From assembly GCA_026393985.1 (NCBI GenBank), contig JAPKZB010000093.1:120350-184349 (forward strand): 64,000 nucleotides of DNA. Direction: 5' to 3'. The stretch comes from Acidobacteriota bacterium (GTDB lineage: Bacteria; Acidobacteriota; Terriglobia; Bryobacterales; Bryobacteraceae). Shown here piece after piece: positions 1-64,000 of this stretch; within the stretch, counting starts at the first letter, position 1; each line of letters begins with the position of its first letter. A program made the translations under genes and the position numbers. The notes below the pieces were generated by a model, which made no database searches, was not told the origin of the DNA, and worked only from the letters and a program-made list of their open reading frames with translations.

Positions 1-1089
1 GATGCACTGCGAGCCGCCGCCGCGACCATCGTGTTTCTCTTTCACTACGGCGGCTTTGTCACGCTGCAATCCGCAACCACGGGAGTCGAAGATTCCCTCA
101 GTTGGCTCGCCGCGCGCCTCGGTAGTACGGGCACCAATCTGCTGCTGCTGCTGAGCGGCTTCTTCATCGCGAACAACGTAGCCAGCGGCCGCTTCTCCTA
201 CTCCCGCTTCGTCGCCCTCCGCCTCGTCCGCATCTACATCCCCTACCTCACTGTGCTCCTGATGGCTGTCGCGTTCGCCCACATCGCCGCCGGATTCTCC
301 CGCGCCGATGTCGCCAACGCCTCGCTGACAACCGTGCTGCGGCAACTGCTGCTGCTGCCGGGCTTGTTTCCAGACCACCCGATCCTGACCGTCACCTGGA
401 CGCTCAGCTACATCGTGGCCGGCTACCTCTTGTTCCCCCTGCTCGGGTTCGCCATCCGGCGCTGGGAACTTTCTCTCGGCCAACGGATGGCCATCTGGGC
501 CGCCGTGACGGGCCTCTCGCTCGCCTCCGGCCTGTTGTGGGGCACGCCCTCACTCCGCTTCGCTTACATTCCGGCCGGCTGCCTGGTATTTGAAACCCAG
601 ACGCGCGACTCCTGGCGAACCCGGTGGCCCCGCATGATGCTCAAGCTTGCAGCCGGCGGCCTGCTCTTCCTTCTCATCCGGATTCTGCTCGAAACCGGAA
701 CGCTGGGCTCCGCCTGGCCGGACGTCCCGAGACGGGGACTATTCACCTCCAGCGGATTGATTCTCGCCTCCTGCCTCGTCGGCATCACCCTGCTGGTGCA
801 ACGGTACGAAGGCTTTCGCCCCCTGATGCCGTTGCTGTCTCTCATTGGCGGATTCGGCCGCACCGGCTACTCGTTCTATCTGATCCATGGCCCGGTGGTC
901 AAACTGTTCGCTTTACTCGTCTTCCCAATCCTGGCGGCCAGCCACGCATCGCCCACCACCTATTGGCTGCTCATGCCACTCTGCTGGGTGCTCGCCGCCC
1001 TGGCCGGCCTGATCCTCTACCGCATCGTGGAACGGCCGTCGCGTCAGATCCTGGTCCGCAAGGTGGGCGGCCTGGCCGACGGCCGATAG
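1..1089 (+). CDS. Acyltransferase family 3 membrane protein, 5' truncated by the window edge
   Basis: The reading frame is open from the first base, and the opening residues DALRAAAATIVFLFHYGGF match the start of acyltransferase-3 proteins (usual form LDxLRaiAallVvlfHf), including the conserved Arg and His. The true start therefore lies only a few codons upstream of the window, and the GTG at 31 is internal. About ten hydrophobic segments follow, and the C-terminal SFYLIHGPVV and VERPSR signatures fit the family. Members O-acylate sugars, lipids or antibiotics at the inner membrane using acyl-CoA; the substrate here cannot be read from sequence. The stop lies 24 bases before the next gene, which has its own -10-like hexamer. 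Confidence 0.85.
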   Translation, partial: DALRAAAATIVFLFHYGGFVTLQSATTGVEDSLSWLAARLGSTGTNLLLLLSGFFIANNVASGRFSYSRFVALRLVRIYIPYLTVLLMAVAFAHIAAGFSRADVANASLTTVLRQLLLLPGLFPDHPILTVTWTLSYIVAGYLLFPLLGFAIRRWELSLGQRMAIWAAVTGLSLASGLLWGTPSLRFAYIPAGCLVFETQTRDSWRTRWPRMMLKLAAGGLLFLLIRILLETGTLGSAWPDVPRRGLFTSSGLILASCLVGITLLVQRYEGFRPLMPLLSLIGGFGRTGYSFYLIHGPVVKLFALLVFPILAASHASPTTYWLLMPLCWVLAALAGLILYRIVERPSRQILVRKVGGLADGR

Positions 1090-1097
1090 TCCTGTGA

Positions 1098-1103
1098 TAG
1101 CAT
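1098..1103 (+). promoter_or_regulatory. -10-like hexamer TAGCAT before the PPC-domain gene
   Basis: TAGCAT ends 10 bases before the ATG at 1114, and no Shine-Dalgarno sequence lies between. The same GATAGCATC word precedes the gene at 30509. It suggests an mRNA with almost no leader. This is inference from spacing. Confidence 0.4.
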
Positions 1104-1113
1104 CACCTCAAAA

Positions 1114-3063
1114 ATGAAGGGATTTCTCCTTTGCGCGCTCTCGCTTGGTCTGGCGATGGGCGCCGATCCGGTTCAACACCGCCTCCCCATCGCGGCCGCC
1201 GTCTACCCGATGGGCGCCCGGCCGGGCACGACCTTTGAAGCCGAGATCCTCGGCGAACACCTCGACCGCGCCCAGGCCATCCTCTTCCACCAACCCGGCG
1301 CCGCCGCTGCAATCCTCGCCGCCGAACCCACCCGCCTCCGCCTGCGCGTCACCGTCGCCGCCTCGGCCGCTTTCGGTCAGCACCCCTTCCACGTCGTCAC
1401 CCCCCGCGGCGCCAGCGGCCCGCTGCTGCTCCGCGTCAGCGACCAGCCCCGCATCCTTGAAAACGAACCCAACTCCACCGCCGCCGAGGCCCAACCCGTC
1501 CCCCTCCCCGCCACGGTGATGGGCCGCCTGAACCTCGACGGTGACTTCGACTTCTACAAAATCCGCGTCGAAAAAGGCTCCCGCTGGATCTTCGATCTCC
1601 GCTCCGCCCGCAACGGCAACGGCCTCGACGCCGCCCTCTTTCTGCTCCACGCCAACGGCGCCAAAATCGACTACAACGAAGAACGGTTCATCTGGGATCC
1701 CTTCCTCTCGCACCAGTTCGCCGAAGCCGGCGACTACCTCGTCGTCGTCCAACCCACGCACGTCCGCCTCGACCCCGCCTTCGCCTACGAACTCGATATC
1801 CGCCAGGCGCCGCACCTCGACACCGTCTCCCCGCTCGCCATCCCGCCCGGCGTCGAGCAGGAGGTCACTCTCCTGGGCGAAGGCCTCTACGGCGAAGCCC
1901 GCCTCGAAGGAGCCGCGGGGGCCATCCTGTCGATGGACGGCGCCTCGGCCCGCGCCCGCCTTCGCGTCCCCGCCGCCACCGCCAACGGCTCGGTGCAGCT
2001 CACGCTTCTCACCCCGGGCGGCCGCTCCAACCCCGTCGAACTTCTCATCGATTCCACACCCCGCCACCCCGGCGGCGATCGCATCTCGCCCCCCGTCTCC
2101 ATCCCCGGCGTCGCCAAGTACCGCCAGCCCGACCGCTACCGCTTCACCGCCCAGGCTGGCCAGACACTCGTCTTCGCAGTCCGCGGCCAGCGCTTCGGCT
2201 CCCCCGTCGACCTCACCATGCGCCTGCTCGACGACGCCGGCAAGCAGCTCGCCCTGAACGATGATTTCAACTACGTCGGCGGCCAGTTCTACCAGCGCGA
2301 CCCCCGTCTGCAGCACACTTTCAAAGAGGCCGGCGAATACACCGTCGAGCTCCGCAATACCGTCCAGGTGGCCGGCGAACGCGCGCCCTATCAGCTCCTC
2401 GTCCGCCCCCCGCAGCCCTCCTACACACTCCAACTCGCAAACGAACGTCCCCAGGTCCACCCCGGCGGCGAGACCAAATGGACCGTCTCCGTGCAGCGCC
2501 TCGACGGCCACAGCGAGCCGATCGCCCTCTCCCTCTCCGGCCTGCCGGCCGGCATCACCGCCGACCCGGTCACCATCCCCGCCGGCCGCGACGAAGCCAC
2601 CTTCCTCCTCCGCGCCACGGGTAAGCCCGGCACGGCCGGCTTCGTCACCGTCAGCAGCCAGAGCGGACACGCCTGGCGTTCGGTTCGCGTCAGCAGCGGC
2701 GGCGGCGAAGGCGCCACCTTCGCCCGCGTCGACAAGGCCCTCGTCACCATCAGCGAAAAACCCAACTTCTCCCTCGAAGCCCAGGCCACCAACGTCAACG
2801 TACCCCGTGGCGGCTCCGCGCTGATCCCCGTCGCCATCCGCCGCGAAACGGACTTCGCCGCACCCATCGCCTTCACCGCCGAAAACCTCCCGCCCGGCGT
2901 CACGCTCGAAGCCGTCACCGCCCCGGCCGACAAGACCCTGGTACAACTGAAAGTAACCGCCTCCGCCCAGGCGCCGCTCGGCCGCGCCCCGCGCGTCGCC
3001 ATCCTCGGCGCCGCCGCCGGCCAAACCCAGGAAGCTCCCAAGATCACTCTGCAGGTGGATTAA
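1114..3063 (+). CDS. Secreted protein with IPT-like and pre-peptidase C-terminal (PPC) domains
   Basis: A 649-residue protein with a signal peptide (about 1-16, cleavage near AMG/ADP). An IPT/TIG-like beta domain (about 25-115) is followed by a PPC domain beginning at the typical ENEPN motif (about 117-225, with GDFDFYKIRV), a second IPT-like stretch, and another PPC-like domain (about 310-420). The C-terminal part is rich in beta strands. PPC domains are usually non-catalytic accessory modules of exported proteins. The stop overlaps the start of the next gene (TAATG), so it is probably co-translated with the DUF1549/DUF1553 and DUF1501 genes. A structural or scaffold role in an exported complex is inference. 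Confidence 0.75.
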   Translation: MKGFLLCALSLGLAMGADPVQHRLPIAAAVYPMGARPGTTFEAEILGEHLDRAQAILFHQPGAAAAILAAEPTRLRLRVTVAASAAFGQHPFHVVTPRGASGPLLLRVSDQPRILENEPNSTAAEAQPVPLPATVMGRLNLDGDFDFYKIRVEKGSRWIFDLRSARNGNGLDAALFLLHANGAKIDYNEERFIWDPFLSHQFAEAGDYLVVVQPTHVRLDPAFAYELDIRQAPHLDTVSPLAIPPGVEQEVTLLGEGLYGEARLEGAAGAILSMDGASARARLRVPAATANGSVQLTLLTPGGRSNPVELLIDSTPRHPGGDRISPPVSIPGVAKYRQPDRYRFTAQAGQTLVFAVRGQRFGSPVDLTMRLLDDAGKQLALNDDFNYVGGQFYQRDPRLQHTFKEAGEYTVELRNTVQVAGERAPYQLLVRPPQPSYTLQLANERPQVHPGGETKWTVSVQRLDGHSEPIALSLSGLPAGITADPVTIPAGRDEATFLLRATGKPGTAGFVTVSSQSGHAWRSVRVSSGGGEGATFARVDKALVTISEKPNFSLEAQATNVNVPRGGSALIPVAIRRETDFAAPIAFTAENLPPGVTLEAVTAPADKTLVQLKVTASAQAPLGRAPRVAILGAAAGQTQEAPKITLQVD

Positions 3064-5456
3064 TGCGTCTCCTCTCCGGTCTGCTCGCCCTCGGCCTCTG
3101 GGCCGCCCCCGCCAAACTCAAAATCACGCCCGAAAACCCGCTCCTGTTCGGCCAGGGTGCGCGGCAGCGCCTGGTCGTCACCGCGGAGTATCCCGACGGC
3201 ACCGCCCGCGAGGTCACCGCCGAAGCCGCCTTCACCGCTACCGGCCAAGCCGCCAGCGTCGACCCGCAGGGCGTCGTCACCGCTCTCGCCAACGGCGGCA
3301 GCCCCATCCGCGTCACCTGGCAGGGACAGACCACCACCACCACCGCGCTCGTCCAACGCGCCGCCGCCCCCATCCCCCGCAGCTTCGCCGGCGACATCCT
3401 CCCCATCCTCACCAAGTACGGCTGCAACGGCGGCTCCTGCCACGGCGCGCTCAACGGCAAAAACGGCTTCAAGCTCTCCCTGTTCGGCTTTGAACCCGAA
3501 CCCGACTACGACATGATCGCCACGGCCCACAACGGCCGCCGCGTCAACCGCACCGATCCCGAAAAGAGCCTCCTGCTGCTCAAGCCCACCATGGGCCCCA
3601 CGCCCCACGGCGGCGGCAAACTCTTCTCGGCCAAGTCGCCAGACTACCAGGCCCTGCTTGCCTGGCTCCGCGACGGCGCGCCCCGCACGCCCCAACACGA
3701 GCGCAAGATGACCGCCCTCCGCGTCACCCCCGCCACGCTGACGCTCACCGGCAAAGACGCCTCCCGTAAACTCCTCGTCACCGCCCGCTTCGACGACGGC
3801 GCCGAAGCCGATGTCACCCACCTCGTCAAGTTCTCCACCAACAACGACTCGATCGCCTCCATCACCGCTGCCGGCATCGTCAAAGCCGAACGCGGCGGCG
3901 AAACGGCCATCGTCGTTCGTGGCCCCGGCGTCGCTGGCGTCGCCAAAGTGGCCGTCGTGCTGGAGCAGCGCGCGGTGGCCCCGCTGCCCATCAGCAACCT
4001 CATCGACGAGCACACCAACGCCAAGCTCCAGCGGCTGCAGATTCCGCCCTCCGCCCCGGCTGACGACGCGACCTTCCTGCGCCGCGTCTACCTCGACATC
4101 ATCGGCACCATCCCCACCTCGGCCGAAGCCCGCGCCTTCCTGGCGAGCAAAGACCCGGCCAAGCGCGCCAAGGCCGTCGACGCGCTGCTCCACCGCCCCG
4201 AATACGCCGAGTATTGGGCCATGTACTGGGGCGACCATCTCGACAACACCAAACAGCTGCTGTACAACAAAGGACCCTACGCCTTTACCGAGTATCTGCA
4301 GAAGCAGTTCCGCGCCAACGTCCCCTACGACCAGTTCGTCCGTTCCCTGCTCGTCTCGAGCGGCAACATGTACGAAGCGCCGGCCACCAACTACTACCCC
4401 ATCATGAAGAAGGAGCTCGATCTGGCCGAAAAGACGAGCCAGCTCTTCCTCGGCGTCTCCATCGGCTGCGCCCGCTGCCACAACCATCCGCTCGAACGCT
4501 GGAAGCAGAGCGACTTCGCCGGCCTCGCCGCCTTCTTCTCGCAGGTGCGCTACAAAGGCGGCGGCCCGCGCAATAACGAACGCGCTTTGGTCGTCGATTT
4601 CCCGCGCCAGTTCCAGCATCCGGAAACCAAGAAGGTCTATCTGCCCAAGGCGCTCGACGGCCCACAGCTCGCCCCCGAAGGCCTCACCGACCGCCGCGAG
4701 CTTCTCGCCGCCTGGATCACCGCCAAAGACAACCCCTACTTCGCCCGCGCCATGACCAACCGCATGTGGCGCCTGTTCTTCGGCCGCGGCTTCGTCGAAC
4801 CGGTCGACGACTTCCGCGTCACCAATCCCCCATCGAACGAACCGCTGCTCGACGCCCTCGCCCGGGACTTCGCCGCGCACAACTTCGACCTCCATCACCT
4901 CATCAAAACCATCACCCTTTCGAGCACCTATCAGCTCTCCTCCGTGCCCGTCCCCGGCAACCAGCAGGACACGATGGCCTACTCCCGCTACTACCCCAAG
5001 CGGCTCAGCGCCGAACCCCTGCTCGACGCCATCTCGCTCGCCACCGCCGTGCCCGAATCCTTCCGCGCCATGTACCCCGGCACCCGCGCCGCCGCACTGC
5101 CCGAACCCGAAATCGAAAGCTACTTCCTCGAAGTCTTCGACCGCCCCTCGCGCCAGCTCGTCTGCGAACGCAAAAACGAACCCACGCTCAACCAGGCCCT
5201 GCACATGATCGGCGGCGACACCGCCCATCGCAAGGTCACCAGCACCGGCAGCTACGTCCGCCACGCCCTCGGCCAGTTCGCCGACGACGCCGCGCTCATC
5301 GAAGAGTTCTACCTCCGCACGCTCACCCGCTTCCCGGACTCCGAAGAGCTCGCCGCCGCCCGCAACGCCATCCGCAAGGCCGCCAACCGCCAGCAGGGCG
5401 CCGAAGACGTCCTGTGGGCTCTTCTCAACACCAAAGAGTTTCTCTACAATCATTAG
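3063..5456 (+). CDS. Secreted DUF1549/DUF1553 protein with bacterial Ig-like domains and cytochrome-like motifs
   Basis: A 797-residue protein with a signal peptide (about 1-16). Order: Big_2-like domain (about 20-97), a segment with GCNGGSCHG (a CxxxxCH cytochrome-like motif, about 120), a second Big_2-like domain (about 215-300), DUF1549 (about 315-520, including CARCHNHPLE with a CxxCH heme-type motif), then DUF1553 (about 540-790, with the characteristic MTNRMW and LSSTYQ). The family is common in Planctomycetes and Acidobacteria, next to DUF1501 genes as here; its biochemical role is not established. Start overlaps the previous stop by one base, and DUF1501 follows after 16 bases, so this is the middle gene of a three-gene operon. 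Confidence 0.85.
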   Translation: MRLLSGLLALGLWAAPAKLKITPENPLLFGQGARQRLVVTAEYPDGTAREVTAEAAFTATGQAASVDPQGVVTALANGGSPIRVTWQGQTTTTTALVQRAAAPIPRSFAGDILPILTKYGCNGGSCHGALNGKNGFKLSLFGFEPEPDYDMIATAHNGRRVNRTDPEKSLLLLKPTMGPTPHGGGKLFSAKSPDYQALLAWLRDGAPRTPQHERKMTALRVTPATLTLTGKDASRKLLVTARFDDGAEADVTHLVKFSTNNDSIASITAAGIVKAERGGETAIVVRGPGVAGVAKVAVVLEQRAVAPLPISNLIDEHTNAKLQRLQIPPSAPADDATFLRRVYLDIIGTIPTSAEARAFLASKDPAKRAKAVDALLHRPEYAEYWAMYWGDHLDNTKQLLYNKGPYAFTEYLQKQFRANVPYDQFVRSLLVSSGNMYEAPATNYYPIMKKELDLAEKTSQLFLGVSIGCARCHNHPLERWKQSDFAGLAAFFSQVRYKGGGPRNNERALVVDFPRQFQHPETKKVYLPKALDGPQLAPEGLTDRRELLAAWITAKDNPYFARAMTNRMWRLFFGRGFVEPVDDFRVTNPPSNEPLLDALARDFAAHNFDLHHLIKTITLSSTYQLSSVPVPGNQQDTMAYSRYYPKRLSAEPLLDAISLATAVPESFRAMYPGTRAAALPEPEIESYFLEVFDRPSRQLVCERKNEPTLNQALHMIGGDTAHRKVTSTGSYVRHALGQFADDAALIEEFYLRTLTRFPDSEELAAARNAIRKAANRQQGAEDVLWALLNTKEFLYNH

Positions 5457-5472
5457 GGCCGGAGCCATACAG

Positions 5473-6762
5473 ATGAAGATCACCAACCAGACCGATATGT
5501 TTGGACGCCGCGATTTCCTCCGCATCGGCTCGCTCGGCGTCGGCGGCGTCTCCGTCGCCAACGCCCTCCGCGCCGCTACGGCCGCCAAGAAGAAGAACAT
5601 CAGCTGCATCCTGCTCTGGCAAAGCGGCGGCTCCCCGCAGCTCGACACCTTCGACATGAAGCCCGACGCCCCGGCCGAGATCCGCGGCGAGTTCAAACCC
5701 ATCCCCACCAACGTCCCCGGCCTCCACATCTGCGAACACCTGCCGGAGATGGCGAAGATGATGGACAAGGTCACCGTCCTGCGCTCGGTCCGTTCGAAAG
5801 AGAACAACCACGAACGCGCCATCAACTACCTGCTCACCGGCTACCTCCCGCTCCCCACCCTTGAGTTCCCCTCGATGGGCAGCGTCATCTCCCAACAGCT
5901 CGGCCCCAAGAACGGTCTGCCGCCCTACGTCGCCGTCCCCAACACCTTCCCCTCCTACGGCGCCGGCTACCTCGGCGGCGCGCACAACCCCTTCATCGCC
6001 GGCGACCCCAACGCGACCGGCTACCAGGTGCGCGACCTCACCCTGCCCGTCGATGTCGACTGGGCCCGCGTCGACAACCGCCGCTTCCTCGTCCAGCAGA
6101 TGGACGCCAAATTCCGCAGCGTCGAAGCCAGCCCCGACTTCGCCGCCCTCGATGAGTTCTCGAAGAAAGCCTACGACCTGCTCAGTTCGCCCACGGCGAA
6201 GAAGGCCTTCGACGTCCAGTCCGAACCGGCCGCGCTGCGCGAACGCTACGGCCGCACGCCGGTCGGCCAGGGCGCCCTGCTTGCCCGGCGCCTCGTTGAA
6301 CACGGTGTCCGCTTCGTCACCGTCGCCAAGGGCTGGCTCAACTACGACACGCACGGCGACAACTTCAACATCTGCAAGAAGGTGCTGCTGCCGGAGTTTG
6401 ACAAAGCCTACGCCGCCCTCGTCACCGACCTGCATGACCGCGGCCTACTCGATTCGACGCTCGTCATTGGCATGGGTGAGTTCGGCCGCACACCGAAGAT
6501 CAACGCCGATGCCGGCCGCGACCATCACAACAAAGCCTGGTCGATTGTTCTATCCGGCGCGGGCATGACCGGCGGCCGCATCCTCGGCGCAACGGACAAA
6601 ACGGCCACCGAAGTCACCGATCTGCCGGTGGAGCCGGAAGACCTGTTGCACACCTTCTATCACATCCTCGGCATCGACGCGAGCCACGAATACCAGACCC
6701 CCATCGGCCGCCCGGCCAAGATCATCAACGAAGGCAAGCTCGTCAAACCGCTGCTGGCTTAG
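5473..6762 (+). CDS. DUF1501 family exported protein (Tat signal)
   Basis: A 429-residue protein. The N-terminus carries a twin-arginine motif, GRRDFLRIGSLGVGG (about residues 11-25), indicating folded export. The DUF1501 core follows: LLWQSGGSPQLDTFDMKPDAP, then NNHERAINYLLTG and, near the C-terminus, GEFGRTPKIN and RDHHNKAWS. DUF1501 belongs to the alkaline-phosphatase/sulfatase-like superfamily but has no proven activity. It is the last gene of the PPC / DUF1549-DUF1553 operon, and the pairing of a Tat-exported DUF1501 with a Sec-exported DUF1549/DUF1553 is typical. The stop overlaps by three bases the stop of the convergent MGMT-like gene. Confidence 0.9.
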   Translation: MKITNQTDMFGRRDFLRIGSLGVGGVSVANALRAATAAKKKNISCILLWQSGGSPQLDTFDMKPDAPAEIRGEFKPIPTNVPGLHICEHLPEMAKMMDKVTVLRSVRSKENNHERAINYLLTGYLPLPTLEFPSMGSVISQQLGPKNGLPPYVAVPNTFPSYGAGYLGGAHNPFIAGDPNATGYQVRDLTLPVDVDWARVDNRRFLVQQMDAKFRSVEASPDFAALDEFSKKAYDLLSSPTAKKAFDVQSEPAALRERYGRTPVGQGALLARRLVEHGVRFVTVAKGWLNYDTHGDNFNICKKVLLPEFDKAYAALVTDLHDRGLLDSTLVIGMGEFGRTPKINADAGRDHHNKAWSIVLSGAGMTGGRILGATDKTATEVTDLPVEPEDLLHTFYHILGIDASHEYQTPIGRPAKIINEGKLVKPLLA

Positions 6763-7226
6763 GGCAGTACGCCGGGCGCCAGACGCCAACCCTGCGCTCC
6801 CGCAGCCCGGCACTCGACGCCCTCAGCCAGCAGCAGCTTCGCCTGCGCCGCGGCGCCGCCGGGCAGTTTGTCGAGCAGCCTGCCGTCCTCCCGGACCACC
6901 CGCCAATACGGAGTCTGCCTGCCGCCGTCCCCCTCCTCGACCGCCGCCTCCGCCGCAATCCGCAGAAAGATCCCGGTCGTGAGCGGGCAGGTATAGTCCG
7001 CGCCATAACGCGCGGCCAACCGCTCGCGCAGCGCCCGCATCGTCATCACCCGGCCCGCCGGAACCTGCTCCACCGCCTCGGCCACGGCCAGCGGCGAGGC
7101 GATCAACATCGCTCCGGCCGGGAACTGCGAACCCAGCGCCTTGTCCAGACGCTTCACCTCCGGCGCCCGCGCCCCATCCCGCTTCTTTACCGCCGAGATC
7201 CTGCCTTGCCGCCGCAGCATTGGCAT
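6759..7226 (-). CDS. MGMT-family (alkyltransferase-like) DNA-binding protein without catalytic cysteine
   Basis: About 155 residues. The second half resembles the DNA-binding domain of methylguanine methyltransferases: VPAGRVMT..LRE, the segment CPLTTGIFLRIAAEAA, and PYWRVVREDGRLLDKLPGG where active enzymes have PCHRVI. The acceptor Cys is replaced by Tyr, as in alkyltransferase-like proteins and related MGMT-family hypotheticals, so alkyl transfer is unlikely and damaged-base recognition more plausible (inference). I chose the ATG at 7226 over an upstream TTG at 7247 because it leaves TACGCT (7236-7241) as a -10 nine bases away. Convergent with DUF1501; the stop codons overlap. Confidence 0.7.
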   Translation of the reverse strand: MPMLRRQGRISAVKKRDGARAPEVKRLDKALGSQFPAGAMLIASPLAVAEAVEQVPAGRVMTMRALRERLAARYGADYTCPLTTGIFLRIAAEAAVEEGDGGRQTPYWRVVREDGRLLDKLPGGAAAQAKLLLAEGVECRAAGAQGWRLAPGVLP

Positions 7227-7306
7227 CCTGCGCGTAGCGTAACACAAGATTCACCCAACCTTAACGTACAGTTTGGATCCCGCTGTCATCATCGAATTAC
7301 AACGCC

Positions 7307-10300
7307 ATGAAGTCCCCATCCTATTTCCTCACGCGCCTCGGACAACCCTTGCGCGCCGCTCTGCTCAGCGTGCTTCTCCTCGCTTCGGCGTACGGTCAAT
7401 TCGACTCCGCCGCCGTGGTCGGCGCGGTGCGCGATGAAAAGGGAGGCGCCATCGCCGCCGCCAAAGTAACGCTCCGCAACACCGAAACCGGCCTCACCCT
7501 CTCCACCGAAACCGGCGAAACCGGCGACTACGTCTTCCCCTCCGCCCGCATCGGCTCCTACAAGGTCACCGCCGAAAAGACCGGCTTCACCATCGCCACC
7601 GTCGAGAACGTTACCCTCACCGTCAACGCCCGCCAGCGCGTTGATCTCGCCCTCCGCGTTGGCACCGTCAGCGAAACGGTCACCATCGAAGCCACCGCGC
7701 CGCTGCTCGAATCCGACAGCTCCTCGAAGGGCCAGGTCATCGCCGCCCGCCAAGTGGTCGAACTCCCGCTCCAGGGCCGCTCCTACGCCAATCTCGCCCT
7801 GCTCTCCCCCGGCGTTCGTCAGTCGCAGTCGGGCAACCAGGGCTCCATCGCCTTCCGCCGCGAAGGCTCCTACAACGTCAACGGCCTCCGCTCGGTCTGG
7901 AACAACTTCCTGCTCGACGGCATCGACAACAACTTCTACGGCACCACCAACCAGGGCTTCTCGAACCAGTCCATCCAGCCCTCGCCCGACTCCGTGGCCG
8001 AGTTCCGGCTCATCGTCAACGCCTACTCCGCCGAGTTCGGCCGCTCGGGCGGCGCCGTGATGAACGTCGCCTCCAAATCCGGCACCAACACCCTGCACGG
8101 CGCCCTCTGGGAGTTCCTCCAAAACGAGAAGCTCAACGCCACCGGCTTCTTCAAACCCACCCTTAACCAGAAGCCCATCAACAAACGGAACCAGTTCGGC
8201 GTTGCCGTGGGCGGTCCGATCGTGAAGGATCGAACCTTCTTCTTTGCCGACTACGAAGGCTCCCGCTGGTCCATCGCCCCCTTCGCCCTCACCTCCGTGC
8301 CCACCTCCACCATGCGCGCCGGCATCCTCCCGCTCGACGTCCGCGCCCCCTACAGCTTCCGCGACGATCAGGGCCGCACCATCGCCGCCGGCACCGTCTT
8401 CCCCGCCGGCACCGCCATTCCCATGACGCCCTTCGCCCGCCGCGTGCTCGCCGAACTGCCCCAGGCTAACCGCGAAGGCGGCGGCGCCCTCGGTATCGGC
8501 ACCAACTTCGGCAACTTCGATCAGAACCGCCTCACCGACAACAAAGGCGCCATCAAGGTCGACCACAACCTCTCGGCCAATCTGAACTCCTTCTTCCGCT
8601 ACGCCCATCGCCGGCAGAACATCCAGGCCCCCGGCCTCATCACCGGCTTTGCCGGCGGCAACAATCTCGGCAATCTCGATACCTTCAACCAGCAAGGCAT
8701 CGCCGGCCTCACCTGGACCAAGTCGCCCACCGAAGTGCTCGAATACCGCTTCGCCGTCACCCGTCTCGGCATGGACCGCCTGCCGGCGCTCGTCGGCGGC
8801 CCGTCCATGCGCGAACTGTTCGGCATCACCGGCCTGCCCGAAGGTCCGCGCATCCAGGGCGGCATCACTCCGCAGGACATCCAGGGCTTCCCCCGCTTCG
8901 GCCGCCAGTCCACCAACCCGCAGGCCCAGTTCCCCACCACCATCAACTCCCGCCTGAACCTGTCGAAGATCCGCAACCGCCACAATCTCAAAATGGGCTA
9001 TGAGCTGCTGCGCATGGCCATCGTCGTCGACGATACCAACCCGCTCTACGGCATCGACGGCTTCGGCGGCTTCTACTCCCGTCTTCCCGGACAGAACCTC
9101 GGCGCCCTCGCCGGTGCCAACGCCAACACCGTCCACTCCCTCGCCGACTTCTACTTCGGCGCCCGCAGCTCCTATCAGTTCGCCACGCAGGTGCAGGCTC
9201 AGGTCCGCCAGCAGGCCCACTGGTTCTACCTCCAGGACGACTTCAAGGTCAACTCCAAGCTCACTCTCAACCTGGGCCTCCGCTACGAGATGACCACCCC
9301 CGCCTACGACGCCAATAACAACCTCGCCAACTTCGACCCCGCGCAGAACAAACTCGTCGTCGCCACCGGCGGCAGCATCGAGAACCGGACCCTCCAGCGC
9401 CAGACCTGGAACAACTTCGCCCCCCGCTTCGGCGCCGCCTATCAGCTCAACGCCAAGACGGTTCTCCGCGGCGGCTATGGCTTCGGCTGGAACTACTGGA
9501 ACCGCATGGCCTCGGCCGAGTACCTCAGCACCAACGCCCCGTTCGTCACCCGCTTTTCGGCGCTGAACAGCCCCGCCCAGCTCGGCAACCTCTGCGTGGC
9601 CAACGCCTTCTCGAACTGCTTCCGGACCCGCGAACAGGGCTACCCCACCAACCCCGGCTCGAACGTCATCCTCCACATGGACCGCAACACCCCCTGGGGC
9701 TACGTCCAGAACTGGCACTTCACCCTGCAGCGGACCCTGTTCAAGAATACGCTCCTCGATGTGGCCTACGTCGGCAACCGCGCCGACCACCTCCCCGTCC
9801 TCGGCGACCTGAACCAGGCCCGGCCCATCACCCAGGCCGAACTCACGCAGGGCCTCACCACCATCGGCACCCTGCTCGCCCGCCGGCCCTACCAGGGCTT
9901 CAACAACATCACCGCCGTCGTCCCCGCCGCCTTCTCGAACTACAACTCGCTCCAGGTCAAGTTCGAACACCGCGGCGAATGGGTCACCCTGCTCAACTCG
10001 TTCACCTACAGCAAGGCCATCGATACCGTCGGCCAGGTGCTCGAAGGTTCCGTCGGCGGCAGCCCCAATCCGCAGGACATCCGCAACGTCGCCAACGACA
10101 AGGGCGCCTCCAGCTTCGACCAGCGCTGGAACAACACCACCAGCTTCGTGCTCGACGTTCCCTACGGCAAAGGCCGTCGCTTTGGCGCAAGCCTTCCCGC
10201 CGCCCTCGACGCCATCGTCGGCGGCTGGCAGACCAGCGCCATCATCAACTCCCAAAGCGGCCTGCCGCTCAACCTGCGCTACCCCGACGCCGCCGGCATC

Positions 10301-10705
10301 CTCTCCGATGGCCAGCCCGACTTCCTCGGCAACGTCGCCCTCCGCCCCAACGTCATCGACGGGTCCATCGGCGTCCTCGCCCCGGAAGGCCAGCGCAGCT
10401 TCACCAACTACTTCAACCGCGCCAACCTCGCCGTCCCCCCGGTGACGAACCCCTTCGGCAACCTCGGCCGCAACGTCGCCTACGGCTTCCCGCTCTACCA
10501 GACCGACCTCGTCCTGGCCAAGAGCTTCGCCCTGCCCATGATTAACGAATCCGCCCGGCTCCAGTTCCGTAGCGAGTTCTACAACATCTTCAACAAGACC
10601 AACTTCACCCAGCCCGAGGTCAATCTCGCCAGCGGCAACTTCGGCCGGGTGACCAACACGTTCGATCCCCGCTACGTCCAGTTCGCCCTGAAACTGGTTT
10701 TCTAA
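7307..10705 (+). CDS. TonB-dependent receptor, Oar-like, with carboxypeptidase-regulatory-like domain (receptor 1)
   Basis: A 1132-residue protein with a signal peptide (about 1-31, ending near SAYGQ). Residues about 35-120 form a carboxypeptidase-regulatory/Ig-like domain (VVGAVRDEKGGAIAAAKVTL). A plug follows with LPLQGRSYANLALLSPGV, VNGLRSVWNNFLLDGIDN and SAEFGRSGGAVMNVASKSG, then a long beta-barrel ending in YVQFALKLVF with the terminal Phe typical of outer-membrane barrels. It should act in TonB-driven import of an unknown large substrate. No SusD-like gene lies beside it, which fits acidobacterial Oar-type receptors. Transcription probably ends at the hairpin 20 bases after the stop. 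Confidence 0.9.
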   Translation: MKSPSYFLTRLGQPLRAALLSVLLLASAYGQFDSAAVVGAVRDEKGGAIAAAKVTLRNTETGLTLSTETGETGDYVFPSARIGSYKVTAEKTGFTIATVENVTLTVNARQRVDLALRVGTVSETVTIEATAPLLESDSSSKGQVIAARQVVELPLQGRSYANLALLSPGVRQSQSGNQGSIAFRREGSYNVNGLRSVWNNFLLDGIDNNFYGTTNQGFSNQSIQPSPDSVAEFRLIVNAYSAEFGRSGGAVMNVASKSGTNTLHGALWEFLQNEKLNATGFFKPTLNQKPINKRNQFGVAVGGPIVKDRTFFFADYEGSRWSIAPFALTSVPTSTMRAGILPLDVRAPYSFRDDQGRTIAAGTVFPAGTAIPMTPFARRVLAELPQANREGGGALGIGTNFGNFDQNRLTDNKGAIKVDHNLSANLNSFFRYAHRRQNIQAPGLITGFAGGNNLGNLDTFNQQGIAGLTWTKSPTEVLEYRFAVTRLGMDRLPALVGGPSMRELFGITGLPEGPRIQGGITPQDIQGFPRFGRQSTNPQAQFPTTINSRLNLSKIRNRHNLKMGYELLRMAIVVDDTNPLYGIDGFGGFYSRLPGQNLGALAGANANTVHSLADFYFGARSSYQFATQVQAQVRQQAHWFYLQDDFKVNSKLTLNLGLRYEMTTPAYDANNNLANFDPAQNKLVVATGGSIENRTLQRQTWNNFAPRFGAAYQLNAKTVLRGGYGFGWNYWNRMASAEYLSTNAPFVTRFSALNSPAQLGNLCVANAFSNCFRTREQGYPTNPGSNVILHMDRNTPWGYVQNWHFTLQRTLFKNTLLDVAYVGNRADHLPVLGDLNQARPITQAELTQGLTTIGTLLARRPYQGFNNITAVVPAAFSNYNSLQVKFEHRGEWVTLLNSFTYSKAIDTVGQVLEGSVGGSPNPQDIRNVANDKGASSFDQRWNNTTSFVLDVPYGKGRRFGASLPAALDAIVGGWQTSAIINSQSGLPLNLRYPDAAGILSDGQPDFLGNVALRPNVIDGSIGVLAPEGQRSFTNYFNRANLAVPPVTNPFGNLGRNVAYGFPLYQTDLVLAKSFALPMINESARLQFRSEFYNIFNKTNFTQPEVNLASGNFGRVTNTFDPRYVQFALKLVF

Positions 10706-10726
10706 CTTCCAGTCCGGCCAACTGCG

Positions 10727-10764
10727 GGCGGGTTCTCCTCCGGGGGGACCCGCCTTACTCTTTT
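10727..10764 (+). terminator. Rho-independent terminator after TonB receptor 1
   Basis: GGCGGGT (10727-10733) pairs with ACCCGCC (10748-10754). Five inner pairs (one T-G wobble plus CTCC/GGGG-type pairing) extend the stem to about 12 bp with a four-base loop. TTACTCTTTT follows. It lies between two convergent genes and overlaps the stop of the minus-strand one. Confidence 0.8.
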
Positions 10765-12542
10765 ATAAAGCCCAGGTAACGGCCCATGTAGTAAGGCAGC
10801 AGATACGAAGTCCCGTCGGCCAGCGTTCCTCCGTCGCCGCTGTGGTCGAGCCGGAACGGGTCGTGATTCCAGTGGAAAACCTGCCGTTCATCCACCGGCA
10901 GCACCCTGCCGTTGCGCTTCATGCCCCGGTTGTTCGCCATCCGGCGGATATCCGTGCGGTGGCTGTTCGACAACGCATAGCTGTGCAGGTCCAGCGGAAA
11001 CCGCCGCAGCGTATCGAGCGACTGCTCGAGCCACGTCCCCGTGGGCGTCAGGTCGTACATCATATGCGTGTCATCGTAGCGCTTGCCTTTGAGCAGCGCC
11101 GCCGCCGCAAAGTTGAAAAACGGATTTACCTCCGGCCGGTCGAGCGCCCAATAACGGTGCAGCGAGTACGCATACCGCTCCACCAGCTCCGGATCCTGCT
11201 CATACTGCAGCAGGCTCCAGTAGTCCATGTAGGCCATCTCGTCGTCACTCTGGTTCCCGTCGCCCACGCCCTGCGACAGCTTGGCGAACATCGCGTTCTG
11301 CGCGTAGCCGTGCTCTTTGATCAGCCACTGCGCCACGTCGTGGTACTTCTTATCCCCGGTCACATGGTGGGCCACTTTGAGATAGGCGAGGATGCTCAGC
11401 GAATTCAACCCGCGCGCCGCCCACCAATCCTTTTCGCGATTCAGCTGCGCCGGCGAAAACACGCCCCACCGCGTCGGCTTACCGTCCCAGTCGATCATGT
11501 TGAAGTCGTGCTTGACCAGATGGTCGATAATCCGCCGCACCACCTTCCGCACCTCTTCCTTCTCGGCCACCGACTGCGCCACCAGGTCGTGGTACAGGCC
11601 GTAAAAAAAGAAATGCCCGTCGAGTTCGTCCGACGAGACATCCGCCTTCCAATACCACTTGCCGTCCGCGCTTTTGGGCCACCGCGGCACCAGCGTCTTC
11701 CACTTCCGGTCGCGCTTCTGCATCGCCGCATCGGTTTCGCGGGTGTAGGCCTTTGCGTTCGGGTCCGGCCCCGAGGTGGGCAGAATCGTCCGCGCCACCA
11801 GGCCCGGCAGCCCCGCCGGCGTCCCGCCCTGCGTCACCTCGCTCAGGAATGCGAGGGCACGGAAGGCCTTCCGCGCGTTGTCGAGCGACGCGGCGTCTTT
11901 CTTCACCGCGTAGGCAAAGCACTGCGAGGCCCCGTACATCGACGTCCACAACCCGTCGTTATCGCTATCGCGCACCCCCCGCGGCCCGCGCTCGAGCACA
12001 TAGCCGAACTCCGTCCGCCGGTGGTACTTCTCGATCGCTTCTTCGTACAACCGCGCCTTTTCGGAAAAGCTGATCTCGCGGTTCTGAATCAGCCCCACCC
12101 CCGCCGCCGTTCCCACCGCCACATCGCCCCGCGCATTCACCGCCACGGCCAGCACCTCATCGTTCGGCAGCCAGCGCTGCCCCTGCCGGTACTCCCAATC
12201 GCCGCCCAACTGATGGAAGAGGCCCTTGGCCGTCCCAATCCACAGGCTGCCGTCGGCCTGCCGGGCCGAGGCCGTGGCCGGCTGCACAGGCAGTCCGGCG
12301 GGCTCCGGCGCCTGCTCCGCCGTCCAGCTCTCGGTAGCGGGCACCGGCGCTTGCCACCGGCCCTGCGCATAGACATAGAGGCTTCCCTCGCTGATCGCGC
12401 GGATCTCCCCGTCGTCGCTGATCCGGATCGCCGTGACGCGGCGCACCGGCTGGTTCGGATCGCCATCGAACCGTTTGCGAACCTGCTGCGGAAACGCCTG
12501 CAACAAACCGGCAAGCAACAAAATAAGCACCAGAGGCATCAT
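10755..12542 (-). CDS. Secreted protein: N-terminal regulator-propeller repeats, C-terminal helical (alpha/alpha-toroid-like) domain
   Basis: About 595 residues from the ATG at 12542, which begins a clean signal peptide (MMPLVLILLLAGLLQAFPQ). A longer TTG start at 12578 would run into the divergent phosphatase gene. Residues about 30-165 contain short propeller repeats of the two-component-regulator type (RVTAIRISDDGEIRAI, SLWIGTAKGLFH, DVAVGTAAGVGLI). From about 165 the protein is helix-rich with many Trp, Tyr and Asp residues (DNDGLWTSMYGASQ, DELDGHFFFYGLYHDL, DDEMAYMDYWSLL), resembling six-hairpin alpha/alpha-toroid glycosidases or lyases. I recognise no named catalytic signature. A polysaccharide-related periplasmic function is inference. 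The gene stands alone on its strand. Confidence 0.6.
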   Translation of the reverse strand: MMPLVLILLLAGLLQAFPQQVRKRFDGDPNQPVRRVTAIRISDDGEIRAISEGSLYVYAQGRWQAPVPATESWTAEQAPEPAGLPVQPATASARQADGSLWIGTAKGLFHQLGGDWEYRQGQRWLPNDEVLAVAVNARGDVAVGTAAGVGLIQNREISFSEKARLYEEAIEKYHRRTEFGYVLERGPRGVRDSDNDGLWTSMYGASQCFAYAVKKDAASLDNARKAFRALAFLSEVTQGGTPAGLPGLVARTILPTSGPDPNAKAYTRETDAAMQKRDRKWKTLVPRWPKSADGKWYWKADVSSDELDGHFFFYGLYHDLVAQSVAEKEEVRKVVRRIIDHLVKHDFNMIDWDGKPTRWGVFSPAQLNREKDWWAARGLNSLSILAYLKVAHHVTGDKKYHDVAQWLIKEHGYAQNAMFAKLSQGVGDGNQSDDEMAYMDYWSLLQYEQDPELVERYAYSLHRYWALDRPEVNPFFNFAAAALLKGKRYDDTHMMYDLTPTGTWLEQSLDTLRRFPLDLHSYALSNSHRTDIRRMANNRGMKRNGRVLPVDERQVFHWNHDPFRLDHSGDGGTLADGTSYLLPYYMGRYLGFIKE

Positions 12543-12560
12543 TGGCAGTATAAAGGCGAA

Positions 12561-13142
12561 ATGAAGGTTTCTGCACAAATCTGGTTAGCACGGCACGGCG
12601 AAACCGCCTGGAGCCTCTCCGGGCAGCACACGGGACGCACCGATATCCCCCTCACCGCCCACGGCGAAACCCAGGCCGCATCGCTCGGCCGCCTCCTCAA
12701 TGGAAGACAGTTCGGCCTGGTCCTCACGAGCCCCCTCCAACGCGCCCGCGAGACCTGCCGCATCGCCGGCTACGACGCTGTGGCCGCCGTCGAGCCAGAC
12801 CTGGCCGAGTGGCACTACGGCGACCTCGAAGGCCGGACCACGGCCGAGTTCCTGAGCGAACGGCCCGATTGGAACCTCTGGCGGGACGGGCCGCCCGCCG
12901 GCGAATCGATTGAAGAGGTAGCCGCCCGCGCCCGCCGCGTGCTCGACCGCTGCCTGGCCGCGCCCGGCCCCGCGCTGCTGTTCGCCCACGGCCATCTGCT
13001 GCGGATTCTGGCCGCGGTCTGGATTGAGGGTGAGCCGCGGGAGATGGCGCAGCGCCTCGCGTTGAGTACCGCCTCGCTTAGCCTGCTCACGCTCGAAAAG
13101 CAGACCCGCGTCATCGGCAGTTGGAACCGCGTCGAAAGCTAA
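12561..13142 (+). CDS. Histidine phosphatase (phosphoglycerate mutase-like) family protein
   Basis: 193 residues. The RHG signature LARHGETAW sits at residues 9-17, with His12 the expected phosphorylated residue. SPLQRARETC follows at about 55, an acidic segment LAEWHYGDLEG near 90, and the second catalytic histidine in LLFAHGHLLRIL (about 150). The length and E/R/G pattern fit the broad-specificity phosphatase branch (PhoE/CobC-like) rather than glycolytic mutase; the substrate is unknown. The start is the ATG at 12561; the frame stays open far upstream but that stretch is antisense to the neighbouring gene. TATAAA lies six bases before the ATG and no Shine-Dalgarno sequence is seen. Confidence 0.85.
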   Translation: MKVSAQIWLARHGETAWSLSGQHTGRTDIPLTAHGETQAASLGRLLNGRQFGLVLTSPLQRARETCRIAGYDAVAAVEPDLAEWHYGDLEGRTTAEFLSERPDWNLWRDGPPAGESIEEVAARARRVLDRCLAAPGPALLFAHGHLLRILAAVWIEGEPREMAQRLALSTASLSLLTLEKQTRVIGSWNRVES

Positions 13143-13178
13143 CCCTTCGCCAATCGCATACAATCTGGTAGGTTCCCT

Positions 13179-13934
13179 ATGCGTATTCTGATGCTGGCCG
13201 CCTGCGCCGCCGTCGCGCTCGCGCAGGGTGCTCCCCTCAAGCCGGAGGACGTCGCCGCCGGCCGCCAACTCTACAGGAACTCCTGCGCCGGCTGCCACGG
13301 CCTCACCGGCGAAGGCGGCCGCGGGCCTAATCTGATGGGCGGCCGCGCCGTCTCCCGGTCGAGCGACGAGGCCCTGTTCCAGTCCCTGAAGTTCGGCCTG
13401 GCCGGCACCGACATGCCGCCGACCAAACTGCCCGACGAGAAGCTGTGGCAGATTCTCGCCTTCGTCCGCGGTCTTTCGGCCCCGGCCTACGAAATCCCCG
13501 TCGAGGGCGACGAGAAAGCCGGCGCCGCCATCTACTTCGGCAAGGGCGGCTGCACCCGCTGCCACGCCATCGCCGGCCGCGGCGGGGTCAGCGGGCCGGA
13601 CCTCACCAGCATCGGCCACCAGCGGCCCCTGAACCTGCTGCGCGAAGCCGTGCTCGACCCCGGCAAACGCGTCGCCCCGGGCTATCAGCAGGCCACGCTG
13701 CACCTCCGCTCCGGCCGCACACTCTCGGGCGTGCTGCGCGACTACACGACCTATACCTACACGCTGCAGGACGACCAAGGCGAACTCCACTTCGTCAAAG
13801 CCGCCGAGGTGACCGACTCCCGCATCCTGCCCGGCAGCCCCATGCCCGCGGACTATCGCGCGCGGTTGACGGCGGCCGAGCGGCGGGATCTCGTGAAATT
13901 TTTGAGCCGCCAATCGGCGCGGGGAGAACAGTAA
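13179..13934 (+). CDS. Diheme c-type cytochrome with Verrucomicrobium-type heme-binding C-terminal domain
   Basis: 251 residues with a signal peptide (about 1-16). Two heme-attachment motifs are visible: CAGCH at 36-40 and CTRCH at 125-129. Likely methionine axial ligands are Met80 (GTDMPP) and the Met in GSPMP near 225. The second half, from GGCTRCHAIAG through SGVLRDYTTYTYTLQDDQG, resembles the Pirellula/Verrucomicrobium heme-binding domain. The stop overlaps the start of the PQQ dehydrogenase (TAATG), so this cytochrome is very probably its periplasmic electron acceptor. TACAAT (13160-13165) lies 14 bases or less before the ATG as a candidate -10. Confidence 0.85.
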   Translation: MRILMLAACAAVALAQGAPLKPEDVAAGRQLYRNSCAGCHGLTGEGGRGPNLMGGRAVSRSSDEALFQSLKFGLAGTDMPPTKLPDEKLWQILAFVRGLSAPAYEIPVEGDEKAGAAIYFGKGGCTRCHAIAGRGGVSGPDLTSIGHQRPLNLLREAVLDPGKRVAPGYQQATLHLRSGRTLSGVLRDYTTYTYTLQDDQGELHFVKAAEVTDSRILPGSPMPADYRARLTAAERRDLVKFLSRQSARGEQ

Positions 13935-15511
13935 TGCGCTTGCTTTTATGGATGGGTTTGGTCGCGGCCGCGGCCTCGGCCCAGGTCAAGTACGACGACA
14001 TCCTCGCCGGACCGGGCGCAAACTGGCTGACCTACGCCGGCAGCTACTCCGGCCAGCGCCACAGCTCACTCAACCAGATCAACACCGCCACGGCCAAGAA
14101 CCTGACCCCGAAATGGGTCTACCACGTGCCGGACGCCAAGAAACTCGAGGCGGTGCCGGTGGTCTATGACGGCATCCTCTACGTCACCAATTCGAACCAG
14201 CTCCACGCCCTCGACGCCCGCACCGGACGCAAGATCTGGGTCTATCGCGACGAACAGGCCGAAGGCTCCCGCGTCAATCGCGGCCCGGCCATTCTCGGCG
14301 ACAAGGTCTACTTCGTCACCACCGACTGCCACCTGGTCGCGCTCCACCGCAAAACCGGCGCCGTGCTCTGGCACAAAAAGTACGCCGACACCAAAGACGG
14401 CTACTTAGCCACCATGGCGCCCTTCGCCGTCAAGGACAAGATCATCGTCGGCATGGGCGGCGGCGACAGCGGCGCACGGGGCTTTTTGAAGGCCCTTTCG
14501 GCCGAAACCGGCCAGGAGTTCTGGACGCTCTGGACCGTGCCCGCCAAGGGCGAACCAGGCGCCGAAACCTGGAGCAAGGACGTGACCCTTCGTTGGGGCG
14601 GCGCGGCCACCTGGCTGTCGGGCACCTTCGACCCCGCGTTGAATCTCCTCTACTGGACCACCGGCAACCCATGGCCCGACTTCTACGGCGGCGACCGCCT
14701 CGGCGCGAACCTCTACTCGGATTCCCTGATCGCCGTCGACGTCGACAGCGGCAAACTGAAGTGGCACTTCCAGTTCACCCCGCACGATACGCACGATTGG
14801 GACGCGCAGTCCTGGCCGGTGCTGCTCGACATCCCCTGGGACGGCCCGCCGCGCAAGGTGGTGGTGCACCCCAACCGCAACGGCTTTTTCTACGTGCTGG
14901 ACCGCGTCACCGGCGAGTTTCTCCGCGCCACCCAGTTCGCCGACAAAGTGGACTGGGCCAAAGGAATCGACGCCAAGGGCGTGCCCATTCTCAATCCGGA
15001 CAAAGACCCGACACCCGGCGGCACCCGCGCCTGCCCGGCCGTGCGCGGCGCGGCCAACTGGATGTCGCCTTCCTACAACCCCGCCACCGGCCTGTTCTAC
15101 CTGCCGACGCTCGAACAGTGCGACATCTACTCTTCTTCAGCCAAGGAGCCCAAGCCCATGACGGGCTTTGCCGGCACCGGTGGCGAACAGATTCCGGCTG
15201 AGCCCGGCCAGATGTTCCTCCGCGCGATTGATCCGCGAACCGGCAAACGGGTCTGGCAGTATCCGATGACGGGCCCAGCCACCGCCTGGGCCGGCACCGT
15301 CTCGACGGCCGGCGGCGTGGTGCTGTTCGGCGATGACGCCGGCCATCTGGTCGCGGCGGACGCCAAGACCGGCAAGCACCTCTGGCACTTCGGCACGAGC
15401 CAGAACATTACGGCTTCGCCCATCACCTACCTGGTCGATGGCAAGCAGTACGTGACCATCTGCTCGGCCACGCACGTGTTCACGTTTGGGCTGTTCACCC
15501 CGGCCGAGTGA
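13934..15511 (+). CDS. PQQ-dependent dehydrogenase (quinoprotein alcohol dehydrogenase family)
   Basis: 525 residues; the ATG at 13934 overlaps the cytochrome stop and begins a signal peptide (about 1-16). The eight-bladed propeller is shown by repeats such as LHALDARTGRKIWVY, LIAVDVDSGKLKWHF and LVAADAKTGKHLWHF. Metal and catalytic motifs: TGNP with Asn245, and HDTHDWD at 284-290 with Asp288/Asp290 as candidates for the catalytic base. The region that carries the adjacent-cysteine pair in methanol and ethanol dehydrogenases has only one Cys (TTDCHLVAL). It oxidises an unknown alcohol or sugar in the periplasm and passes electrons to the cytochrome encoded just upstream. Confidence 0.88.
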   Translation: MRLLLWMGLVAAAASAQVKYDDILAGPGANWLTYAGSYSGQRHSSLNQINTATAKNLTPKWVYHVPDAKKLEAVPVVYDGILYVTNSNQLHALDARTGRKIWVYRDEQAEGSRVNRGPAILGDKVYFVTTDCHLVALHRKTGAVLWHKKYADTKDGYLATMAPFAVKDKIIVGMGGGDSGARGFLKALSAETGQEFWTLWTVPAKGEPGAETWSKDVTLRWGGAATWLSGTFDPALNLLYWTTGNPWPDFYGGDRLGANLYSDSLIAVDVDSGKLKWHFQFTPHDTHDWDAQSWPVLLDIPWDGPPRKVVVHPNRNGFFYVLDRVTGEFLRATQFADKVDWAKGIDAKGVPILNPDKDPTPGGTRACPAVRGAANWMSPSYNPATGLFYLPTLEQCDIYSSSAKEPKPMTGFAGTGGEQIPAEPGQMFLRAIDPRTGKRVWQYPMTGPATAWAGTVSTAGGVVLFGDDAGHLVAADAKTGKHLWHFGTSQNITASPITYLVDGKQYVTICSATHVFTFGLFTPAE

Positions 15512-15522
15512 GCCACCGGCGG

Positions 15523-17139
15523 TTACGGCGTCCGCGCGCAGCGAAAGCCCAGGTCCGGGGCCGAGTGGCTGGCCGGGATCGGCTCAATGGCAAAAGTTAC
15601 CGCCTCGGCCAACCCGCTCGCGAACGACCCGCCTTTGACGACGTGCCACATCGGCTCTTCCGTGGCGAACGCGCGGATCGCCAGCGCCGTCGGCGTGGCG
15701 CGGTCCGCCGTGAACTCCTTCACGTTGCCGATCATCTGGTACACGCCAAACGGACTGCGGCCGGTGCGGTAGGCATCGGCCGAAACAGCGTTCTGGCGCT
15801 TCCGGTCCGGGTTGTCCCGGACGTTGGCCATCTCCGGCTTATGCTGGGCGCCCCACGGAAACGGGCGGCCATCTTCGCCGCGCGCGCCCCGCTCCCATTC
15901 GAGCGTCGTGGGCAGGCGCTTGCCGGCCCACAACGCAAAGGCTTGCGCGTCCGCGATGGTGACATTCACCACCGGGAAACCGGGCTGGTCAGCAGGAAAA
16001 TCCTTCGGCAGAGCCCGGCCCGTCGCTTTGCAGAATACGCCGTAGGCTTCGTTGGTCACCTCGGTCAGGTCCAGGTAGAAGGCCGGCACCGGAATCAGCG
16101 TGTTGTCGGCGCCAAACCGGGTGGCGCCGGCGGGGATGAGCACCATGTCGCCGGCCGGATCGTCAATATGCTGGTGATCTTCAAGGCGCGCCTCCGCCTT
16201 CCCCCCTTGGATCAGCAGGTAACCGAGCCCCAACGCGGTGATGACAGCCAGCGCCACCGCCCCGCCGAGCAGCCGGTTATCGAGGCGTACCCGGCGCTTC
16301 TCCGGCAGCGGCGTCGCCTGCGTGGGATTGGACTGCAGCCACGCTTCGAGGCCCGCCGCCACCTCCGCCATACTTTGGCTTCGTTTCGCAGGATCCCGCT
16401 CGATGGCGGACCGGACGAGGTCAATCAGCCGCTCCGGCACACCCGCTTCGGTCAGCGGGGCCAGCGAGATCGGTTCGTGGAGAATCTGGTAGAAGATCCG
16501 CTCCACCGTATCGGCATCAATGGCGCGGCGACCGCTTAGAATCTCGTACAGCAGCACACCGTAGGAATAGACATCGACGAGCGGCGTAACCGGCTGCCCC
16601 AGAACCAGTTCCGGAGCCACATAATGGGGCGTACCGAGGGCAAACCCGGCCTGCGTCAACGTCACATCCTCGGTCTTGACGATGCCGAAATCCATCAGCT
16701 TCACGCGCCCCTGCGTGTCGACGTGAATGTTGTCCGGCTTCACATCGCGGTGGACGAACCGGCGCGAGTGCACGTACTCAAGCGCACGCGCCACCTGCAG
16801 CGCAATCGAGACGCGCTGGCGCAGCGGCAGCTCCGGGTTCGCCGCCAGGTACTCCTTGAGCGTGCTGCCGGTGAGGAACTCGAGCACGAGGTAGGGGATG
16901 CCGTCCTCTTCGCCATAGTCGTAGGTGGTGATGATGTTCTCGTGCACCACGGAACTCGACACCTGCGCTTCCAGCAGGAAGCGGGCGCGCGTGTCAGCGT
17001 CCTGCGCGGCCTTCCGGGTCAGCAACTTCACCGCGACGGTCCGGCCGAGCACGGTATCGCGTGAGCAGTAAACCTCCGACATGCCGCCGCCAAGAAAATG
17101 CTGCAGTTCGTATTTGCTAATGCGCGCCGGCAGTTTCAC
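15523..17139 (-). CDS. Ser/Thr protein kinase fused through a membrane helix to a formylglycine-generating-enzyme-like (SUMF1) domain
   Basis: 538 residues, GTG start. The kinase domain has a Gly-rich loop LGGGMSEVY (16-24), Lys38 (VAVK), HRDVKPDN (130-137), DFG at 150-152 and APE at 175-177, so all key residues are present and it should be active. A single transmembrane helix spans about 290-310. Residues about 329-536 form an FGE-sulfatase-like domain (MVLIPAGATRFG, DLTEVTNEAYGVFC, LPTTLEWERGARG, GNVKEF, VVKGGSFASG, LGFRCAR). This places the kinase inside and the FGE-like domain outside. True FGE uses cysteines; only one Cys-containing motif (VFCKATG) is evident near the domain core, so a ligand-binding sensor is more likely than an enzyme (inference). 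It ends 11 bases from the convergent PQQ gene. Confidence 0.88.
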   Translation of the reverse strand: MKLPARISKYELQHFLGGGMSEVYCSRDTVLGRTVAVKLLTRKAAQDADTRARFLLEAQVSSSVVHENIITTYDYGEEDGIPYLVLEFLTGSTLKEYLAANPELPLRQRVSIALQVARALEYVHSRRFVHRDVKPDNIHVDTQGRVKLMDFGIVKTEDVTLTQAGFALGTPHYVAPELVLGQPVTPLVDVYSYGVLLYEILSGRRAIDADTVERIFYQILHEPISLAPLTEAGVPERLIDLVRSAIERDPAKRSQSMAEVAAGLEAWLQSNPTQATPLPEKRRVRLDNRLLGGAVALAVITALGLGYLLIQGGKAEARLEDHQHIDDPAGDMVLIPAGATRFGADNTLIPVPAFYLDLTEVTNEAYGVFCKATGRALPKDFPADQPGFPVVNVTIADAQAFALWAGKRLPTTLEWERGARGEDGRPFPWGAQHKPEMANVRDNPDRKRQNAVSADAYRTGRSPFGVYQMIGNVKEFTADRATPTALAIRAFATEEPMWHVVKGGSFASGLAEAVTFAIEPIPASHSAPDLGFRCARTP

Positions 17140-17240
17140 CCGTCACCTGTTCACCCTATCGTCCTGTCTGTGCTTTTCTTTATCCCCTGCCGCTCAATGA
17201 GACCGACCCAATTCTAATCGTATTGTGAGCAGAATTTAAT

Positions 17241-17268
17241 CGAACCGAAACGGTTCGCTGGCTAGCCT
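17241..17268 (+). promoter_or_regulatory. Promoter with embedded perfect inverted repeat upstream of TonB receptor 2
   Basis: CGAACCG (17241-17247) and CGGTTCG (17251-17257) are perfect 7-base arms around AAA. TAGCCT (17263-17268) is a candidate -10, seven bases before the ATG at 17276. The palindrome therefore lies in the promoter spacer, where a bound repressor would block RNA polymerase. The regulator is unknown. Confidence 0.55.
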
Positions 17269-17275
17269 GTCGGAT

Positions 17276-20113
17276 ATGAAGCTATTTGCAGGCACTTTGC
17301 TCGCGGTGGGGTTATGGGCCCAGTCTAACGCAACCGACGCGGCGTTGAACGGATATGTGCGCGATGAGTCCGGAGCGTCGATTCCAGCCGCCAAGGTAAC
17401 CGCTCGCAACCTCGCCACCAACACCGAGGTCGCCGGAACCACCAACCAGGACGGCTACTTCCGGTTTCCGCTCCTGCGCGTGGGAGAGTATGCGCTGCGG
17501 GCTTCGGCGCCGGGTTTCGCCGAGTTTGAGCAAACCGGCGTCCGGCTCACGGTCGGCCAGCAGGGCCGGATCGACGTGACCTTGAAGGTAGGAACCGCCG
17601 CCGACAGCGTGACCATCAACGCTGACGCCGCGCTCGTCACCGTCGGCGATGTCGCTCAGGGCGAGGTCCTCAACGAACGGGCGGTGCGAACCCTGCCGAT
17701 CACGTCGCGGAACGTCTACAACTTTCATCTTCTCGGCCCGGGCGTCAAGGGCATTCCCTCTACCGGCTTCGGCACCACGCAGTTCACCTTTGGTGGCCAC
17801 AACCGCTCCACCTGGACGGTGGACGGCCTCGACAACTCGCAGCGGCGGACCAACCGGCAGATCCGGCTGGTGATTTCCACACCCGAATCCGTGCAGGAGA
17901 TGCAGGTTCTCTCGGGTGCTTACAGCGCTGAGTTCGGCCGCGCCGCCGGCGGCATCATCAATGTCATCAGCCGCTCCGGCAGCAATGAATTGCATGGCTC
18001 CGGCATGGGTCTCTACCGACCGAACTCTACCTCAGCCCGGGCGCCGCTCGCCGCCCGTCGCGCCCAGCAGACCTGGTGGATGGTGGCCGGCAACCTGTCC
18101 GGCACCCTCAAAAAAGACCGCCTTTTCTTCTTCATCAACGACGAGTTCAACCCGCTGAAAACGCCGCAGCCCGTTACCATTCTGCCCTCCGCCGCCCAGG
18201 CCCTGGGTCTTCCCGCTGCCGACCTCGCCGACTCCCCCTTCGGCGAGACCTTCCACACCCCAAGCGCCAAGCTCAATTTCAATCTGAACTCCAAAAACAG
18301 CGGCTTCCTCCGCTACAACCGCTTCACCAACGACCAACCCGGCGGCGGCGGCGGACTCACCGCCATCAGCCGCAGCCTCTCCTTCGAAGACCGCATGAAC
18401 GGCGGCGCCGGACAGTTGGCGACCGTCATCTCCCCTACCCTGCTGAACGAACTCCGCTTTGGCATCAACCGGCGGGCCGAGACCCGCGAAACTTACGTCC
18501 CGGGCCAGCCCAACGGGGCCCAGATCAACATCACCGGCGTCGCCAGTTTCGGCGTCAACCCGCTGGCGGGATCCGCCAGCGTGGAAACCTCCACCCAGAT
18601 CATCGATAATCTCACCTGGTCGCTCGGCCGCCACACCCTGAAGGCCGGTCTCGACTACCAGACCACCGGCTTTCAGATCCGAAGCGCCTTGAATCGCCTC
18701 TTCACCTTCGGCGGATTATCGGCTGCGCCGGCCCGCCCCGCCGTCACACCTCTCGATCAATACCTGCGGACCGTCGCCGGCGCTATCGATCCGGCAACCG
18801 GCCGCCCCTACACTTACACCCAACTGGCCCAGGAACTCGGCGAGAATTCGATACCCTTGCGCTACCACTTCGTAAACTTCTTCGTGCAGGACGAGTTCCG
18901 GCTCTCGCCCCGGCTGACTCTGAACTTCGGCGTCCGCTACGAGGCCGTCCTCAATCCCGTACTGGATGAACGCGCCCCCTTTTCCCTCTCCCAGCGGGTG
19001 AACAATGACATGAACAATTGGGCGCCCCGCTTCGGCTTCTCCTGGTCGCCCTTTCCGGACGGTAAAACCGTGGTCCGGGGCGGCTACGGGATCTTTTTCG
19101 ACAATCCCAGCCTTGGCACCAGCGCCACCGGCGCCCTCGTCAACGGCCGGCGCCTGCTCAGTTACACCATCCCGGGAACAGACGCCCGTTCCCCCGTCTT
19201 CCCCAATCTGCTCGGCTCGGCCGATCCCACCTTCCAGACGCCGCCCAACATTACCGCGTTTAGCCGGGACCTCCAGGTCATGTATGGACACAACGGCAGC
19301 CTGCAGATCCAACGGCAGGTTCTCAAAGACCTGGCCGTCAACGCCCAATACAGCTATTGGGGCCACCGCTTCGCTCCCTACTCCCGCGATATCAATCTCA
19401 GCACCCCGGCCAGCTTTCTCGCCGACGGCCGGCCAGTCTATCGCGGAACCGCCGGACGGCCTGACCCGCGTTTTCGGGCCATCAATCTGATCGAATCCGG
19501 CGCCAACAACAACTATCATGGCTTAGACCTCACCTTGACCAAACGCTTCAGCGCGGGCTTGCAATTGTCCACCACCTGGAGCTGGTCGCACGCCATCGCC
19601 GATGGCGATCTCGAAGCCGGGGCGCTCTCCGACCCCTCGCTGCGAAGCCGCGATAAAGGCAACGCCAACGCCGACGTGCGCCATAACTGGGTACTGCAAG
19701 GGCTCTGGGCCCCGGTGTTCGCCACACCGCAAATGAAATGGTTCAACGGTTTTGAACTCTCCGCGGTGGTCTTCTTCAACTCCGGCTACATGATCAATCC
19801 TCTGGCCGGCACGGACCTGAACAACGACCTCGTGCTGAACGACCGCCTGCCGTTCCGGGCCCGGAACTCCTTCACCGGACCAGGCTTCTTCCAGACCGAC
19901 CTCCGCCTGACCCGCCGGATCCGCTTCGCCGAACGGCAGTCGCTCGAGTTGATTGCCGAAAGCGAGAACCTGACCAACCACCTCAATGCCGCCTGCTCGA
20001 TTGCCGGCTGCACCGGCGCGGTGGTAAACCGCGATGGAGCGGCCGACTTCGGACGCATCACCAGCACCCGCGCCGGCCGCAACTTCCAATTCGGAATGAG
20101 GTACGCGTTCTAA
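17276..20113 (+). CDS. TonB-dependent receptor, Oar-like, with carboxypeptidase-regulatory-like domain (receptor 2)
   Basis: 945 residues, the shortest of the four receptors here. The signal peptide is about 1-18. The regulatory domain begins at ALNGYVRDESGASIPAAKVTAR (about 23-105), and the plug contains LPITSRNVYNFHLLGPGV, WTVDGLDNSQRRTNRQIR and SAEFGRAAGGIINVISRSG. The barrel ends in RNFQFGMRYAF with a terminal Phe. The stop overlaps the start of the S1/P1 nuclease gene (TAATG), linking this importer to an exported hydrolase and hinting that it takes up products of that enzyme (inference). Expression is probably controlled at the palindrome in its promoter. It is divergent from the kinase gene with a 136-base gap. 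Confidence 0.9.
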   Translation: MKLFAGTLLAVGLWAQSNATDAALNGYVRDESGASIPAAKVTARNLATNTEVAGTTNQDGYFRFPLLRVGEYALRASAPGFAEFEQTGVRLTVGQQGRIDVTLKVGTAADSVTINADAALVTVGDVAQGEVLNERAVRTLPITSRNVYNFHLLGPGVKGIPSTGFGTTQFTFGGHNRSTWTVDGLDNSQRRTNRQIRLVISTPESVQEMQVLSGAYSAEFGRAAGGIINVISRSGSNELHGSGMGLYRPNSTSARAPLAARRAQQTWWMVAGNLSGTLKKDRLFFFINDEFNPLKTPQPVTILPSAAQALGLPAADLADSPFGETFHTPSAKLNFNLNSKNSGFLRYNRFTNDQPGGGGGLTAISRSLSFEDRMNGGAGQLATVISPTLLNELRFGINRRAETRETYVPGQPNGAQINITGVASFGVNPLAGSASVETSTQIIDNLTWSLGRHTLKAGLDYQTTGFQIRSALNRLFTFGGLSAAPARPAVTPLDQYLRTVAGAIDPATGRPYTYTQLAQELGENSIPLRYHFVNFFVQDEFRLSPRLTLNFGVRYEAVLNPVLDERAPFSLSQRVNNDMNNWAPRFGFSWSPFPDGKTVVRGGYGIFFDNPSLGTSATGALVNGRRLLSYTIPGTDARSPVFPNLLGSADPTFQTPPNITAFSRDLQVMYGHNGSLQIQRQVLKDLAVNAQYSYWGHRFAPYSRDINLSTPASFLADGRPVYRGTAGRPDPRFRAINLIESGANNNYHGLDLTLTKRFSAGLQLSTTWSWSHAIADGDLEAGALSDPSLRSRDKGNANADVRHNWVLQGLWAPVFATPQMKWFNGFELSAVVFFNSGYMINPLAGTDLNNDLVLNDRLPFRARNSFTGPGFFQTDLRLTRRIRFAERQSLELIAESENLTNHLNAACSIAGCTGAVVNRDGAADFGRITSTRAGRNFQFGMRYAF

Positions 20114-21096
20114 TGCCTGCTCTTCTCCTTCTCTTCCTCACCGCCTCTGCCGCCTTCGGCTGGGGTGTACGCGGCCATCAGGCCATCAACCGGGCGGCCG
20201 TGTTGAGCCTGCCCGAAGATGGCCCCACGTTTCTCCGCGCTCACGAGGAATGGATCGCCTACCTGTCGATCATTCCAGACAGTTGGCGCAGCCCCTCCGA
20301 ACCGGCGCTCAAAATCCTCGAAGATCCCAATCACGGCTGGTTCAAAGAGCAGTTCGCCATGCTTCCGGCCATTCCCCGCTCGCGCTACGAGTTTATCCTG
20401 GCGCTCTACGAGGCCCAAAAGAAACAGAAGCCGGAAGAGGGCAAGCGGACCAACGTGCGGTGGACGGGCACGCTTCCCTATGCCGCGCAGGAGAACTTCG
20501 AACGGATGCGCGCCGCCATGCGCCGCTATCGCGCCCTCAAAGCGGGCGGCCAGGACACCAAGTTCGTCGAATGGGAGATCGCTTCCTACATGGGCCGCCT
20601 CGGGCACTACACCGGCGACGGGGCGCAACCGCTCCACGACACCATACACCACGATGGCTGGGCCGGGGACAACCCCAAGGACTTCACCCGCGAACCCCGC
20701 ATTCACGGCCGCATTGAATCGCAGTACGTAGACCTGATCGCCGTCGCTACCCCGGATGTCTTGAAACAGGTCGGTAAGCCGAAACGCCTCGCCGATCCGT
20801 TTGCCGCCATCCTCGCCCATCTGGACCTGGCCGCTTCTTACGTCGAGGAGGTCTATCAGTTGGACAAGACCGGCGCCTGGGCCGACAAAGATCACCCGCG
20901 AGCCCGCGAACTGGTCCACGAACGGCTCGCCTCCGGCGCTACGCTGCTGCGCGACCTGGCCTACACCGCCTGGCTCGAAAGCGATCAGCCCTTCCGCTTC
21001 AGCCGCGGCAACAACCCGATCGATCCCGATGGCCCGGGGTATAATCCGGCAACCGGGTCCGCCCCTCCAGGTCCTCCCGTGGTAGTCCGCAAATGA
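20113..21096 (+). CDS. S1/P1 nuclease-family (zinc-dependent) secreted hydrolase
   Basis: 327 residues with a signal peptide of about 16 residues; cleavage leaves Trp17 at the mature N-terminus, followed by GVRGHQ. In this family the N-terminal Trp and the GH histidine ligate zinc. The downstream LGHYTGDGAQPLHDT (about 158-172) and the HGRIES segment match the GDxHQPLH signature and its acidic partner. The family includes S1/P1 nucleases and zinc phospholipases C, and sequence by eye does not separate them. It overlaps the receptor upstream by one base and the YdcF-like gene downstream by four (ATGA), so the three genes are translationally coupled. The tail is Pro/Gly-rich and probably disordered. 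Confidence 0.8.
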   Translation: MPALLLLFLTASAAFGWGVRGHQAINRAAVLSLPEDGPTFLRAHEEWIAYLSIIPDSWRSPSEPALKILEDPNHGWFKEQFAMLPAIPRSRYEFILALYEAQKKQKPEEGKRTNVRWTGTLPYAAQENFERMRAAMRRYRALKAGGQDTKFVEWEIASYMGRLGHYTGDGAQPLHDTIHHDGWAGDNPKDFTREPRIHGRIESQYVDLIAVATPDVLKQVGKPKRLADPFAAILAHLDLAASYVEEVYQLDKTGAWADKDHPRARELVHERLASGATLLRDLAYTAWLESDQPFRFSRGNNPIDPDGPGYNPATGSAPPGPPVVVRK

Positions 21097-22241
21097 GATC
21101 GCTCAGCCTGTTCCTTCTGCCTGTTCTGTTGCTGGCACAGCCGGCCCGGCGCCCGCTCGAACTGCGTTCCCCCCTCCAGGACAAGATCTTTTCCGTGCTC
21201 TCGGCGCTCGAGCGGGCACCCGCCAAAGACCCTCGTCTGGACGAGATCGCGGCACGGAAACGGGCTGCCCTGCAGCAACCCGGCAACCCGATCGAAGCGA
21301 TGCGGTGGACGCCGGAGGAGATCGCCACGGTGAGCGCGGTGCTGGCCGGCGCCCATCACCTCGACGCCGAACTCCGCGCCACCGGCCTTCATCAAAAGGA
21401 ACCGGTGTTGGTCTCGGCCTGGGAGGGCGCCGCGACCGGCATCAACCGGATCTACGACGTTTACGGGCTCGGCAAGCCGCCCCGCTATCCGGCCATCGAC
21501 GCCGTTTCTTTCGATGTCAAGTCGCCCAACTATGCCCGGATGCTCGAAGTAATTCGCGCGGTGATGAGTGAAGAACCCGATGGTCATCCCCTGTTCTTCC
21601 ACGCCCCCCTCCGTTTCGCGCTCGAACTGCTGCGGGCGAACTGGCGGGACGAGGCCGGGCGCTTCGAGCCCATGGAGCGCGGCGAAAACCAGGCGGCCTT
21701 TGCCCGCATCGGGTCGACCGATTGGAGCCGTTACCGCTACTCCGCCATCGTCGTCCCCGGCTCCGGCACCGACCGGCCCGGACAAGCTATGTCGCCCTGG
21801 GGCAAGGCGCGGGTGACGCTGGCGGCGCGCCGCTTCAAGGCCGGTCTGGCGCCTTTTTTGATCGTCTCCGGCGGCTACGTCCACCCGGCCCAAACTCCAT
21901 TCTGCGAGGCGCTCGAGATGAAGAAGGCGCTCATGGCGGAGCACGGAATCCCGGCCGCGGCAATTCTGATCGAACCGCACGCCCGCCACACCACCACCAA
22001 TCTGCGAAACGCCGCCCGGCTGCTCTGGCGATATAACTTCCCCTGGGAGAAGACCGCGCTGATCACCACCGACCAGGGGCAGAGCGCCTACATCGAAGCG
22101 CCAACCTTCGCCCAGCGCTGCCTGACCGAGATCGGCTATCTCCCCTACGAGGGCCTCCAACGAATCTCGCAATTCGATCTCGAGTTTCGGCCCCGTGCGG
22201 AATCTTTACAGGCCGACCCGCTTGAACCGCTCGATCCGTAA
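21093..22241 (+). CDS. Exported YdcF-like (DUF218) domain protein
   Basis: 382 residues with a signal peptide (about 1-16, ending LLLAQP). Residues about 30-205 have no domain I recognise. Residues about 215-355 carry the DUF218/YdcF core: YSAIVVPGSG, ARRFKAGLAPFLIVSGGYV, MKKALMAEHGIPAAAILIEPHARHTTTNLRNAA and TALITTDQGQSAY, with the conserved SGG and the E..A..T..N pattern. YdcF-type proteins bind nucleotide-like ligands or act in envelope metabolism; no precise reaction is known. It is the third gene of the receptor 2 operon (ATGA overlap with the nuclease). Confidence 0.75.
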   Translation: MRSLSLFLLPVLLLAQPARRPLELRSPLQDKIFSVLSALERAPAKDPRLDEIAARKRAALQQPGNPIEAMRWTPEEIATVSAVLAGAHHLDAELRATGLHQKEPVLVSAWEGAATGINRIYDVYGLGKPPRYPAIDAVSFDVKSPNYARMLEVIRAVMSEEPDGHPLFFHAPLRFALELLRANWRDEAGRFEPMERGENQAAFARIGSTDWSRYRYSAIVVPGSGTDRPGQAMSPWGKARVTLAARRFKAGLAPFLIVSGGYVHPAQTPFCEALEMKKALMAEHGIPAAAILIEPHARHTTTNLRNAARLLWRYNFPWEKTALITTDQGQSAYIEAPTFAQRCLTEIGYLPYEGLQRISQFDLEFRPRAESLQADPLEPLDP

Positions 22242-22243
22242 CG

Positions 22244-22249
22244 TATCCT
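22244..22249 (+). promoter_or_regulatory. -10-like TATCCT before the gene at 22258
   Basis: TATCCT lies eight bases before the ATG, so initiation would place the 5' end at or next to the start codon. It suggests the secreted hypothetical has its own promoter even though only 16 bases separate it from the upstream operon. Confidence 0.4.
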
Positions 22250-22257
22250 GAAAGGGC

Positions 22258-22968
22258 ATGCGGTTGTTCTGCTTCGCAATGGCCACCCTGGCGCTGGCCG
22301 CCGACTGGCCCGGCAAAGCCTTTCCAGACTGGAGTGACGACACCGTCCTTAAGGTGTTGACCAACTCGCCCTGGACCCGGGCGCGCACCGTGCGCCTCGA
22401 ATGGACCAAGCGCGACCCCGGCAAGGTCGACCTGCGCGATATCCCCGGCGCCATCCATCAGCCCGCCAACGTCAACCAGGGCGCCGGGCCGCTCGGCGGC
22501 ATCGGCCGGGGAAAGAACAAGGCCTCGCTGCCCGACCGCGCCGAAATCCTCGTCCGCTGGGCCGGCGCCTTGCCCGTGCGGCAGGCCACGGCGCTCTACC
22601 GCCTGCGCGAGGAGAAGCTGGACCCGGGCCAGCTGAATGCGCTGATCGGCGTGCCCGAAAAGTACGCCGTCGTCGAGATCTTCGGCCTGCCCGCCGGCAT
22701 TGCGCACCAGGGCACGGCGGTCGTCGAAGACATCGCCGTCCGCTCGGCCACGCTCCGCGTGGGCAACAGCGGCGCGCTGGCCAAAGCCGTCAAGGCCGAA
22801 GCCAAGCTGCACGGCGACGGGCTCACCATCCGCGTTCATTTTGAGCGCACCCCTGAGCTGATGCAGGCGCGGGGCGATATCGAATTCGTCGTCGACATGC
22901 AGATCTTCGAAGTCCGCGAGTGGTTCCGGACCACCGGCATGCGCTACCGCGGCGCGCTGGAGCTGTGA
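22258..22968 (+). CDS. Secreted hypothetical protein
   Basis: 236 residues with a signal peptide (about 1-15, cleavage before DWPGKAF). I do not recognise a named family. The mature start has DDTVLKVLTNSPWTRARTVRLEW, then a Gly-rich low-complexity stretch (about 75-95), then a beta-rich region with ILVRWAGALPVRQAT and YAVVEIFGLPAG. Proteins with the same D-E/D-TVL-LL-SPW opening are, from memory, common in Solibacter-like genomes without assigned function. It lies just after the receptor 2 / nuclease / YdcF operon and converges with tamB, stops one base apart. Confidence 0.65.
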   Translation: MRLFCFAMATLALAADWPGKAFPDWSDDTVLKVLTNSPWTRARTVRLEWTKRDPGKVDLRDIPGAIHQPANVNQGAGPLGGIGRGKNKASLPDRAEILVRWAGALPVRQATALYRLREEKLDPGQLNALIGVPEKYAVVEIFGLPAGIAHQGTAVVEDIAVRSATLRVGNSGALAKAVKAEAKLHGDGLTIRVHFERTPELMQARGDIEFVVDMQIFEVREWFRTTGMRYRGALEL

Positions 22969-22969
22969 C

Positions 22970-25900
22970 CTAGCGAAGCTGCTTACGGAATTGAAAGTCG
23001 AGGCCAAAGGAGCCGTTTTCATCGCGCAGCGCGATGACCGACCACTCCTTGCTCAAGTTCCACTCGAGACGCACCACCTGCTGCTGGGAACGGTTGAGCG
23101 TGGTGACAAAGGTGACCGTAACGTCCTTCGACACCTGCTGCTCGACGGTCAGGCGCGCCTGCGGCGTGCCTTCCAGGCCGGAGATCAGCGGGTCGATCTT
23201 GAGGCGGCTCACCCCGAAAAACCGCTGCAGCTGGCTCGAGATTGGCGCCGAGATGGCGTTGCCGAGCAGCGTGTTGGCGCCGGTCTGGAGGAAGCTGCCG
23301 CTCTGCTGGCTACCCTGGCTCGTGTAGGAGATCGAGTCCGGGCTCCGGCCAACCGTCAACAGGGCAATGATCTCGGTGGGCGCCAGCGGCGGGTCGCTGC
23401 GGTAGGAGACGTTGAGCTTGTTGATGGGTCCGCTGAAGTTGATGCCCACCGTCACCGCGCGAATCCGCGTTTCGACGTCCATGTCGAGAACCGGCTCGAT
23501 CTTGCTCGTGTTGTAGAAGCTGACCTCCCCGCGCTTGATCGTGTACTTGCTGCCGAAGAAGTTGACCTCACCCTGGTTGACGGTGATGCGGCCCTGCACC
23601 ACCGGCCGGGCGGCCGACCCGCGTACGTTCAGGTTCGCGTCCGCCTGCAGGTCGCTCGTCAGCGAGGTGGTGAACCGCGTGTTCGGCCCGGTGCGGACCC
23701 GCACATCGAGCTGCATGTTGCTCAGGAACGGATTGGTCGATACGCTACTGGCGCGGCTCGCGGTGGCGTCCGAAAGCAGCGAGCCCAGATCCGTGCGGGG
23801 CTGAAAGCCGGACCGTTGAATGGTGATGTTGCCGCCAAGCAGGCTCTGCGTGGGCGTGCCGGTAAGGCTGAGCGCGCCATCGGCGACGGTGGAAAGGCCT
23901 TCGGGGTAGCGGATGCGCACCCCGGCCACCGAGGCTTGGAGACGATAGAAGGTCTCGGCCTCGCCGAAGTCGACAAAGCCGGAGAGCGCCAGTTCGCCGC
24001 CGCCGGCCTGCGCGGTGAGCTTGTTTTCGATCGTCGCGCGGCGCCGGTCAAACAGGACGCGGCCACTGACTTTGTCAAGGCCCGTGGGGATGTCGTCGAT
24101 CGACAACGCCGCGTCGCGAAGGTCGAGGCGGCCAAACAGCTGCGGATTGTCGAACTCGCCACGCACATTGGCTTCGACGGTGGCGATGCCGCTGGCCAGG
24201 ATCTCGGAGCTGAAGCTCTTGAGGCCAGCCAGGTTCAGGCTGCCGTTGATGCGCAGGTCCCACGGGCGGCGCTGGGCGAGCGAGAAGGAGCCTGTGGCGG
24301 CGAGGTTGGTATCTTTAGCGACGAAGCGGGCGCGCTTGATGGTGATCGCACCGCGGTCGGCGGAGAAGTGCAGCGGGCCGTCGTTGCGGAGTGCAAACTC
24401 CGGCCCGCCCCGCGCCGGGCGCAGCGCCAGCTGCGGGATGGACAGTTCGGCCTGCCACTTTTCCGGCTCGAACGCCGGCCCGCTGAAGCGGCCCTGCGCC
24501 GAGACGGACCCGGTGAACGGCAGGGGCTCGGGACGCAGATCGTTCCAGACATCGAGCGGCAGTTCGGCGAAAGAGAGGCTGCCGGAGCCCGGATATCCCT
24601 CCGTGAGGCGGTAGTTGCCCGCCCCGCGGATCTCGGTATTGCGGATGCGGCCGGCGGCGTCGAAGGCGAAGTTGCCGCTCTCGGTGCGGCCCTTGAGCGA
24701 GAGCTCCCCGAGAGGCTTTTCGTTGAAACTCAGACGGCTGAGGCCGGCGTCCACCTGCACGGCGGTGAGCTGCGGCTGCCGGTTCCGCAGCTCGCCCGCC
24801 AACTGCGCCGTGCCGCGGAGCAGCCCGGCCCAACCCGGCGCCTGCTCCCGCATGTCCTTCCAATCGAGGAGGCTGAAGCCGGCCAAGCTCACGTTGGCCG
24901 TGAACGGGCCCTCGTCGACCACCCGGCCGCTGCCGGTCAGCCGGGCCGCCCCCCGCGCGGCTTCAAAGGACGATACGGTGAGCTCTTTGCCGCGCAGCCG
25001 TCCGGTGGCGCGGAGCGCGTCGAAGATCTCGCCGCGCAGGATCGGCTTGGGGGCTTCGAGCGTGGCGGCGATATCCGGAGCTTGCAGCGTCCCCGCGATC
25101 ACGACCGAGCCGTTCACGAAGCCGATGGCGGGGAGTTCGGCGGAGAGGAGTTTGAAGTTGACGTTGCGAGCCGTGAGGCGGGCGTTGAGCGGGGCCGTCT
25201 CCACCGGCTTCCAACCGGCCAGCAGCAGGGTACCGGAGCCTTCCACCTGCGCGCGCTCCACTTCGGCCGTCAGCCCGGAGACGTCGAGGCGCGTGGGCGA
25301 AAGCACGACAGTGGCGCTTGCGCTGGCGGCCAGATACTTGTCGTAGCGCAGGTTGCGGGCCTCGACGCGCCCGGCGATCTGCGGCGTGCGGACGTCGCCC
25401 GTCACCGTGCCTTCAAACTGCAGACTGCCCTGTTCGAGACGAAAGGGAAGGCTTTTAACGGGCACGTCTTCGAGGCGGGTCGTCGTGGCACGGACGCGGA
25501 CCGTTTGGTTCAGCGTGCCGGAGACGGCGATGCGGCTTGAGGGCGTGGCGAGATAGGAGTCGGCGAACGAGAGCAGGTTCTGCGCCTGTTCATAGCGGGC
25601 GCGAACTACGCCTTCGACGGGAATGCCGCCCGGGCCAGGCGCGATGGTCATTTCGCCGGAGGCGTCCCAGGGGCCCTTCAGCGGTCCCGCGACGGCGATC
25701 GCGCCCGTCATCGCCCCGGAGTAGGGCATCTCCGTCAGCCGGAAGCGGCGGGCGACCGCGGCGAGCGAGAGAGCCTCCACCTTGCCTTTGACCGCGAGCG
25801 AGCGGTAGCCGGAGAGGTCAACTTCGCCCATAAAGCGGCCTTCGGGCGAAGTGGCGGCGAGGTTGGTCAGGCGGCCGCCGTCCGGGGTGAGCAGCACGCG

Positions 25901-26839
25901 GCAGCGGGCGCTGATCCCCTTGGCATACTCCGTGCTGAGGTCGCGGCCGGAGGCCTCGCCCTCGTAGCGGTAGCTCTCCTCGGCGCTGTAGGAGAACACC
26001 CCGGCGGTGGCGATCGGCCCCGCGCCCAGCCGGGTCTCGGCCAGGTCGGAGCGGGCCGAGAGCTTCAGCGTAATTTTCGGATGGAGCAGGTCGCGAATGG
26101 CGCCGAGGCCCTCGACCGTATGGCGGCCGGCGTCGGCGCGGAACTTGTGCAGCGTGATGCTGTCGGCAAAAACGGAGAGTTCGGTCGACAGGTCTCCGGC
26201 GAAGTGGGGGAGGAAGAAGCTGGGCAGATCCGCGGTGAAGGCGGTGGAACGCAGAGCGCCGTCGTAGCGGTTGTCGTCGGGCGAATAGGTGAAACCAAGT
26301 TCGAGGTCGCGCCCGGCAAAAGCGAACGGAGCCTGGGTCTGGTTGTAGGTAAACAGGCCGTTGTGCACCGTGAAGGTATCGATGGCCAGCGCCACCACCG
26401 GCGCGAGCGGGGCGCCGGACCGCGGGCGGGCTTGCGCGGGCGAAGGAATGTTGGTGGTGCCATCGTCCCGCCGCAGCAGATGGAACTCCGGACTTTGGAT
26501 GTCGAGCGCTTGCAGGTCCACCTTCCGGTTGAGGAACGAGAGGAGCTTGAGACCGAGTTGAATGCGGGGAGCGCGGAACAGCGGGCGCGCTCCGGGCGGT
26601 TCGGTGCCATGCAGAACGAACCCTTCGATGGTGACCTGCCAGGTGGCGGGGTCGAAGTCGAAGCGGCTCATCTCCGGCCGTCCGCCCGTGGCCCGGGCGA
26701 TTTCCGTGAGGGTGCGGCGGCGGATCTGCTCCCGGAGCCAAGCCGATTGAAAGACCAGGAAGCCCACGGCGAACAACCCCGTCAGCAGGAGTACGACGAG
26801 GGCGGCGAAGCGGAGCAGACGGCGGCGCCAGGGGCTCAT
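22970..26839 (-). CDS. tamB: Translocation and assembly module TamB-like protein (DUF490)
   Basis: 1289 residues. A single N-terminal membrane anchor (about 7-30, RRRLLRFAALVVLLLTGLFAVGFLVF region) is followed by an AsmA-like start and a very long series of beta-strand repeats. The C-terminal roughly 330 residues form the DUF490 domain, recognisable by LDVRVRTGPNTRFTTSLTSDL, GRITVNQGEVNFFGSKYTIKRGEV and PPLAPTEIIALLTVGRSPDS, ending at QFRKQLR. TamB spans the periplasm and works with an Omp85 protein in outer-membrane protein insertion or lipid transport. It overlaps the upstream SurA-like gene by four bases (ATGA) and is the last gene of an assembly operon. Confidence 0.88.
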   Translation of the reverse strand: MSPWRRRLLRFAALVVLLLTGLFAVGFLVFQSAWLREQIRRRTLTEIARATGGRPEMSRFDFDPATWQVTIEGFVLHGTEPPGARPLFRAPRIQLGLKLLSFLNRKVDLQALDIQSPEFHLLRRDDGTTNIPSPAQARPRSGAPLAPVVALAIDTFTVHNGLFTYNQTQAPFAFAGRDLELGFTYSPDDNRYDGALRSTAFTADLPSFFLPHFAGDLSTELSVFADSITLHKFRADAGRHTVEGLGAIRDLLHPKITLKLSARSDLAETRLGAGPIATAGVFSYSAEESYRYEGEASGRDLSTEYAKGISARCRVLLTPDGGRLTNLAATSPEGRFMGEVDLSGYRSLAVKGKVEALSLAAVARRFRLTEMPYSGAMTGAIAVAGPLKGPWDASGEMTIAPGPGGIPVEGVVRARYEQAQNLLSFADSYLATPSSRIAVSGTLNQTVRVRATTTRLEDVPVKSLPFRLEQGSLQFEGTVTGDVRTPQIAGRVEARNLRYDKYLAASASATVVLSPTRLDVSGLTAEVERAQVEGSGTLLLAGWKPVETAPLNARLTARNVNFKLLSAELPAIGFVNGSVVIAGTLQAPDIAATLEAPKPILRGEIFDALRATGRLRGKELTVSSFEAARGAARLTGSGRVVDEGPFTANVSLAGFSLLDWKDMREQAPGWAGLLRGTAQLAGELRNRQPQLTAVQVDAGLSRLSFNEKPLGELSLKGRTESGNFAFDAAGRIRNTEIRGAGNYRLTEGYPGSGSLSFAELPLDVWNDLRPEPLPFTGSVSAQGRFSGPAFEPEKWQAELSIPQLALRPARGGPEFALRNDGPLHFSADRGAITIKRARFVAKDTNLAATGSFSLAQRRPWDLRINGSLNLAGLKSFSSEILASGIATVEANVRGEFDNPQLFGRLDLRDAALSIDDIPTGLDKVSGRVLFDRRRATIENKLTAQAGGGELALSGFVDFGEAETFYRLQASVAGVRIRYPEGLSTVADGALSLTGTPTQSLLGGNITIQRSGFQPRTDLGSLLSDATASRASSVSTNPFLSNMQLDVRVRTGPNTRFTTSLTSDLQADANLNVRGSAARPVVQGRITVNQGEVNFFGSKYTIKRGEVSFYNTSKIEPVLDMDVETRIRAVTVGINFSGPINKLNVSYRSDPPLAPTEIIALLTVGRSPDSISYTSQGSQQSGSFLQTGANTLLGNAISAPISSQLQRFFGVSRLKIDPLISGLEGTPQARLTVEQQVSKDVTVTFVTTLNRSQQQVVRLEWNLSKEWSVIALRDENGSFGLDFQFRKQLR

Positions 26840-27459
26840 GGCTGCAGCTCCTCGTAGGTTTCGATGTGCGTGTTTTGCCGCACTTCAGCCAGCCACTTCG
26901 AGAGCAGCACGTTAATCTGCTCGGCCCGCAGCACAGTTTCAATCTGATCGCGGACCTCTTCGAGGGGCGGCTTGGGTTGGGCCGGGAGCCGCTGGTCGTA
27001 GTAGGCGCGAATCTGGGCGGGGTCCACCTGTACGGCGGGGCGGAAGCGGTTGAGGGTGAAGCGGAGGACGGCGGCTTGGTGGCGTAGGCTGAGACGCACC
27101 TGTTCTTCGGTCAGGCGGTAGTGCCCGAGAAGTTCCGCCCACCGGGCGGGGCCGCCGGCGTCCTGGATCTCGCGTTCGACAGCGGGCTGCACTTCGCTGC
27201 TCTCCGGAATCGGGTAGCGGCTGGCGCGCATCTCTTCGAGGATCAGGAGCCGGTCGACCAGGCGGTCGCGCATGGCGGCAAACGCCTCGTAGGTTTCAGC
27301 CACCGGCGCCCCGTCAAGCAGGGCCGCCACGCGAATCTGGTGGCGGACGGTAGAAGCCGTGATGACCTTGCGGCCTACGGTGGCGACAATGCGGTCGACC
27401 ACTTCGGCTGAGGCCGTCGCCGCCAGGAGTCCGCACAGGCCGAGCATTCGTATGGTCAT
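26836..27459 (-). CDS. Periplasmic SurA N-terminal-like chaperone lacking a PPIase domain
   Basis: 207 residues with a signal peptide (about 1-18). The sequence VVDRIVATVGRKVITASTVRHQIR right after cleavage is the classic start of SurA/PpiC-type chaperones (usually I-A-x-V-n-x-x-I-x-x-d). The rest is helical with many Arg and Glu residues and a C-terminal helix EVRDQIETVLRAEQ. No parvulin PPIase core is present. It sits between the BamA/TamA-like gene (one-base overlap, TGATG) and tamB (four-base overlap), so it probably escorts outer-membrane substrates to that machinery (inference). Confidence 0.75.
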   Translation of the reverse strand: MTIRMLGLCGLLAATASAEVVDRIVATVGRKVITASTVRHQIRVAALLDGAPVAETYEAFAAMRDRLVDRLLILEEMRASRYPIPESSEVQPAVEREIQDAGGPARWAELLGHYRLTEEQVRLSLRHQAAVLRFTLNRFRPAVQVDPAQIRAYYDQRLPAQPKPPLEEVRDQIETVLRAEQINVLLSKWLAEVRQNTHIETYEELQP

Positions 27460-30446
27460 CAGAACGTCTGCCCCAGAGAGAAGTGGAACTGGATGCGATC
27501 GATGCGTTGACTCAAGGCGCGGCCGCCGCCCTGGATCAACTGATCGCGGGTACCTTCGTAGCCGAAGAAGCGAGGCGAGTTGAGGCCGTAGGCCAGATCG
27601 AGCCGTACGGGACCCACCGGGGTCTTGAAGCGGATGCCAAAGCCCATGCCGTGGACCATGTAGTTGAAGTCGGCAATGTTCTGTTGTTTGAACCGGAAGG
27701 AGACCTTTCGGAGACTGCTGTAGACGTTGCCCGCGTCGTGAAAGAGCACACCGCCCAGCGTATCGCCCAGCAGGGGGAAGCGGAGCTCGAGGCTTTGGTT
27801 GACGAGCGCCTTGCCGCCGAGGGGAAAGCCGGTGGTCAGGTCACGGGGCCCGGCCTGGTTATCGGGAAAGGCCCGGTTGGAGGCGCCGCCGCCCGAGAAG
27901 AACCGTTCGGGCAGCGGGACGCTGGCGTCGGGGGTGGTGGTGTTGAACGAGTAGATGCTGCCCACCGTGAGCGATTGGGCCAGCACGAGTTCGCGGGACA
28001 GGCGGCGGTAGACCGAGTTGCGAATCAGGAGCCGGCCGAAGTCGGAGCGGGAGCCGAAGGCGCGATAGGCGAGGCCGCTATCGATGGTGGTGAAGACGCC
28101 TTTGGTCGAGTCGATTGGATCGTCGCGGCGGTCGCGGATGAAGGAGCTCGAAAAGATGCCAATGCGAACCGGGACGGAGAAGACGGGGATGAGCGCCGGG
28201 TCGATGTTCAGGGTCGACTTGTCGATGCGGACCTGGCGGAAGGCGTAGCGGTATTGCAGGCTCGTCGAACGGGAGAGGCGCTGGCCGAGCTGAATGGAGT
28301 TTTCAAAGCGTTCGGCGGCGAAGGTGCGCACATCGCGGGACTGGTCGAACAGGCTGGTGAGGTTGAGGTTGAGATTGTCGTTGCCGGTGAACTGCGGAGC
28401 GAAGTACGAGACGGCGATTCGCTTCTGGAAGTTGGAGACCTGGGAGCGTACGCCGAGGGTGTGGCCGAGGCCGAGGAAGTTTGCCCGGCTGACGCCGAAC
28501 GAGACGCGCGGGCTGAAGCCGGGAGCGCCGGCGGGTGCGGCGAGGGTGGTGTTGCCGCCGCCGATGCGGGCGAGTTGGGCGCCGAAGCCGATGGTGTAGG
28601 AGTAGCGGCTGGCTTCTTCGAGGCGGTAGAGGACGTATTTGTCCCGCTCGCGGCCGTTGGGATTCTGCAGCGCGATATCGACCTTGGCGAAGATCCCGAG
28701 TTCATAGAGACGGCGCTGGGCTTCGATGATGGCGCTTTGGGAGAGGGGGTCGCCGCTTTGAATGGGGATGCGGTCGTAGATGAGGCGGGGGCGGGTGGTC
28801 CGGTAGCCGCTGACGAGCACGCGGCGGACGAAGTTGCGCCGGCCTTCGGTAATCAGGTAGCGGACGTGCACCTGGTTGGGCGAGGCGGCGGGTTTGACGG
28901 CGTATTCGAACGAGGCATCGGGGAAGCCGTTGTTGAAGTAGAAGTTCAGCAGGAAGTCGCGGTCGGCGGCGATGTGGATATCGGCATAGGGCTGGCCTTC
29001 GAGGGTCTGCAGCTGGCTCTGGACAAATTCGAGATCCTTCGGGTTGACGCCGGCGACGTCGAGCGAGGCGATGAAGGACTGGGCGCCCTCCTGAATGTCA
29101 AGGAAGACCGCCACCTGGCCGAGGTTGCCCTGGTAGTTCTTGTCGACGCGGGAGCTGACGCGGACGTCGCGAAAGCCGTTCGAACGGTACAGGGCCTGGA
29201 TCGCGTCGATGTCTTTGCGCAGGAGTTCGTCGGAGAAGCGACCGCTGCGATAGCGGACGCGGGTGGCCGTGCGCACCGACAGGCGTTCGGCGATGGTCTG
29301 GCCGTCGAAGTAGCGGTTGCCGGCAATCTCGAGACGGACCAGCTTATAGCGGAGGCCGCGTTCGATGCTGTACTCGATGGTCTGTTCGGCATCGCCGGGG
29401 TTGGTGGGGTTGTCAAAGTCCACGGCGGCGTCGAAGTAGCCGCGGGTTTGAAAATACTTTTCGATGTTGCGGTTGCCTTCGACGAGCAGGTCGCGGTCCA
29501 CGGTGCGCTCCTGGTAGATGGGAACCAGTTGGCGGAGCTTGCCGGCCGACAGCTTGGCGCCGGTGGCGCGCACGCGGATGCGGGGACCGCCCGAGACCGC
29601 CACGGTTGGCTCCACCTGATTGGACTCAGGCAGGTAGCGCAGCCCTTCGAGCTTGACGCGGGCCATGAGAAAGTCGCTTTTCTGGAAGCGGAAGCGGATG
29701 CGTTCGAGGCCATTGACCAGCCGCTGCTCGGTGAGTTGTTTAGCGCTGACGAGGCCCCAGGCGCGTTGCCAGTTGGTGGCGCGGAACAGGCTGGCGGCAG
29801 TGTATTTGCTGTCGCCGGTAAAGACGGGGTCGGCAAAACGCGCCCGGTGGCCGTGATTGATCCGGAACTCGATCTGGACTTGCTGGGTGAGCGGGTCGTA
29901 GGTAAAGCGCGGCTCGACGGTAGCGCGGTAGAGGCCGTTGTTGCGCAGGGAGGTGAGAATGTTCTGAGTGGCCTCGATCAGATAATCTTCCGTGAAGGCC
30001 TGGCCCAATTCGAGCTTGGCGGCGGTGATGAGCTGCCCGTCGCTCGGCGGATCCACGGCGCCGGTGACCGACACCCCGCCGATGAACCAGGCGGGCACGG
30101 TGCGGAAGGTGAGGTTGACTTCGCCGGCGGGCGTGAGGACGGCGTCGACAGAGACGTCTTCAAAGCGGCCGGAGTCAAATAGCGTCTCGATGGCGGTCGA
30201 GATGGCTTGGCTGGCAAAGCGGTCGCCGCTCTTGACCGGGTTGAGGCGTTCGAGCTGTACGCGCGTGTAGGGCTGGGATTCCGGTTCGTAGCTGATGGAG
30301 GCGATGCGGCGGCCTTCGTACTTGCCCTCCAGCGAAAGGAACTGGCCGCTGGCGCAAGGCAGGAAGGCCGACCACACAAGGGCCGCCAAAATGCTCGTGA
30401 CCAGCTTCGGGCTCGAAACCAGCGTCGGGCCGGGACGGAATTCCAC
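27459..30446 (-). CDS. Omp85-family outer-membrane assembly protein (BamA/TamA-like) with POTRA domains
   Basis: 995 residues; GTG start supported by TATCAT (30454-30459) seven bases upstream. The signal peptide is about 35 residues, ending PCASGQ. Several POTRA-like repeats fill about 40-590 (for example RFEDVSVDAVLTPAGEVNLTF, NNGLYRATVEPRF, GFRDVRVSSRVDK, LGIFAKVDIAL). The C-terminal surface-antigen barrel (about 610-995) includes FIRDRRDDPIDSTKGVF, FFSGGGASNRAF, the VRLDLAYGL strand and a terminal FHFSLGQTF with Phe. More POTRA repeats appear to be present than in E. coli TamA. It is the first gene of an operon with a SurA-like chaperone and TamB, which suggests a TamA role, but it could serve as BamA. 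Confidence 0.85.
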   Translation of the reverse strand: MEFRPGPTLVSSPKLVTSILAALVWSAFLPCASGQFLSLEGKYEGRRIASISYEPESQPYTRVQLERLNPVKSGDRFASQAISTAIETLFDSGRFEDVSVDAVLTPAGEVNLTFRTVPAWFIGGVSVTGAVDPPSDGQLITAAKLELGQAFTEDYLIEATQNILTSLRNNGLYRATVEPRFTYDPLTQQVQIEFRINHGHRARFADPVFTGDSKYTAASLFRATNWQRAWGLVSAKQLTEQRLVNGLERIRFRFQKSDFLMARVKLEGLRYLPESNQVEPTVAVSGGPRIRVRATGAKLSAGKLRQLVPIYQERTVDRDLLVEGNRNIEKYFQTRGYFDAAVDFDNPTNPGDAEQTIEYSIERGLRYKLVRLEIAGNRYFDGQTIAERLSVRTATRVRYRSGRFSDELLRKDIDAIQALYRSNGFRDVRVSSRVDKNYQGNLGQVAVFLDIQEGAQSFIASLDVAGVNPKDLEFVQSQLQTLEGQPYADIHIAADRDFLLNFYFNNGFPDASFEYAVKPAASPNQVHVRYLITEGRRNFVRRVLVSGYRTTRPRLIYDRIPIQSGDPLSQSAIIEAQRRLYELGIFAKVDIALQNPNGRERDKYVLYRLEEASRYSYTIGFGAQLARIGGGNTTLAAPAGAPGFSPRVSFGVSRANFLGLGHTLGVRSQVSNFQKRIAVSYFAPQFTGNDNLNLNLTSLFDQSRDVRTFAAERFENSIQLGQRLSRSTSLQYRYAFRQVRIDKSTLNIDPALIPVFSVPVRIGIFSSSFIRDRRDDPIDSTKGVFTTIDSGLAYRAFGSRSDFGRLLIRNSVYRRLSRELVLAQSLTVGSIYSFNTTTPDASVPLPERFFSGGGASNRAFPDNQAGPRDLTTGFPLGGKALVNQSLELRFPLLGDTLGGVLFHDAGNVYSSLRKVSFRFKQQNIADFNYMVHGMGFGIRFKTPVGPVRLDLAYGLNSPRFFGYEGTRDQLIQGGGRALSQRIDRIQFHFSLGQTF

Positions 30447-30453
30447 TTCTTCG

Positions 30454-30502
30454 ATGATACCGTCGAGAGACGGTCGGTTTCCCGAACATATTGCGATAGC
30501 AT
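30454..30502. promoter_or_regulatory. Divergent promoter region between the Omp85 and beta-propeller genes
   Basis: Minus strand: TATCAT (plus coordinates 30454-30459) lies seven bases before the GTG at 30446. Plus strand: TAGCAT (30497-30502) lies six bases before the ATG at 30509. No Shine-Dalgarno sequence is seen on either side. Both genes look leaderless. Confidence 0.5.
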
Positions 30503-30508
30503 CTCAAG

Positions 30509-31774
30509 ATGATGCTCACTCTGGCCCTACTACTTTTGCAGGCGGACTGGTCTTCCTGGCGCGGTCCTTTCGAAAACGGCATGGCGCGCGGCGAGGCGCC
30601 GACCACCTGGAGCAGCGAGACAGAGAACGTCGCCTGGAAGACGGAGATTCCGGGCCGTGGACACTCTTCGCCGGTTCTTCACGGCGACCTGCTGTTTGTG
30701 ACGACGGCGGTGCCGGAGGGTCCACTCTCGGCGCCGGGCGGCGGACGAGGACCGGGCGGCGGCTTTGCGGCCAACGTGCCGCACCGGTTTCTGGTGCTCT
30801 GTCTGAACCGCAAGACGGGCAAAGTAGTCTGGCAGCAGGAGGCGCTGCGGGCCACGCCGCACGAAGGCTACCACTTCCGCTACGGCAGCTTTGCGTCGAA
30901 CTCGCCGGTGACGGATGGCAAACATGTCTATGCCTTCTTCGGCTCGCGGGGTTTGTTCGTGTACACGATGGACGGCAAGCCGGCCTGGCAGAAGAGCTTC
31001 TCGCCGATGCGGATGCGGCTGGCTTTCGGCGAAGGCACGGCGCCCGTGCTGCACGACAACACCCTGCTGCTGGGCTTCGATCAGGAGGAGGGATCCTACC
31101 TGCTGGCGCTCGACAAGACGACCGGCAAGCAGCTTTGGAAAGTGGACCGGGACGAGCCGAGCGCCTGGGCGCCGCCGCTAGTGCTCACGCACGAGGGGCA
31201 GAAGCAGATCATCGTGGCGGCAACCAATAAGACCCGGTCTTATGAGTTCGCCACCGGGAAGCTGATCTGGGAGTGCGCCGGGCTGGGCACGAACGTGATT
31301 CCCGCGCCGGTGACGGCCAAGGGACTGGTTTATGTGATGAGCGGCCACCGCGACCCGAATCTCCTGGCCATCCGCCTGGGCCGCAAAGGCGACCTGACGG
31401 GAACCGACGCCGTCGTCTGGCAGAACAAGCGCGCCAACTCCTATACGCCTTCGCCGGTGCTCATCAACGACCGCCTGTACTTTGTGAGCGACAACGGTTT
31501 CTTCAGCTGCCTGAACGCGCTGACGGGCGAGGTGTTGTTTCAGGAGCGTTTGCCGAAGCCGTATAACTTCAAGGCCTCGCCGGTGGGGGTGAACGGCAAG
31601 CTGTATCTATCGACCGAAGAGGGCGATGTGCTGGTGATGAAGATTGCCGACAAGATGGAACTCCTGGCCACGAACACGATGAAGGACGAGGTGTTCATCG
31701 CCAGCCCGGCCGTGACCGGTGGCGACCTTTATCTGCGCAGCCAGAAAGCCATCTACTGCATTCGGAACAAGTAA
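30509..31774 (+). CDS. Exported PQQ-like beta-propeller repeat protein (BamB-like)
   Basis: 421 residues with a short signal peptide (about 1-11, MMLTLALLLLQA). Repeats of the PQQ/WD40-like type run throughout: LVLCLNRKTGKVVWQ, YLLALDKTTGKQLWK, SYEFATGKLIWECAG, FSCLNALTGEVLFQ. A Gly/Pro-rich loop interrupts the first blade (about 72-92). No dehydrogenase metal motif (GNP/HDxxWD) is present, so this is probably a non-enzymatic or scaffold propeller rather than a quinoprotein. It is divergent from the Omp85 operon, which makes a BamB-like assembly role possible; proteins of this type also accompany Planctomycete sulfatases. The next gene starts one base after its stop. Confidence 0.75.
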   Translation: MMLTLALLLLQADWSSWRGPFENGMARGEAPTTWSSETENVAWKTEIPGRGHSSPVLHGDLLFVTTAVPEGPLSAPGGGRGPGGGFAANVPHRFLVLCLNRKTGKVVWQQEALRATPHEGYHFRYGSFASNSPVTDGKHVYAFFGSRGLFVYTMDGKPAWQKSFSPMRMRLAFGEGTAPVLHDNTLLLGFDQEEGSYLLALDKTTGKQLWKVDRDEPSAWAPPLVLTHEGQKQIIVAATNKTRSYEFATGKLIWECAGLGTNVIPAPVTAKGLVYVMSGHRDPNLLAIRLGRKGDLTGTDAVVWQNKRANSYTPSPVLINDRLYFVSDNGFFSCLNALTGEVLFQERLPKPYNFKASPVGVNGKLYLSTEEGDVLVMKIADKMELLATNTMKDEVFIASPAVTGGDLYLRSQKAIYCIRNK

Positions 31775-31775
31775 C

Positions 31776-32900
31776 ATGACCCCGGCACCCGTTCGCAACC
31801 AGGCTCTCGACGCTTACCGCGGCTTCGTGATGCTGCTGATGATGGCCGAGGTGCTGTCGCTCTCGCAGGTGGCCAAGGCGTATCCGGAGAGCTGGTTCTG
31901 GCAGACGCTCGGGTATCATCAGTCGCACGTCGCCTGGGAGGGCTGCTCGCTGCACGATCTGATTCAGCCCTCGTTTTCGTTTCTGGTGGGCGTGGCGCTC
32001 CCGTACTCGCTGGCCGGGCGCATGGCGCAGGGCGCTTCGGCGGGCGCGCTGTTCGGGCACGCCTGCTGGCGGGCGCTGGTGCTGGTGGCGCTGGGCATTT
32101 TTCTGCGCAGCACCCACCGCGAACAGACCAACTTTACGTTTGAAGATACGCTGACGCAGATTGGCCTGGGCTACCCATTTCTGTTCCTGCTGGGGCGGCG
32201 GCCGCCGCGGTGGCAGTGGATGGCGCTGGGGGCGATTCTGGCTGGTTACTGGCTCGTGTGGGCGCTCTATCCGGTGGCGCCGGAGTTGGGCTTCGGCGGG
32301 CACTGGATGAAGGCGGATAATTACGGAGCTGCGTTTGACCGCTGGTTTCTGAACCTGTTCCCGCGGGCGACGCCGTTTGAGGGCAACCGCGGCGGCTACC
32401 TGACGCTGAGCTTTATTCCGACGCTGGGGACGATGATTCTGGGGCTGGTGGCCGGACGCTGGCTGCGCGAAGCCGCGCCGGCGCTGCCGCTGCGGAGGTT
32501 TCTGCAGGCGGGCGCGGCCGGGGTGGCGGCAGGACTGCTGCTGCACGTGGCGGGCGTCTGCCCGATCGTCAAGCGGATCTGGACACCGGCGTGGACGCTG
32601 TTCAGCGGCGGCTTGTGCTTCCTGCTGCTGGCGGGCTTCAGTTGGGTGATCGACGGGAAGGGCTACCGGCGCTGGGCTTTTCCGCTGGTGGTGATCGGAA
32701 TGAACTCGATGGCGGCGTACCTGATTGCGCACCTGTGGGAGGAGTTTGTGATCGCCTCGTTCAGCATCCATCTGGGGGCGCAGTTCTTCGAGTTTGCCGG
32801 CGCGGGCCTGGCGCCGTTCTGGCGCGGGGCGGCGGTGCTGGCGGTCTTCTACTGGGTGCTGCTGTGGATGTACCGGCGGAAGCTGTTCTTGAAGGTGTAG
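31776..32900 (+). CDS. Multi-pass membrane acyltransferase-like protein (DUF5009/DUF1624, heparan-glucosaminide N-acetyltransferase type)
   Basis: 374 residues from the ATG at 31776, one base after the previous stop. The opening NQALDAYRGFVMLLMMAEVL is the R-G-x-x-x signature of this family (L-D-x-x-R-G), and DLIQPSFSFLVGVALPYS follows with the conserved F-x-F-x-x-G. About ten to twelve membrane segments are evident. FIPTLGTMILGLVAGRWLR and MNSMAAYLIAHL resemble later family motifs. The eukaryotic relative acetylates heparan glucosamine across the lysosomal membrane; bacterial members are thought to acylate periplasmic sugars. It forms a pair with the propeller gene and converges with the SDR gene. 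Confidence 0.8.
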   Translation: MTPAPVRNQALDAYRGFVMLLMMAEVLSLSQVAKAYPESWFWQTLGYHQSHVAWEGCSLHDLIQPSFSFLVGVALPYSLAGRMAQGASAGALFGHACWRALVLVALGIFLRSTHREQTNFTFEDTLTQIGLGYPFLFLLGRRPPRWQWMALGAILAGYWLVWALYPVAPELGFGGHWMKADNYGAAFDRWFLNLFPRATPFEGNRGGYLTLSFIPTLGTMILGLVAGRWLREAAPALPLRRFLQAGAAGVAAGLLLHVAGVCPIVKRIWTPAWTLFSGGLCFLLLAGFSWVIDGKGYRRWAFPLVVIGMNSMAAYLIAHLWEEFVIASFSIHLGAQFFEFAGAGLAPFWRGAAVLAVFYWVLLWMYRRKLFLKV

Positions 32901-32901
32901 G

Positions 32902-33660
32902 CTAGCCGCGGCCGATAAAAGGCATGTCGCTGGCCATGACCGTGAGGAACTGCACGTTGGCTTCAAGCGGCAGGCCGGCCATGTAGAGCACGGCGTCGCT
33001 GACGTGTTTGACGTCCATGCGCGGCTCCGGGCGCAGGCTGCCATCGGCTTGCAGGACGCCGCCGGTCATGCGCTGGGTCATCTCGGTGGCGGCGTTGCCG
33101 ATGTCGATCTGCCCGCAGGCGATGCGGAAGGGGCGGCCGTCGAGCGAGATGCTGCGGGTGAGGCCGGTGATGGCGTGTTTGGTGGCGGTGTAGGGCGCCG
33201 AGTGGGGGCGCGGCACGTGGGCCGAGATGGAGCCGTTGTTGATGATGCGGCCGCCCTGGGGCTGCTGCTTTTTCATCAGGCGCATGGCGTGCTGTGCGCA
33301 CAGGAAGGAGCCGGTAAGATTGACGCCCACGGCCGCGCTCCACTGCGCGAAGGTGAGCTCTTCCATCGGGATGGCCGGCGTGCCCATGCCGGCGTTGTTG
33401 AAGAGCAGGTCGAGGCGGCCGAAGGCGGCTTCGAGCCGCTCGAAGAGCGCAGCGACCTGATCGGGCTGGCTGATATCGGTGGGCACCGGCAGCATTTCGC
33501 CGCCGCCCGCCACAGCCTGCGCCGCGGTGGCGTCAAGCTCCGCGGCGCGGCGGCCGGCGAGGACAACCGAGTAGTTGGCCGCCTGCAGGGCAAGGCTGAC
33601 CGCGCGGCCGATGCCGCTGCCCGCGCCGGTGACCAGCGCGATTTTCCGGGGGTTATTCAT
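32902..33660 (-). CDS. Short-chain dehydrogenase/reductase (SDR) family oxidoreductase
   Basis: 252 residues, a classical SDR length. The NAD(P)-binding TGAGSGIG motif is at 11-18, NNAG at 88-91, catalytic Ser144 region (NNGSIS), Tyr157 and Lys161 (YTATK). ARG-type residues after the second strand (AGRRAAEL) suggest NADP(H) preference. [10 protein letters not shown]-like sequence near 190 is replaced by [15 protein letters not shown]. The substrate cannot be told from sequence. It ends one base past the stop of the convergent acyltransferase-like gene, and the DUF1552 gene lies seven bases upstream on the same strand, so it may be read from the same transcript. Confidence 0.88.
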
Positions 33661-33666
33661 GACGGG

Positions 33667-35007
33667 TTAAGAGCGGGTAAAGACCGGGCTGTTCAGCGTG
33701 CCCGTGCTGTCGGCAAAGGACTCCACCGGGACGTCGAGGGCGCGCAGCATGCTGACATAGAGGTTCGACATGCGGGCTTCGCCGCCCTTCCAGTAATGGC
33801 CGTGCTTCAGGCCAAGGTTGGCGCCGCCGGCGACGAGGGTGGGGATATTGCGCGGATTGTGCGTGGTGCTGGCGCCGCTGCCGAACAGCACGATGGAGTT
33901 GTCGAGCACGCTGCCGTTGCGGTCCTGGTAGCCGGAGAGGCGCTTGAGGAAGTGGGCGATCTGGTGGCTCAGGAACATGTCGTACTTGGCGAACAGCATC
34001 TGGCCTTCTTTGTCGGTGGCGTGCGAGAGGTTGTGGTGCGTCTTCGCGAGGCCGAGTTTGATGGGGAAGGTATCGCTAATGCCCATGCCGTCTTCGCGGT
34101 TGAGCATGAAGGTGACCGAGCGGGTGATGTCCGCGTCAAAGGCGAGCGCGATCAGATCGAACATGTTGCGGTAGTACTCGGCCGGCTCCCCTTCGGAGGT
34201 GGCGTCGAGGTTCAGGTGCGAGTAGTCCTGCTTCTTGAGCGGGATATCGATCCACTTCTCGGAGGCGATGAGGCGGGACTCGACCTCATTGAGCGAGGTC
34301 ATGTACTGGTCCATGCGTTCGCGGTCGGACTTGCCAAGCTGCTGGTCGAGCGCCTTGGCGCTTTGGGCGACGGCATCGACGAGCTTGATGCGGCGCTGGA
34401 GCTTTTCGTGTTCGGCGGCCAGGGACTGGCGGTCGCCGCGGAAAAGCCGGTCGAAGATGCGGCGCGGGTTGTTTTCGGCCGGGATGGGCTTGCCTTCGAG
34501 GCTATAAGAGATGGTGCCGGTGCGCGAGAGGAAGCCGGTGCCGGCGTCGATCGAAAGAATCAGCGAGGGCTGGCGGCAGTACTGCTTGGTGTGGAGCGCG
34601 ATGACCTGATCGAGGCCGGCGGTGTTGTAAGTGCCGGGCTTCGGGTTATGGAGAGGCGCGCCGGTGAGCCACATGTCCGAGCAGGTGTGGGGGTCGGCCT
34701 TGGGGCCGCTCGGGTGGTGCATGCCGCCGAGGAAGCTGAGCTGCTGGCGGAAGGGGCTGAGCGGAGCGGTGGAGAGTCCAAACTGGAACTGGCCGTCCTT
34801 TTCAAGCGCGGGGAACCAGCTCCACTCGCTGATGTCGTGCTCGGCGCGCGGCAGCGACATGCCGTTGGCGGTGTAGATGGCGCAGAAGCGCTTGGCCGGC
34901 TTGCTGGTGACTTCGGCGCCCATGGCGTCGAGGACGGGCAGGGCGAGGGCGGCGCCACCTACTCCGGTGAGGAAGGCGCGGCGGTCGAGTTTGCGAGAGA
35001 GGCTCAT
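33667..35007 (-). CDS. DUF1552 exported protein (Tat signal)
   Basis: 446 residues. The twin-arginine motif [17 protein letters not shown] is at about 8-24, a Tat signal. DUF1552 features follow: [53 protein letters not shown] and the C-terminal [25 protein letters not shown]. The family is related to DUF1501 and always seems to accompany DUF1592-type proteins; activity is not established. It starts 12 bases after the stop of the DUF1592-containing gene, so the two form an operon, a second and distinct copy of the exported cytochrome-like/Tat-protein theme at 1114-6762. Confidence 0.88.
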
Positions 35008-35019
35008 GATGGGCTCCGA

Positions 35020-38000
35020 CTACTTTTCAAGGAAGATTTTGCTGGTGGCGACGTAGCGGAGCATATCCTGCATCCGGTAGCCGTTGGCCTTGAGCTTCAG
35101 GCCGTCCTGTTTCAGATGGTTGACTTCATTGTAGGTCAAACTGCGACCGGTGGCGTAGGTGGCCAGATGCTTGAGTACGCTGAAGGCGACCTGGTCGATG
35201 CGGTCTTCGGCCAGATAGCGCCGCAGGTCATCGATGCCGGCCACCTCTGTCTTATCGGGCAGTTGCGAGCGAGCATCAGCGGGTTCTGACTTTAAGCGGC
35301 CGCCGGCGTCGAATTCCTCGAGGGCGACGCCCCAGGGGTCGATTTTGAGGTGGCACTGGACGCAGCCGGGCTGGCTGCGGTGGCGTTCGATGCGCTGGCG
35401 GAGGGTGAGCTTGCCGCCTTCGTCGCCTTTGAGGGCGGGGACGTTGGGCGGGGGATCAGCGGGCGGTTCGGCGACGATCTTGCGGGCGAGCCAGGCGCCG
35501 CGCTTGACGGGGTTGGACTCGCGGCCATCGGAGAGGCCGGCGAGGATGGCGGGCTGGGTGAGCACGCCGCCGAGCTCGCGGCGGCCGTGGGCGACGGCGA
35601 CGAAGTTGAGGCCGCTTTCGGTCTTGTCGGCGAGGCCGTAGTAGTTGGCGACGGCTTCGTTGACGACGATGAAGTCGGACTTGATGAGGTTGCCGACGGG
35701 GAGGTTGTTGCGGAGCAGGTAGCTGACGAACTCGATGGGCTCCTGGCGCAGGTGAGTGCGGTTGTGGCGGGTGAGTTTGGGGAAGCGTTTGCGGTCCGGT
35801 TCGAGGACGCTGAACTTATCGAGGCTGAGCCACTGGGCGGCGAACTCGCGGGAGAAGCGGGCGAAGCGGGGGTCGGCGACGAGGCGGGTGACCTCGGCGT
35901 CGAGCTGCTGGCGCAGGGTGCCCGAGGAGGCGAGGCGGAGGGTGGTCTGGTCGGGCGGGCCGTTCCAGAGGAAGTAGGAGAGCTTGGAGGCGAGTTCGTG
36001 CTGGTCGAGCGGTTCGGGGGCGGGGGTGGCGCTCTTTTCGATCAGCAGGAGGAACTGCGGGGAGGTGAGGACGACCTGGAGGGCGCTCTTGACGCTGTCC
36101 TGGAACTTGCCGTTGGCGGCGAAGGAGCGGTCGAAGACGGCGAACAGGTTGGCGGCTTCGGCGTCGGTGACGGGACGGCGGTAGGCGCGGGTGGCGAAGC
36201 GGCGGATGACTTCGCGGGCGTAGGCTTTGGGGTCGGCCTGGCGGGGCGAAGCAAAGAAGATGGCTTTGTGGGGCGCCGGAGGCCAGGACTCGTAGAAGGG
36301 GCCTTCGAACTCGACGGAGCGGAGGCGGAGGCGGGCGATGTCGCGGTCGTCGGAGTACTCGCTGCGGACGGCGATTTCGCGGACGCCGGCGAGGTAGTTG
36401 ACGTTATCCTTTTCGACTTCGGGGCTGGGGTAGTTCTGGATGGCGCCTTCGAAAACGAAGCGGCTGTCGCGGGTGCTGGAGACGACCTGCGGAGCGCCGA
36501 CGGGGGCGAAGGTGCTGCCGCAGTCGCGGCGGAGGCCGACGTGGACGCCGAGGCGGGGGTTGCGCTTTTCGAAGGTTGCGAGGCGCTGGGCGAGGGGGTC
36601 GGCGGCGGGAATGGGGGTGAGGACGAGGCGTTCGAGGCCGAGGGCGCCGTTGGTGGCGGCGCGGACGGAGAGCGGGCCGGCGGGGAGACGAACGGCGAGG
36701 AAGGCGGGCTGCTTGAGGGCGCCGGAGAACTGGCGATCGCCGAGGGTGAGGGTGACCTCCTGCGGCGGTTCGGGCGGGGCCTGAACGAGCTTGCGGCCGG
36801 GCTCGAGGAGGCCCTGGAGTTCGGCTTCGCCGAGGGCGCGGCGGTAGAGCCGGACGTCGTCGATTTCGCCGCGGAAGGCGGGCTGGCCGGGGAGGCGGCC
36901 GATCTGGAGCGCCAGGCGGAGGTTGTCGAGGTTGGCGGCGCCGATCTGACCCTGGGCGACCTGGTAGCCGTTGATGTAGAGGCGGGAGAGGCGGGGGCTG
37001 CGTTCGACGACGACGGCGACGTGCTGCCAGGAGCCGGTGCGGACGACGCCGGGGGCGGTGGTGAGGGTGCCGTTGGGCTGGTTGTCGGGGCCGGTGGTTT
37101 CGAATTGGAGGCTGCTGCGGCCGCCGTTGCCACCGCCGAGGGAGAGGCTCCAACCGGGGGTCCAGTTGTTGCCGCCGAGCGAGAGGAGGCCGGCGCGGCG
37201 GGGCGCTTTGGGGTGGATCCAGGCGGCGAGGGTGAAGGCGCCGGCGCCGACGCGGAGCGATTCGTGCGAGGGGACGACGACGGCATCGCCATCGGCGCGG
37301 AGGGCGAGGGCTTTGCCGAAGGGGGAGTCGACGAGGCTGGCGTTGCCTTCGAGAGCGCCTTCGGGCTTGTCATTAAAAGACCAGGAGGCGGCGAGGGCTT
37401 CGCTGAGCCGGGAGGTGTCCGGCGCGGGGAACTTGTCGCTGCGGTGGGGGGCGTGGACATCGACCTGATAGACGCCGGGCCGCGGGACGGTGAGAGTTTG
37501 GGGCGCCTGGAGGCTCGAGAGGGTGAGGGCGTTGGGCGCGTTGCGGGGGGCGACGCCAAGGTCGAGCAGGAGGCCGTCGTTGTACTTGGCGGCGGTGACG
37601 GTGACGCGGAAGCGGCCGTAGTCGGGGAGCTGGCGGAGGGAGATTTTGAAGTTGGCTTTGGGGCCGTAGGTGCCTTCGGCGTCGAAGGTCTCTTCGTTGG
37701 GGATGGCGGGACGGAGGAGAAGGCCGGCGGGGACGGTGCTGTAGGGCTTGCCCTTGGGGTAGCCGTTCGAGCCGCGCATGCAGGCGAAGACGGAGTGGTA
37801 GATGCTCGAGTATTCGCGCCAGCCGCGGACCGTATCGTTGCCCTGGTAGCCCTCGATGAAGCGGTAGTTGGTGCGCATGGGGGCGGGCGTGAAGGGGAAG
37901 GGCTTTTTGGGGGTGAGTTCGGTGACGGTGAAGTCTTTGTTGTCGAGCAGGAGGCTGCCGGCGCCGAGGATGAGCTCTTCGGGCAGGGGGTTCTTGTTGA

Positions 38001-38658
38001 TGGACTCGCCGAAGTCCATGCGGAAGTTCTGGATGGCGGGTTTTTGGGTGGGGTCGACGATGGTGCGGTTGAGGGCTTTTTCGGCGATTTCGAGGTAGGA
38101 CTCGATGAGGAGGGGGGAGAGCTGGAGGGTGTCTTTATTATTGACGAAGCCATCGGCGGAGACGGCGTCGGGGGGGACGCTTTCGGTGAGGTCGTCTTCG
38201 AGCTGGAGGAGCTCGCGGAGGGTGTTGCGGTACTGGGCGACGGTGAGGCGGCGGACGAGCCCGTTTTTGGGGGCGGGGCGGAGGCGGGCGATGTCGATGG
38301 CGCGGGTGATCCAGGCGACGGTGGCTTCGCGTTCGGCGGCGGTGGGCTGGGGCATGCCTTTGGGGGGCATGCTGCCGTCGCGGACGCGGTGGCGGATGCC
38401 TTCCCAGAGGCGGATGTGGCGGTCTTCGAGGCTGGTATCGAGATGGTCGACGCGGACGCCGGCGGAGAGGTTATCGGCGTTGTGGCACTGTTTGCAGTTC
38501 TTGTCGAGGAAGGGTTTGACGGTTTGCTGGAAGCCGGGTTCGAGGGGGGGCGGCGCGGCGGCGGGCTGAGCGGAGAGGTAGTGGGCGGTCCAGACGGAGC
38601 CAACGAGGGCGGCAGACGCGAGAGCGCTGGCCGTGCGGAGACGGTGACGGAGGATCAT
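35020..38658 (-). CDS. Large exported multidomain protein: cytochrome-like, DUF1587, LamG-like, DUF1595/1592/1588/1585
   Basis: 1212 residues with a signal peptide or anchor (about 1-30). Order: a planctomycete-type cytochrome segment (about 44-130, CKQCHNADN heme motif CxxCH and MPPKGMP); DUF1587 (about 135-200, [14 protein letters not shown]); a beta-rich region; a LamG/concanavalin-like domain (about 425-620, [32 protein letters not shown]); DUF1595 (about 800-860); DUF1592 (about 870-990, [11 protein letters not shown] and FAAQWL); DUF1588 (about 1020-1125, [13 protein letters not shown] and a [12 protein letters not shown] heme-like motif); DUF1585 at the C-terminus ([13 protein letters not shown]-type, RYVATSKIF). 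The LamG insertion suggests carbohydrate contact. It is co-transcribed with DUF1552 downstream. Confidence 0.85.
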
Positions 38659-38863
38659 AGGGACAGATGCCCGCGAGGGGCGACTTTGATGTTATCACCG
38701 GGGCGTTGGGGGTTGTTTTGCGAAACGAAGCCAAACCGCTGCGAAACGAAGCCAACGGGGGGCGGCGGGCAGGCACACTTCGGGTGAACCGGGTTGGCGG
38801 GGTCAATTTTTCAAAGAGCAGACAGCGGGTTGCAGGCGGCGGGGTGATCCGATGGCGGGACCG
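38659..38863. other. Intergenic region with short direct repeats
   Basis: 205 bases between two minus-strand genes. Besides the tandem GCGAAACGAAGCCAA pair it is low in recognisable structure; I see no convincing terminator or open frame. Confidence 0.5.
38720..38755 (+). repeat. Two direct copies of a 15-base dispersed repeat
   Basis: GCGAAACGAAGCCAA occurs at 38720-38734 and again at 38741-38755, a 21-base period. The second copy with its CGGG extension matches 56923-56940 over 18 bases inside the PIG-L gene. Similar words (NEAK / ETKP when translated) recur, from memory, in intergenic regions of Solibacter-like genomes. Confidence 0.6.
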
Positions 38864-39562
38864 TCAGCAGCGGTCGTTGAAGGACGGGACGGCCGGGGCG
38901 GGCCAGGCGGGGAGTTCGGTGTCTTCTTCGCGGTAGAGGCTTTGCCCGGCGGCGGCGGCTTTTGGCTTTACTGTGACGGCGGGAACGGGCTGAGCTTCCG
39001 GCTGGGGCTGGCGGCGCTTGATGGCGTCCTGAAGCGATTTGAGCGAGGCGCGATAGGTGCGTTCGTTGGCGGCGACGTAGCGTTGGATGGTGGCGAAGGT
39101 TTTTTGGTTGGTTTCGTCGGCGAGGCTGGCGGCGAGGCTCATTTCCGGAGGCGGGGTATTGGTGCTGCCGTTGAAGCGCATGATGTTGCGGCTCGTCTCG
39201 ACCTGGATCTGATTGAGGGCGTGGGTTTCGACGCGGCGGGCGCGATTGAGCCGCCAGGTGGCTTCGACGAGCTGGTCGGTGAGGAGCGTTTCTTCCGGGG
39301 TGGCCGGGGCGAAGGTTTGGTGGAGCTGCTGGCGGAGCGCGTCGAAGTCGGCGGGGTCTTCGCCGTGGAGGAGGAGGCTTGTGGAGCAGAGTCCGTGGGC
39401 GAGGCGATTTTTGCTGGAAGCGGCTTTGCCTTCGGGGGTGCGCGGGCCGGTGGACTTGGCGGCGTTTTGGCGATTGGCGGCGGTGCGATTGGCGACGGCG
39501 GCGAGTTCGGCCTGGTATTCCTCCCAGGTGGTGGGTTCGGGGGTTGGATTGAGGGGTTTCAT
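38864..39562 (-). CDS. Hypothetical protein of the STGPRTPEGKA...HGL family
   Basis: 232 residues. The start is the ATG at 39562, chosen because AAGGAG lies about ten bases upstream on the minus strand. Residues about 27-60 hold the family hallmark NRQNAAKSTGPRTPEGKAASS followed by KNRLAHGL. The rest is helical, with LTDQLVEATWRLNRARRVE (about 95-115), and a low-complexity charged and Pro-rich C-terminus. From memory the family is multicopy in Acidobacteria and Planctomycetes, with no known function; its short conserved N-terminal box resembles a nucleic-acid-binding motif (inference only). The gene stands alone and carries a terminator-like hairpin in its leader. Confidence 0.7.
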   Translation of the reverse strand: MKPLNPTPEPTTWEEYQAELAAVANRTAANRQNAAKSTGPRTPEGKAASSKNRLAHGLCSTSLLLHGEDPADFDALRQQLHQTFAPATPEETLLTDQLVEATWRLNRARRVETHALNQIQVETSRNIMRFNGSTNTPPPEMSLAASLADETNQKTFATIQRYVAANERTYRASLKSLQDAIKRRQPQPEAQPVPAVTVKPKAAAAGQSLYREEDTELPAWPAPAVPSFNDRC

Positions 39563-39590
39563 GACTATGGTCTCCTTGAGAAATGGAAAA

Positions 39591-39623
39591 GCCCGCGGCA
39601 CCGGTTGGGCGCAGCGGGCTTTT
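39591..39623 (-). terminator. Terminator-like hairpin in the leader of the STGPRTPEGKA-family gene (possible attenuator)
   Basis: AAAAGCCCGC and GCGGGCTTTT form a perfect inverted repeat around about 17 bases; both strands end in a T run. On the minus strand it ends about 27 bases before the ATG at 39562 and is followed by the Shine-Dalgarno sequence. TTGACA (plus 39650-39655) lies upstream as a possible -35. It could attenuate the gene or terminate transcription from either side. Confidence 0.6.
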
Positions 39624-39770
39624 GCTGTTTTGAGGATAACGGGTGGTGTCAAGGGATTTAGGGGGTGGGGCGGGGGGCTGTGTTGCAAGGAAAGGAGATA
39701 TTTTGATGGCGGGGGCGTGAACGACTTGCAAAGCTCCGCGCGGAACTCTTGACCGCAATGTGCGATGGCC

Positions 39771-40100
39771 TTACCGAAGTTCGATGATGCGATCTCCGGC
39801 CGCCATAGCGGATTCTATCTTCGGCCACGCACTCTCGAACGCAGCCAGCAAAGCCTTGGTACGGCAGTTTCCGAGGCGGACCCAGATGAGTCGAGCCGAG
39901 GGAGCTGACCTGTTGGCGCGGTACAAGAAGTCCTCATCCTTGCTGATAACGACCGCGCTATTCGCGACGGCGTAGGCCCAAATTTCGGCATCGGCGGCAT
40001 CCCCGAGATCCACGTCGAGGACGTGAGCGCATTCCACCCCGCGCGCCGTGAGGTAGCGGGCGAGCGCCGCGGGTAGCTGGTTATCGACCAGGAACCTCAC
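39771..40100 (-). CDS. DUF5615 PIN-like toxin
   Basis: 109 residues. The GTG start at 40100 overlaps the antitoxin stop (GTGA). MRFLVDNQLPAALARYL is the classic opening of DUF5615 proteins, with the first acidic residue Asp6. DADAEIWAYAV-type sequence (DAADAEIWAYAV, about 47-58) and VVISKDEDFL (about 62-71) supply further PIN-like acidic residues, and RLIWVRLGN follows. PIN-like toxins are metal-dependent RNases. It is encoded downstream of and translationally coupled to a DUF433 antitoxin, the standard arrangement for this toxin-antitoxin pair. Confidence 0.88.
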   Translation of the reverse strand: MRFLVDNQLPAALARYLTARGVECAHVLDVDLGDAADAEIWAYAVANSAVVISKDEDFLYRANRSAPSARLIWVRLGNCRTKALLAAFESAWPKIESAMAAGDRIIELR

Positions 40101-40327
40101 GATACTTGGAGAACGATGTGATCTAACTGGTGGGCCGCGTATTCCATCGCCGCGTAGATGTCCTCGTGCTCCAGGAATTCGTAGTCCGTGAGGATCTCCT
40201 CGACACTGGCCCCGTTGGCGAGGAGTTCGAGCAGGTCCGAAACGCGGAGCCGGTAACCGCGGATGCAGGGTCGCCCGCCACACTTCCCCTCTTCTACCGT
40301 GATTCTCTTGAGTCGATCTGCTCGCAT
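40097..40327 (-). CDS. DUF433 antitoxin
   Basis: 76 residues. The core KCGGRPCIRGYRLRVSDLLELLANGASVEEIL (about 15-45) is the DUF433 signature: G-G-x-P-x-I-x-G-x-R, then a helix-turn-helix. AAMEYAAHQL near the C-terminus is typical. It should bind DNA and neutralise the DUF5615 toxin encoded by the overlapping downstream gene, and probably represses its own operon. A Shine-Dalgarno-like AAGGAGG lies about 12 bases before the ATG, and TATCTT just before that is a candidate -10. Confidence 0.9.
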   Translation of the reverse strand: MRADRLKRITVEEGKCGGRPCIRGYRLRVSDLLELLANGASVEEILTDYEFLEHEDIYAAMEYAAHQLDHIVLQVS

Positions 40328-40497
40328 CGAGGCTTCGCTCCTCCTTCAAGATACGCGCTCTGGAGAAGTCTGGCAAGCAATCGGATGTCGGGCGACGTGG
40401 CGGGGCTTTGGTGAGGCCTTGGCCACGGGGCAGGATGTTGGTGGGGGCGGGTGTACGTTACTGGGGGAGATGACTGGAAGAAGCGGGGGGCGGTATT

Positions 40498-40917
40498 GTG
40501 CGCGCCGTTGGGCCGAATTTGACGATTGCGCTTCTACTGGACGGGCCGCAGTTGAAAGAACGCTGGCCGGCTCGTCACGCGACGATCCTGGCTGAAGACT
40601 CGGGCAGTTCTGTCTTGACGGTGACGAGCCTTGGGATGTCGGAACTGAGCAAGCCCGTGACGGGACCGGATAGAAGTCGAGTCATGGCGCTCTGGAAAGA
40701 GTCTGGCAGTGGCAGTGCGTTGGAAATCGAAATGCCAAGGGACGAGAACGGTGCAGTGTTGTCGCTGTCAATGAGGAAAACGAAAGATTGGGCGGCGGAC
40801 GGGAGATCTCGCCCAGCGGCAACGCCAGTGTTGACCGGTGTCCGGTACTTTAGCTTGCCCGATGCCCTTCCGGCCGATTGCGAGGTATGCTCAAGGAAGG
40901 AGGGTCCTGGTGCCTGA
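40498..40917 (+). CDS. Unrecognised protein, possible fragment of a carbon-nitrogen-hydrolase-like domain
   Basis: 139 residues from a GTG; the true start is uncertain because no Shine-Dalgarno sequence precedes it. The composition looks like a real protein: PNLTIALLLDGPQL, ARHATILAEDSGSSVLTVTSLGM (about 25-48), then SRVMALWKESGSGS and TKDWAADGRSR. The alternation of a hydrophobic strand ending in D with a helix and a second strand ending in TS-GM recalls the middle of nitrilase-like folds, but the catalytic Cys position is not occupied, and the N-terminal half would be missing. This is a weak comparison. It overlaps the next gene by eight bases, and local GC appears lower than around it, suggesting acquired DNA. 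Confidence 0.45.
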   Translation: MRAVGPNLTIALLLDGPQLKERWPARHATILAEDSGSSVLTVTSLGMSELSKPVTGPDRSRVMALWKESGSGSALEIEMPRDENGAVLSLSMRKTKDWAADGRSRPAATPVLTGVRYFSLPDALPADCEVCSRKEGPGA

Positions 40918-41227
40918 TAATGCTTCTCCAAAAGTCCCAGTCCTTGAGCCTCCACTGGAGGCGGGTGAGGGGCGGCTGATCAATATCGTAGCAGACTATG
41001 CCAAAAAGATCCGGGAGTCTGCGGACAAGACGGAATGGCGAGAGCTGATCGACTACCTCAATAGCGACGAGGTATCAAAAGCAGCCAAACAGTTGGGGCT
41101 CCATATGCTGGGCGAAACATCGGAAGAGGAGCCTAGCGAAGATGTGAAGAAGGTGGCTGAGTGGTATTTGAAGGCTGCTGAAAATGACAAGCGTCTTGCG
41201 AAGCTTCTGTTTAAGGGTGAGCACTAG
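40910..41227 (+). CDS. Small helical charged protein of unknown function
   Basis: 105 residues from the GTG at 40910, chosen because AAGGAGGG lies seven bases upstream, the best Shine-Dalgarno sequence in the area. It is rich in Lys and Glu and predicted helical (NIVADYAKKIRESADKTEWRE, DVKKVAEWYLKAAENDKRLA), with no membrane segment or signal peptide. I recognise no family. It overlaps the preceding gene by eight bases, so the two were probably made together, as in small two-component modules of accessory islands. The downstream neighbour is a decayed pseudogene on the other strand. Confidence 0.6.
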   Translation: MPDNASPKVPVLEPPLEAGEGRLINIVADYAKKIRESADKTEWRELIDYLNSDEVSKAAKQLGLHMLGETSEEEPSEDVKKVAEWYLKAAENDKRLAKLLFKGEH

Positions 41228-41479
41228 ACGGACCGTTCTTTGCGTGCTCGGAACTCGGGTGTCAGGTCTGTGTCGAGGGGGTCGTCAGAACGGAACTGGT
41301 CGCGCGGGCTATTGGCGCCTCATCCTGGAATACGGTACGCTTCCGCGAATGGAAAATAGATTCGCGGCCGATCCGATGGGAACTGCGTGCGATGGTTGCC
41401 GCGAAACCAGATCAAAGTGGCGGCGGATGAGTTCGGCCGGCAGGGTGTGACTCCGTGACGGAGGCTGTGGTCGGTTTTG

Positions 41480-42600
41480 AGGGTGTCGAGGATTTGGCGG
41501 GTGTGGGCCAGACCGTAGAAGCTTTTGGCAAGAAAGGCCACTTTTCGAGGACGCGGCGCGCGGCGGCGATGGTCGGCGACGGCGGGGAGTCGGTTTCGGC
41601 GAGCAACCTTTGCAGGTAGGGGATGGCCGCGGTGACTCCGGCGTCGAGCAAGACGTCGACCGTTTGGGCGGTGGGCCAGAGGACGAGGTCGGCGCGGCGT
41701 TAGGAGCGTTCGTAGCTGGCGCCCTCATTACCAGTGGCTTCGGTGAGGCGCTGCTGGTCGGGTGGTTCTCCGGCGAGGGCGTTGGCAGGAAGCAACTCGT
41801 TACCGGCCAGGGGAATGCGGCCGAAGGCAACGGGGCGATCGTGCGGATCGGACCAGTCGTCGAGATAGCGCCAACCGTCGTCGACGGTGAGGGCCTCGAA
41901 GCGGGTGTCCTCGACTTCCTGGTCCGGTTCGGGATCGTAGCGGTAGCGGGCGTGGCGGGCGCCGTAGGAACCGGGAGCGGTGGGGGTACAGGTCGCATCC
42001 GGCGAGGGCGCCGGCTTGGCGCGGGACGCGGGATTTAGCCAGGCCGGCAGGGCTATATTGATGCGCGAGGAGCCAGACCAGTTTTTGCGCGGGGCCGGGC
42101 CGGCTCGATTTGGGGGGCGCGGAGGGTCGGCTGGGGGTGGAGGGCGCCGGGGGTATCGATGAGGTTATAGGAGAGGCAGACGCGATAGCCGTCTTCGGTG
42201 GACAGGACTTCGTGGTCGCAGTCGGCGTAAAAGGGGAGGTTGGAGGGATCGGCGGTGAGGGCGGACGGGAGCCTTTTCGGTGTCGCGATGCGCGAGGAAG
42301 AAGCGGCCAGGAAGATGAATGAGCAGTTTGTAGAGTTTGGCGGAGGCGGGCGGCGACCTTGGCGAGGATTTCGCGGAAGGTGGTGGGGCAGGACCTTGCG
42401 CTGAAGTTGACGGCTTGGGGAATCTGCCAGACGTGGCGGACGGCGGGGTCAACGAGGGTTTCGAGCTGCGGGAGGGGGATGGGGAAGAACAGGGGGCCGA
42501 CGAAAAGGAAATCGCCTGGGTGGGTGAGCTGGAGGCGAGGGGCGACAGGTCGTGATTGGAGTCGACGGTGATGGGCGGCCGGGGGGAGCCGCTATGCAGC
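41480..42600 (-). pseudogene. Degenerate 2OG-Fe(II) oxygenase gene
   Basis: Pieces of a large 2OG-Fe(II) oxygenase-like protein are found in order on the minus strand but in changing frames: PPITVDSNHDLSPL (near 42575), LETLVDPAVRHVWQIP (near 42450), AKLYKLLIHLPGRFFLAHRDTEKAP (near 42330-42260, with iron-binding His and Asp), FYADCDHEVL and GYRVCLSYNL (near 42220-42160, second His), then RPVAFGRIPLAGNELLP, RLTEATGNEGASYERS and, after an in-frame TAA at 41700-41702, RRADLVLWP. The segment between EKAP and the FYADC part is also shortened. At least three frameshifts plus a stop show the gene is dead. The family identity rests on remembered motif order. Confidence 0.65.
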
Positions 42601-42674
42601 GCCGAGTGATGCCGTCTGGCGTCTGGGCGGCAAGGACGCTTCCCTTGGCAAACCACGAGCGAAGGGCGAGTTAG

Positions 42675-42752
<78 letters not shown>

Positions 42753-42803
42753 CAGACCCCTAGTTTAGCATTGCGGCAGCAGAGGGGCCGCCCCGCGGTT
42801 TGA

Positions 42804-42809
42804 TAGACT
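42804..42809 (+). promoter_or_regulatory. -10-like TAGACT before the sulfatase gene
   Basis: TAGACT ends seven bases before the ATG at 42817, and no Shine-Dalgarno sequence is present. It suggests a leaderless transcript. Confidence 0.45.
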
Positions 42810-42816
42810 CGGCCGT

Positions 42817-44474
<1,658 letters not shown>

Positions 44475-44478
<4 letters not shown>

Positions 44479-46049
44479 CCGCGGCGCCCGCGGCTGACGT
44501 GGCGGCGGGCCACCCATTTCGCGTCCAGATACTCGCCCATGCTCAGGGTGCCGGTAATCTGGTCGCCGGTGAGCTGGCCGGTGAACTCGAACTGCAGGGA
44601 GTCGCCGTGGCGTTCGCTGTAGCTGCTGGAGAGGCGGACGCGGTTGCCCTCCATCTGGCCCATCAGGTCGCGGGAGACGAACTCACCCTGGTGGGTGCCT
44701 TCAATCTGCCCGTTGATCTGCTTGAGGTGCAGGACGTGGGTGGACTTGCTGGCGCTGTACTCGATTTCGACATCCCAGCGGCCGGAGAGGTCGGCGGCAG
44801 CCGGGGCGTTGGTCGCGGGCGGGGCGGGGGGCGGGTTTTTGAGCGTGGCCAGGATGCGGTCGGCCACTACTTTCTCGTCGCCGGGGGCCATCATGTAGGG
44901 CACGACCTGGATGGCGGTTTCGCTGGCGCCGGTGGGCAGGGCGATGCGGGGCGCGGTGGTGAACAGATGGCGGGCGAGGGCGCGGCCGGTGACGCCGGTT
45001 TTGGCCGGGTCCCATTGGATGACCAGCGTCGGGGTGTTGTTGGACAGGCCCTCGGGCTGGCGAAGGGAGGTGGTCACGCCGGGGACGGTGGAGACCTGTT
45101 TGGCGATGTGGTCGAGGCGGGCCATCCAGGTGTTCCATTCGGCCTTGTGGTCGCGCTTCATCCACATTTCGACGGCCATCAGCATGCCGATGGCCTCTTC
45201 TTTGCCGATCTTGAGGCCGCGGGCGAAGCCGTGGTGGGGTGAGCTGTGGACCCAGGCGGCCTGGACAAGGTCTTTGCGGCCGAGCAGGAGGCCGGCCGTC
45301 TGCGGTCCGCGCATGCACTTGCCGCCGCTGTAGGCGACGAGGTCGGCGCCGGCCTGGAGGTGGACGTTGGGGACGGTGAGGCCTTCGGCGGCGGCGTCGA
45401 CAAAGACGGGGACGTTGTGTTTTTTGGCCATCTCGCAGATGACCTTGGTGGACAGCGGGCTTTTGTCGGCGTTGGGGCCGGCGAGGATATAGACCATGGC
45501 GGTGCGCGGGCCGAGGGCGGCGGCGAACTCGTCGACGGTGGCGGCTTCGACGACTTTGGCGCCGACGGCGCGGACGGCGGCGTCGTAAACGTTGCGGGAG
45601 TGGTTGGGGATGAGGACTTCGTCTTTGGCGAAGCCTTCGAGGTTGGGGAGGCGGACGTGGAGGTCGGCGTTGCCGCCGGCGATGCAGGCGGCGGTGGCGT
45701 GGGTGATGGCGGCGGAGCAGCCACAGCTGACCATGCCCCATTCGGCCTTGGTGATTTCGGCGAGGCGGGCGCCGACGGCGGCCATCAACTCGTCGATGTG
45801 GACGTAGCGCTGGGAGGCTTCGGCCATGGCGGTGCGGACTTCGGGCAGCATGGTGGAGCCGCTGATGATGGTGAAGGTGCCGCGGGCGTTGATGAGCGGC
45901 TGCACGCCGATGGATTCATAGATGCCGGAGCCGAGCTGGAGGCCGGCGGTGGGGGCGGCAGCGGCGGGGGCGAGTCCGGTGAGCAGGCCGAGGGCCGATC
46001 CGCGGAAGACGTCGCGGCGGGGGAGCCGTTTCGAGAGAAATTCCTTCAT
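44475..46049 (-). CDS. Exported SelA-like PLP-dependent protein with C-terminal lipocalin-like domain
   Basis: 524 residues. PRRDVFRGSALGLLTGLAP (10-28) is a Tat signal. Residues about 40-415 show a fold-type I PLP enzyme of the selenocysteine synthase/SelA-like group: LINARGTFTIISGSTMLPEV, GMVSCGCSAAITHA, PVFVDAAAEG, and GGKCMRGPQTAG with Lys244 as the probable PLP lysine. A linker rich in Pro/Ala (about 420-440) leads to a domain DLSGRWDVEIEY to ITGTLSMGEYLDAKWVARR with lipocalin/avidin-like strand spacing. A cytoplasmic-type PLP enzyme exported folded with a binding domain is unusual. The substrate is unknown. ACTGTA (plus 46056-46061) supplies a TACAGT -10, six bases before the ATG. Confidence 0.82.
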
Positions 46050-47463
46050 GGATCTACTGTACGCTCAACGGCGGGGCGGTGAAACGGGGGGCGCGGATCG
46101 CCTACACTGGGGCTTGCCTCCGATTCGTCTGCTGTTTGCCCTGTTGATTACGGCCGTGAGCGTGTTGAATGTGACGCGCAGCGTGCGGCAGTCGCTGACG
46201 ATTGATGAGGCGATGACGTTTTTGTCGTTCTCGTCGAAGCCGCTCGGGGAGATGTTTGTTTACTACGACGCGAACAACCATGTGTTGTTCACGCTGCTGT
46301 CGCGGGCGAGTTTTCTGGCGCTGGGGGATGCGGAGTGGGCGATCCGGCTGCCGGCGGTGGTGGCGGGGGTGGCGTTTCTGGTGCTGCTGGCGCGGGTGCT
46401 GGTGCGGCTGCTGGGGGAGAATGGGATGGCGGTGGCGGCGTGGGTGGCGGTGGGGTCGAACCCGCTGCTGCTGGATCATCTGGTGGCGGGGCGGGGGTAT
46501 GGGTTGGCGCTGGCTTTGTGGATGGGGGCGCTGTGGGTACTGCTGGACGGGGGAGAGGCGGGCGGTTGGGGGCGCTGGGCCGGGGCGGGGGTGCTGCTGG
46601 GGCTGGCGCTGGCGGCCAATTTGAACCTGCTCTATGCCGGGGTGGCGACCGGGTTGACGTACGCCCTGCTCCGCGGGCGGCGGGGAGCGCAGGCGGCGCT
46701 GGTGATGGCGGGCGCGACGTTGCTGACGGCGGCGCCGATTCTCTATCCGGCGCTGCGGCACGCCACACGGGACAACTTCTACTACGGGGCCGAGAGCTGG
46801 TCACATTGTGTAGACCAGTTTGTTTGGCTGGCGATGATGCCGGTGCATGGCGACTGGAATCTCGGTGCGATGCTGGCGGGGCAGACGCGGCTACTGCCGT
46901 GGCTGGTGGGGGCGGTGGCGCTGAGCGGGCCGCTGCTGTGGCGGCGGAGGCAGGCGCTGCTGGTGGCGCTGCCGGTGGTGTTGGCTTTGGGATTGACGGA
47001 GGCGGCGCACCGCTGGGCCGGGGTGCGGTATCCGCTGGGGCGGACGGCGTTGCCGCTGTTTGTGTTGACGCTGTTGGCGATGGCGGCGCTAGCGACGGTG
47101 CCGCGGGTGCGGTACGGGGTGGTGGTGGTGTTTGTGTTGCTGACGGGCAGCCACCTGGCGGCTTCGCGGTGGAGCTATTTTGGCGAGTGGCCGGGGGATG
47201 GGGAGAGCCGGGAGCTGGCGCGGGTGGCGGCGGGGCAGGAGGGGCCGATGTGTGCAACGTGGACGCTGCTGCCGGCGCTGGAGTATTACCGGCTGCGGTA
47301 CCGGCTACCGGCGCCGGAGATGGTGCTGAACGAGCGGGGCCCGGGGTGTGTGTGGTTTTTCGCAGCGCGGGCGGACCGGCAGTGGCCGGAGGAGAACGGG
47401 TTTGTGGCGGTGGCGGCGGGGGCGCAGTCGAAGGTGAAGGTTTACCGGAATCCGGGGCTCTAG
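46048..47463 (+). CDS. Membrane glycosyltransferase of the ArnT/PMT (GT39/GT83) type
   Basis: About 471 residues if the ATG at 46048 is used; a TTG at 46114, five bases after TACACT, is an alternative that would avoid overlapping the divergent start. The first luminal loop holds LTIDEAMTFLSFSSKPLGEM with the conserved acidic residue, followed by YYDANNHVLFTLLSR, the H-x-x-L pattern of this superfamily. About ten hydrophobic segments follow, with AGRGYGLALALWM typical of GT83 proteins, and a soluble tail. It probably transfers a sugar from a polyprenyl-phosphate donor to an envelope acceptor. The function of its neighbour does not clarify the substrate. Confidence 0.75.
   Translation: MDLLYAQRRGGETGGADRLHWGLPPIRLLFALLITAVSVLNVTRSVRQSLTIDEAMTFLSFSSKPLGEMFVYYDANNHVLFTLLSRASFLALGDAEWAIRLPAVVAGVAFLVLLARVLVRLLGENGMAVAAWVAVGSNPLLLDHLVAGRGYGLALALWMGALWVLLDGGEAGGWGRWAGAGVLLGLALAANLNLLYAGVATGLTYALLRGRRGAQAALVMAGATLLTAAPILYPALRHATRDNFYYGAESWSHCVDQFVWLAMMPVHGDWNLGAMLAGQTRLLPWLVGAVALSGPLLWRRRQALLVALPVVLALGLTEAAHRWAGVRYPLGRTALPLFVLTLLAMAALATVPRVRYGVVVVFVLLTGSHLAASRWSYFGEWPGDGESRELARVAAGQEGPMCATWTLLPALEYYRLRYRLPAPEMVLNERGPGCVWFFAARADRQWPEENGFVAVAAGAQSKVKVYRNPGL
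46056..46061 (-). promoter_or_regulatory. -10-like TACAGT before the SelA-like gene
   Basis: On the minus strand TACAGT ends six bases before the ATG at 46049, with no Shine-Dalgarno sequence. It lies inside the first codons of the divergent glycosyltransferase if that gene starts at 46048, which favours the TTG at 46114 for the latter. Confidence 0.45.
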
Positions 47464-47521
47464 GCGGCGGGGACCGGGGGGAGGACGAGCCACGATGGGC
47501 CCGCCCGCTCCCTGGCCGGGT

Positions 47522-50500
47522 TTAGAAGATAAAGCGCAGCGAACCTTGCATCCGACGTTCCTGACGGGCGGAGGTGACCTGTCCGAAGGCGGCGTTGACC
47601 TGGTTACCCTGGGGATCGAACCGGGCGACGTTGTTGACGCCCGAGTACTGGGTGTGATTGAAGAGGTTGTAGATTTCCCAGCGGAACTGGAGCCGGCGCT
47701 TTTCGTTCCCGCCGATGGGGAAGTTCTTGAACATCGACAGGTCGTAGTTGGCGAAGCCGGGACCGCGGAACTTGACGTTCGAGAAGTCGTTACCGATGTC
47801 GCCCCGGCCCGTCGGGCGTTGGAAGACGGAGGTGTTGAACCAGCGAGTGATGGTCTTTTCGCCGTGGGAGAGTTGGGCGCGACCGGTTTGGACGACGCCG
47901 CCGCCGTCGCCGCCGCCGGTGAAGTCGAAGTTGTCGGTGGTTTGGAGGGTTACGTTCTGGGGGAAGCCGCTGGCGAAGGTGGTGACGCCGGAAAGCTGCC
48001 AGTTATCGAGGATCCACGTGGCGGGGCGGACGGGGACCAGGGTGCTGCCCTTGGGCAGATCGAGGACGTAGCTGACGTTGAGGACGTGGGTCTGATCGTT
48101 GGGCAGCAGGGTGCGGCGCAGCCGGGAAGGGATCTGCTGGGCGTAGCCGTTGACGAACGCTTTGGCATAGGTATAAGAGCCGGAGAGTTCAAGGCGGCTG
48201 AAGCGGCGGTTGAGCTGGGCTTGCAGGGAGTCGTAACGGGTGGTGGTGGCGGGCCCGGCGATGTTGATGTCGAGGTATCCGAAGTAGGGGCGGAGGAAGA
48301 CATCGGGGAGGGGTTGCGCGGGGTTGGCGGGATCGGCATTTTTGGGGTCGAACCGGGCGCCGTAGGGGAGCATGTTGTAGTTGTAGTTCTGGGGGTTGTG
48401 GTGGGAGTTATTGCCGACGTAGGAGACGTCGAGGACAGTGCCGCGCAGGACTTCGTGCTGGATGCCGAACAGGTATTGATAGATGAGCGGGAGTTTTTGC
48501 TTGCGGTTCGGGCCGGAGACGGAGATGGGGGTAGTGATGGTGCCGGCGTTGAGGAACTGGTTCATGTCGGAGAAGACGATGGACTTGTCAAAGCGGAAGG
48601 CAGGGCCGCCGTCGAAGGCGGCGTTGCCGCCGGTGCTGGCCTGGTGGAAGGAGCCGATGGAGGTGCGGATGGCGGTTTTGCCTTTTCCGAACGGATCCCA
48701 GGCGAGGCCGAAGCGGGGGTCGTACTGGAGCGGGAGGGGGTCGCGGAAGCCGCCGTAGCCGGGGATGTAGCTTTTGTCGTTTTGGACGACGACACCGTTC
48801 AGCTTACAGGGGGTATCGGGGGTGATGGCGGTGTTGCAGACATCGCCGGTGCCGGGGACGATGGCTCCGATGTAGGTTTGGGGCAGGATCTGGCCGTTGA
48901 GGGGATTGATGGCGCGGCGGCCGTCGGGGGTGGCGACGGGGCGGTAGAGGGTGGGGGTTTTCTTGGGGTCGTAGCGTTCAAAGGTGAAGGCGGAGGCTTC
49001 GGGGTTGGACTGGAGGGCCCAGGGGCTCCAGTAGACGCGGAGGCCGATATCGAGGGTGAGGTTTTTGCGGATCTTCCAGGTGTCCTGGGCGAAGAAGGCC
49101 CAGGTGTTCTTGCGGGCGAACTGGGCGGGGCGGCCGAGGCCTTCGGTGTAGCGGGCGAAGTGGCCGATGAAGGCGTTCGAGAAGGCGTAGCCGGTGGTTA
49201 AGGGATCGTTGACGTCTTGGCCGAAGTCGAACTGCCCTGCAAAGAGGGAGGAGCGGGCCTGGCCGAAGCGGCTGTTCTCACGGTAGGCGCCGGCTTTGTA
49301 GGTGTGGGTACCGCGGGTGTAGGTGAGGGTTTCGGTGAGGGTGAGATTGGAGTCGGCGCCGAAGAGGGGGAAGCGGTTGTCATAGGCGATGGAGGCAGCC
49401 GAGAAGGAGGTGGGTATGCCGCCGAAGGTGGCTTTGGGGATGATGTTGATGGGGTTGAACTGGGGGACGAACTGGCCGAGTCCGGCGAGGCCTCGATACT
49501 GGCGCTGGAGGCGGCGGGTTTCTTCGTTGTTGGGGGTGCGGCCGTCTTCGGTATCGATGAAGAAGCCGGCGAACATTTCGTTGACGAGGCGGGGGCTGAG
49601 GACTTTGGTGTAGTTGACGGTGAGCTGGTCGCCGGTGAATTCGTAGTGCTGGCGGACGAGGCCCCAGGGGGAGGAGCCGCCGGCGATGTGATAGCCGATG
49701 GTATCGGCGTGCCAGGTGGAGCCTTTGACGGAGATGGTGTCGTAGTCGGTGGGGCGGAGGTCGAAGCGGAACAGGTGCTGGTTGCGGGGGCGGCCGAGGC
49801 TCTCTTCCTGGAAGATGTAGTTATAGCCGGCGGCGTTGGTATTGGGGGTGGGGAAGATGTTCATGATGGCCACGCCGAAGGGGTTGGCGCGGGTGGAGGG
49901 GATGATGTTGTTGGGGAAGGGGAGGTTGCCGTTGTTGGGATCACGGACGGTGATCTGGCGGCCGTTGAGGTCGTTGGATTGGGAGAAGTTGCCGGCGCGT
50001 TCGAGGACGGTGGGCATGGTCCAGCGTTCGAGGTTGACGGGTTCTTTGATTTGGTTGTTGTCGTAGGAGTAGAAGAAGAACATCTTGTCCCCGCCGCGGT
50101 TGATGATGGGGATCGATTTCTTGATTGGTCCGCCGATGGTGCCGCCGAGGTTCTGGAAGCGGTAGAGCTGGCGGGGGACGCCGGTGGCGTTGCGGAAGAA
50201 GGCGTTGGCGTTGAACATTTCGTGGCGTTTGTACCAGTAGGCGGTTCCGTGGAGCTCCTTGCCGCCGCCTTTGGTGATGATGTTGATTTGGGAGCCGCCG
50301 GAGCGGCCGTATTCGGCGGTGTAGTTGGAGAGTTGGACCTTGACTTCCGAGACGGCGTCCATGTTGACGGTGGCGGAGAAGACGCCGCCGGCGCCTCCGT
50401 CGCCGCCGTTGACGCCGTCGGCCATGATGGTGGTGCTGTTGGTGCTGAGGCCTTGGAAGTTGGGCATGTTGGTGCCGTAGAAGCCGCCGTTGAACTCGGG

Positions 50501-51004
50501 GTCGTAGCCCTGAGTGACGCCGGGGAGGATGCGGAGCATGGAGATGGGGTCACGACCGCGGACGGACATCATCTCCATTTGTTTGGTGCTGATGACGGAG
50601 CCATTTTCGGAGTTTCCGAGTTGGACGGTGGAGCCGGCGGCCTGGACGGTGATGGAGTCGGCGACGGAGCCGACTTCGAGTTGGATGGCGCCGGTTTCGA
50701 GGCGGGCGGAGGGGAGGAGGTTGTTTCCGGAGCTTTTGTATTGGCGGAAGCCGGGGGCCTGGACGGTGATGGAGTAGAGGCCGGGGACGAGGGCGGGGAC
50801 GACGAATTCGCCGGAGGCGTTGGTGGTCGTCTCCCGGGCGTCGCCGGTGCGTTCGCCGACGAGGCGAATTTGCGCGCCGACGATCATTTGGCCGGAGGGG
50901 TCAAGAACAGAGCCGGAGATGGTTCCGGTGGAGGTTTGCGCTACGGCATTCCACGATAGGAGGAGCGCAACAAAGAAGGGAAACGCCTTACCGAGATTGT
51001 GCAT
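47522..51004 (-). CDS. TonB-dependent receptor, Oar-like, with carboxypeptidase-regulatory-like domain (receptor 3)
   Basis: 1160 residues from the ATG at 51004, which begins a signal peptide (MHNLGKAFPFFVALLLSWNAVAQ, about 1-23); the frame stays open further upstream but without coding character. The regulatory domain GTISGSVLDPSGQMIVGAQIRL (about 27-110) is followed by a plug with MMSVRGRDPISMLRILPGV, TIMADGVNGGDGGAGG and TAEYGRSGGSQINIITKGG. The barrel ends in MQGSLRFIF with terminal Phe. It is the only receptor here with a clear consensus -35/-10 promoter and a long leader. It converges with the glycosyltransferase gene. Confidence 0.9.
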   Translation of the reverse strand: MHNLGKAFPFFVALLLSWNAVAQTSTGTISGSVLDPSGQMIVGAQIRLVGERTGDARETTTNASGEFVVPALVPGLYSITVQAPGFRQYKSSGNNLLPSARLETGAIQLEVGSVADSITVQAAGSTVQLGNSENGSVISTKQMEMMSVRGRDPISMLRILPGVTQGYDPEFNGGFYGTNMPNFQGLSTNSTTIMADGVNGGDGGAGGVFSATVNMDAVSEVKVQLSNYTAEYGRSGGSQINIITKGGGKELHGTAYWYKRHEMFNANAFFRNATGVPRQLYRFQNLGGTIGGPIKKSIPIINRGGDKMFFFYSYDNNQIKEPVNLERWTMPTVLERAGNFSQSNDLNGRQITVRDPNNGNLPFPNNIIPSTRANPFGVAIMNIFPTPNTNAAGYNYIFQEESLGRPRNQHLFRFDLRPTDYDTISVKGSTWHADTIGYHIAGGSSPWGLVRQHYEFTGDQLTVNYTKVLSPRLVNEMFAGFFIDTEDGRTPNNEETRRLQRQYRGLAGLGQFVPQFNPINIIPKATFGGIPTSFSAASIAYDNRFPLFGADSNLTLTETLTYTRGTHTYKAGAYRENSRFGQARSSLFAGQFDFGQDVNDPLTTGYAFSNAFIGHFARYTEGLGRPAQFARKNTWAFFAQDTWKIRKNLTLDIGLRVYWSPWALQSNPEASAFTFERYDPKKTPTLYRPVATPDGRRAINPLNGQILPQTYIGAIVPGTGDVCNTAITPDTPCKLNGVVVQNDKSYIPGYGGFRDPLPLQYDPRFGLAWDPFGKGKTAIRTSIGSFHQASTGGNAAFDGGPAFRFDKSIVFSDMNQFLNAGTITTPISVSGPNRKQKLPLIYQYLFGIQHEVLRGTVLDVSYVGNNSHHNPQNYNYNMLPYGARFDPKNADPANPAQPLPDVFLRPYFGYLDINIAGPATTTRYDSLQAQLNRRFSRLELSGSYTYAKAFVNGYAQQIPSRLRRTLLPNDQTHVLNVSYVLDLPKGSTLVPVRPATWILDNWQLSGVTTFASGFPQNVTLQTTDNFDFTGGGDGGGVVQTGRAQLSHGEKTITRWFNTSVFQRPTGRGDIGNDFSNVKFRGPGFANYDLSMFKNFPIGGNEKRRLQFRWEIYNLFNHTQYSGVNNVARFDPQGNQVNAAFGQVTSARQERRMQGSLRFIF

Positions 51005-51426
51005 GAGAGGGGCCTTTGGTTTGGTATCGATTCCAGCAAGAGGGAGAGACGGTGACCCACCACCGGGCGTTAGCCTGATGGCGGAGGTTTCGGTGGAAGG
51101 GCAAGACTTTGCTGTCCATGCCCAGGGGGTCGAGGGGCGAGGGGGTAGAGCCGCGGTGCCGCGATGAGTACGATGCCTGCGCCGGGTTGCTTTCGAGCGG
51201 CGGAGCCAACAGGGTAGAGATTGTCGAATCTGCCGAAGCAAAGCGCGGGTTCATCTGGAAATATCTATGCAGCATAACGGCCTGCGCGGAATCCGGCAGC
51301 TGACAGGACAGCTGCGGGGATTTTTGCGAAAGGGCGGCTCTGACGACCGGCAAGAACCATATCACTGGCGCGTCCGGGCGTCAAGCGGGGGGGGTGATAC
51401 GGGGGATGATACGGGGTAACGGTGGG
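51005..51426. other. Long leader and intergenic region upstream of TonB receptor 3
   Basis: 422 bases between the receptor start and the end of the acetamidase gene, both on the minus strand. It contains the receptor promoter (51356-51384), a perfect GCAGCTG/CAGCTGC inverted repeat (51296-51302 and 51309-51315) early in the predicted leader, and otherwise no open frame with good coding character. I do not recognise a known riboswitch consensus. Confidence 0.5.
51356..51384 (-). promoter_or_regulatory. Consensus-like promoter for TonB receptor 3
   Basis: On the minus strand TTGACG (plus 51379-51384) and TATGGT (plus 51356-51361) are separated by exactly 17 bases. Initiation near 51349 would give a leader of about 345 bases before the ATG at 51004. 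Confidence 0.6.
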
Positions 51427-52407
51427 TTAGCGTTTGCGCAGGGCTTTTTTCGGGATCAGCAGGGCCATGGAGCCGCGAGCGGTGACCACTTCGTACTTGC
51501 CCTGGAAGGCGATGAGGAGGTGGGCGGCCCACTCTTCGAGGCCATGTTCGCTCATCAGATACTGGACCATGTCGGTGGTGGCCATTTCGAGGGCGCGGTC
51601 GAGCGAGCTTTGGAACTCGGGCTGGGAGCCGATGCTGATGATGGCGTCCGCGGTCTCGACACGGGGGCCGGTGAGCTTGGCGCCCTTGCGAACGGTGACC
51701 GAGAACTCCACGTCCATGGACGTTTCGACGCCATTGCCGGTGGGTTCGCCGTCGCCCTGCAGGGCGTGGCCGTCGCCAACGAAGATGAGGGCGCCGGGGT
51801 GGAAGACCGGGAGAATGACGGTGGCGCCTTCGCCGATGCGGTTGTAGTCGAGGTTGCCGCCGTAGGGGCCGGAGGGGCTCGAGGTGGGGGCCCAGTCGCC
51901 GGCGGCGGCGACGCCGACGCAGCCGAGCATGGGCTGGGCGGGGAACTCCATGACGATGGCTTTGCTGCCGGGTTCGCGGAGCCGGACGAGGCCTTTTTCG
52001 CGGTCGAGGTCCCAGGGGACGTAGTGGGCGTAGCCTTTGCGGACGAGGTCGCGTTTGTAGACGGGCGGATAGGTTTTTTCGATGTACTCCGGGGTCATGG
52101 CGAAGAGGCCGAGGCGGTAGCCGGAGTAGCCCCAGTCGCGGTTGAGGCGGACTTTGTGGAAGTGGATGGCGATGGCGTCGCCGGGTTCAGCGCCTTCGAC
52201 GAAGAAGGGTCCGGTGAGGGGGTTGGGGGCGTCGGCGACCTCCTGGCTCAGGTGGTCCTTGCCGCTCGAATCGACGGTGCGGGTGGCGACGCGTTCGCCG
52301 GGGCGGATCTTCTGCTTGACGGGGTGTTTGTGGAAGAAGGTCCGGTAGTAGGTTTCGGCGGAGAGGGGAAGGACGGTGGCGCAGGCGAGGAGCAGGAGGA
52401 GGCGCAT
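51427..52407 (-). CDS. Exported acetamidase/formamidase family protein
   Basis: 326 residues from the ATG at 52407; a signal peptide (about 1-17, ending LPLSAE) is followed by TYYRTFFHKHPVKQKIRPGERV. Family features: GPFFVEGAEPGDAIAIHFHKV (about 66-86), CVGVAAAGDWAPTSSPSGPYGGNLDYN (about 150-175), VFVGDGHALQGDGE-type sequence (IFVGDGHALQGDGEPTGNGVET, about 207-228), and a C-terminal LSEHGLEEWAAHLLIAFQ-like helix. These are the hallmarks of formamidase/acetamidase proteins that cleave small amides to ammonia. Export of this enzyme is less usual. TATACT lies six bases before the ATG, so it is probably leaderless. Confidence 0.85.
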   Translation of the reverse strand: MRLLLLLACATVLPLSAETYYRTFFHKHPVKQKIRPGERVATRTVDSSGKDHLSQEVADAPNPLTGPFFVEGAEPGDAIAIHFHKVRLNRDWGYSGYRLGLFAMTPEYIEKTYPPVYKRDLVRKGYAHYVPWDLDREKGLVRLREPGSKAIVMEFPAQPMLGCVGVAAAGDWAPTSSPSGPYGGNLDYNRIGEGATVILPVFHPGALIFVGDGHALQGDGEPTGNGVETSMDVEFSVTVRKGAKLTGPRVETADAIISIGSQPEFQSSLDRALEMATTDMVQYLMSEHGLEEWAAHLLIAFQGKYEVVTARGSMALLIPKKALRKR

Positions 52408-52413
52408 AGGGGG

Positions 52414-52419
52414 AGTATA
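52414..52419 (-). promoter_or_regulatory. -10-like TATACT before the acetamidase gene
   Basis: TATACT on the minus strand ends six bases before the ATG at 52407, followed by C-rich sequence without a Shine-Dalgarno motif. Confidence 0.5.
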
Positions 52420-52426
52420 GCGGGAG

Positions 52427-53122
52427 TTAGACGGCAGCTCCGAAGAGGGCGCCGACCCAGGCCGTGAGGGCCATGGCGGCGATACCCCAGAAGGTGACGC
52501 GGAGAGCGGCTTTGCCGACAGGGGCGCCGCCGGCGTAGGCGCCGAGGGCGCCGAGGAGGGCGAGGCAGAGGACGGAGGCGCCGGTGACGTAGGGGATGAG
52601 CAGCGGAGGCGGGGCGAGCAGGACCATGCCGAGCGGCAGGGCGGCGCCGAGGGCGAAGGTGGCGGCCGAGGCGAAGGCGGCCTGGAGGGGGCGGGCGGCG
52701 GTGGCATCGGAGAGGCCGAGTTCGTCGCGGGAGTGGGCGGCGAGGGCGTCGTGGGCCATCAACTGTTCGGCCACCTGTTGGGCGAGGGCGGGGTCGAGGC
52801 CGCGCTGGGTGTAGATGGCGGCGAGTTCGTCGCGTTCGGCGGCGGGGTTGGCGGCGAGTTCGGCGGTTTCGCGGCGGCGGTCGGCGGCTTCGGTATCGGC
52901 CTGGGAGCTGACGGAGACGTACTCGCCGGCGGCCATGGACATGGCTCCGGCGACGAGGCCGGCGACGCCGGTGAGGAGGACATCGCCGCGGGAAGCCTGC
53001 GCGGCGGCGACGCCGGCGACGAGGCTGGCCGTGGAGACGATGCCGTCGTTGGCGCCGAGGACGGCGGCGCGGAGCCAGCCGATGCGGTCGGTACGATGTT
53101 TTTCGAAATGGAGAGCGCCCAT
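52427..53122 (-). CDS. VIT1/CCC1-family iron/manganese transporter
   Basis: 231 residues from the ATG at 53122. The opening DRIGWLRAAVLGANDGIVSTASLVAGVAAA is the VIT1/CCC1 signature (L-R-x-x-V-x-G-x-N-D-G). GAMSMAAGEYVSVSSQADTE (about 60-80) is the second conserved helix with its ligand Met and Glu. A charged, helical metal-binding segment (about 80-150) precedes three C-terminal membrane helices. It exports or stores Fe(II)/Mn(II). It is divergent from dnaE and shares with it an AGTATACT palindrome in the 64-base gap. Confidence 0.9.
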   Translation of the reverse strand: MGALHFEKHRTDRIGWLRAAVLGANDGIVSTASLVAGVAAAQASRGDVLLTGVAGLVAGAMSMAAGEYVSVSSQADTEAADRRRETAELAANPAAERDELAAIYTQRGLDPALAQQVAEQLMAHDALAAHSRDELGLSDATAARPLQAAFASAATFALGAALPLGMVLLAPPPLLIPYVTGASVLCLALLGALGAYAGGAPVGKAALRVTFWGIAAMALTAWVGALFGAAV

Positions 53123-53148
53123 GGGCGGGGCCTCCGGGCCCCCTCGAA

Positions 53149-53156
53149 AGTATACT
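53149..53156. promoter_or_regulatory. Palindromic -10 element shared by the VIT1-like and dnaE genes
   Basis: AGTATACT reads TATACT on both strands (plus 53151-53156, minus 53149-53154). It is 26 bases before the VIT1-like ATG and 29 bases before the dnaE ATG. I see no good -35 on either side. Confidence 0.45.
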
Positions 53157-53185
53157 GGTAGTCTCCCCCGCCCGCCGCACCAAAC

Positions 53186-56100
53186 ATGCCCACACCCAGT
53201 TCTGACGTCCCGTTTGTTCACCTGCACTGCCACACGGATTACTCGCTGCTCGATGGCGCCTGCGAGATCAAACAGCTGATGAAACTGACGGCGGAGCTGG
53301 AGCAGCCGGCCGTTGCGATGACCGACCACGGCAACATGTTCGGCGCGGTGGAGTTCCACAACGCGGCCAAGGACAAGGGCATTCATCCGGTGTTCGGCTG
53401 CGAGGTGTACGTTAACCAGAACGGCCACAAGTCGCGCACGGAGAACGACCGCTACAACCACCTGGTGCTGTTGTGCGAGAACCAGGAGGGCTACCGGAAC
53501 CTGATCAAGCTGGTGTCGACCGGCTATCTCGACGGCTTCTACTATAAGCCGCGCGTGGACAAGGATCTGTTGGCGCAGCACTCGAAAGGCATCATCTGCC
53601 TGAGCGCCTGCCTGCGCGGGGACTTGAACGAGGCGCTGCTCAACGACAAGTACGGCCAGGCGCGGGAGCTGGCTGCGACGTACACGGACATTTTTGGCAA
53701 GGACAACTTCTTTCTCGAACTGCAGGACCATGGACTCGAGCAGGACAAGCGGCTGATTCCCGAGGTGGCGAAGCTGTCGGCGGAGATGGGCATTCCGCTG
53801 GTGGCGACCAACGATTCGCACTACCTGCGCAAGGACGACGCGCGGGCGCACGAGCTGTTCATGTGCATTTCAACGGGCAAGACGGTTTCCGATCCGAACC
53901 GGATGCACTGGGACCATCCGGCCTTTTACATGAAGTCGAAGGCCGAGATGGAGCAGCTGTTCGGCGACTACCCGACGGCGCTGCGAAACCCCTACGAGAT
54001 CGCCATGCGGTGCAAGGTGGCGCTTGAGAAGGTAAAGGAGCCGTTTCCGAAGTTCGATGTGCCGCCCGAGCACTCGATTGACAGCTATTTTGCCTATGTC
54101 TGCCGCGAGGGGTTTGAGAAGCGGCGGCCGCGGCTTGAGTATATGCGGGAGCGGGGCACGCTGCGGCAGCCGCTCGAGGCCTACACGGAGCGGCTGGACC
54201 GCGAGATCAAGATGATCCAGCAGATGAAGTTTTCCGGCTACTTTCTGATTGTCTGGGACTTCATCCGCTACGCGCGGCAGGCGGGGATTCCGGTGGGTCC
54301 GGGGCGCGGGTCGGCGGCTGGATCGCTGGTTTCCTACGCGATGGAGATCACCGATATCGACCCGCTGCAGTATGGGCTGCTGTTTGAGCGGTTTCTGAAT
54401 CCGGAGCGCGTGTCGATGCCCGATATCGATACCGACTTTGAGCCGCGGGGGCGGGGCAAGGTGATTCAGTACGTCACCGAGAAGTATGGCCGGGAGCAGG
54501 TGGCGCAGATTATCACGTTCGGGACGCTGGGTTCGAAGGCGGCGATCAAGGACGTGGGGCGCGTGCTCGATATGACGTTTGCCGAGGTGGATAAGCTCAC
54601 CAAGATGGTGCCGCCGACGCTGAACATCAAGCTGAAAGACGCCTTTGCGCAGGAGCCGGGTTTTGACGCGGCGGCCAAGGCGGACTCGCGCGTGAAAGAG
54701 GTGATGGAGGTGGCGCTGCGTCTTGAAGGCATGGCGCGGAACGCTTCGGTGCACGCGGCGGGCGTGGTGATTTCGCCGCAGCCGCTTAAAGAGCTGGTCC
54801 CGTTGTATAAGACCAGCAAAGACGAAATTGTGACGCAGTACGACATGTCGGGCCTTGAGAAGCTCGGCTTGTTGAAGATGGACTTTCTGGGTCTGACGAC
54901 GCTGACGATCGTCGAAGACGCGCTGGCGCTGATCCGTTCGAACCGGGGCGTGAAGCTGGTGATGGAGGAGATTCCGCTCGATGACCAGAAGACCTACGAA
55001 GAGATCTTCTGGAAGGGGCGGACGTCGGGGGTTTTTCAGTTTGAATCTTCGGGCATGCAGGACATTCTGCGGCGGTCGAAGCCGGAGCGGATTGAAGACC
55101 TGTGCGCGCTGAACGCGCTGTACCGGCCGGGCCCGATTCAGGGCGGCATGATTGACGACTTCATTGCGCGCAAGCACGGCAAAAAGGAAGTGGTCTACGA
55201 TTTCAACGAGCTCGAGCCGCTGCTCGGCGAGACCTACGGCGTGATTGTGTACCAGGAGCAGGTGATGCAGATTTCCAACGTCATCGCCGGCTACAGCCTG
55301 GGCGAGGCGGACCTGCTGCGGCGCGCGATGGGTAAGAAAGAGGCCGCGGCGATGGCGCAGCAGAAGGAGCGCTTTCTGGCGGGGTCGACCAAGCTGGGCT
55401 TCAACGCCAAGAAGGCCGATAAGCTGTTCGACCTGATGGCGCAGTTCGCCGGATATGGCTTCAACAAGTCGCATTCGGCGGCATATGCTTACCTGGCCTA
55501 CGTGACGGCTTACTTGAAGGCGCACTACACGATTGAGTTCATGTCGGCCCTGTTGACTTCAGAAACGGGCAACACGGACAAGGTGGTGAAGTACATCAAC
55601 GAGTGCAAGGACATGGGCATCAAGGTGCTGGCGCCGGATGTGGCGTCGTCGCTGCTGAGCTTTGCGCCGGACGGCGAGGCGATCCGCTTCGGGCTGGGGG
55701 CGATCAAGAACCTGGGGCAGGGGGCGGTGGAGTCGATTCTGGCAGCGCGGCGGGAGGTGGGTAAATTCCGGACCTTCTTCCAGTTCTGCGAGAGCGTGGA
55801 CGTGGGGGCGGTGAACAAGCGGGCGATTGAATCGCTGATCAAGGCCGGGGCGATGGATAGTCTCGAGGGGACGCGGAGCCAGTTGACGGCGATGATTGAC
55901 CGGGCGATGGAGCACGCGCAGCGGGCCAAGAAAGACCGGGATAGCGGGCAGGCGGGGCTGTTTGCCGACCTGTTTGGCGGGGCGGCCGAGGATGCTCCCG
56001 AGGAGCCGCTGCCGAACGTGAAGGACTGGACGCAGACCGAGAAGCTGCAGGGCGAGAAGGAGATGATCGGCTTCTATGTGACCGGGCATCCGCTGGACAT

Positions 56101-56674
56101 TTTCGATGAGAAGATCAGCGAGCTGCGGACGCACGAGACCGACGGGCTCGACGAGTGTCAGAAGGGCGAGGAGGTGCGGCTGTGCGGCATTCTGACGGGG
56201 ATTCAGCGGCGGCGGAACAAGGAAGGCAAGCTGTGGGCAGCGATGCGGCTCGAGGACCACAAGGGCAGCGTGGAGGCGATGTGCTTCAACAGCAAGATTG
56301 AGGCGCTGAACCAGTTTTTGACGGACGATCATCCGGTGATGGCGATGTGCAAGGTGATGCCGGAGGAGGGTTCGGCGCCGAAGGTGAGCATTCAGGAGAT
56401 TGTGCCGCTGGCGAACGCGCTGGTGAAGCTGCCGAGCATTATTGCGATTCGGGTGCGGATCCGGGAGGCCGGCGACAGCGACCCGGCCGTGGAGCTGAAA
56501 GAGCTGTTTGCGCGGAAGCCGGGCAAGGCGCAGGTGCGATTTAAGCTCGAAAAGCCGCGGGACTTTATCGCGATGATGGACGTGCCGGTGAAGGTGCGGC
56601 CGGACCGGGAGTTCAAGGCCGAGATTGAGCGCATCTGCGGGGGGGACGCGTTTGAGGTGCTCGAAAAGGCCTGA
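53186..56674 (+). CDS. dnaE: DNA polymerase III alpha subunit
   Basis: 1162 residues, normal for DnaE. The PHP domain (about 8-215) opens with FVHLHCHTDYSLLDGA and has MTDHGNM. The polymerase domain has GPGRGSAAGS (about 372), PDIDTDFEPRGRG with catalytic Asp413 and Asp415, and the third Asp at 566 in KMDFLGLTTLT. The helix-hairpin-helix region includes YRPGPIQGGMI and NKSHSAAYAYLAYVTAYLK, and the OB-fold domain is near 1000-1080. The PHP-domain metal residues HxH and TDHG are present, so it may retain proofreading. It replicates the chromosome. The downstream PIG-L gene overlaps its end. The protein is intact, so the region is not decayed. Confidence 0.97.
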   Translation: MPTPSSDVPFVHLHCHTDYSLLDGACEIKQLMKLTAELEQPAVAMTDHGNMFGAVEFHNAAKDKGIHPVFGCEVYVNQNGHKSRTENDRYNHLVLLCENQEGYRNLIKLVSTGYLDGFYYKPRVDKDLLAQHSKGIICLSACLRGDLNEALLNDKYGQARELAATYTDIFGKDNFFLELQDHGLEQDKRLIPEVAKLSAEMGIPLVATNDSHYLRKDDARAHELFMCISTGKTVSDPNRMHWDHPAFYMKSKAEMEQLFGDYPTALRNPYEIAMRCKVALEKVKEPFPKFDVPPEHSIDSYFAYVCREGFEKRRPRLEYMRERGTLRQPLEAYTERLDREIKMIQQMKFSGYFLIVWDFIRYARQAGIPVGPGRGSAAGSLVSYAMEITDIDPLQYGLLFERFLNPERVSMPDIDTDFEPRGRGKVIQYVTEKYGREQVAQIITFGTLGSKAAIKDVGRVLDMTFAEVDKLTKMVPPTLNIKLKDAFAQEPGFDAAAKADSRVKEVMEVALRLEGMARNASVHAAGVVISPQPLKELVPLYKTSKDEIVTQYDMSGLEKLGLLKMDFLGLTTLTIVEDALALIRSNRGVKLVMEEIPLDDQKTYEEIFWKGRTSGVFQFESSGMQDILRRSKPERIEDLCALNALYRPGPIQGGMIDDFIARKHGKKEVVYDFNELEPLLGETYGVIVYQEQVMQISNVIAGYSLGEADLLRRAMGKKEAAAMAQQKERFLAGSTKLGFNAKKADKLFDLMAQFAGYGFNKSHSAAYAYLAYVTAYLKAHYTIEFMSALLTSETGNTDKVVKYINECKDMGIKVLAPDVASSLLSFAPDGEAIRFGLGAIKNLGQGAVESILAARREVGKFRTFFQFCESVDVGAVNKRAIESLIKAGAMDSLEGTRSQLTAMIDRAMEHAQRAKKDRDSGQAGLFADLFGGAAEDAPEEPLPNVKDWTQTEKLQGEKEMIGFYVTGHPLDIFDEKISELRTHETDGLDECQKGEEVRLCGILTGIQRRRNKEGKLWAAMRLEDHKGSVEAMCFNSKIEALNQFLTDDHPVMAMCKVMPEEGSAPKVSIQEIVPLANALVKLPSIIAIRVRIREAGDSDPAVELKELFARKPGKAQVRFKLEKPRDFIAMMDVPVKVRPDREFKAEIERICGGDAFEVLEKA

Positions 56675-57410
56675 GGCGGGGGTAACGCTGTGTTTGTCGC
56701 CGCATCTGGACGACGGGGTGCTGTCTTGCGCGTCGCTGCTCGGGCGGGCGGCGCGGCCGGTGATCGCGACGTTTTTCAGTGCGGGTGACCGATTGTATGC
56801 GGCGCGGCGGGCCGAGGACCGGGAGGCGGGCCGGCGGCTGGGGGCCGAGTGCCGGCATCTGGGCTTGCGGGACGACCGGTTCCGAAGTTTCCTGGAGATT
56901 GTGAGCGCGCCAACGCCGGTGACGAAACGAAGCCAACGGGCGCTGGCGGCGCTGCTGGCGGAGCTGAACCCGGAGCTGGTGCTGGCGCCGCTGGGGGTAG
57001 GGCACCACGTGGACCACCGGGAGGTGCGGGAGGCGGCTACGGGGCTGGTGGAGGCGGGGCGGCTGCTTTACTACGAAGACCGGCCGTATGCGCTGGTGCG
57101 CGGGCAGGTGGAGTTCACGTTGGGGTTGCGGGCGGCGCCGGACTGGCGCAGCTACTTCGCGGCGCATTACGTGAAGACGTATCTGGGTTCGTTTTCCCGG
57201 GAAACGGTAAAGGCGGTCTGGGGGACCGCCCTGCCGTTTGCTGGATTGACCTGCGTGCGGGAGCTGCCGCCGCCGGATTTGTGGCCGCTGCGGGCGTATG
57301 GCACGCAGTTGGCAGATTTGTTTGCGTCGCCGGCCGCGATGGCGCGAAGTTACGCCGCGCGGCCGGAACGCTACTGGGCTAGAACGCCAGCTTCAGCGCA
57401 AACTGGATAA
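56652..57410 (+). CDS. PIG-L family deacetylase
   Basis: About 252 residues. No ATG is available; the likely start is the TTG at 56652 (alternative TTG 56625), inside the end of dnaE. The opening LCLSPHLDDGVLSCASLLG holds the PIG-L zinc motif H-x-x-D-D, and GVGHHVDHREVREA (about 117) holds the second His motif H-x-D-H. These enzymes remove N-acetyl groups from GlcNAc-type sugars or small thiol precursors; the substrate is unknown. It overlaps dnaE by about 23 bases and overlaps the 3' end of TonB receptor 4 by 32 bases tail to tail. An 18-base match to the repeat at 38742-38759 lies inside it at 56923-56940. Confidence 0.85.
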   Translation: MRCSKRPEAGVTLCLSPHLDDGVLSCASLLGRAARPVIATFFSAGDRLYAARRAEDREAGRRLGAECRHLGLRDDRFRSFLEIVSAPTPVTKRSQRALAALLAELNPELVLAPLGVGHHVDHREVREAATGLVEAGRLLYYEDRPYALVRGQVEFTLGLRAAPDWRSYFAAHYVKTYLGSFSRETVKAVWGTALPFAGLTCVRELPPPDLWPLRAYGTQLADLFASPAAMARSYAARPERYWARTPASAQTG

Positions 57411-60400
57411 CGCGCCAGCTTTCGCCATTCTGGTTGGTGGTTGAGGAGCTGGCGGTGGACAGCGTCACGCAGCAGGCCTGGGCGAACACGTTCGAGTTGA
57501 TGGCCGGGCTGCCGACGGAGGCGTCGCGCGGGTTGCGGAAGTTGGCGTGGTTGAGGGCGTTGAACATCTCCGTGCGGAAGGTGAGGCGGAAGCGTTCGGA
57601 GAGCTGGAAGCCCTTCGAGATGCCGAGGTCGACGTTCCAATACGTCGGGCCCTGGAAGAGGTTGCGGCCGAAGCCGAGTTCGCCGGGGCCGGGGTTGACG
57701 AACATGCTTGCATCCGGGAAGAAGACCGGACCGAGGACGCCGGCCTTGTTCTGCAGCTGGGGCTTGGGGAGTTCCGTGACGCCGGGGGCGAGGGCGGCGC
57801 GGCTTTGGGCCGAGCCGTTGGCGGTGAGGAAGCCGGACCGGATGGTGAAGGGTTCGCCGGACTGGTAGGTGTAGATGGAGTTGAGGCTCCAGCCGCCGAT
57901 GACGGCGTTGACGGCGCGGTTGGCGTTGCGGAGCAGGGACTTGCCGCGGCCGAAGGGGAGTTCGTAGATGCCGCTGAAGTTCACGACATGGCGCTGGTCG
58001 AAGTCGCTGCGGGCCCGTTCGTTGCGGTAGTTGCGGCCGTCGGCGGGGGTGCGGGCGGAGGTGGTGGTGAGTCCGCCGCCGGAGGTGGACCCGACGGGAT
58101 CGGTGGAGAGGTTGTCGATGGATTTCGAAAGAGTGTAGCCGCCGCTGAACAGTAGGCCGGCACTATCGAACCGCTTGCGGATGGTCATCTGCAGGCTGTG
58201 ATAGATGGAGTCGGCGCCGTTGTCGAGCAGGAGGATCTGGGCGAACTGCTGGTTGGGGCGGAGGCGGGCGGCGAGAGTGGTCTGTTCGAGGCGGACGGCC
58301 ATGTTGCCGGCGGCGTTCTGGGTGGTGCTGAGGTCGGAGACCGAGGCGGTGGAGTTGGCGAAGGCGCTGGTCATGATGCCCTGCTGGATGAGGGGTACGG
58401 CGGAGGCGCCGGGGCAGGCGGTGTTGTTGGCCAGGGTGCCATCAGCGCGGCAGCCGTTGCCAAGAGCGAGGTTGCGCTGCATGGCGAGGAAGCTGGGGAG
58501 GATGGGCTTGGCGTCGATTTGGTTCACGTCCCAACTGCGATAGAGGCGGGTGCCGCGGCGTCCGACATAGCCGGCGCTGCCGATGTATCCTTTGCCGAGT
58601 TCGCGTTGGATGGTGAGGTTCCACATGTGCACGGTGGGCAGCTTGAGATTGGGATCGAAGATGCGGGCCGGGGGCGCCGTGTTCTGGGTGGCGAGCGGGG
58701 GCGTCAGCTGGCTTGAGGGTTTGGCGTTGGGGGGGGCGAGCTGCGTGGGCAGGTTGCTGAGGCGGACATCGGGGACGGACTGGCAGCCGGGGGTGGTGGC
58801 GCCGCCGACGGTGGCCGTGCAGCGGAAGACCTGGCCGGGGACGGCGGAGGCGACGGAGGTGACCTGGAAGGTGGCGATGGGGTCGAAGGCCATGGTGTAG
58901 CCGGTGCGGATGACGGTCTTGCCGGAGTTGCCGGGGGACCAGGTGAGGGCGACGCGGGGGGCGAGGGCGCCGGCGTTCCAGTTCTTGTACCAACGCTCGG
59001 CCTGGACGAAGGTGACGAGGCCCTGGCTGCCGTCGATGTTCTTATCGGGGACGTAGGTACGGCCGCCGGCTTCGCGGGGCGGGGGGTTCAGCTCCCAGCG
59101 GACGCCGTAGGAGACGGAGAGGTTTTTGCGGATCTTCCAATCGTCCTGGGCGAAGAAGTTGAACTGCTTGGTGCGCTGGCCCTGGGCCCAGAGGGTGACC
59201 TGCTTTTCGCCGGAGAGGAGGGGCAGGAAGGTGTCGCTGCGGAGATCGCCGATGAAGTTATGGGAGATCTGGGCGGGGATGCCGAGCAGGTCGTTGACCA
59301 TGCCCTGGAGGCGGTTGAGGTCGTTGGAGGCGATGCCGGGGGTGGTGGCGGTGGAGACGGCGGGGAAGGTGAAGCCGGTGGGGGGACGGACGGTGCGGGA
59401 GAGGGAGATGGCGGGGGTGAGGGCGACGCCGCCGACATCGCCGCGGCGGTCGTTGTGCTGGTAGATGCGCAGGTTGCCGCCGAATTTCATGACGTGGGCG
59501 CCGGCGATGTAGGTGATGTTGTTGATGAGCTGATAGGTATTGACGGCGCGCTGGGTGCGGGGGGAGGCGGTGTAGTCGACGTCGGAGTTGTTGAAGGTGA
59601 AGCGGGGTGTGTTGGGGAACAGGGGGTTGGCTTCGCCCTGGGTGAAGAGGAAGTCGAAGCGGGAGTAGCCGACGGTGAATTCGTTGACGAGACGGGGAGT
59701 GAGGACGCTGCGGAGGCCGATGGCGGCGTTATAGGCCGGGCGGAAGACTTCGCCGCGGGCGGGGAAGCCGGGGAGGACCTGGGGACGGCCGTTGAGCGGG
59801 TCGCCGCCGAGGGTGTTTTGTTCGGCGCCGAGGAGGCGGCCAAAGAGGTTGTGTTTGTCGTTGATCACGTGGTCGATGCGGCCGAGGTACTGGGGGCCGC
59901 GGATCTGGAAGGGGGAGTTCCAGACGTAGTTACCGGTGTTGAGGCCGTCGCCGGAGGAGTACTGATTGGGGGCGGGGTAGGCGCCGAGGACGCTGCGGAC
60001 GGCGGGGTCGAGGCCGCGGCGGAGGGGATCGTTCTGGAAGATGTTGAAGGTAGCGACGCAGTTGGCGTCGGTGGGACTGGCGCAGGCGCGGACGCCGGAG
60101 GCGAGGTTGCCGGTGGCGCGATCGACGAGGAGGGGGGTGTTTTGGGTGATGCGTTGGCCGTTGACGGTGAAGGGGTTGCGGGGGTCGACGACGAAGTAAC
60201 GGAAGGCGCCGGTGAGGGCGATTTGATTATAGAGGTCGACGGATTCGCCGAAGGCTTTGTCGACGGGGTCGGCGAAGTTGACCTGCTGGCCCTGCCAGGA
60301 GCCGAAGAAGAAGGTTTTGTTGCGGCGGATGGGGCCGCCGAATTCGACGCCGTACTGGTTGAGCTTGATGATGGGTTTTTCGAGACCCTGCGCTTTGGCG

Positions 60401-61191
60401 TAGAATTCGTTCGAGTTGAGGGCGGTGTTGCGGAAGAATTCGAAGACGGTGCCGTGGAACTGGTTGGTGCCGCCGCGGGTGGCGACGGAGATGTTGGCGC
60501 CGGAGTTGCGGCCCTCTTCGGCGGAGGGGTTGGAGGTGGTGACTTTGAACTCCTGGACGTTGTCGGGGTTGAGGCGGAAGATGTTGTTGACGGGGTTGGG
60601 GTTGGTGCTTTCGTTGGCTTCGATGCCGTCGATGGTGACGTTGACGGCGCCGGTGCGCGAGCCGTTGACGCTGACGGTGCCGCCGGAGCGCTGGACGACG
60701 CCGGGTTCGTAGATGAGGAGATTGAGGGGGTTGCGGCCGTTGAGCGGGAGGGCTTCGATGGCCTTGCGTTCGATGACGTTCCCGATGGTGGCGCCGGTGG
60801 TTTGGAGGATTTCGGCGGTGGCTTCGACCTGGATCGTCTCGGTGGCGGAGCCGATTTCGAGGGTGGCGTTGACGGTGGCGGGGGTATTGATCTGGAGGAC
60901 GATTTTGGCGAGTTGGAACTTCTTGAAGCCGGTTTTTTCGACGACCAGGCTATAGGAGCCGACGGGGATGGAGGGGAAGGCGAACAGGCCGGCGTCGGTA
61001 GTGGCGAGGGTGTATTTGAGGCCGGTGGCTTCGTTGGTGGCGACGACGTTGGCGCCGGGGACGACGGCACCGGTGGAGTCCGAGACGGTTCCCGAGAATT
61101 GAGTGGTCGAGGTCTGGGCGAAGGCCGGAACCAAAAGGGCGAGCAGGACGGCAGAACGGCGCAGGGGAGTGTACCCCGGAAAGCGAGACAT
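57379..61191 (-). CDS. TonB-dependent receptor, Oar-like, with carboxypeptidase-regulatory-like domain (receptor 4)
   Basis: 1270 residues, the longest of the four. The signal peptide is about 1-25 (ending PAFAQ). The regulatory domain GTVSDSTGAVVPGANVVATNEA (about 34-115) is followed by a plug with LPLNGRNPLNLLIYEPGV, NVTIDGIEANESTNPNPVNN and RNSGANISVATRGG. The barrel ends in IQFALKLAF with terminal Phe. It should import an unknown substrate with TonB/ExbBD. TATAAT (plus 61198-61203) lies six bases before the ATG. The 3' end overlaps the convergent PIG-L gene by 32 bases. Confidence 0.92.
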   Translation of the reverse strand: MSRFPGYTPLRRSAVLLALLVPAFAQTSTTQFSGTVSDSTGAVVPGANVVATNEATGLKYTLATTDAGLFAFPSIPVGSYSLVVEKTGFKKFQLAKIVLQINTPATVNATLEIGSATETIQVEATAEILQTTGATIGNVIERKAIEALPLNGRNPLNLLIYEPGVVQRSGGTVSVNGSRTGAVNVTIDGIEANESTNPNPVNNIFRLNPDNVQEFKVTTSNPSAEEGRNSGANISVATRGGTNQFHGTVFEFFRNTALNSNEFYAKAQGLEKPIIKLNQYGVEFGGPIRRNKTFFFGSWQGQQVNFADPVDKAFGESVDLYNQIALTGAFRYFVVDPRNPFTVNGQRITQNTPLLVDRATGNLASGVRACASPTDANCVATFNIFQNDPLRRGLDPAVRSVLGAYPAPNQYSSGDGLNTGNYVWNSPFQIRGPQYLGRIDHVINDKHNLFGRLLGAEQNTLGGDPLNGRPQVLPGFPARGEVFRPAYNAAIGLRSVLTPRLVNEFTVGYSRFDFLFTQGEANPLFPNTPRFTFNNSDVDYTASPRTQRAVNTYQLINNITYIAGAHVMKFGGNLRIYQHNDRRGDVGGVALTPAISLSRTVRPPTGFTFPAVSTATTPGIASNDLNRLQGMVNDLLGIPAQISHNFIGDLRSDTFLPLLSGEKQVTLWAQGQRTKQFNFFAQDDWKIRKNLSVSYGVRWELNPPPREAGGRTYVPDKNIDGSQGLVTFVQAERWYKNWNAGALAPRVALTWSPGNSGKTVIRTGYTMAFDPIATFQVTSVASAVPGQVFRCTATVGGATTPGCQSVPDVRLSNLPTQLAPPNAKPSSQLTPPLATQNTAPPARIFDPNLKLPTVHMWNLTIQRELGKGYIGSAGYVGRRGTRLYRSWDVNQIDAKPILPSFLAMQRNLALGNGCRADGTLANNTACPGASAVPLIQQGIMTSAFANSTASVSDLSTTQNAAGNMAVRLEQTTLAARLRPNQQFAQILLLDNGADSIYHSLQMTIRKRFDSAGLLFSGGYTLSKSIDNLSTDPVGSTSGGGLTTTSARTPADGRNYRNERARSDFDQRHVVNFSGIYELPFGRGKSLLRNANRAVNAVIGGWSLNSIYTYQSGEPFTIRSGFLTANGSAQSRAALAPGVTELPKPQLQNKAGVLGPVFFPDASMFVNPGPGELGFGRNLFQGPTYWNVDLGISKGFQLSERFRLTFRTEMFNALNHANFRNPRDASVGSPAINSNVFAQACCVTLSTASSSTTNQNGESWRVIQFALKLAF

Positions 61192-61197
61192 CCTTTA

Positions 61198-61203
61198 ATT
61201 ATA
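61198..61203 (-). promoter_or_regulatory. Consensus TATAAT before TonB receptor 4
   Basis: On the minus strand TATAAT ends six bases before the ATG at 61191; the intervening TAAAGG could also serve as a weak Shine-Dalgarno sequence. No matching -35 at 17 bases. Confidence 0.5.
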
Positions 61204-61219
61204 AAGCTATTTCAAGCAT

Positions 61220-61930
61220 TTATAAGGAGGTGGCGACGAGGCCGACGCCTTCGCGGCCGTCGAGGTGCATGCTGCGGGGGAGATCGCGGCGGCGGTAGGT
61301 CCAGCAGCGTTCGATGGTGAAGCCGTGGGCGAGGACGAGGCGGGAGAGGGTTTGTTCGTCGAGCAGGTGGAGGGCGGGGGGAATTTGGCCGAGTTTTTTG
61401 TGTTGGGAGATGGCGCGGACAGCGGGGACCCAGCCGGGCCAGGGGTGGCCGGCGGCGAGGCGGGCTTCGAAGGTGGGGACGAAGGCCTGGAAGGGTTGCT
61501 GGTAGGGAGTGGCGGCTTGAATGAAGAGGCGGCCGCCGGGAGCGAGCCAGTGGCGGGCGAGGGCGAGGCCGCGGGCGAGTTCGTCGCCGGGGAGGAAGTG
61601 GAGGACGTTGGAGGCGTGGACGGCGTCGAGGGAGGCGGGGGGGAGGTGGAGGTCGTGGGGGAAGCGGCCGGGGAGGAGGTGGAGGCGGGGGAGGTGGGGG
61701 GTTGGGGTGGCGGCGGCGAGGGTGGCGAGGTGAGAGGGATCGGCGTCGTTGGCGTAGACGGTGGCGCCGGCGGCGAGGGCGGGGAGGGTGGCGACGCCGT
61801 AGGCGGCCCCGATGTCGAGAACGGGGCGTTGGGTTTGGGCGGCGAAGGCGACGAAGAGTTCGCTGAGTTCGTTGAGGACGTTGGAGGTCCAGCCGGAGCG
61901 GTTGCGGGTGGGTTGGCGGCGATGCGTCAT
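61220..61930 (-). CDS. Class I SAM-dependent methyltransferase
   Basis: 236 residues from the ATG at 61930. Motif I VLDIGAAYGVATLPAL (about 36-51), an acidic residue after the second strand (ANDADP, about 61), and HASNVLHFLPGDEL plus LAPGGRLFIQ (about 105-140) define the SAM-binding Rossmann fold. The second half is variable and probably substrate-binding. The start overlaps the stop of the upstream propeller gene by four bases (ATGA), so the two are co-translated. The target of methylation is unknown. A receptor follows 28 bases downstream with its own promoter. Confidence 0.85.
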   Translation of the reverse strand: MTHRRQPTRNRSGWTSNVLNELSELFVAFAAQTQRPVLDIGAAYGVATLPALAAGATVYANDADPSHLATLAAATPTPHLPRLHLLPGRFPHDLHLPPASLDAVHASNVLHFLPGDELARGLALARHWLAPGGRLFIQAATPYQQPFQAFVPTFEARLAAGHPWPGWVPAVRAISQHKKLGQIPPALHLLDEQTLSRLVLAHGFTIERCWTYRRRDLPRSMHLDGREGVGLVATSL

Positions 61931-62900
61931 CGGAGAGTGACGCGGGCGATGCGGCCTTGGGGACCAACGGCCCAACCTGGTTGGACGGCGTGGTAGCCTT
62001 CGGCGGCGAGGGGTTGCCAGGTTTTGCCGCCATCGGTGGAGAGATCCGCGCCGTTGGTGCCGACGGCGACGACGGTGGAGCGGGTGAAGAAAGTGGCGCT
62101 GGAGCGGTAGCCGCGGGGGCCGGGGGCGGGGGTCCAGGTGTCGCCGTGGTTGGTGGTGAAGGCGGCGGTTTGGGTGGATTCGGCGGGTAGGCGGTAGTCG
62201 CCGCCGACGGCGACGGCGGTGGGGCCGGGGCCGAGGGCGAGGGAGAAGATGCCGGCGGAGGGGGTGGGCTGGCGGAGGGGGGTGGGGGTAACGGTCCAGG
62301 ATTGTCCGCCGTCGGTGGAGCGGAAGACGCGGGCGGCGCTGGTGGCGAACCAGATTTCGCGTGGGCCGCGGACGACGAGGCAGGTGCCGCTGGCGGCGAA
62401 GGCGCCTTCGCCGGGGAGGGCTGGCGGGGTGGAGCGGGGTTGCCAGGTTCGGCCGCCGTCTGCAGTGGTTTCGATGACGAAGTGGCCGTTGACGGGGTCA
62501 CCCATGAGGACGCCGCGTTTTTCGTTGGAGAAGGCGATGGCGTCCCAGAAGCCTTTGGTGTCGGCGTTGGTGCGGAGGAGTTGCCAGGTGGCGCCGCCGT
62601 CGCGGGTGCGATAGAGGCGCGATTTGTCGCCGGGGCCGCTGGCGAGGAGGATGGCGCGACGGGCGTTGAAGGCTTGGATATCCCGGAAGTCGAGGGCTTC
62701 GGCGCCGGGACGGGGCGGCGCTGCCAAGTGGCGCCGTCGGTGGTGAGCAGGACCGTGCCGCCCGTGCCGCTGGCCCAGGCGGTGCGGGCGTTGACCGCGG
62801 CGAGGCCGCGGAGGCTGGCTTGGACGCCGCTGGTTTGGGGGAGAAAGCGGATCTGGGCCGTGAGCGGGAGGGCCGCGAGGGTGAGGAGAAGCAGGCGCAC
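61927..62900 (-). pseudogene. Secreted Asp-box (YCF48-like) propeller gene with a frameshift
   Basis: From the GTG at 62900 a signal peptide (RLLLLTLAALPLTA) and NARTAWASGTGGTVLLTTDGATWQRRPVP are read in one frame. The continuation GAEALDFRDIQAFNARRAI and five more Asp-box repeats (TRDGGATWQ, TADGGRTWQ, STDGGQSWT, TNHGDTWT, STDGGKTWQ) lie in another. A single missing base near 62703-62712, in a C/G run, explains the shift, so this is either a real inactivation or a sequencing error. Restored length would be about 324 residues. YCF48-type propellers are assembly factors or sialidase-like folds. The gene is coupled to the methyltransferase by an ATGA overlap. TACCCT (62908-62913) is the candidate -10. 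Confidence 0.8.
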
Positions 62901-62907
62901 CCTTCTC

Positions 62908-62913
62908 AGGGTA
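62908..62913 (-). promoter_or_regulatory. -10-like TACCCT before the frameshifted propeller gene
   Basis: On the minus strand TACCCT ends seven bases before the GTG at 62900. Confidence 0.4.
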
Positions 62914-62934
62914 GCTGAGTTGGCGCGGGCTGGC

Positions 62935-63285
62935 CTAGGGTGCGGCGGCGGGTTCGATCTGGAGGCTACGGCGGAGGTACTCGATGCCTTCGACGGTGAT
63001 GGTAAAGCGGCTTTTGTCGTCGGCAAGGACGAGGCGACGGTACTTGAGGTAGTCGCAGACAAAGGTCGCGCCTTCGCGCGGCAGCCTCAGGTTTTTTTCG
63101 AGGTCGATGATGGAGATCGCGTAGCCGATGAGGTTCCGCTTCTTACTGAGATAAAGCATGGACAGGATGCGGAGAATGAGCAGTTCGTCAGCTTGCAGTT
63201 CGGAGCGGACGAGGTCGAGGTCTAGAGTATTATCCGGCTCCGGGGAGGGCGCCGCGGCGGGGGGTTCGGGCAGCGTAGACGCCAT
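62935..63285 (-). CDS. Small hypothetical protein, possible winged helix
   Basis: 116 residues from the ATG at 63285. A Pro/Ala-rich N-terminal tail (about 1-22) is followed by a helical segment LVRSELQADELLILRILSMLYLSKKRNLIGY and a beta-ending part FTITVEGIEYLRRSL. The order of helices and a C-terminal strand with a TxEG turn (TITVEGIEYL) resembles winged-helix domains of PadR or phage type, but I recognise no named family. It lacks a signal peptide, so it acts in the cytoplasm. It is divergent from the aldolase gene, with an 81-base gap, and could regulate it (inference). Confidence 0.6.
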   Translation of the reverse strand: MASTLPEPPAAAPSPEPDNTLDLDLVRSELQADELLILRILSMLYLSKKRNLIGYAISIIDLEKNLRLPREGATFVCDYLKYRRLVLADDKSRFTITVEGIEYLRRSLQIEPAAAP

Positions 63286-63326
63286 GAGGGTGTATCGGCG
63301 GTTTGCGGGGGCTCCTTTAGGTCCGC

Positions 63327-63358
63327 TATAGTGCAATAGGTTCATCTTATAAAGGAGC
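63327..63358 (+). promoter_or_regulatory. -10 and Shine-Dalgarno of the HpcH/HpaI aldolase gene
   Basis: TATAGT (63327-63332) is a likely -10 and AAAGGAGC (63351-63358) a clear Shine-Dalgarno sequence nine bases before the ATG at 63367. This conventional leader contrasts with the leaderless pattern of many neighbours. Confidence 0.6.
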
Positions 63359-63366
63359 TACTACGT

Positions 63367-64000
63367 ATGTCTGACGCACCAGTTTCTGGCGCCCAATTTA
63401 AGCAGCAAATGCGCGACGGCCATCCCAAGATGGGTTTGTTTTTGAATTCGCACAGCCCGACCGTTGCCGAGCAACTTGCCCACACCGGTTATGACTGGCT
63501 GTTGGTGGACTCTCAGCATGGGCCGATGGGCTATGAGAAGCTTTCGGCGATGTTGTGCGCGATAGCGAGCGGCGGGGCCAAGTCGATGGTCCGCGTGGCG
63601 GGGGCGCATGACCGCGCCGGGATTCAGCAGGCGCTCGACTTGGGCGCCGATGGCATTTTGGTGCCGTATATCAACACGGCCGAGGAGGCGGCGCACGCCA
63701 TCAGTTGCGCGAAATATCCGATGGCGGGGACGCGGTCGGTGTACTTTCCGCAGCGGAGCATGAATAAGGCGGGATTACTGGGCTATGCGGGCAGCGCGAA
63801 TGACAACGTGATTGTGGCGCTGCAGGTGGAGACGGCGGATTGTATTGAAAACATTGAAGCGATTGCGGCGCTGCCGGGCGTGGATATGCTGTTTTTGGGC
63901 CAGAACGACCTGTGCATGTCGATGGGGCTCTATGTGAAGTACGAGTTTCCCCACATGTACACGTCGCCGGAGCTACTGGAGGCGACCAACAAGCTGATTG
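63367..64000 (+). CDS. HpcH/HpaI aldolase/citrate lyase family protein, 3' truncated by the window edge
   Basis: An open frame from the ATG at 63367 runs 211 codons to the end of the window without a stop. Residues about 41-58 read GYDWLLVDSQHGPMGYE; His51 is the expected catalytic base. QVETADCIENIEAIAALPGVD has Glu155, and FLGQNDL has Asp181; these two bind the divalent metal. GILVPYINTAEEA (about 96-108) and RSVYFPQR match the family core. Gln replaces the usual Glu before His51 (QHG rather than EHG), as in some relatives. These enzymes cleave 2-keto-3-deoxy acids by retro-aldol reaction. A Shine-Dalgarno sequence AAAGGAGC precedes the start. Confidence 0.88.
   Translation, partial: MSDAPVSGAQFKQQMRDGHPKMGLFLNSHSPTVAEQLAHTGYDWLLVDSQHGPMGYEKLSAMLCAIASGGAKSMVRVAGAHDRAGIQQALDLGADGILVPYINTAEEAAHAISCAKYPMAGTRSVYFPQRSMNKAGLLGYAGSANDNVIVALQVETADCIENIEAIAALPGVDMLFLGQNDLCMSMGLYVKYEFPHMYTSPELLEATNKLI

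Follow-up and report, generated by a model that had tools for sequence, protein, structure and literature searches.

The window, a 64,000-nucleotide stretch of the genome of an Acidobacteriota bacterium of the family Bryobacteraceae, carries four consecutive open reading frames on its forward strand (Table 1). The first-pass annotation had called these four frames and proposed that overlapping TAATG and ATGA codons couple genes 1 to 3; coordinates, strand and overlaps were all confirmed. The stop codon of the receptor gene and the start codon of the hydrolase gene have one base in common (TTCTAATGCC), the hydrolase stop and the DUF218 start overlap as ATGA, and a gap of 16 bases separates gene 3 from gene 4. 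Such start/stop overlaps are common among bacteria, and what weight these junctions may carry comes from their conservation. The four-base hydrolase/DUF218 overlap was present at every one of the 14 Acidobacteriota loci examined where the two genes are separate, as ATGA in 13 and GTGA in one. The one-base receptor/hydrolase overlap was seen at 11 of 17 junctions inspected, including 9/9 within the genus; an overlap is possible at 11 of the 16 sphingomonad receptor/DUF218 junctions examined.

Table 1. Features of the locus, in window positions.
Feature	Position	Strand	Basis
Cassette: upstream region and genes 1-3	17186..22237	+	Stretch missing from G010
Gene 1: Oar-like TonB-dependent receptor, 945 aa	17276..20113	+	CarboxypepD_reg, Plug, OMP_b-brl_4 barrel
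Gene 2: exported zinc hydrolase, 327 aa, predicted PLC/P1 fold	20113..21096	+	Invariant candidate ligands, model alignment
Gene 3: exported DUF218 (YdcF-like) protein, 382 aa	21093..22241	+	PF02698 match
Gene 4: putative exported protein, family unassigned; neighbour outside unit	22258..22968	+	Kept in G010 without genes 1-3

Within the genus, genes 1 to 3 are all-or-none, being present together in 11 of 19 genomes and absent together from 8/19; a close copy of gene 1 was found in 11/19. Local alignments between the window and one genome lacking the three genes, G010, break off at 17185 and restart at 22238, with 22 other bases in between, and a single G010 contig carries both flanks undamaged, with a kinase, gene 4 and TamB. 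The TamB of G010 clusters in a tree with that of G016, inside the carriers, with support of 100/100. The cassette was lost in G010 as one block. No tRNA was found between 10000 and 30000 of the window. A palindrome upstream of gene 1, CGAACCGAAACGGTTCG (17241-17257), was considered as an operator and rejected: it occurs in only 2 of 24 upstream stretches (the window and G016), and its genome-wide count with one mismatch equals that of a control (6 and 7 per strand).

Gene 4 had been proposed as a member of a four-gene unit, and this is ruled out, as it stays in G010 without genes 1 to 3 and sits elsewhere in G004. Relatives of gene 4 were found in 45 of the 61 related genomes, versus 12/61 for the hydrolase. 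In 8 of the 11 carriers it adjoins gene 3; in G005 and G011 the contigs end at the locus. Searches of Pfam and NCBIfam gave no match to gene 4 up to E 1. Gene 4 is a mere neighbour, outside the conserved three-gene unit.

The gene 1 product has CarboxypepD_reg (PF13620, 80.0 bits against a cut-off of 32.3), Plug (PF07715, 24.6 against 23.9) and OMP_b-brl_4 barrel (PF25183, 330 against 30) domains, and TonB_dep_Rec was also above its Pfam cut-off. With CarboxypepD_reg, plug and barrel domains all present, it is an Oar-like TonB-dependent receptor. The eight proteins scanned in the interval from 10755 to 26839 (the cytochrome's neighbour, 13934-15511, lay outside that scan) gave no SusD match, which fits the earlier suggestion of an importer unit lacking a SusD-like protein.

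The hydrolase has nine candidate zinc ligands (W17, H22, D56, H74, H165, D169, H175, H198 and E202), and their loss would have counted against the first-pass reading; they are invariant in 22/22 aligned relatives. By eye the N-terminus looks like a signal peptide, and the mature protein would then start at W17. A structure model, built from 11 sequences with a mean pLDDT of 67.8, aligns with S1/P1 nucleases and zinc phospholipases C at Z 12.7-14.9 over 29 rows, the next unrelated row scoring 5.5, and residue 17 of the model pairs with the N-terminal Trp position of these enzymes. Foldseek with the same model gave no match below E 0.001 (best E 0.03). On the strength of the model alignment, the predicted fold is that of the S1/P1 nucleases and zinc phospholipases C. 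An hhalign comparison with the S1/P1 nuclease of the same genome pairs eight of the nine candidate ligands, the last being Glu for Asp; D56 is unpaired, its candidacy coming from invariance and spacing.

Membership of the S1/P1 family itself, as first proposed, was not supported. The hydrolase scores 14.0 bits against PF02265 (cut-off 29.5) and 15.9 against the zinc-dependent phospholipase C family PF00882 (cut-off 26.8), which matches 10/22 of its relatives (best E 9.4e-6); neither gene 2 nor gene 4 has a Pfam family above cut-off, and an NCBIfam search returned nothing for genes 2 to 4. In place of the HY.N of canonical S1/P1 enzymes, a motif taken from five sequences out of 12 loci, HGWF is found in 22/22 relatives, so that the Tyr-x-Asn nucleobase motif after the zinc His is absent and the nucleoside site 1 residues of SmNuc1 (Tyr89 and Asn91) have no counterpart. 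The W-to-H spacing of 5 and the H(4)D(6)H pattern are the same as in SmNuc1, and the candidate Trp1-based zinc site and the predicted fold are likenesses to SmNuc1, P1 and AtBFN2 alike. The hydrolase differs from these nucleases in its ninth candidate ligand, Glu rather than Asp, and in conserved extras (EDPNHGWFKEQFA, TN.RWTGT and a C-terminal tail, NP..YNP.TGSAP). The last ligand of zinc-dependent phospholipases C is also Glu, and the model resembles the B. cereus-type enzymes at Z 13.3-14.9. The hydrolase probably represents a divergent lineage within the phospholipase C/P1 nuclease fold.

In gene 3, DUF218 (PF02698, 58.2 bits, cut-off 27.6) covers residues 218-327, the roughly 215 residues on its N-terminal side match no Pfam family, and the LDP C-terminus is invariant in 24/24. 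No sequence relatives were found among solved structures, and a search with a model of the protein (pTM 0.53) ranked YdcF (3ca8) 13th (E 0.031, probability 0.90). In E. coli, the DUF218 proteins SanA, ElyC and YdcF affect the synthesis of peptidoglycan and ECA, and SanA function requires a Thr-His-Glu triad (PMC12176290); the passages of that paper on SanA and ElyC give no biochemical reaction for DUF218 proteins. Like the periplasmic SanA and ElyC, gene 3 places the DUF218 domain outside the cytoplasm; it differs in its long N-terminal part and in its linkage, which is to importers and not to genes for peptidoglycan or ECA.

Conservation of gene order, the first-pass annotation's own refutation test, held for genes 1 to 3 in the genus and in other Acidobacteriota, where the order was found again in eight further loci at about 44-64% identity; in four of these eight, hydrolase and DUF218 are a single fused protein. 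Sphingomonads have 17 loci with the order receptor-DUF218-hydrolase, three of them plasmid-borne, and a receptor of a different subfamily. Hydrolase and DUF218 distances agree over 11 Acidobacteriota loci (r 0.95, 55 dependent pairs); the DUF218 tree divides the sphingomonads, which the hydrolase tree keeps undivided. Receptor and DUF218 are the constant part in 15 of 18 sphingomonad places, and the enzyme added to them varies between this hydrolase, a glycosidase of the GH92 family and a Ca-dependent PI-PLC. A cassette-type DUF218 stands without the hydrolase in 11 of these 18 places, and a cassette-type hydrolase lacks an adjoining DUF218 in G329, a genome with no cassette-type DUF218 at E 1e-20, and in sphingomonad loci L205 and L206. 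Two loci (L207 and L177) are remnants, and that of G219, which has no upstream receptor, ends at a contig edge. The genomes surveyed for the unit, most of which lack it, and those surveyed for the sphingomonad places are samples. A pattern search (WFKEQFA, QENFERM) recovered close relatives only, nine of its 25 loci being genus genomes already counted. Gene order is based on tblastn; our in-house gene caller misplaces some starts and genes. We consider it probable that genes 1 to 3 are a variable, horizontally spread unit.

Partner genes at related loci include GH92 in four and PI-PLC-C1 in two, with PhoD and a GDSL lipase adjoining the hydrolase at one locus each. PhoX lies close to fused hydrolase-DUF218 genes in two loci, and one isolated DUF218 gene has two PhoD genes beside it. 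A ROK regulator accompanies 8/17 hydrolase units and an MFS_2-type transporter 6/17. A GDPD-looking gene of L113 and L142 had no Pfam match, and the L113 protein had none among solved structures. These neighbour counts are raw, with no background rate, and unrelated genes occur among the neighbours too. The sugar side (GH92, ROK regulator, MFS_2) went unforeseen in the first-pass annotation. That annotation had named nucleic acids or phospholipids as the material scavenged: the phospholipid or phosphodiester side gains from the PI-PLC-C1, PhoD and GDSL lipase partners, and the nucleic-acid side loses from the separate canonical S1/P1 nuclease (motif HYVN) that the window's genome also encodes.

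Because that nuclease exists, in 16 of 19 genus genomes including the window's, a housekeeping-nuclease role for gene 2 is rejected. A scavenging unit made up of an exported nuclease, namely the hydrolase, and a receptor that imports oligonucleotides is also improbable. The S1/P1-class fold and candidate zinc site of the model argue for it, as do weak PF02265 matches in 20/22 hydrolase relatives (best E 0.0013) and RefSeq-type annotation, which labels the plasmid copies nuclease. A single-sequence search of solved structures with the hydrolase found no relatives, and with a profile only plant and fungal S1/P1 nucleases matched, weakly (E 0.03-0.19). Against this stand the window protein's score below the family cut-off, Gly-Trp-Phe in place of Tyr-x-Asn, the separate nuclease, and the GH92 and PI-PLC partners. 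Scavenging of NAD or other pyridine nucleotides appears less probable again. The idea was chosen post hoc from neighbours: in Sphingomonas deserti (L119) an NrtR-type repressor, Band 7 and an NAD-kinase-like gene lie directly upstream on the same strand, and in Sphingopyxis LC81 (L123) an NrtR-type repressor, NMN adenylyltransferase/Nudix and nicotinamide phosphoribosyltransferase lie downstream. NrtR is found in only three of eight sphingomonad genomes searched and is beside the unit in two of the three; across 26 genomes or records searched, however, NrtR occurs in five and the phosphoribosyltransferase in one, and the window's genome has neither.

The Oar-like receptor could instead carry the hydrolase, possibly along with the DUF218 protein, outward, with the NP..YNP.TGSAP tail as a docking signal. 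Oar of M. xanthus is required for secretion of the PopC protease (PMC6434023), there too an Oar-like receptor adjoins an exported hydrolase, and the YNP.TGSA tail is kept in unit-type hydrolases and missing from the unlinked relatives inspected. We think export unlikely, given that the sphingomonad receptor is of another subfamily, the same receptor-DUF218 pair is found elsewhere with GH92 or PI-PLC, the tail is internal in the fused proteins, and the G329 hydrolase carries it without an adjoining receptor. Moreover, PopC has no signal peptide (PMC6434023), whereas the hydrolase N-terminus resembles one. That three unrelated exported genes stand together through chance and short common descent, as their absence from most sampled genomes and the unlinked hydrolase of G329 might suggest, is very improbable, since the genes recur in two phyla with different receptor subfamilies and a swapped order, are fused at some loci, were lost jointly and occur on plasmids.

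We favour the reading that genes 1 to 3 form an outer-membrane unit, lacking SusD, that scavenges phosphodiester-containing conjugates, and regard it as probable. The receptor would move a bulky conjugate through the outer membrane, one of its phosphodiester bonds would be cleaved by the exported zinc hydrolase, and the exported DUF218 protein would work in the same compartment on the same substrate or its product, the conjugate supplying phosphate and carbon; gene 4 would take no part. Since receptor and DUF218 are constant and the added enzyme is variable, the best substrate candidates are conjugates that contain a phosphodiester and bear sugar or inositol, such as phosphoinositide glycolipids or phosphoglycans, a class that we put forward tentatively, at somewhat less than even chances. 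A wider and more doubtful possibility is that the long exported DUF218 protein serves TonB-dependent importers generally as a catalytic partner. Receptor and DUF218 would then be a core on which bond-specific enzymes (PLC/P1-type zinc phosphodiesterase, GH92 or PI-PLC) are exchanged, and DUF218 would take over the phosphorylated or glycosylated product of the zinc enzyme, its fusion partner in some Acidobacteriota.

Found together in both soil Acidobacteriota and sphingomonads, the three genes probably serve to scavenge phosphate- and sugar-containing molecules. As in SusC/SusD polysaccharide utilisation loci, a TonB-dependent receptor stands with exported hydrolases of one pathway, but the constant partner here is DUF218. 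Two phyla common in soil have in this unit a TonB-receptor locus organised around a protein different from SusD. "Nuclease" labels in such loci may not denote nucleases. The conserved association of DUF218 with a zinc hydrolase, at some loci as one fused protein, within a proposed uptake unit offers a concrete route towards finding a DUF218 reaction, and if the wider possibility is true, phosphodiester-linked glycoconjugates, for example glycosylinositol phospholipids or phosphomannans, would be the first substrate class for DUF218.

The window lies on contig C17 of G000, a 5.9-Mb Acidobacteriota assembly. The four open reading frames and both overlaps reported in the first-pass annotation are real in the sequence, and Pfam bears out two of its assignments: gene 1 encodes an Oar-like TonB-dependent receptor, and gene 3, described as YdcF-like, contains a DUF218 domain. 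Genes 2 and 4 passed no family cut-off in Pfam or NCBIfam. The best-matching named relative of gene 2, the hydrolase, is 98% identical and comes from a Bryobacteraceae MAG, to which the organism carrying the window is therefore probably closely related. The protein encoded directly upstream of the cassette (genes 1-3) combines Ser/Thr protein kinase and FGE-sulfatase (formylglycine-generating-type) domains. Between them, 18 bases 5' of gene 1, is a perfect palindrome, CGAACCGAAACGGTTCG, common among the loci checked to the window and G016 only.

Coordinates of features in the window and in compared loci
Feature	Sequence	Position	Strand
PQQ-type dehydrogenase	window	13934-15511	
Kinase/FGE-sulfatase protein	window	15523-17139	opposite
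17-base palindrome	window	17241-17257	
Gene 1, receptor	window	17276-20113	+
Gene 2, hydrolase	window	20113-21096	+
Gene 3, DUF218 protein	window	21093-22241	+
Gene 4	window	22258-22968	+
Canonical S1/P1 nuclease	G000:C68	7443-8153	
Receptor-hydrolase relic	L178 (G438)	4515-5354	
GDSL-hydrolase relic	L207	8202-8921	
NAD-salvage genes	L119	1156-3820	
NAD-salvage genes	L123	9099-12375	
Phosphonate-type genes with DUF218	L227	558-8156	

The hydrolase, the DUF218 protein and the receptor (E 1e-150) occur in the identical set of 11 of the 19 genus genomes. All three are missing from the other eight, among which G008 is 62% and G002 83% complete. The decisive case for a three-gene unit without gene 4 is G010, which keeps the kinase, gene 4, TamB and more of the flanks on a single contig. 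Its alignment to the window ends at 17185 and restarts at 22238, at the 3' end of gene 3; in G010, 22 unrelated bases separate these points. Because a tree of the flanking gene TamB groups G010 with G016 within the carriers (support 100/100), the cassette was most simply lost in G010 as a single block. Of 61 related genomes, 45 have a relative of gene 4 and 12 a relative of the hydrolase. The four-gene unit first proposed is thus contradicted; gene order is conserved for genes 1-3 across the Acidobacteriota loci, and gene 4 lies outside the conserved unit. Gene 4 may instead go with the PQQ-type dehydrogenase, as relatives of both (those of gene 4 about 42-43% identical) adjoin in three other genomes (L084, L085 and L087). 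In G012 (contig C4) the hydrolase gene is in pieces, its C-terminal part present in more than one copy, through either decay or assembly error.

Scanning public genomes for genes closely related to the hydrolase yielded 25 loci, 17 from Acidobacteriota and eight from sphingomonads; nine were genus records already counted. DUF218 immediately adjoins the hydrolase in 24 of the 25, and 16 of the 17 Acidobacteriota loci have an orthologous receptor upstream. The exception to both is L111, which begins 399 bases ahead of the hydrolase, and a second copy in the same assembly (L114) has the unit. In the independent Acidobacteriota loci (L109, L110, L112-L116 and, from the phylum sample, L142 of G393), identity to the window is about 49-64% for the receptor, 55-60% for the hydrolase and 44-48% for DUF218. 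Hydrolase and DUF218 form a single open frame in L110, L112, L113 and L142, the last cut by a contig end; where unfused, the two overlap by four bases (14 of 14 Acidobacteriota loci checked). Across 11 Acidobacteriota loci the distances of the two proteins agree (r 0.95 from 55 dependent pairs), and they do so more weakly when all 17 loci are included (0.81); in the DUF218 tree the sphingomonads are split, with long branches. Decay has also left an in-frame fusion, in G438, of the first part of an Oar-like receptor resembling gene 1 to a hydrolase tail.

The sphingomonad loci (Novosphingobium, Sphingopyxis, Sphingomonas and one further sphingomonad; about 52% identical) have the order receptor-DUF218-hydrolase, the last two genes being swapped relative to Acidobacteriota. 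Their receptors belong to a different subfamily: they have Plug and TonB_dep_Rec domains, and tblastn with gene 1 did not match them at 1e-6. In an even sample of 296 genomes of the sphingomonad order the hydrolase was found in nine, at 10 places: seven trios (one being L117 again), a receptor-GDSL lipase-hydrolase locus (L205), a receptor-hydrolase-PhoD locus with an ECF sigma factor nearby (L206), and L207, a relic in which a GDSL-type piece is continuous with the hydrolase's C-terminal half. Altogether 17 distinct trio loci were found. The trio is present on three plasmids, with transposase genes near one.

Receptor and DUF218 form the more constant pair. The long DUF218 protein occurs in 17 of the 296 genomes, at 18 places, seven of them trios, with a receptor immediately upstream in 15; the exceptions are L227, L231 and L236, the last having GH78 upstream and a different receptor downstream. 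At L227 a receptor remnant precedes the DUF218 gene, which adjoins phosphonate-type genes (PhnH by Pfam, PhnM- and PhnE-like by eye). In Acidobacteriota, too, DUF218 without the hydrolase lies 3' of an Oar-like receptor (G109, G096 and G199). LDP stands at or beside the C-terminus of all 24 aligned DUF218 proteins, terminal in 23, with L080 one residue longer.

The description of gene 2 as an S1/P1-type hydrolase fits its candidate metal site and predicted fold, but family membership is not supported. Nine candidate zinc ligands (W17, H22, D56, H74, H165, D169, H175, H198 and E202) are invariant in 22 sequences, so these candidate residues are retained on alignment; D56, unpaired by hhalign, is proposed from invariance and spacing only. 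The ligands of the S1/P1 nuclease SmNuc1 are Trp27, His32, Asp71, His88, His141, Asp145, His151, His175 and Asp179 (PMC11705217); against these most spacings agree, and the last candidate ligand is Glu rather than Asp. By eye, predicted signal-peptide cleavage would free Trp17 as the N-terminus, as such a metal site requires. Structural alignment of a model built from 11 sequences (pLDDT 67.8) gave Z 12.7-14.9 for zinc PLCs and S1/P1 nucleases and 5.5 for the next match; Foldseek alone gave no match to it below E 0.001. The window hydrolase falls under both Pfam cut-offs (S1/P1, PF02265; zinc PLC, PF00882), and Gly-Trp-Phe replaces the Tyr-x-Asn of nucleoside site 1. Relatives at E 1e-5 occur in 84 of 396 genomes of the phylum sample, and only four reach 426 bits (next best, 257): G000 and G393 within the unit, G329 outside it, and G219, where a contig end truncates the locus and no receptor lies upstream. 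Among the matches listed, the lower-scoring group differs in the residues that follow the zinc His and lacks the tail YNP.TGSAP. In unit-type hydrolases this conserved, low-confidence tail ends the protein, and in fused proteins it is an internal linker. A separate canonical S1/P1 nuclease (E 4.5e-64) is encoded in G000, and such a gene in 16 of the 19 genus genomes.

The data show genes 1-3 to be inherited as one unit, lost together in G010 and with hydrolase and DUF218 fused at some loci; the hydrolase has conserved candidate metal ligands and a predicted PLC/P1-type fold. No paper on this unit was among the matches listed in a search of mostly non-subscription literature, which is weak evidence of novelty. 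It is unlikely that the receptor exports the hydrolase across the outer membrane, and more doubtful still that the substrate is nucleic acid. Pyridine nucleotides are the least probable substrate, even with NAD-salvage genes (NrtR type, NMN adenylyltransferase/Nudix, nicotinamide phosphoribosyltransferase and NAD-kinase-like) adjoining the unit in two sphingomonads.

We suggest, rather, that the receptor would import a bulky conjugate, the zinc enzyme would cut a phosphodiester within it, and the DUF218 protein would act on the product. By raw neighbour counts, a ROK regulator adjoins eight and an MFS_2-type transporter six of the 17 trios, and GH92 occurs in four (in three overlapping DUF218 by four bases) and PI-PLC-C1 in one of 11 hydrolase-less DUF218 places; in trio L204, PI-PLC-C1 sits between receptor and DUF218. 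GH92 enzymes are alpha-mannosidases, with one known activity on mannosyl phosphodiesters. Raw observations in Acidobacteriota include a sialate-type esterase, GH3 and GH36 near hydrolase-less DUF218 genes, two PhoD phosphatases near DUF218 in G058, and PhoX near fused hydrolase-DUF218 genes. Jointly, PI-PLC, GH92, PhoD, GDSL lipase, ROK and MFS_2 are consistent with a conjugate that contains phosphate, sugar or inositol and may also contain lipid.
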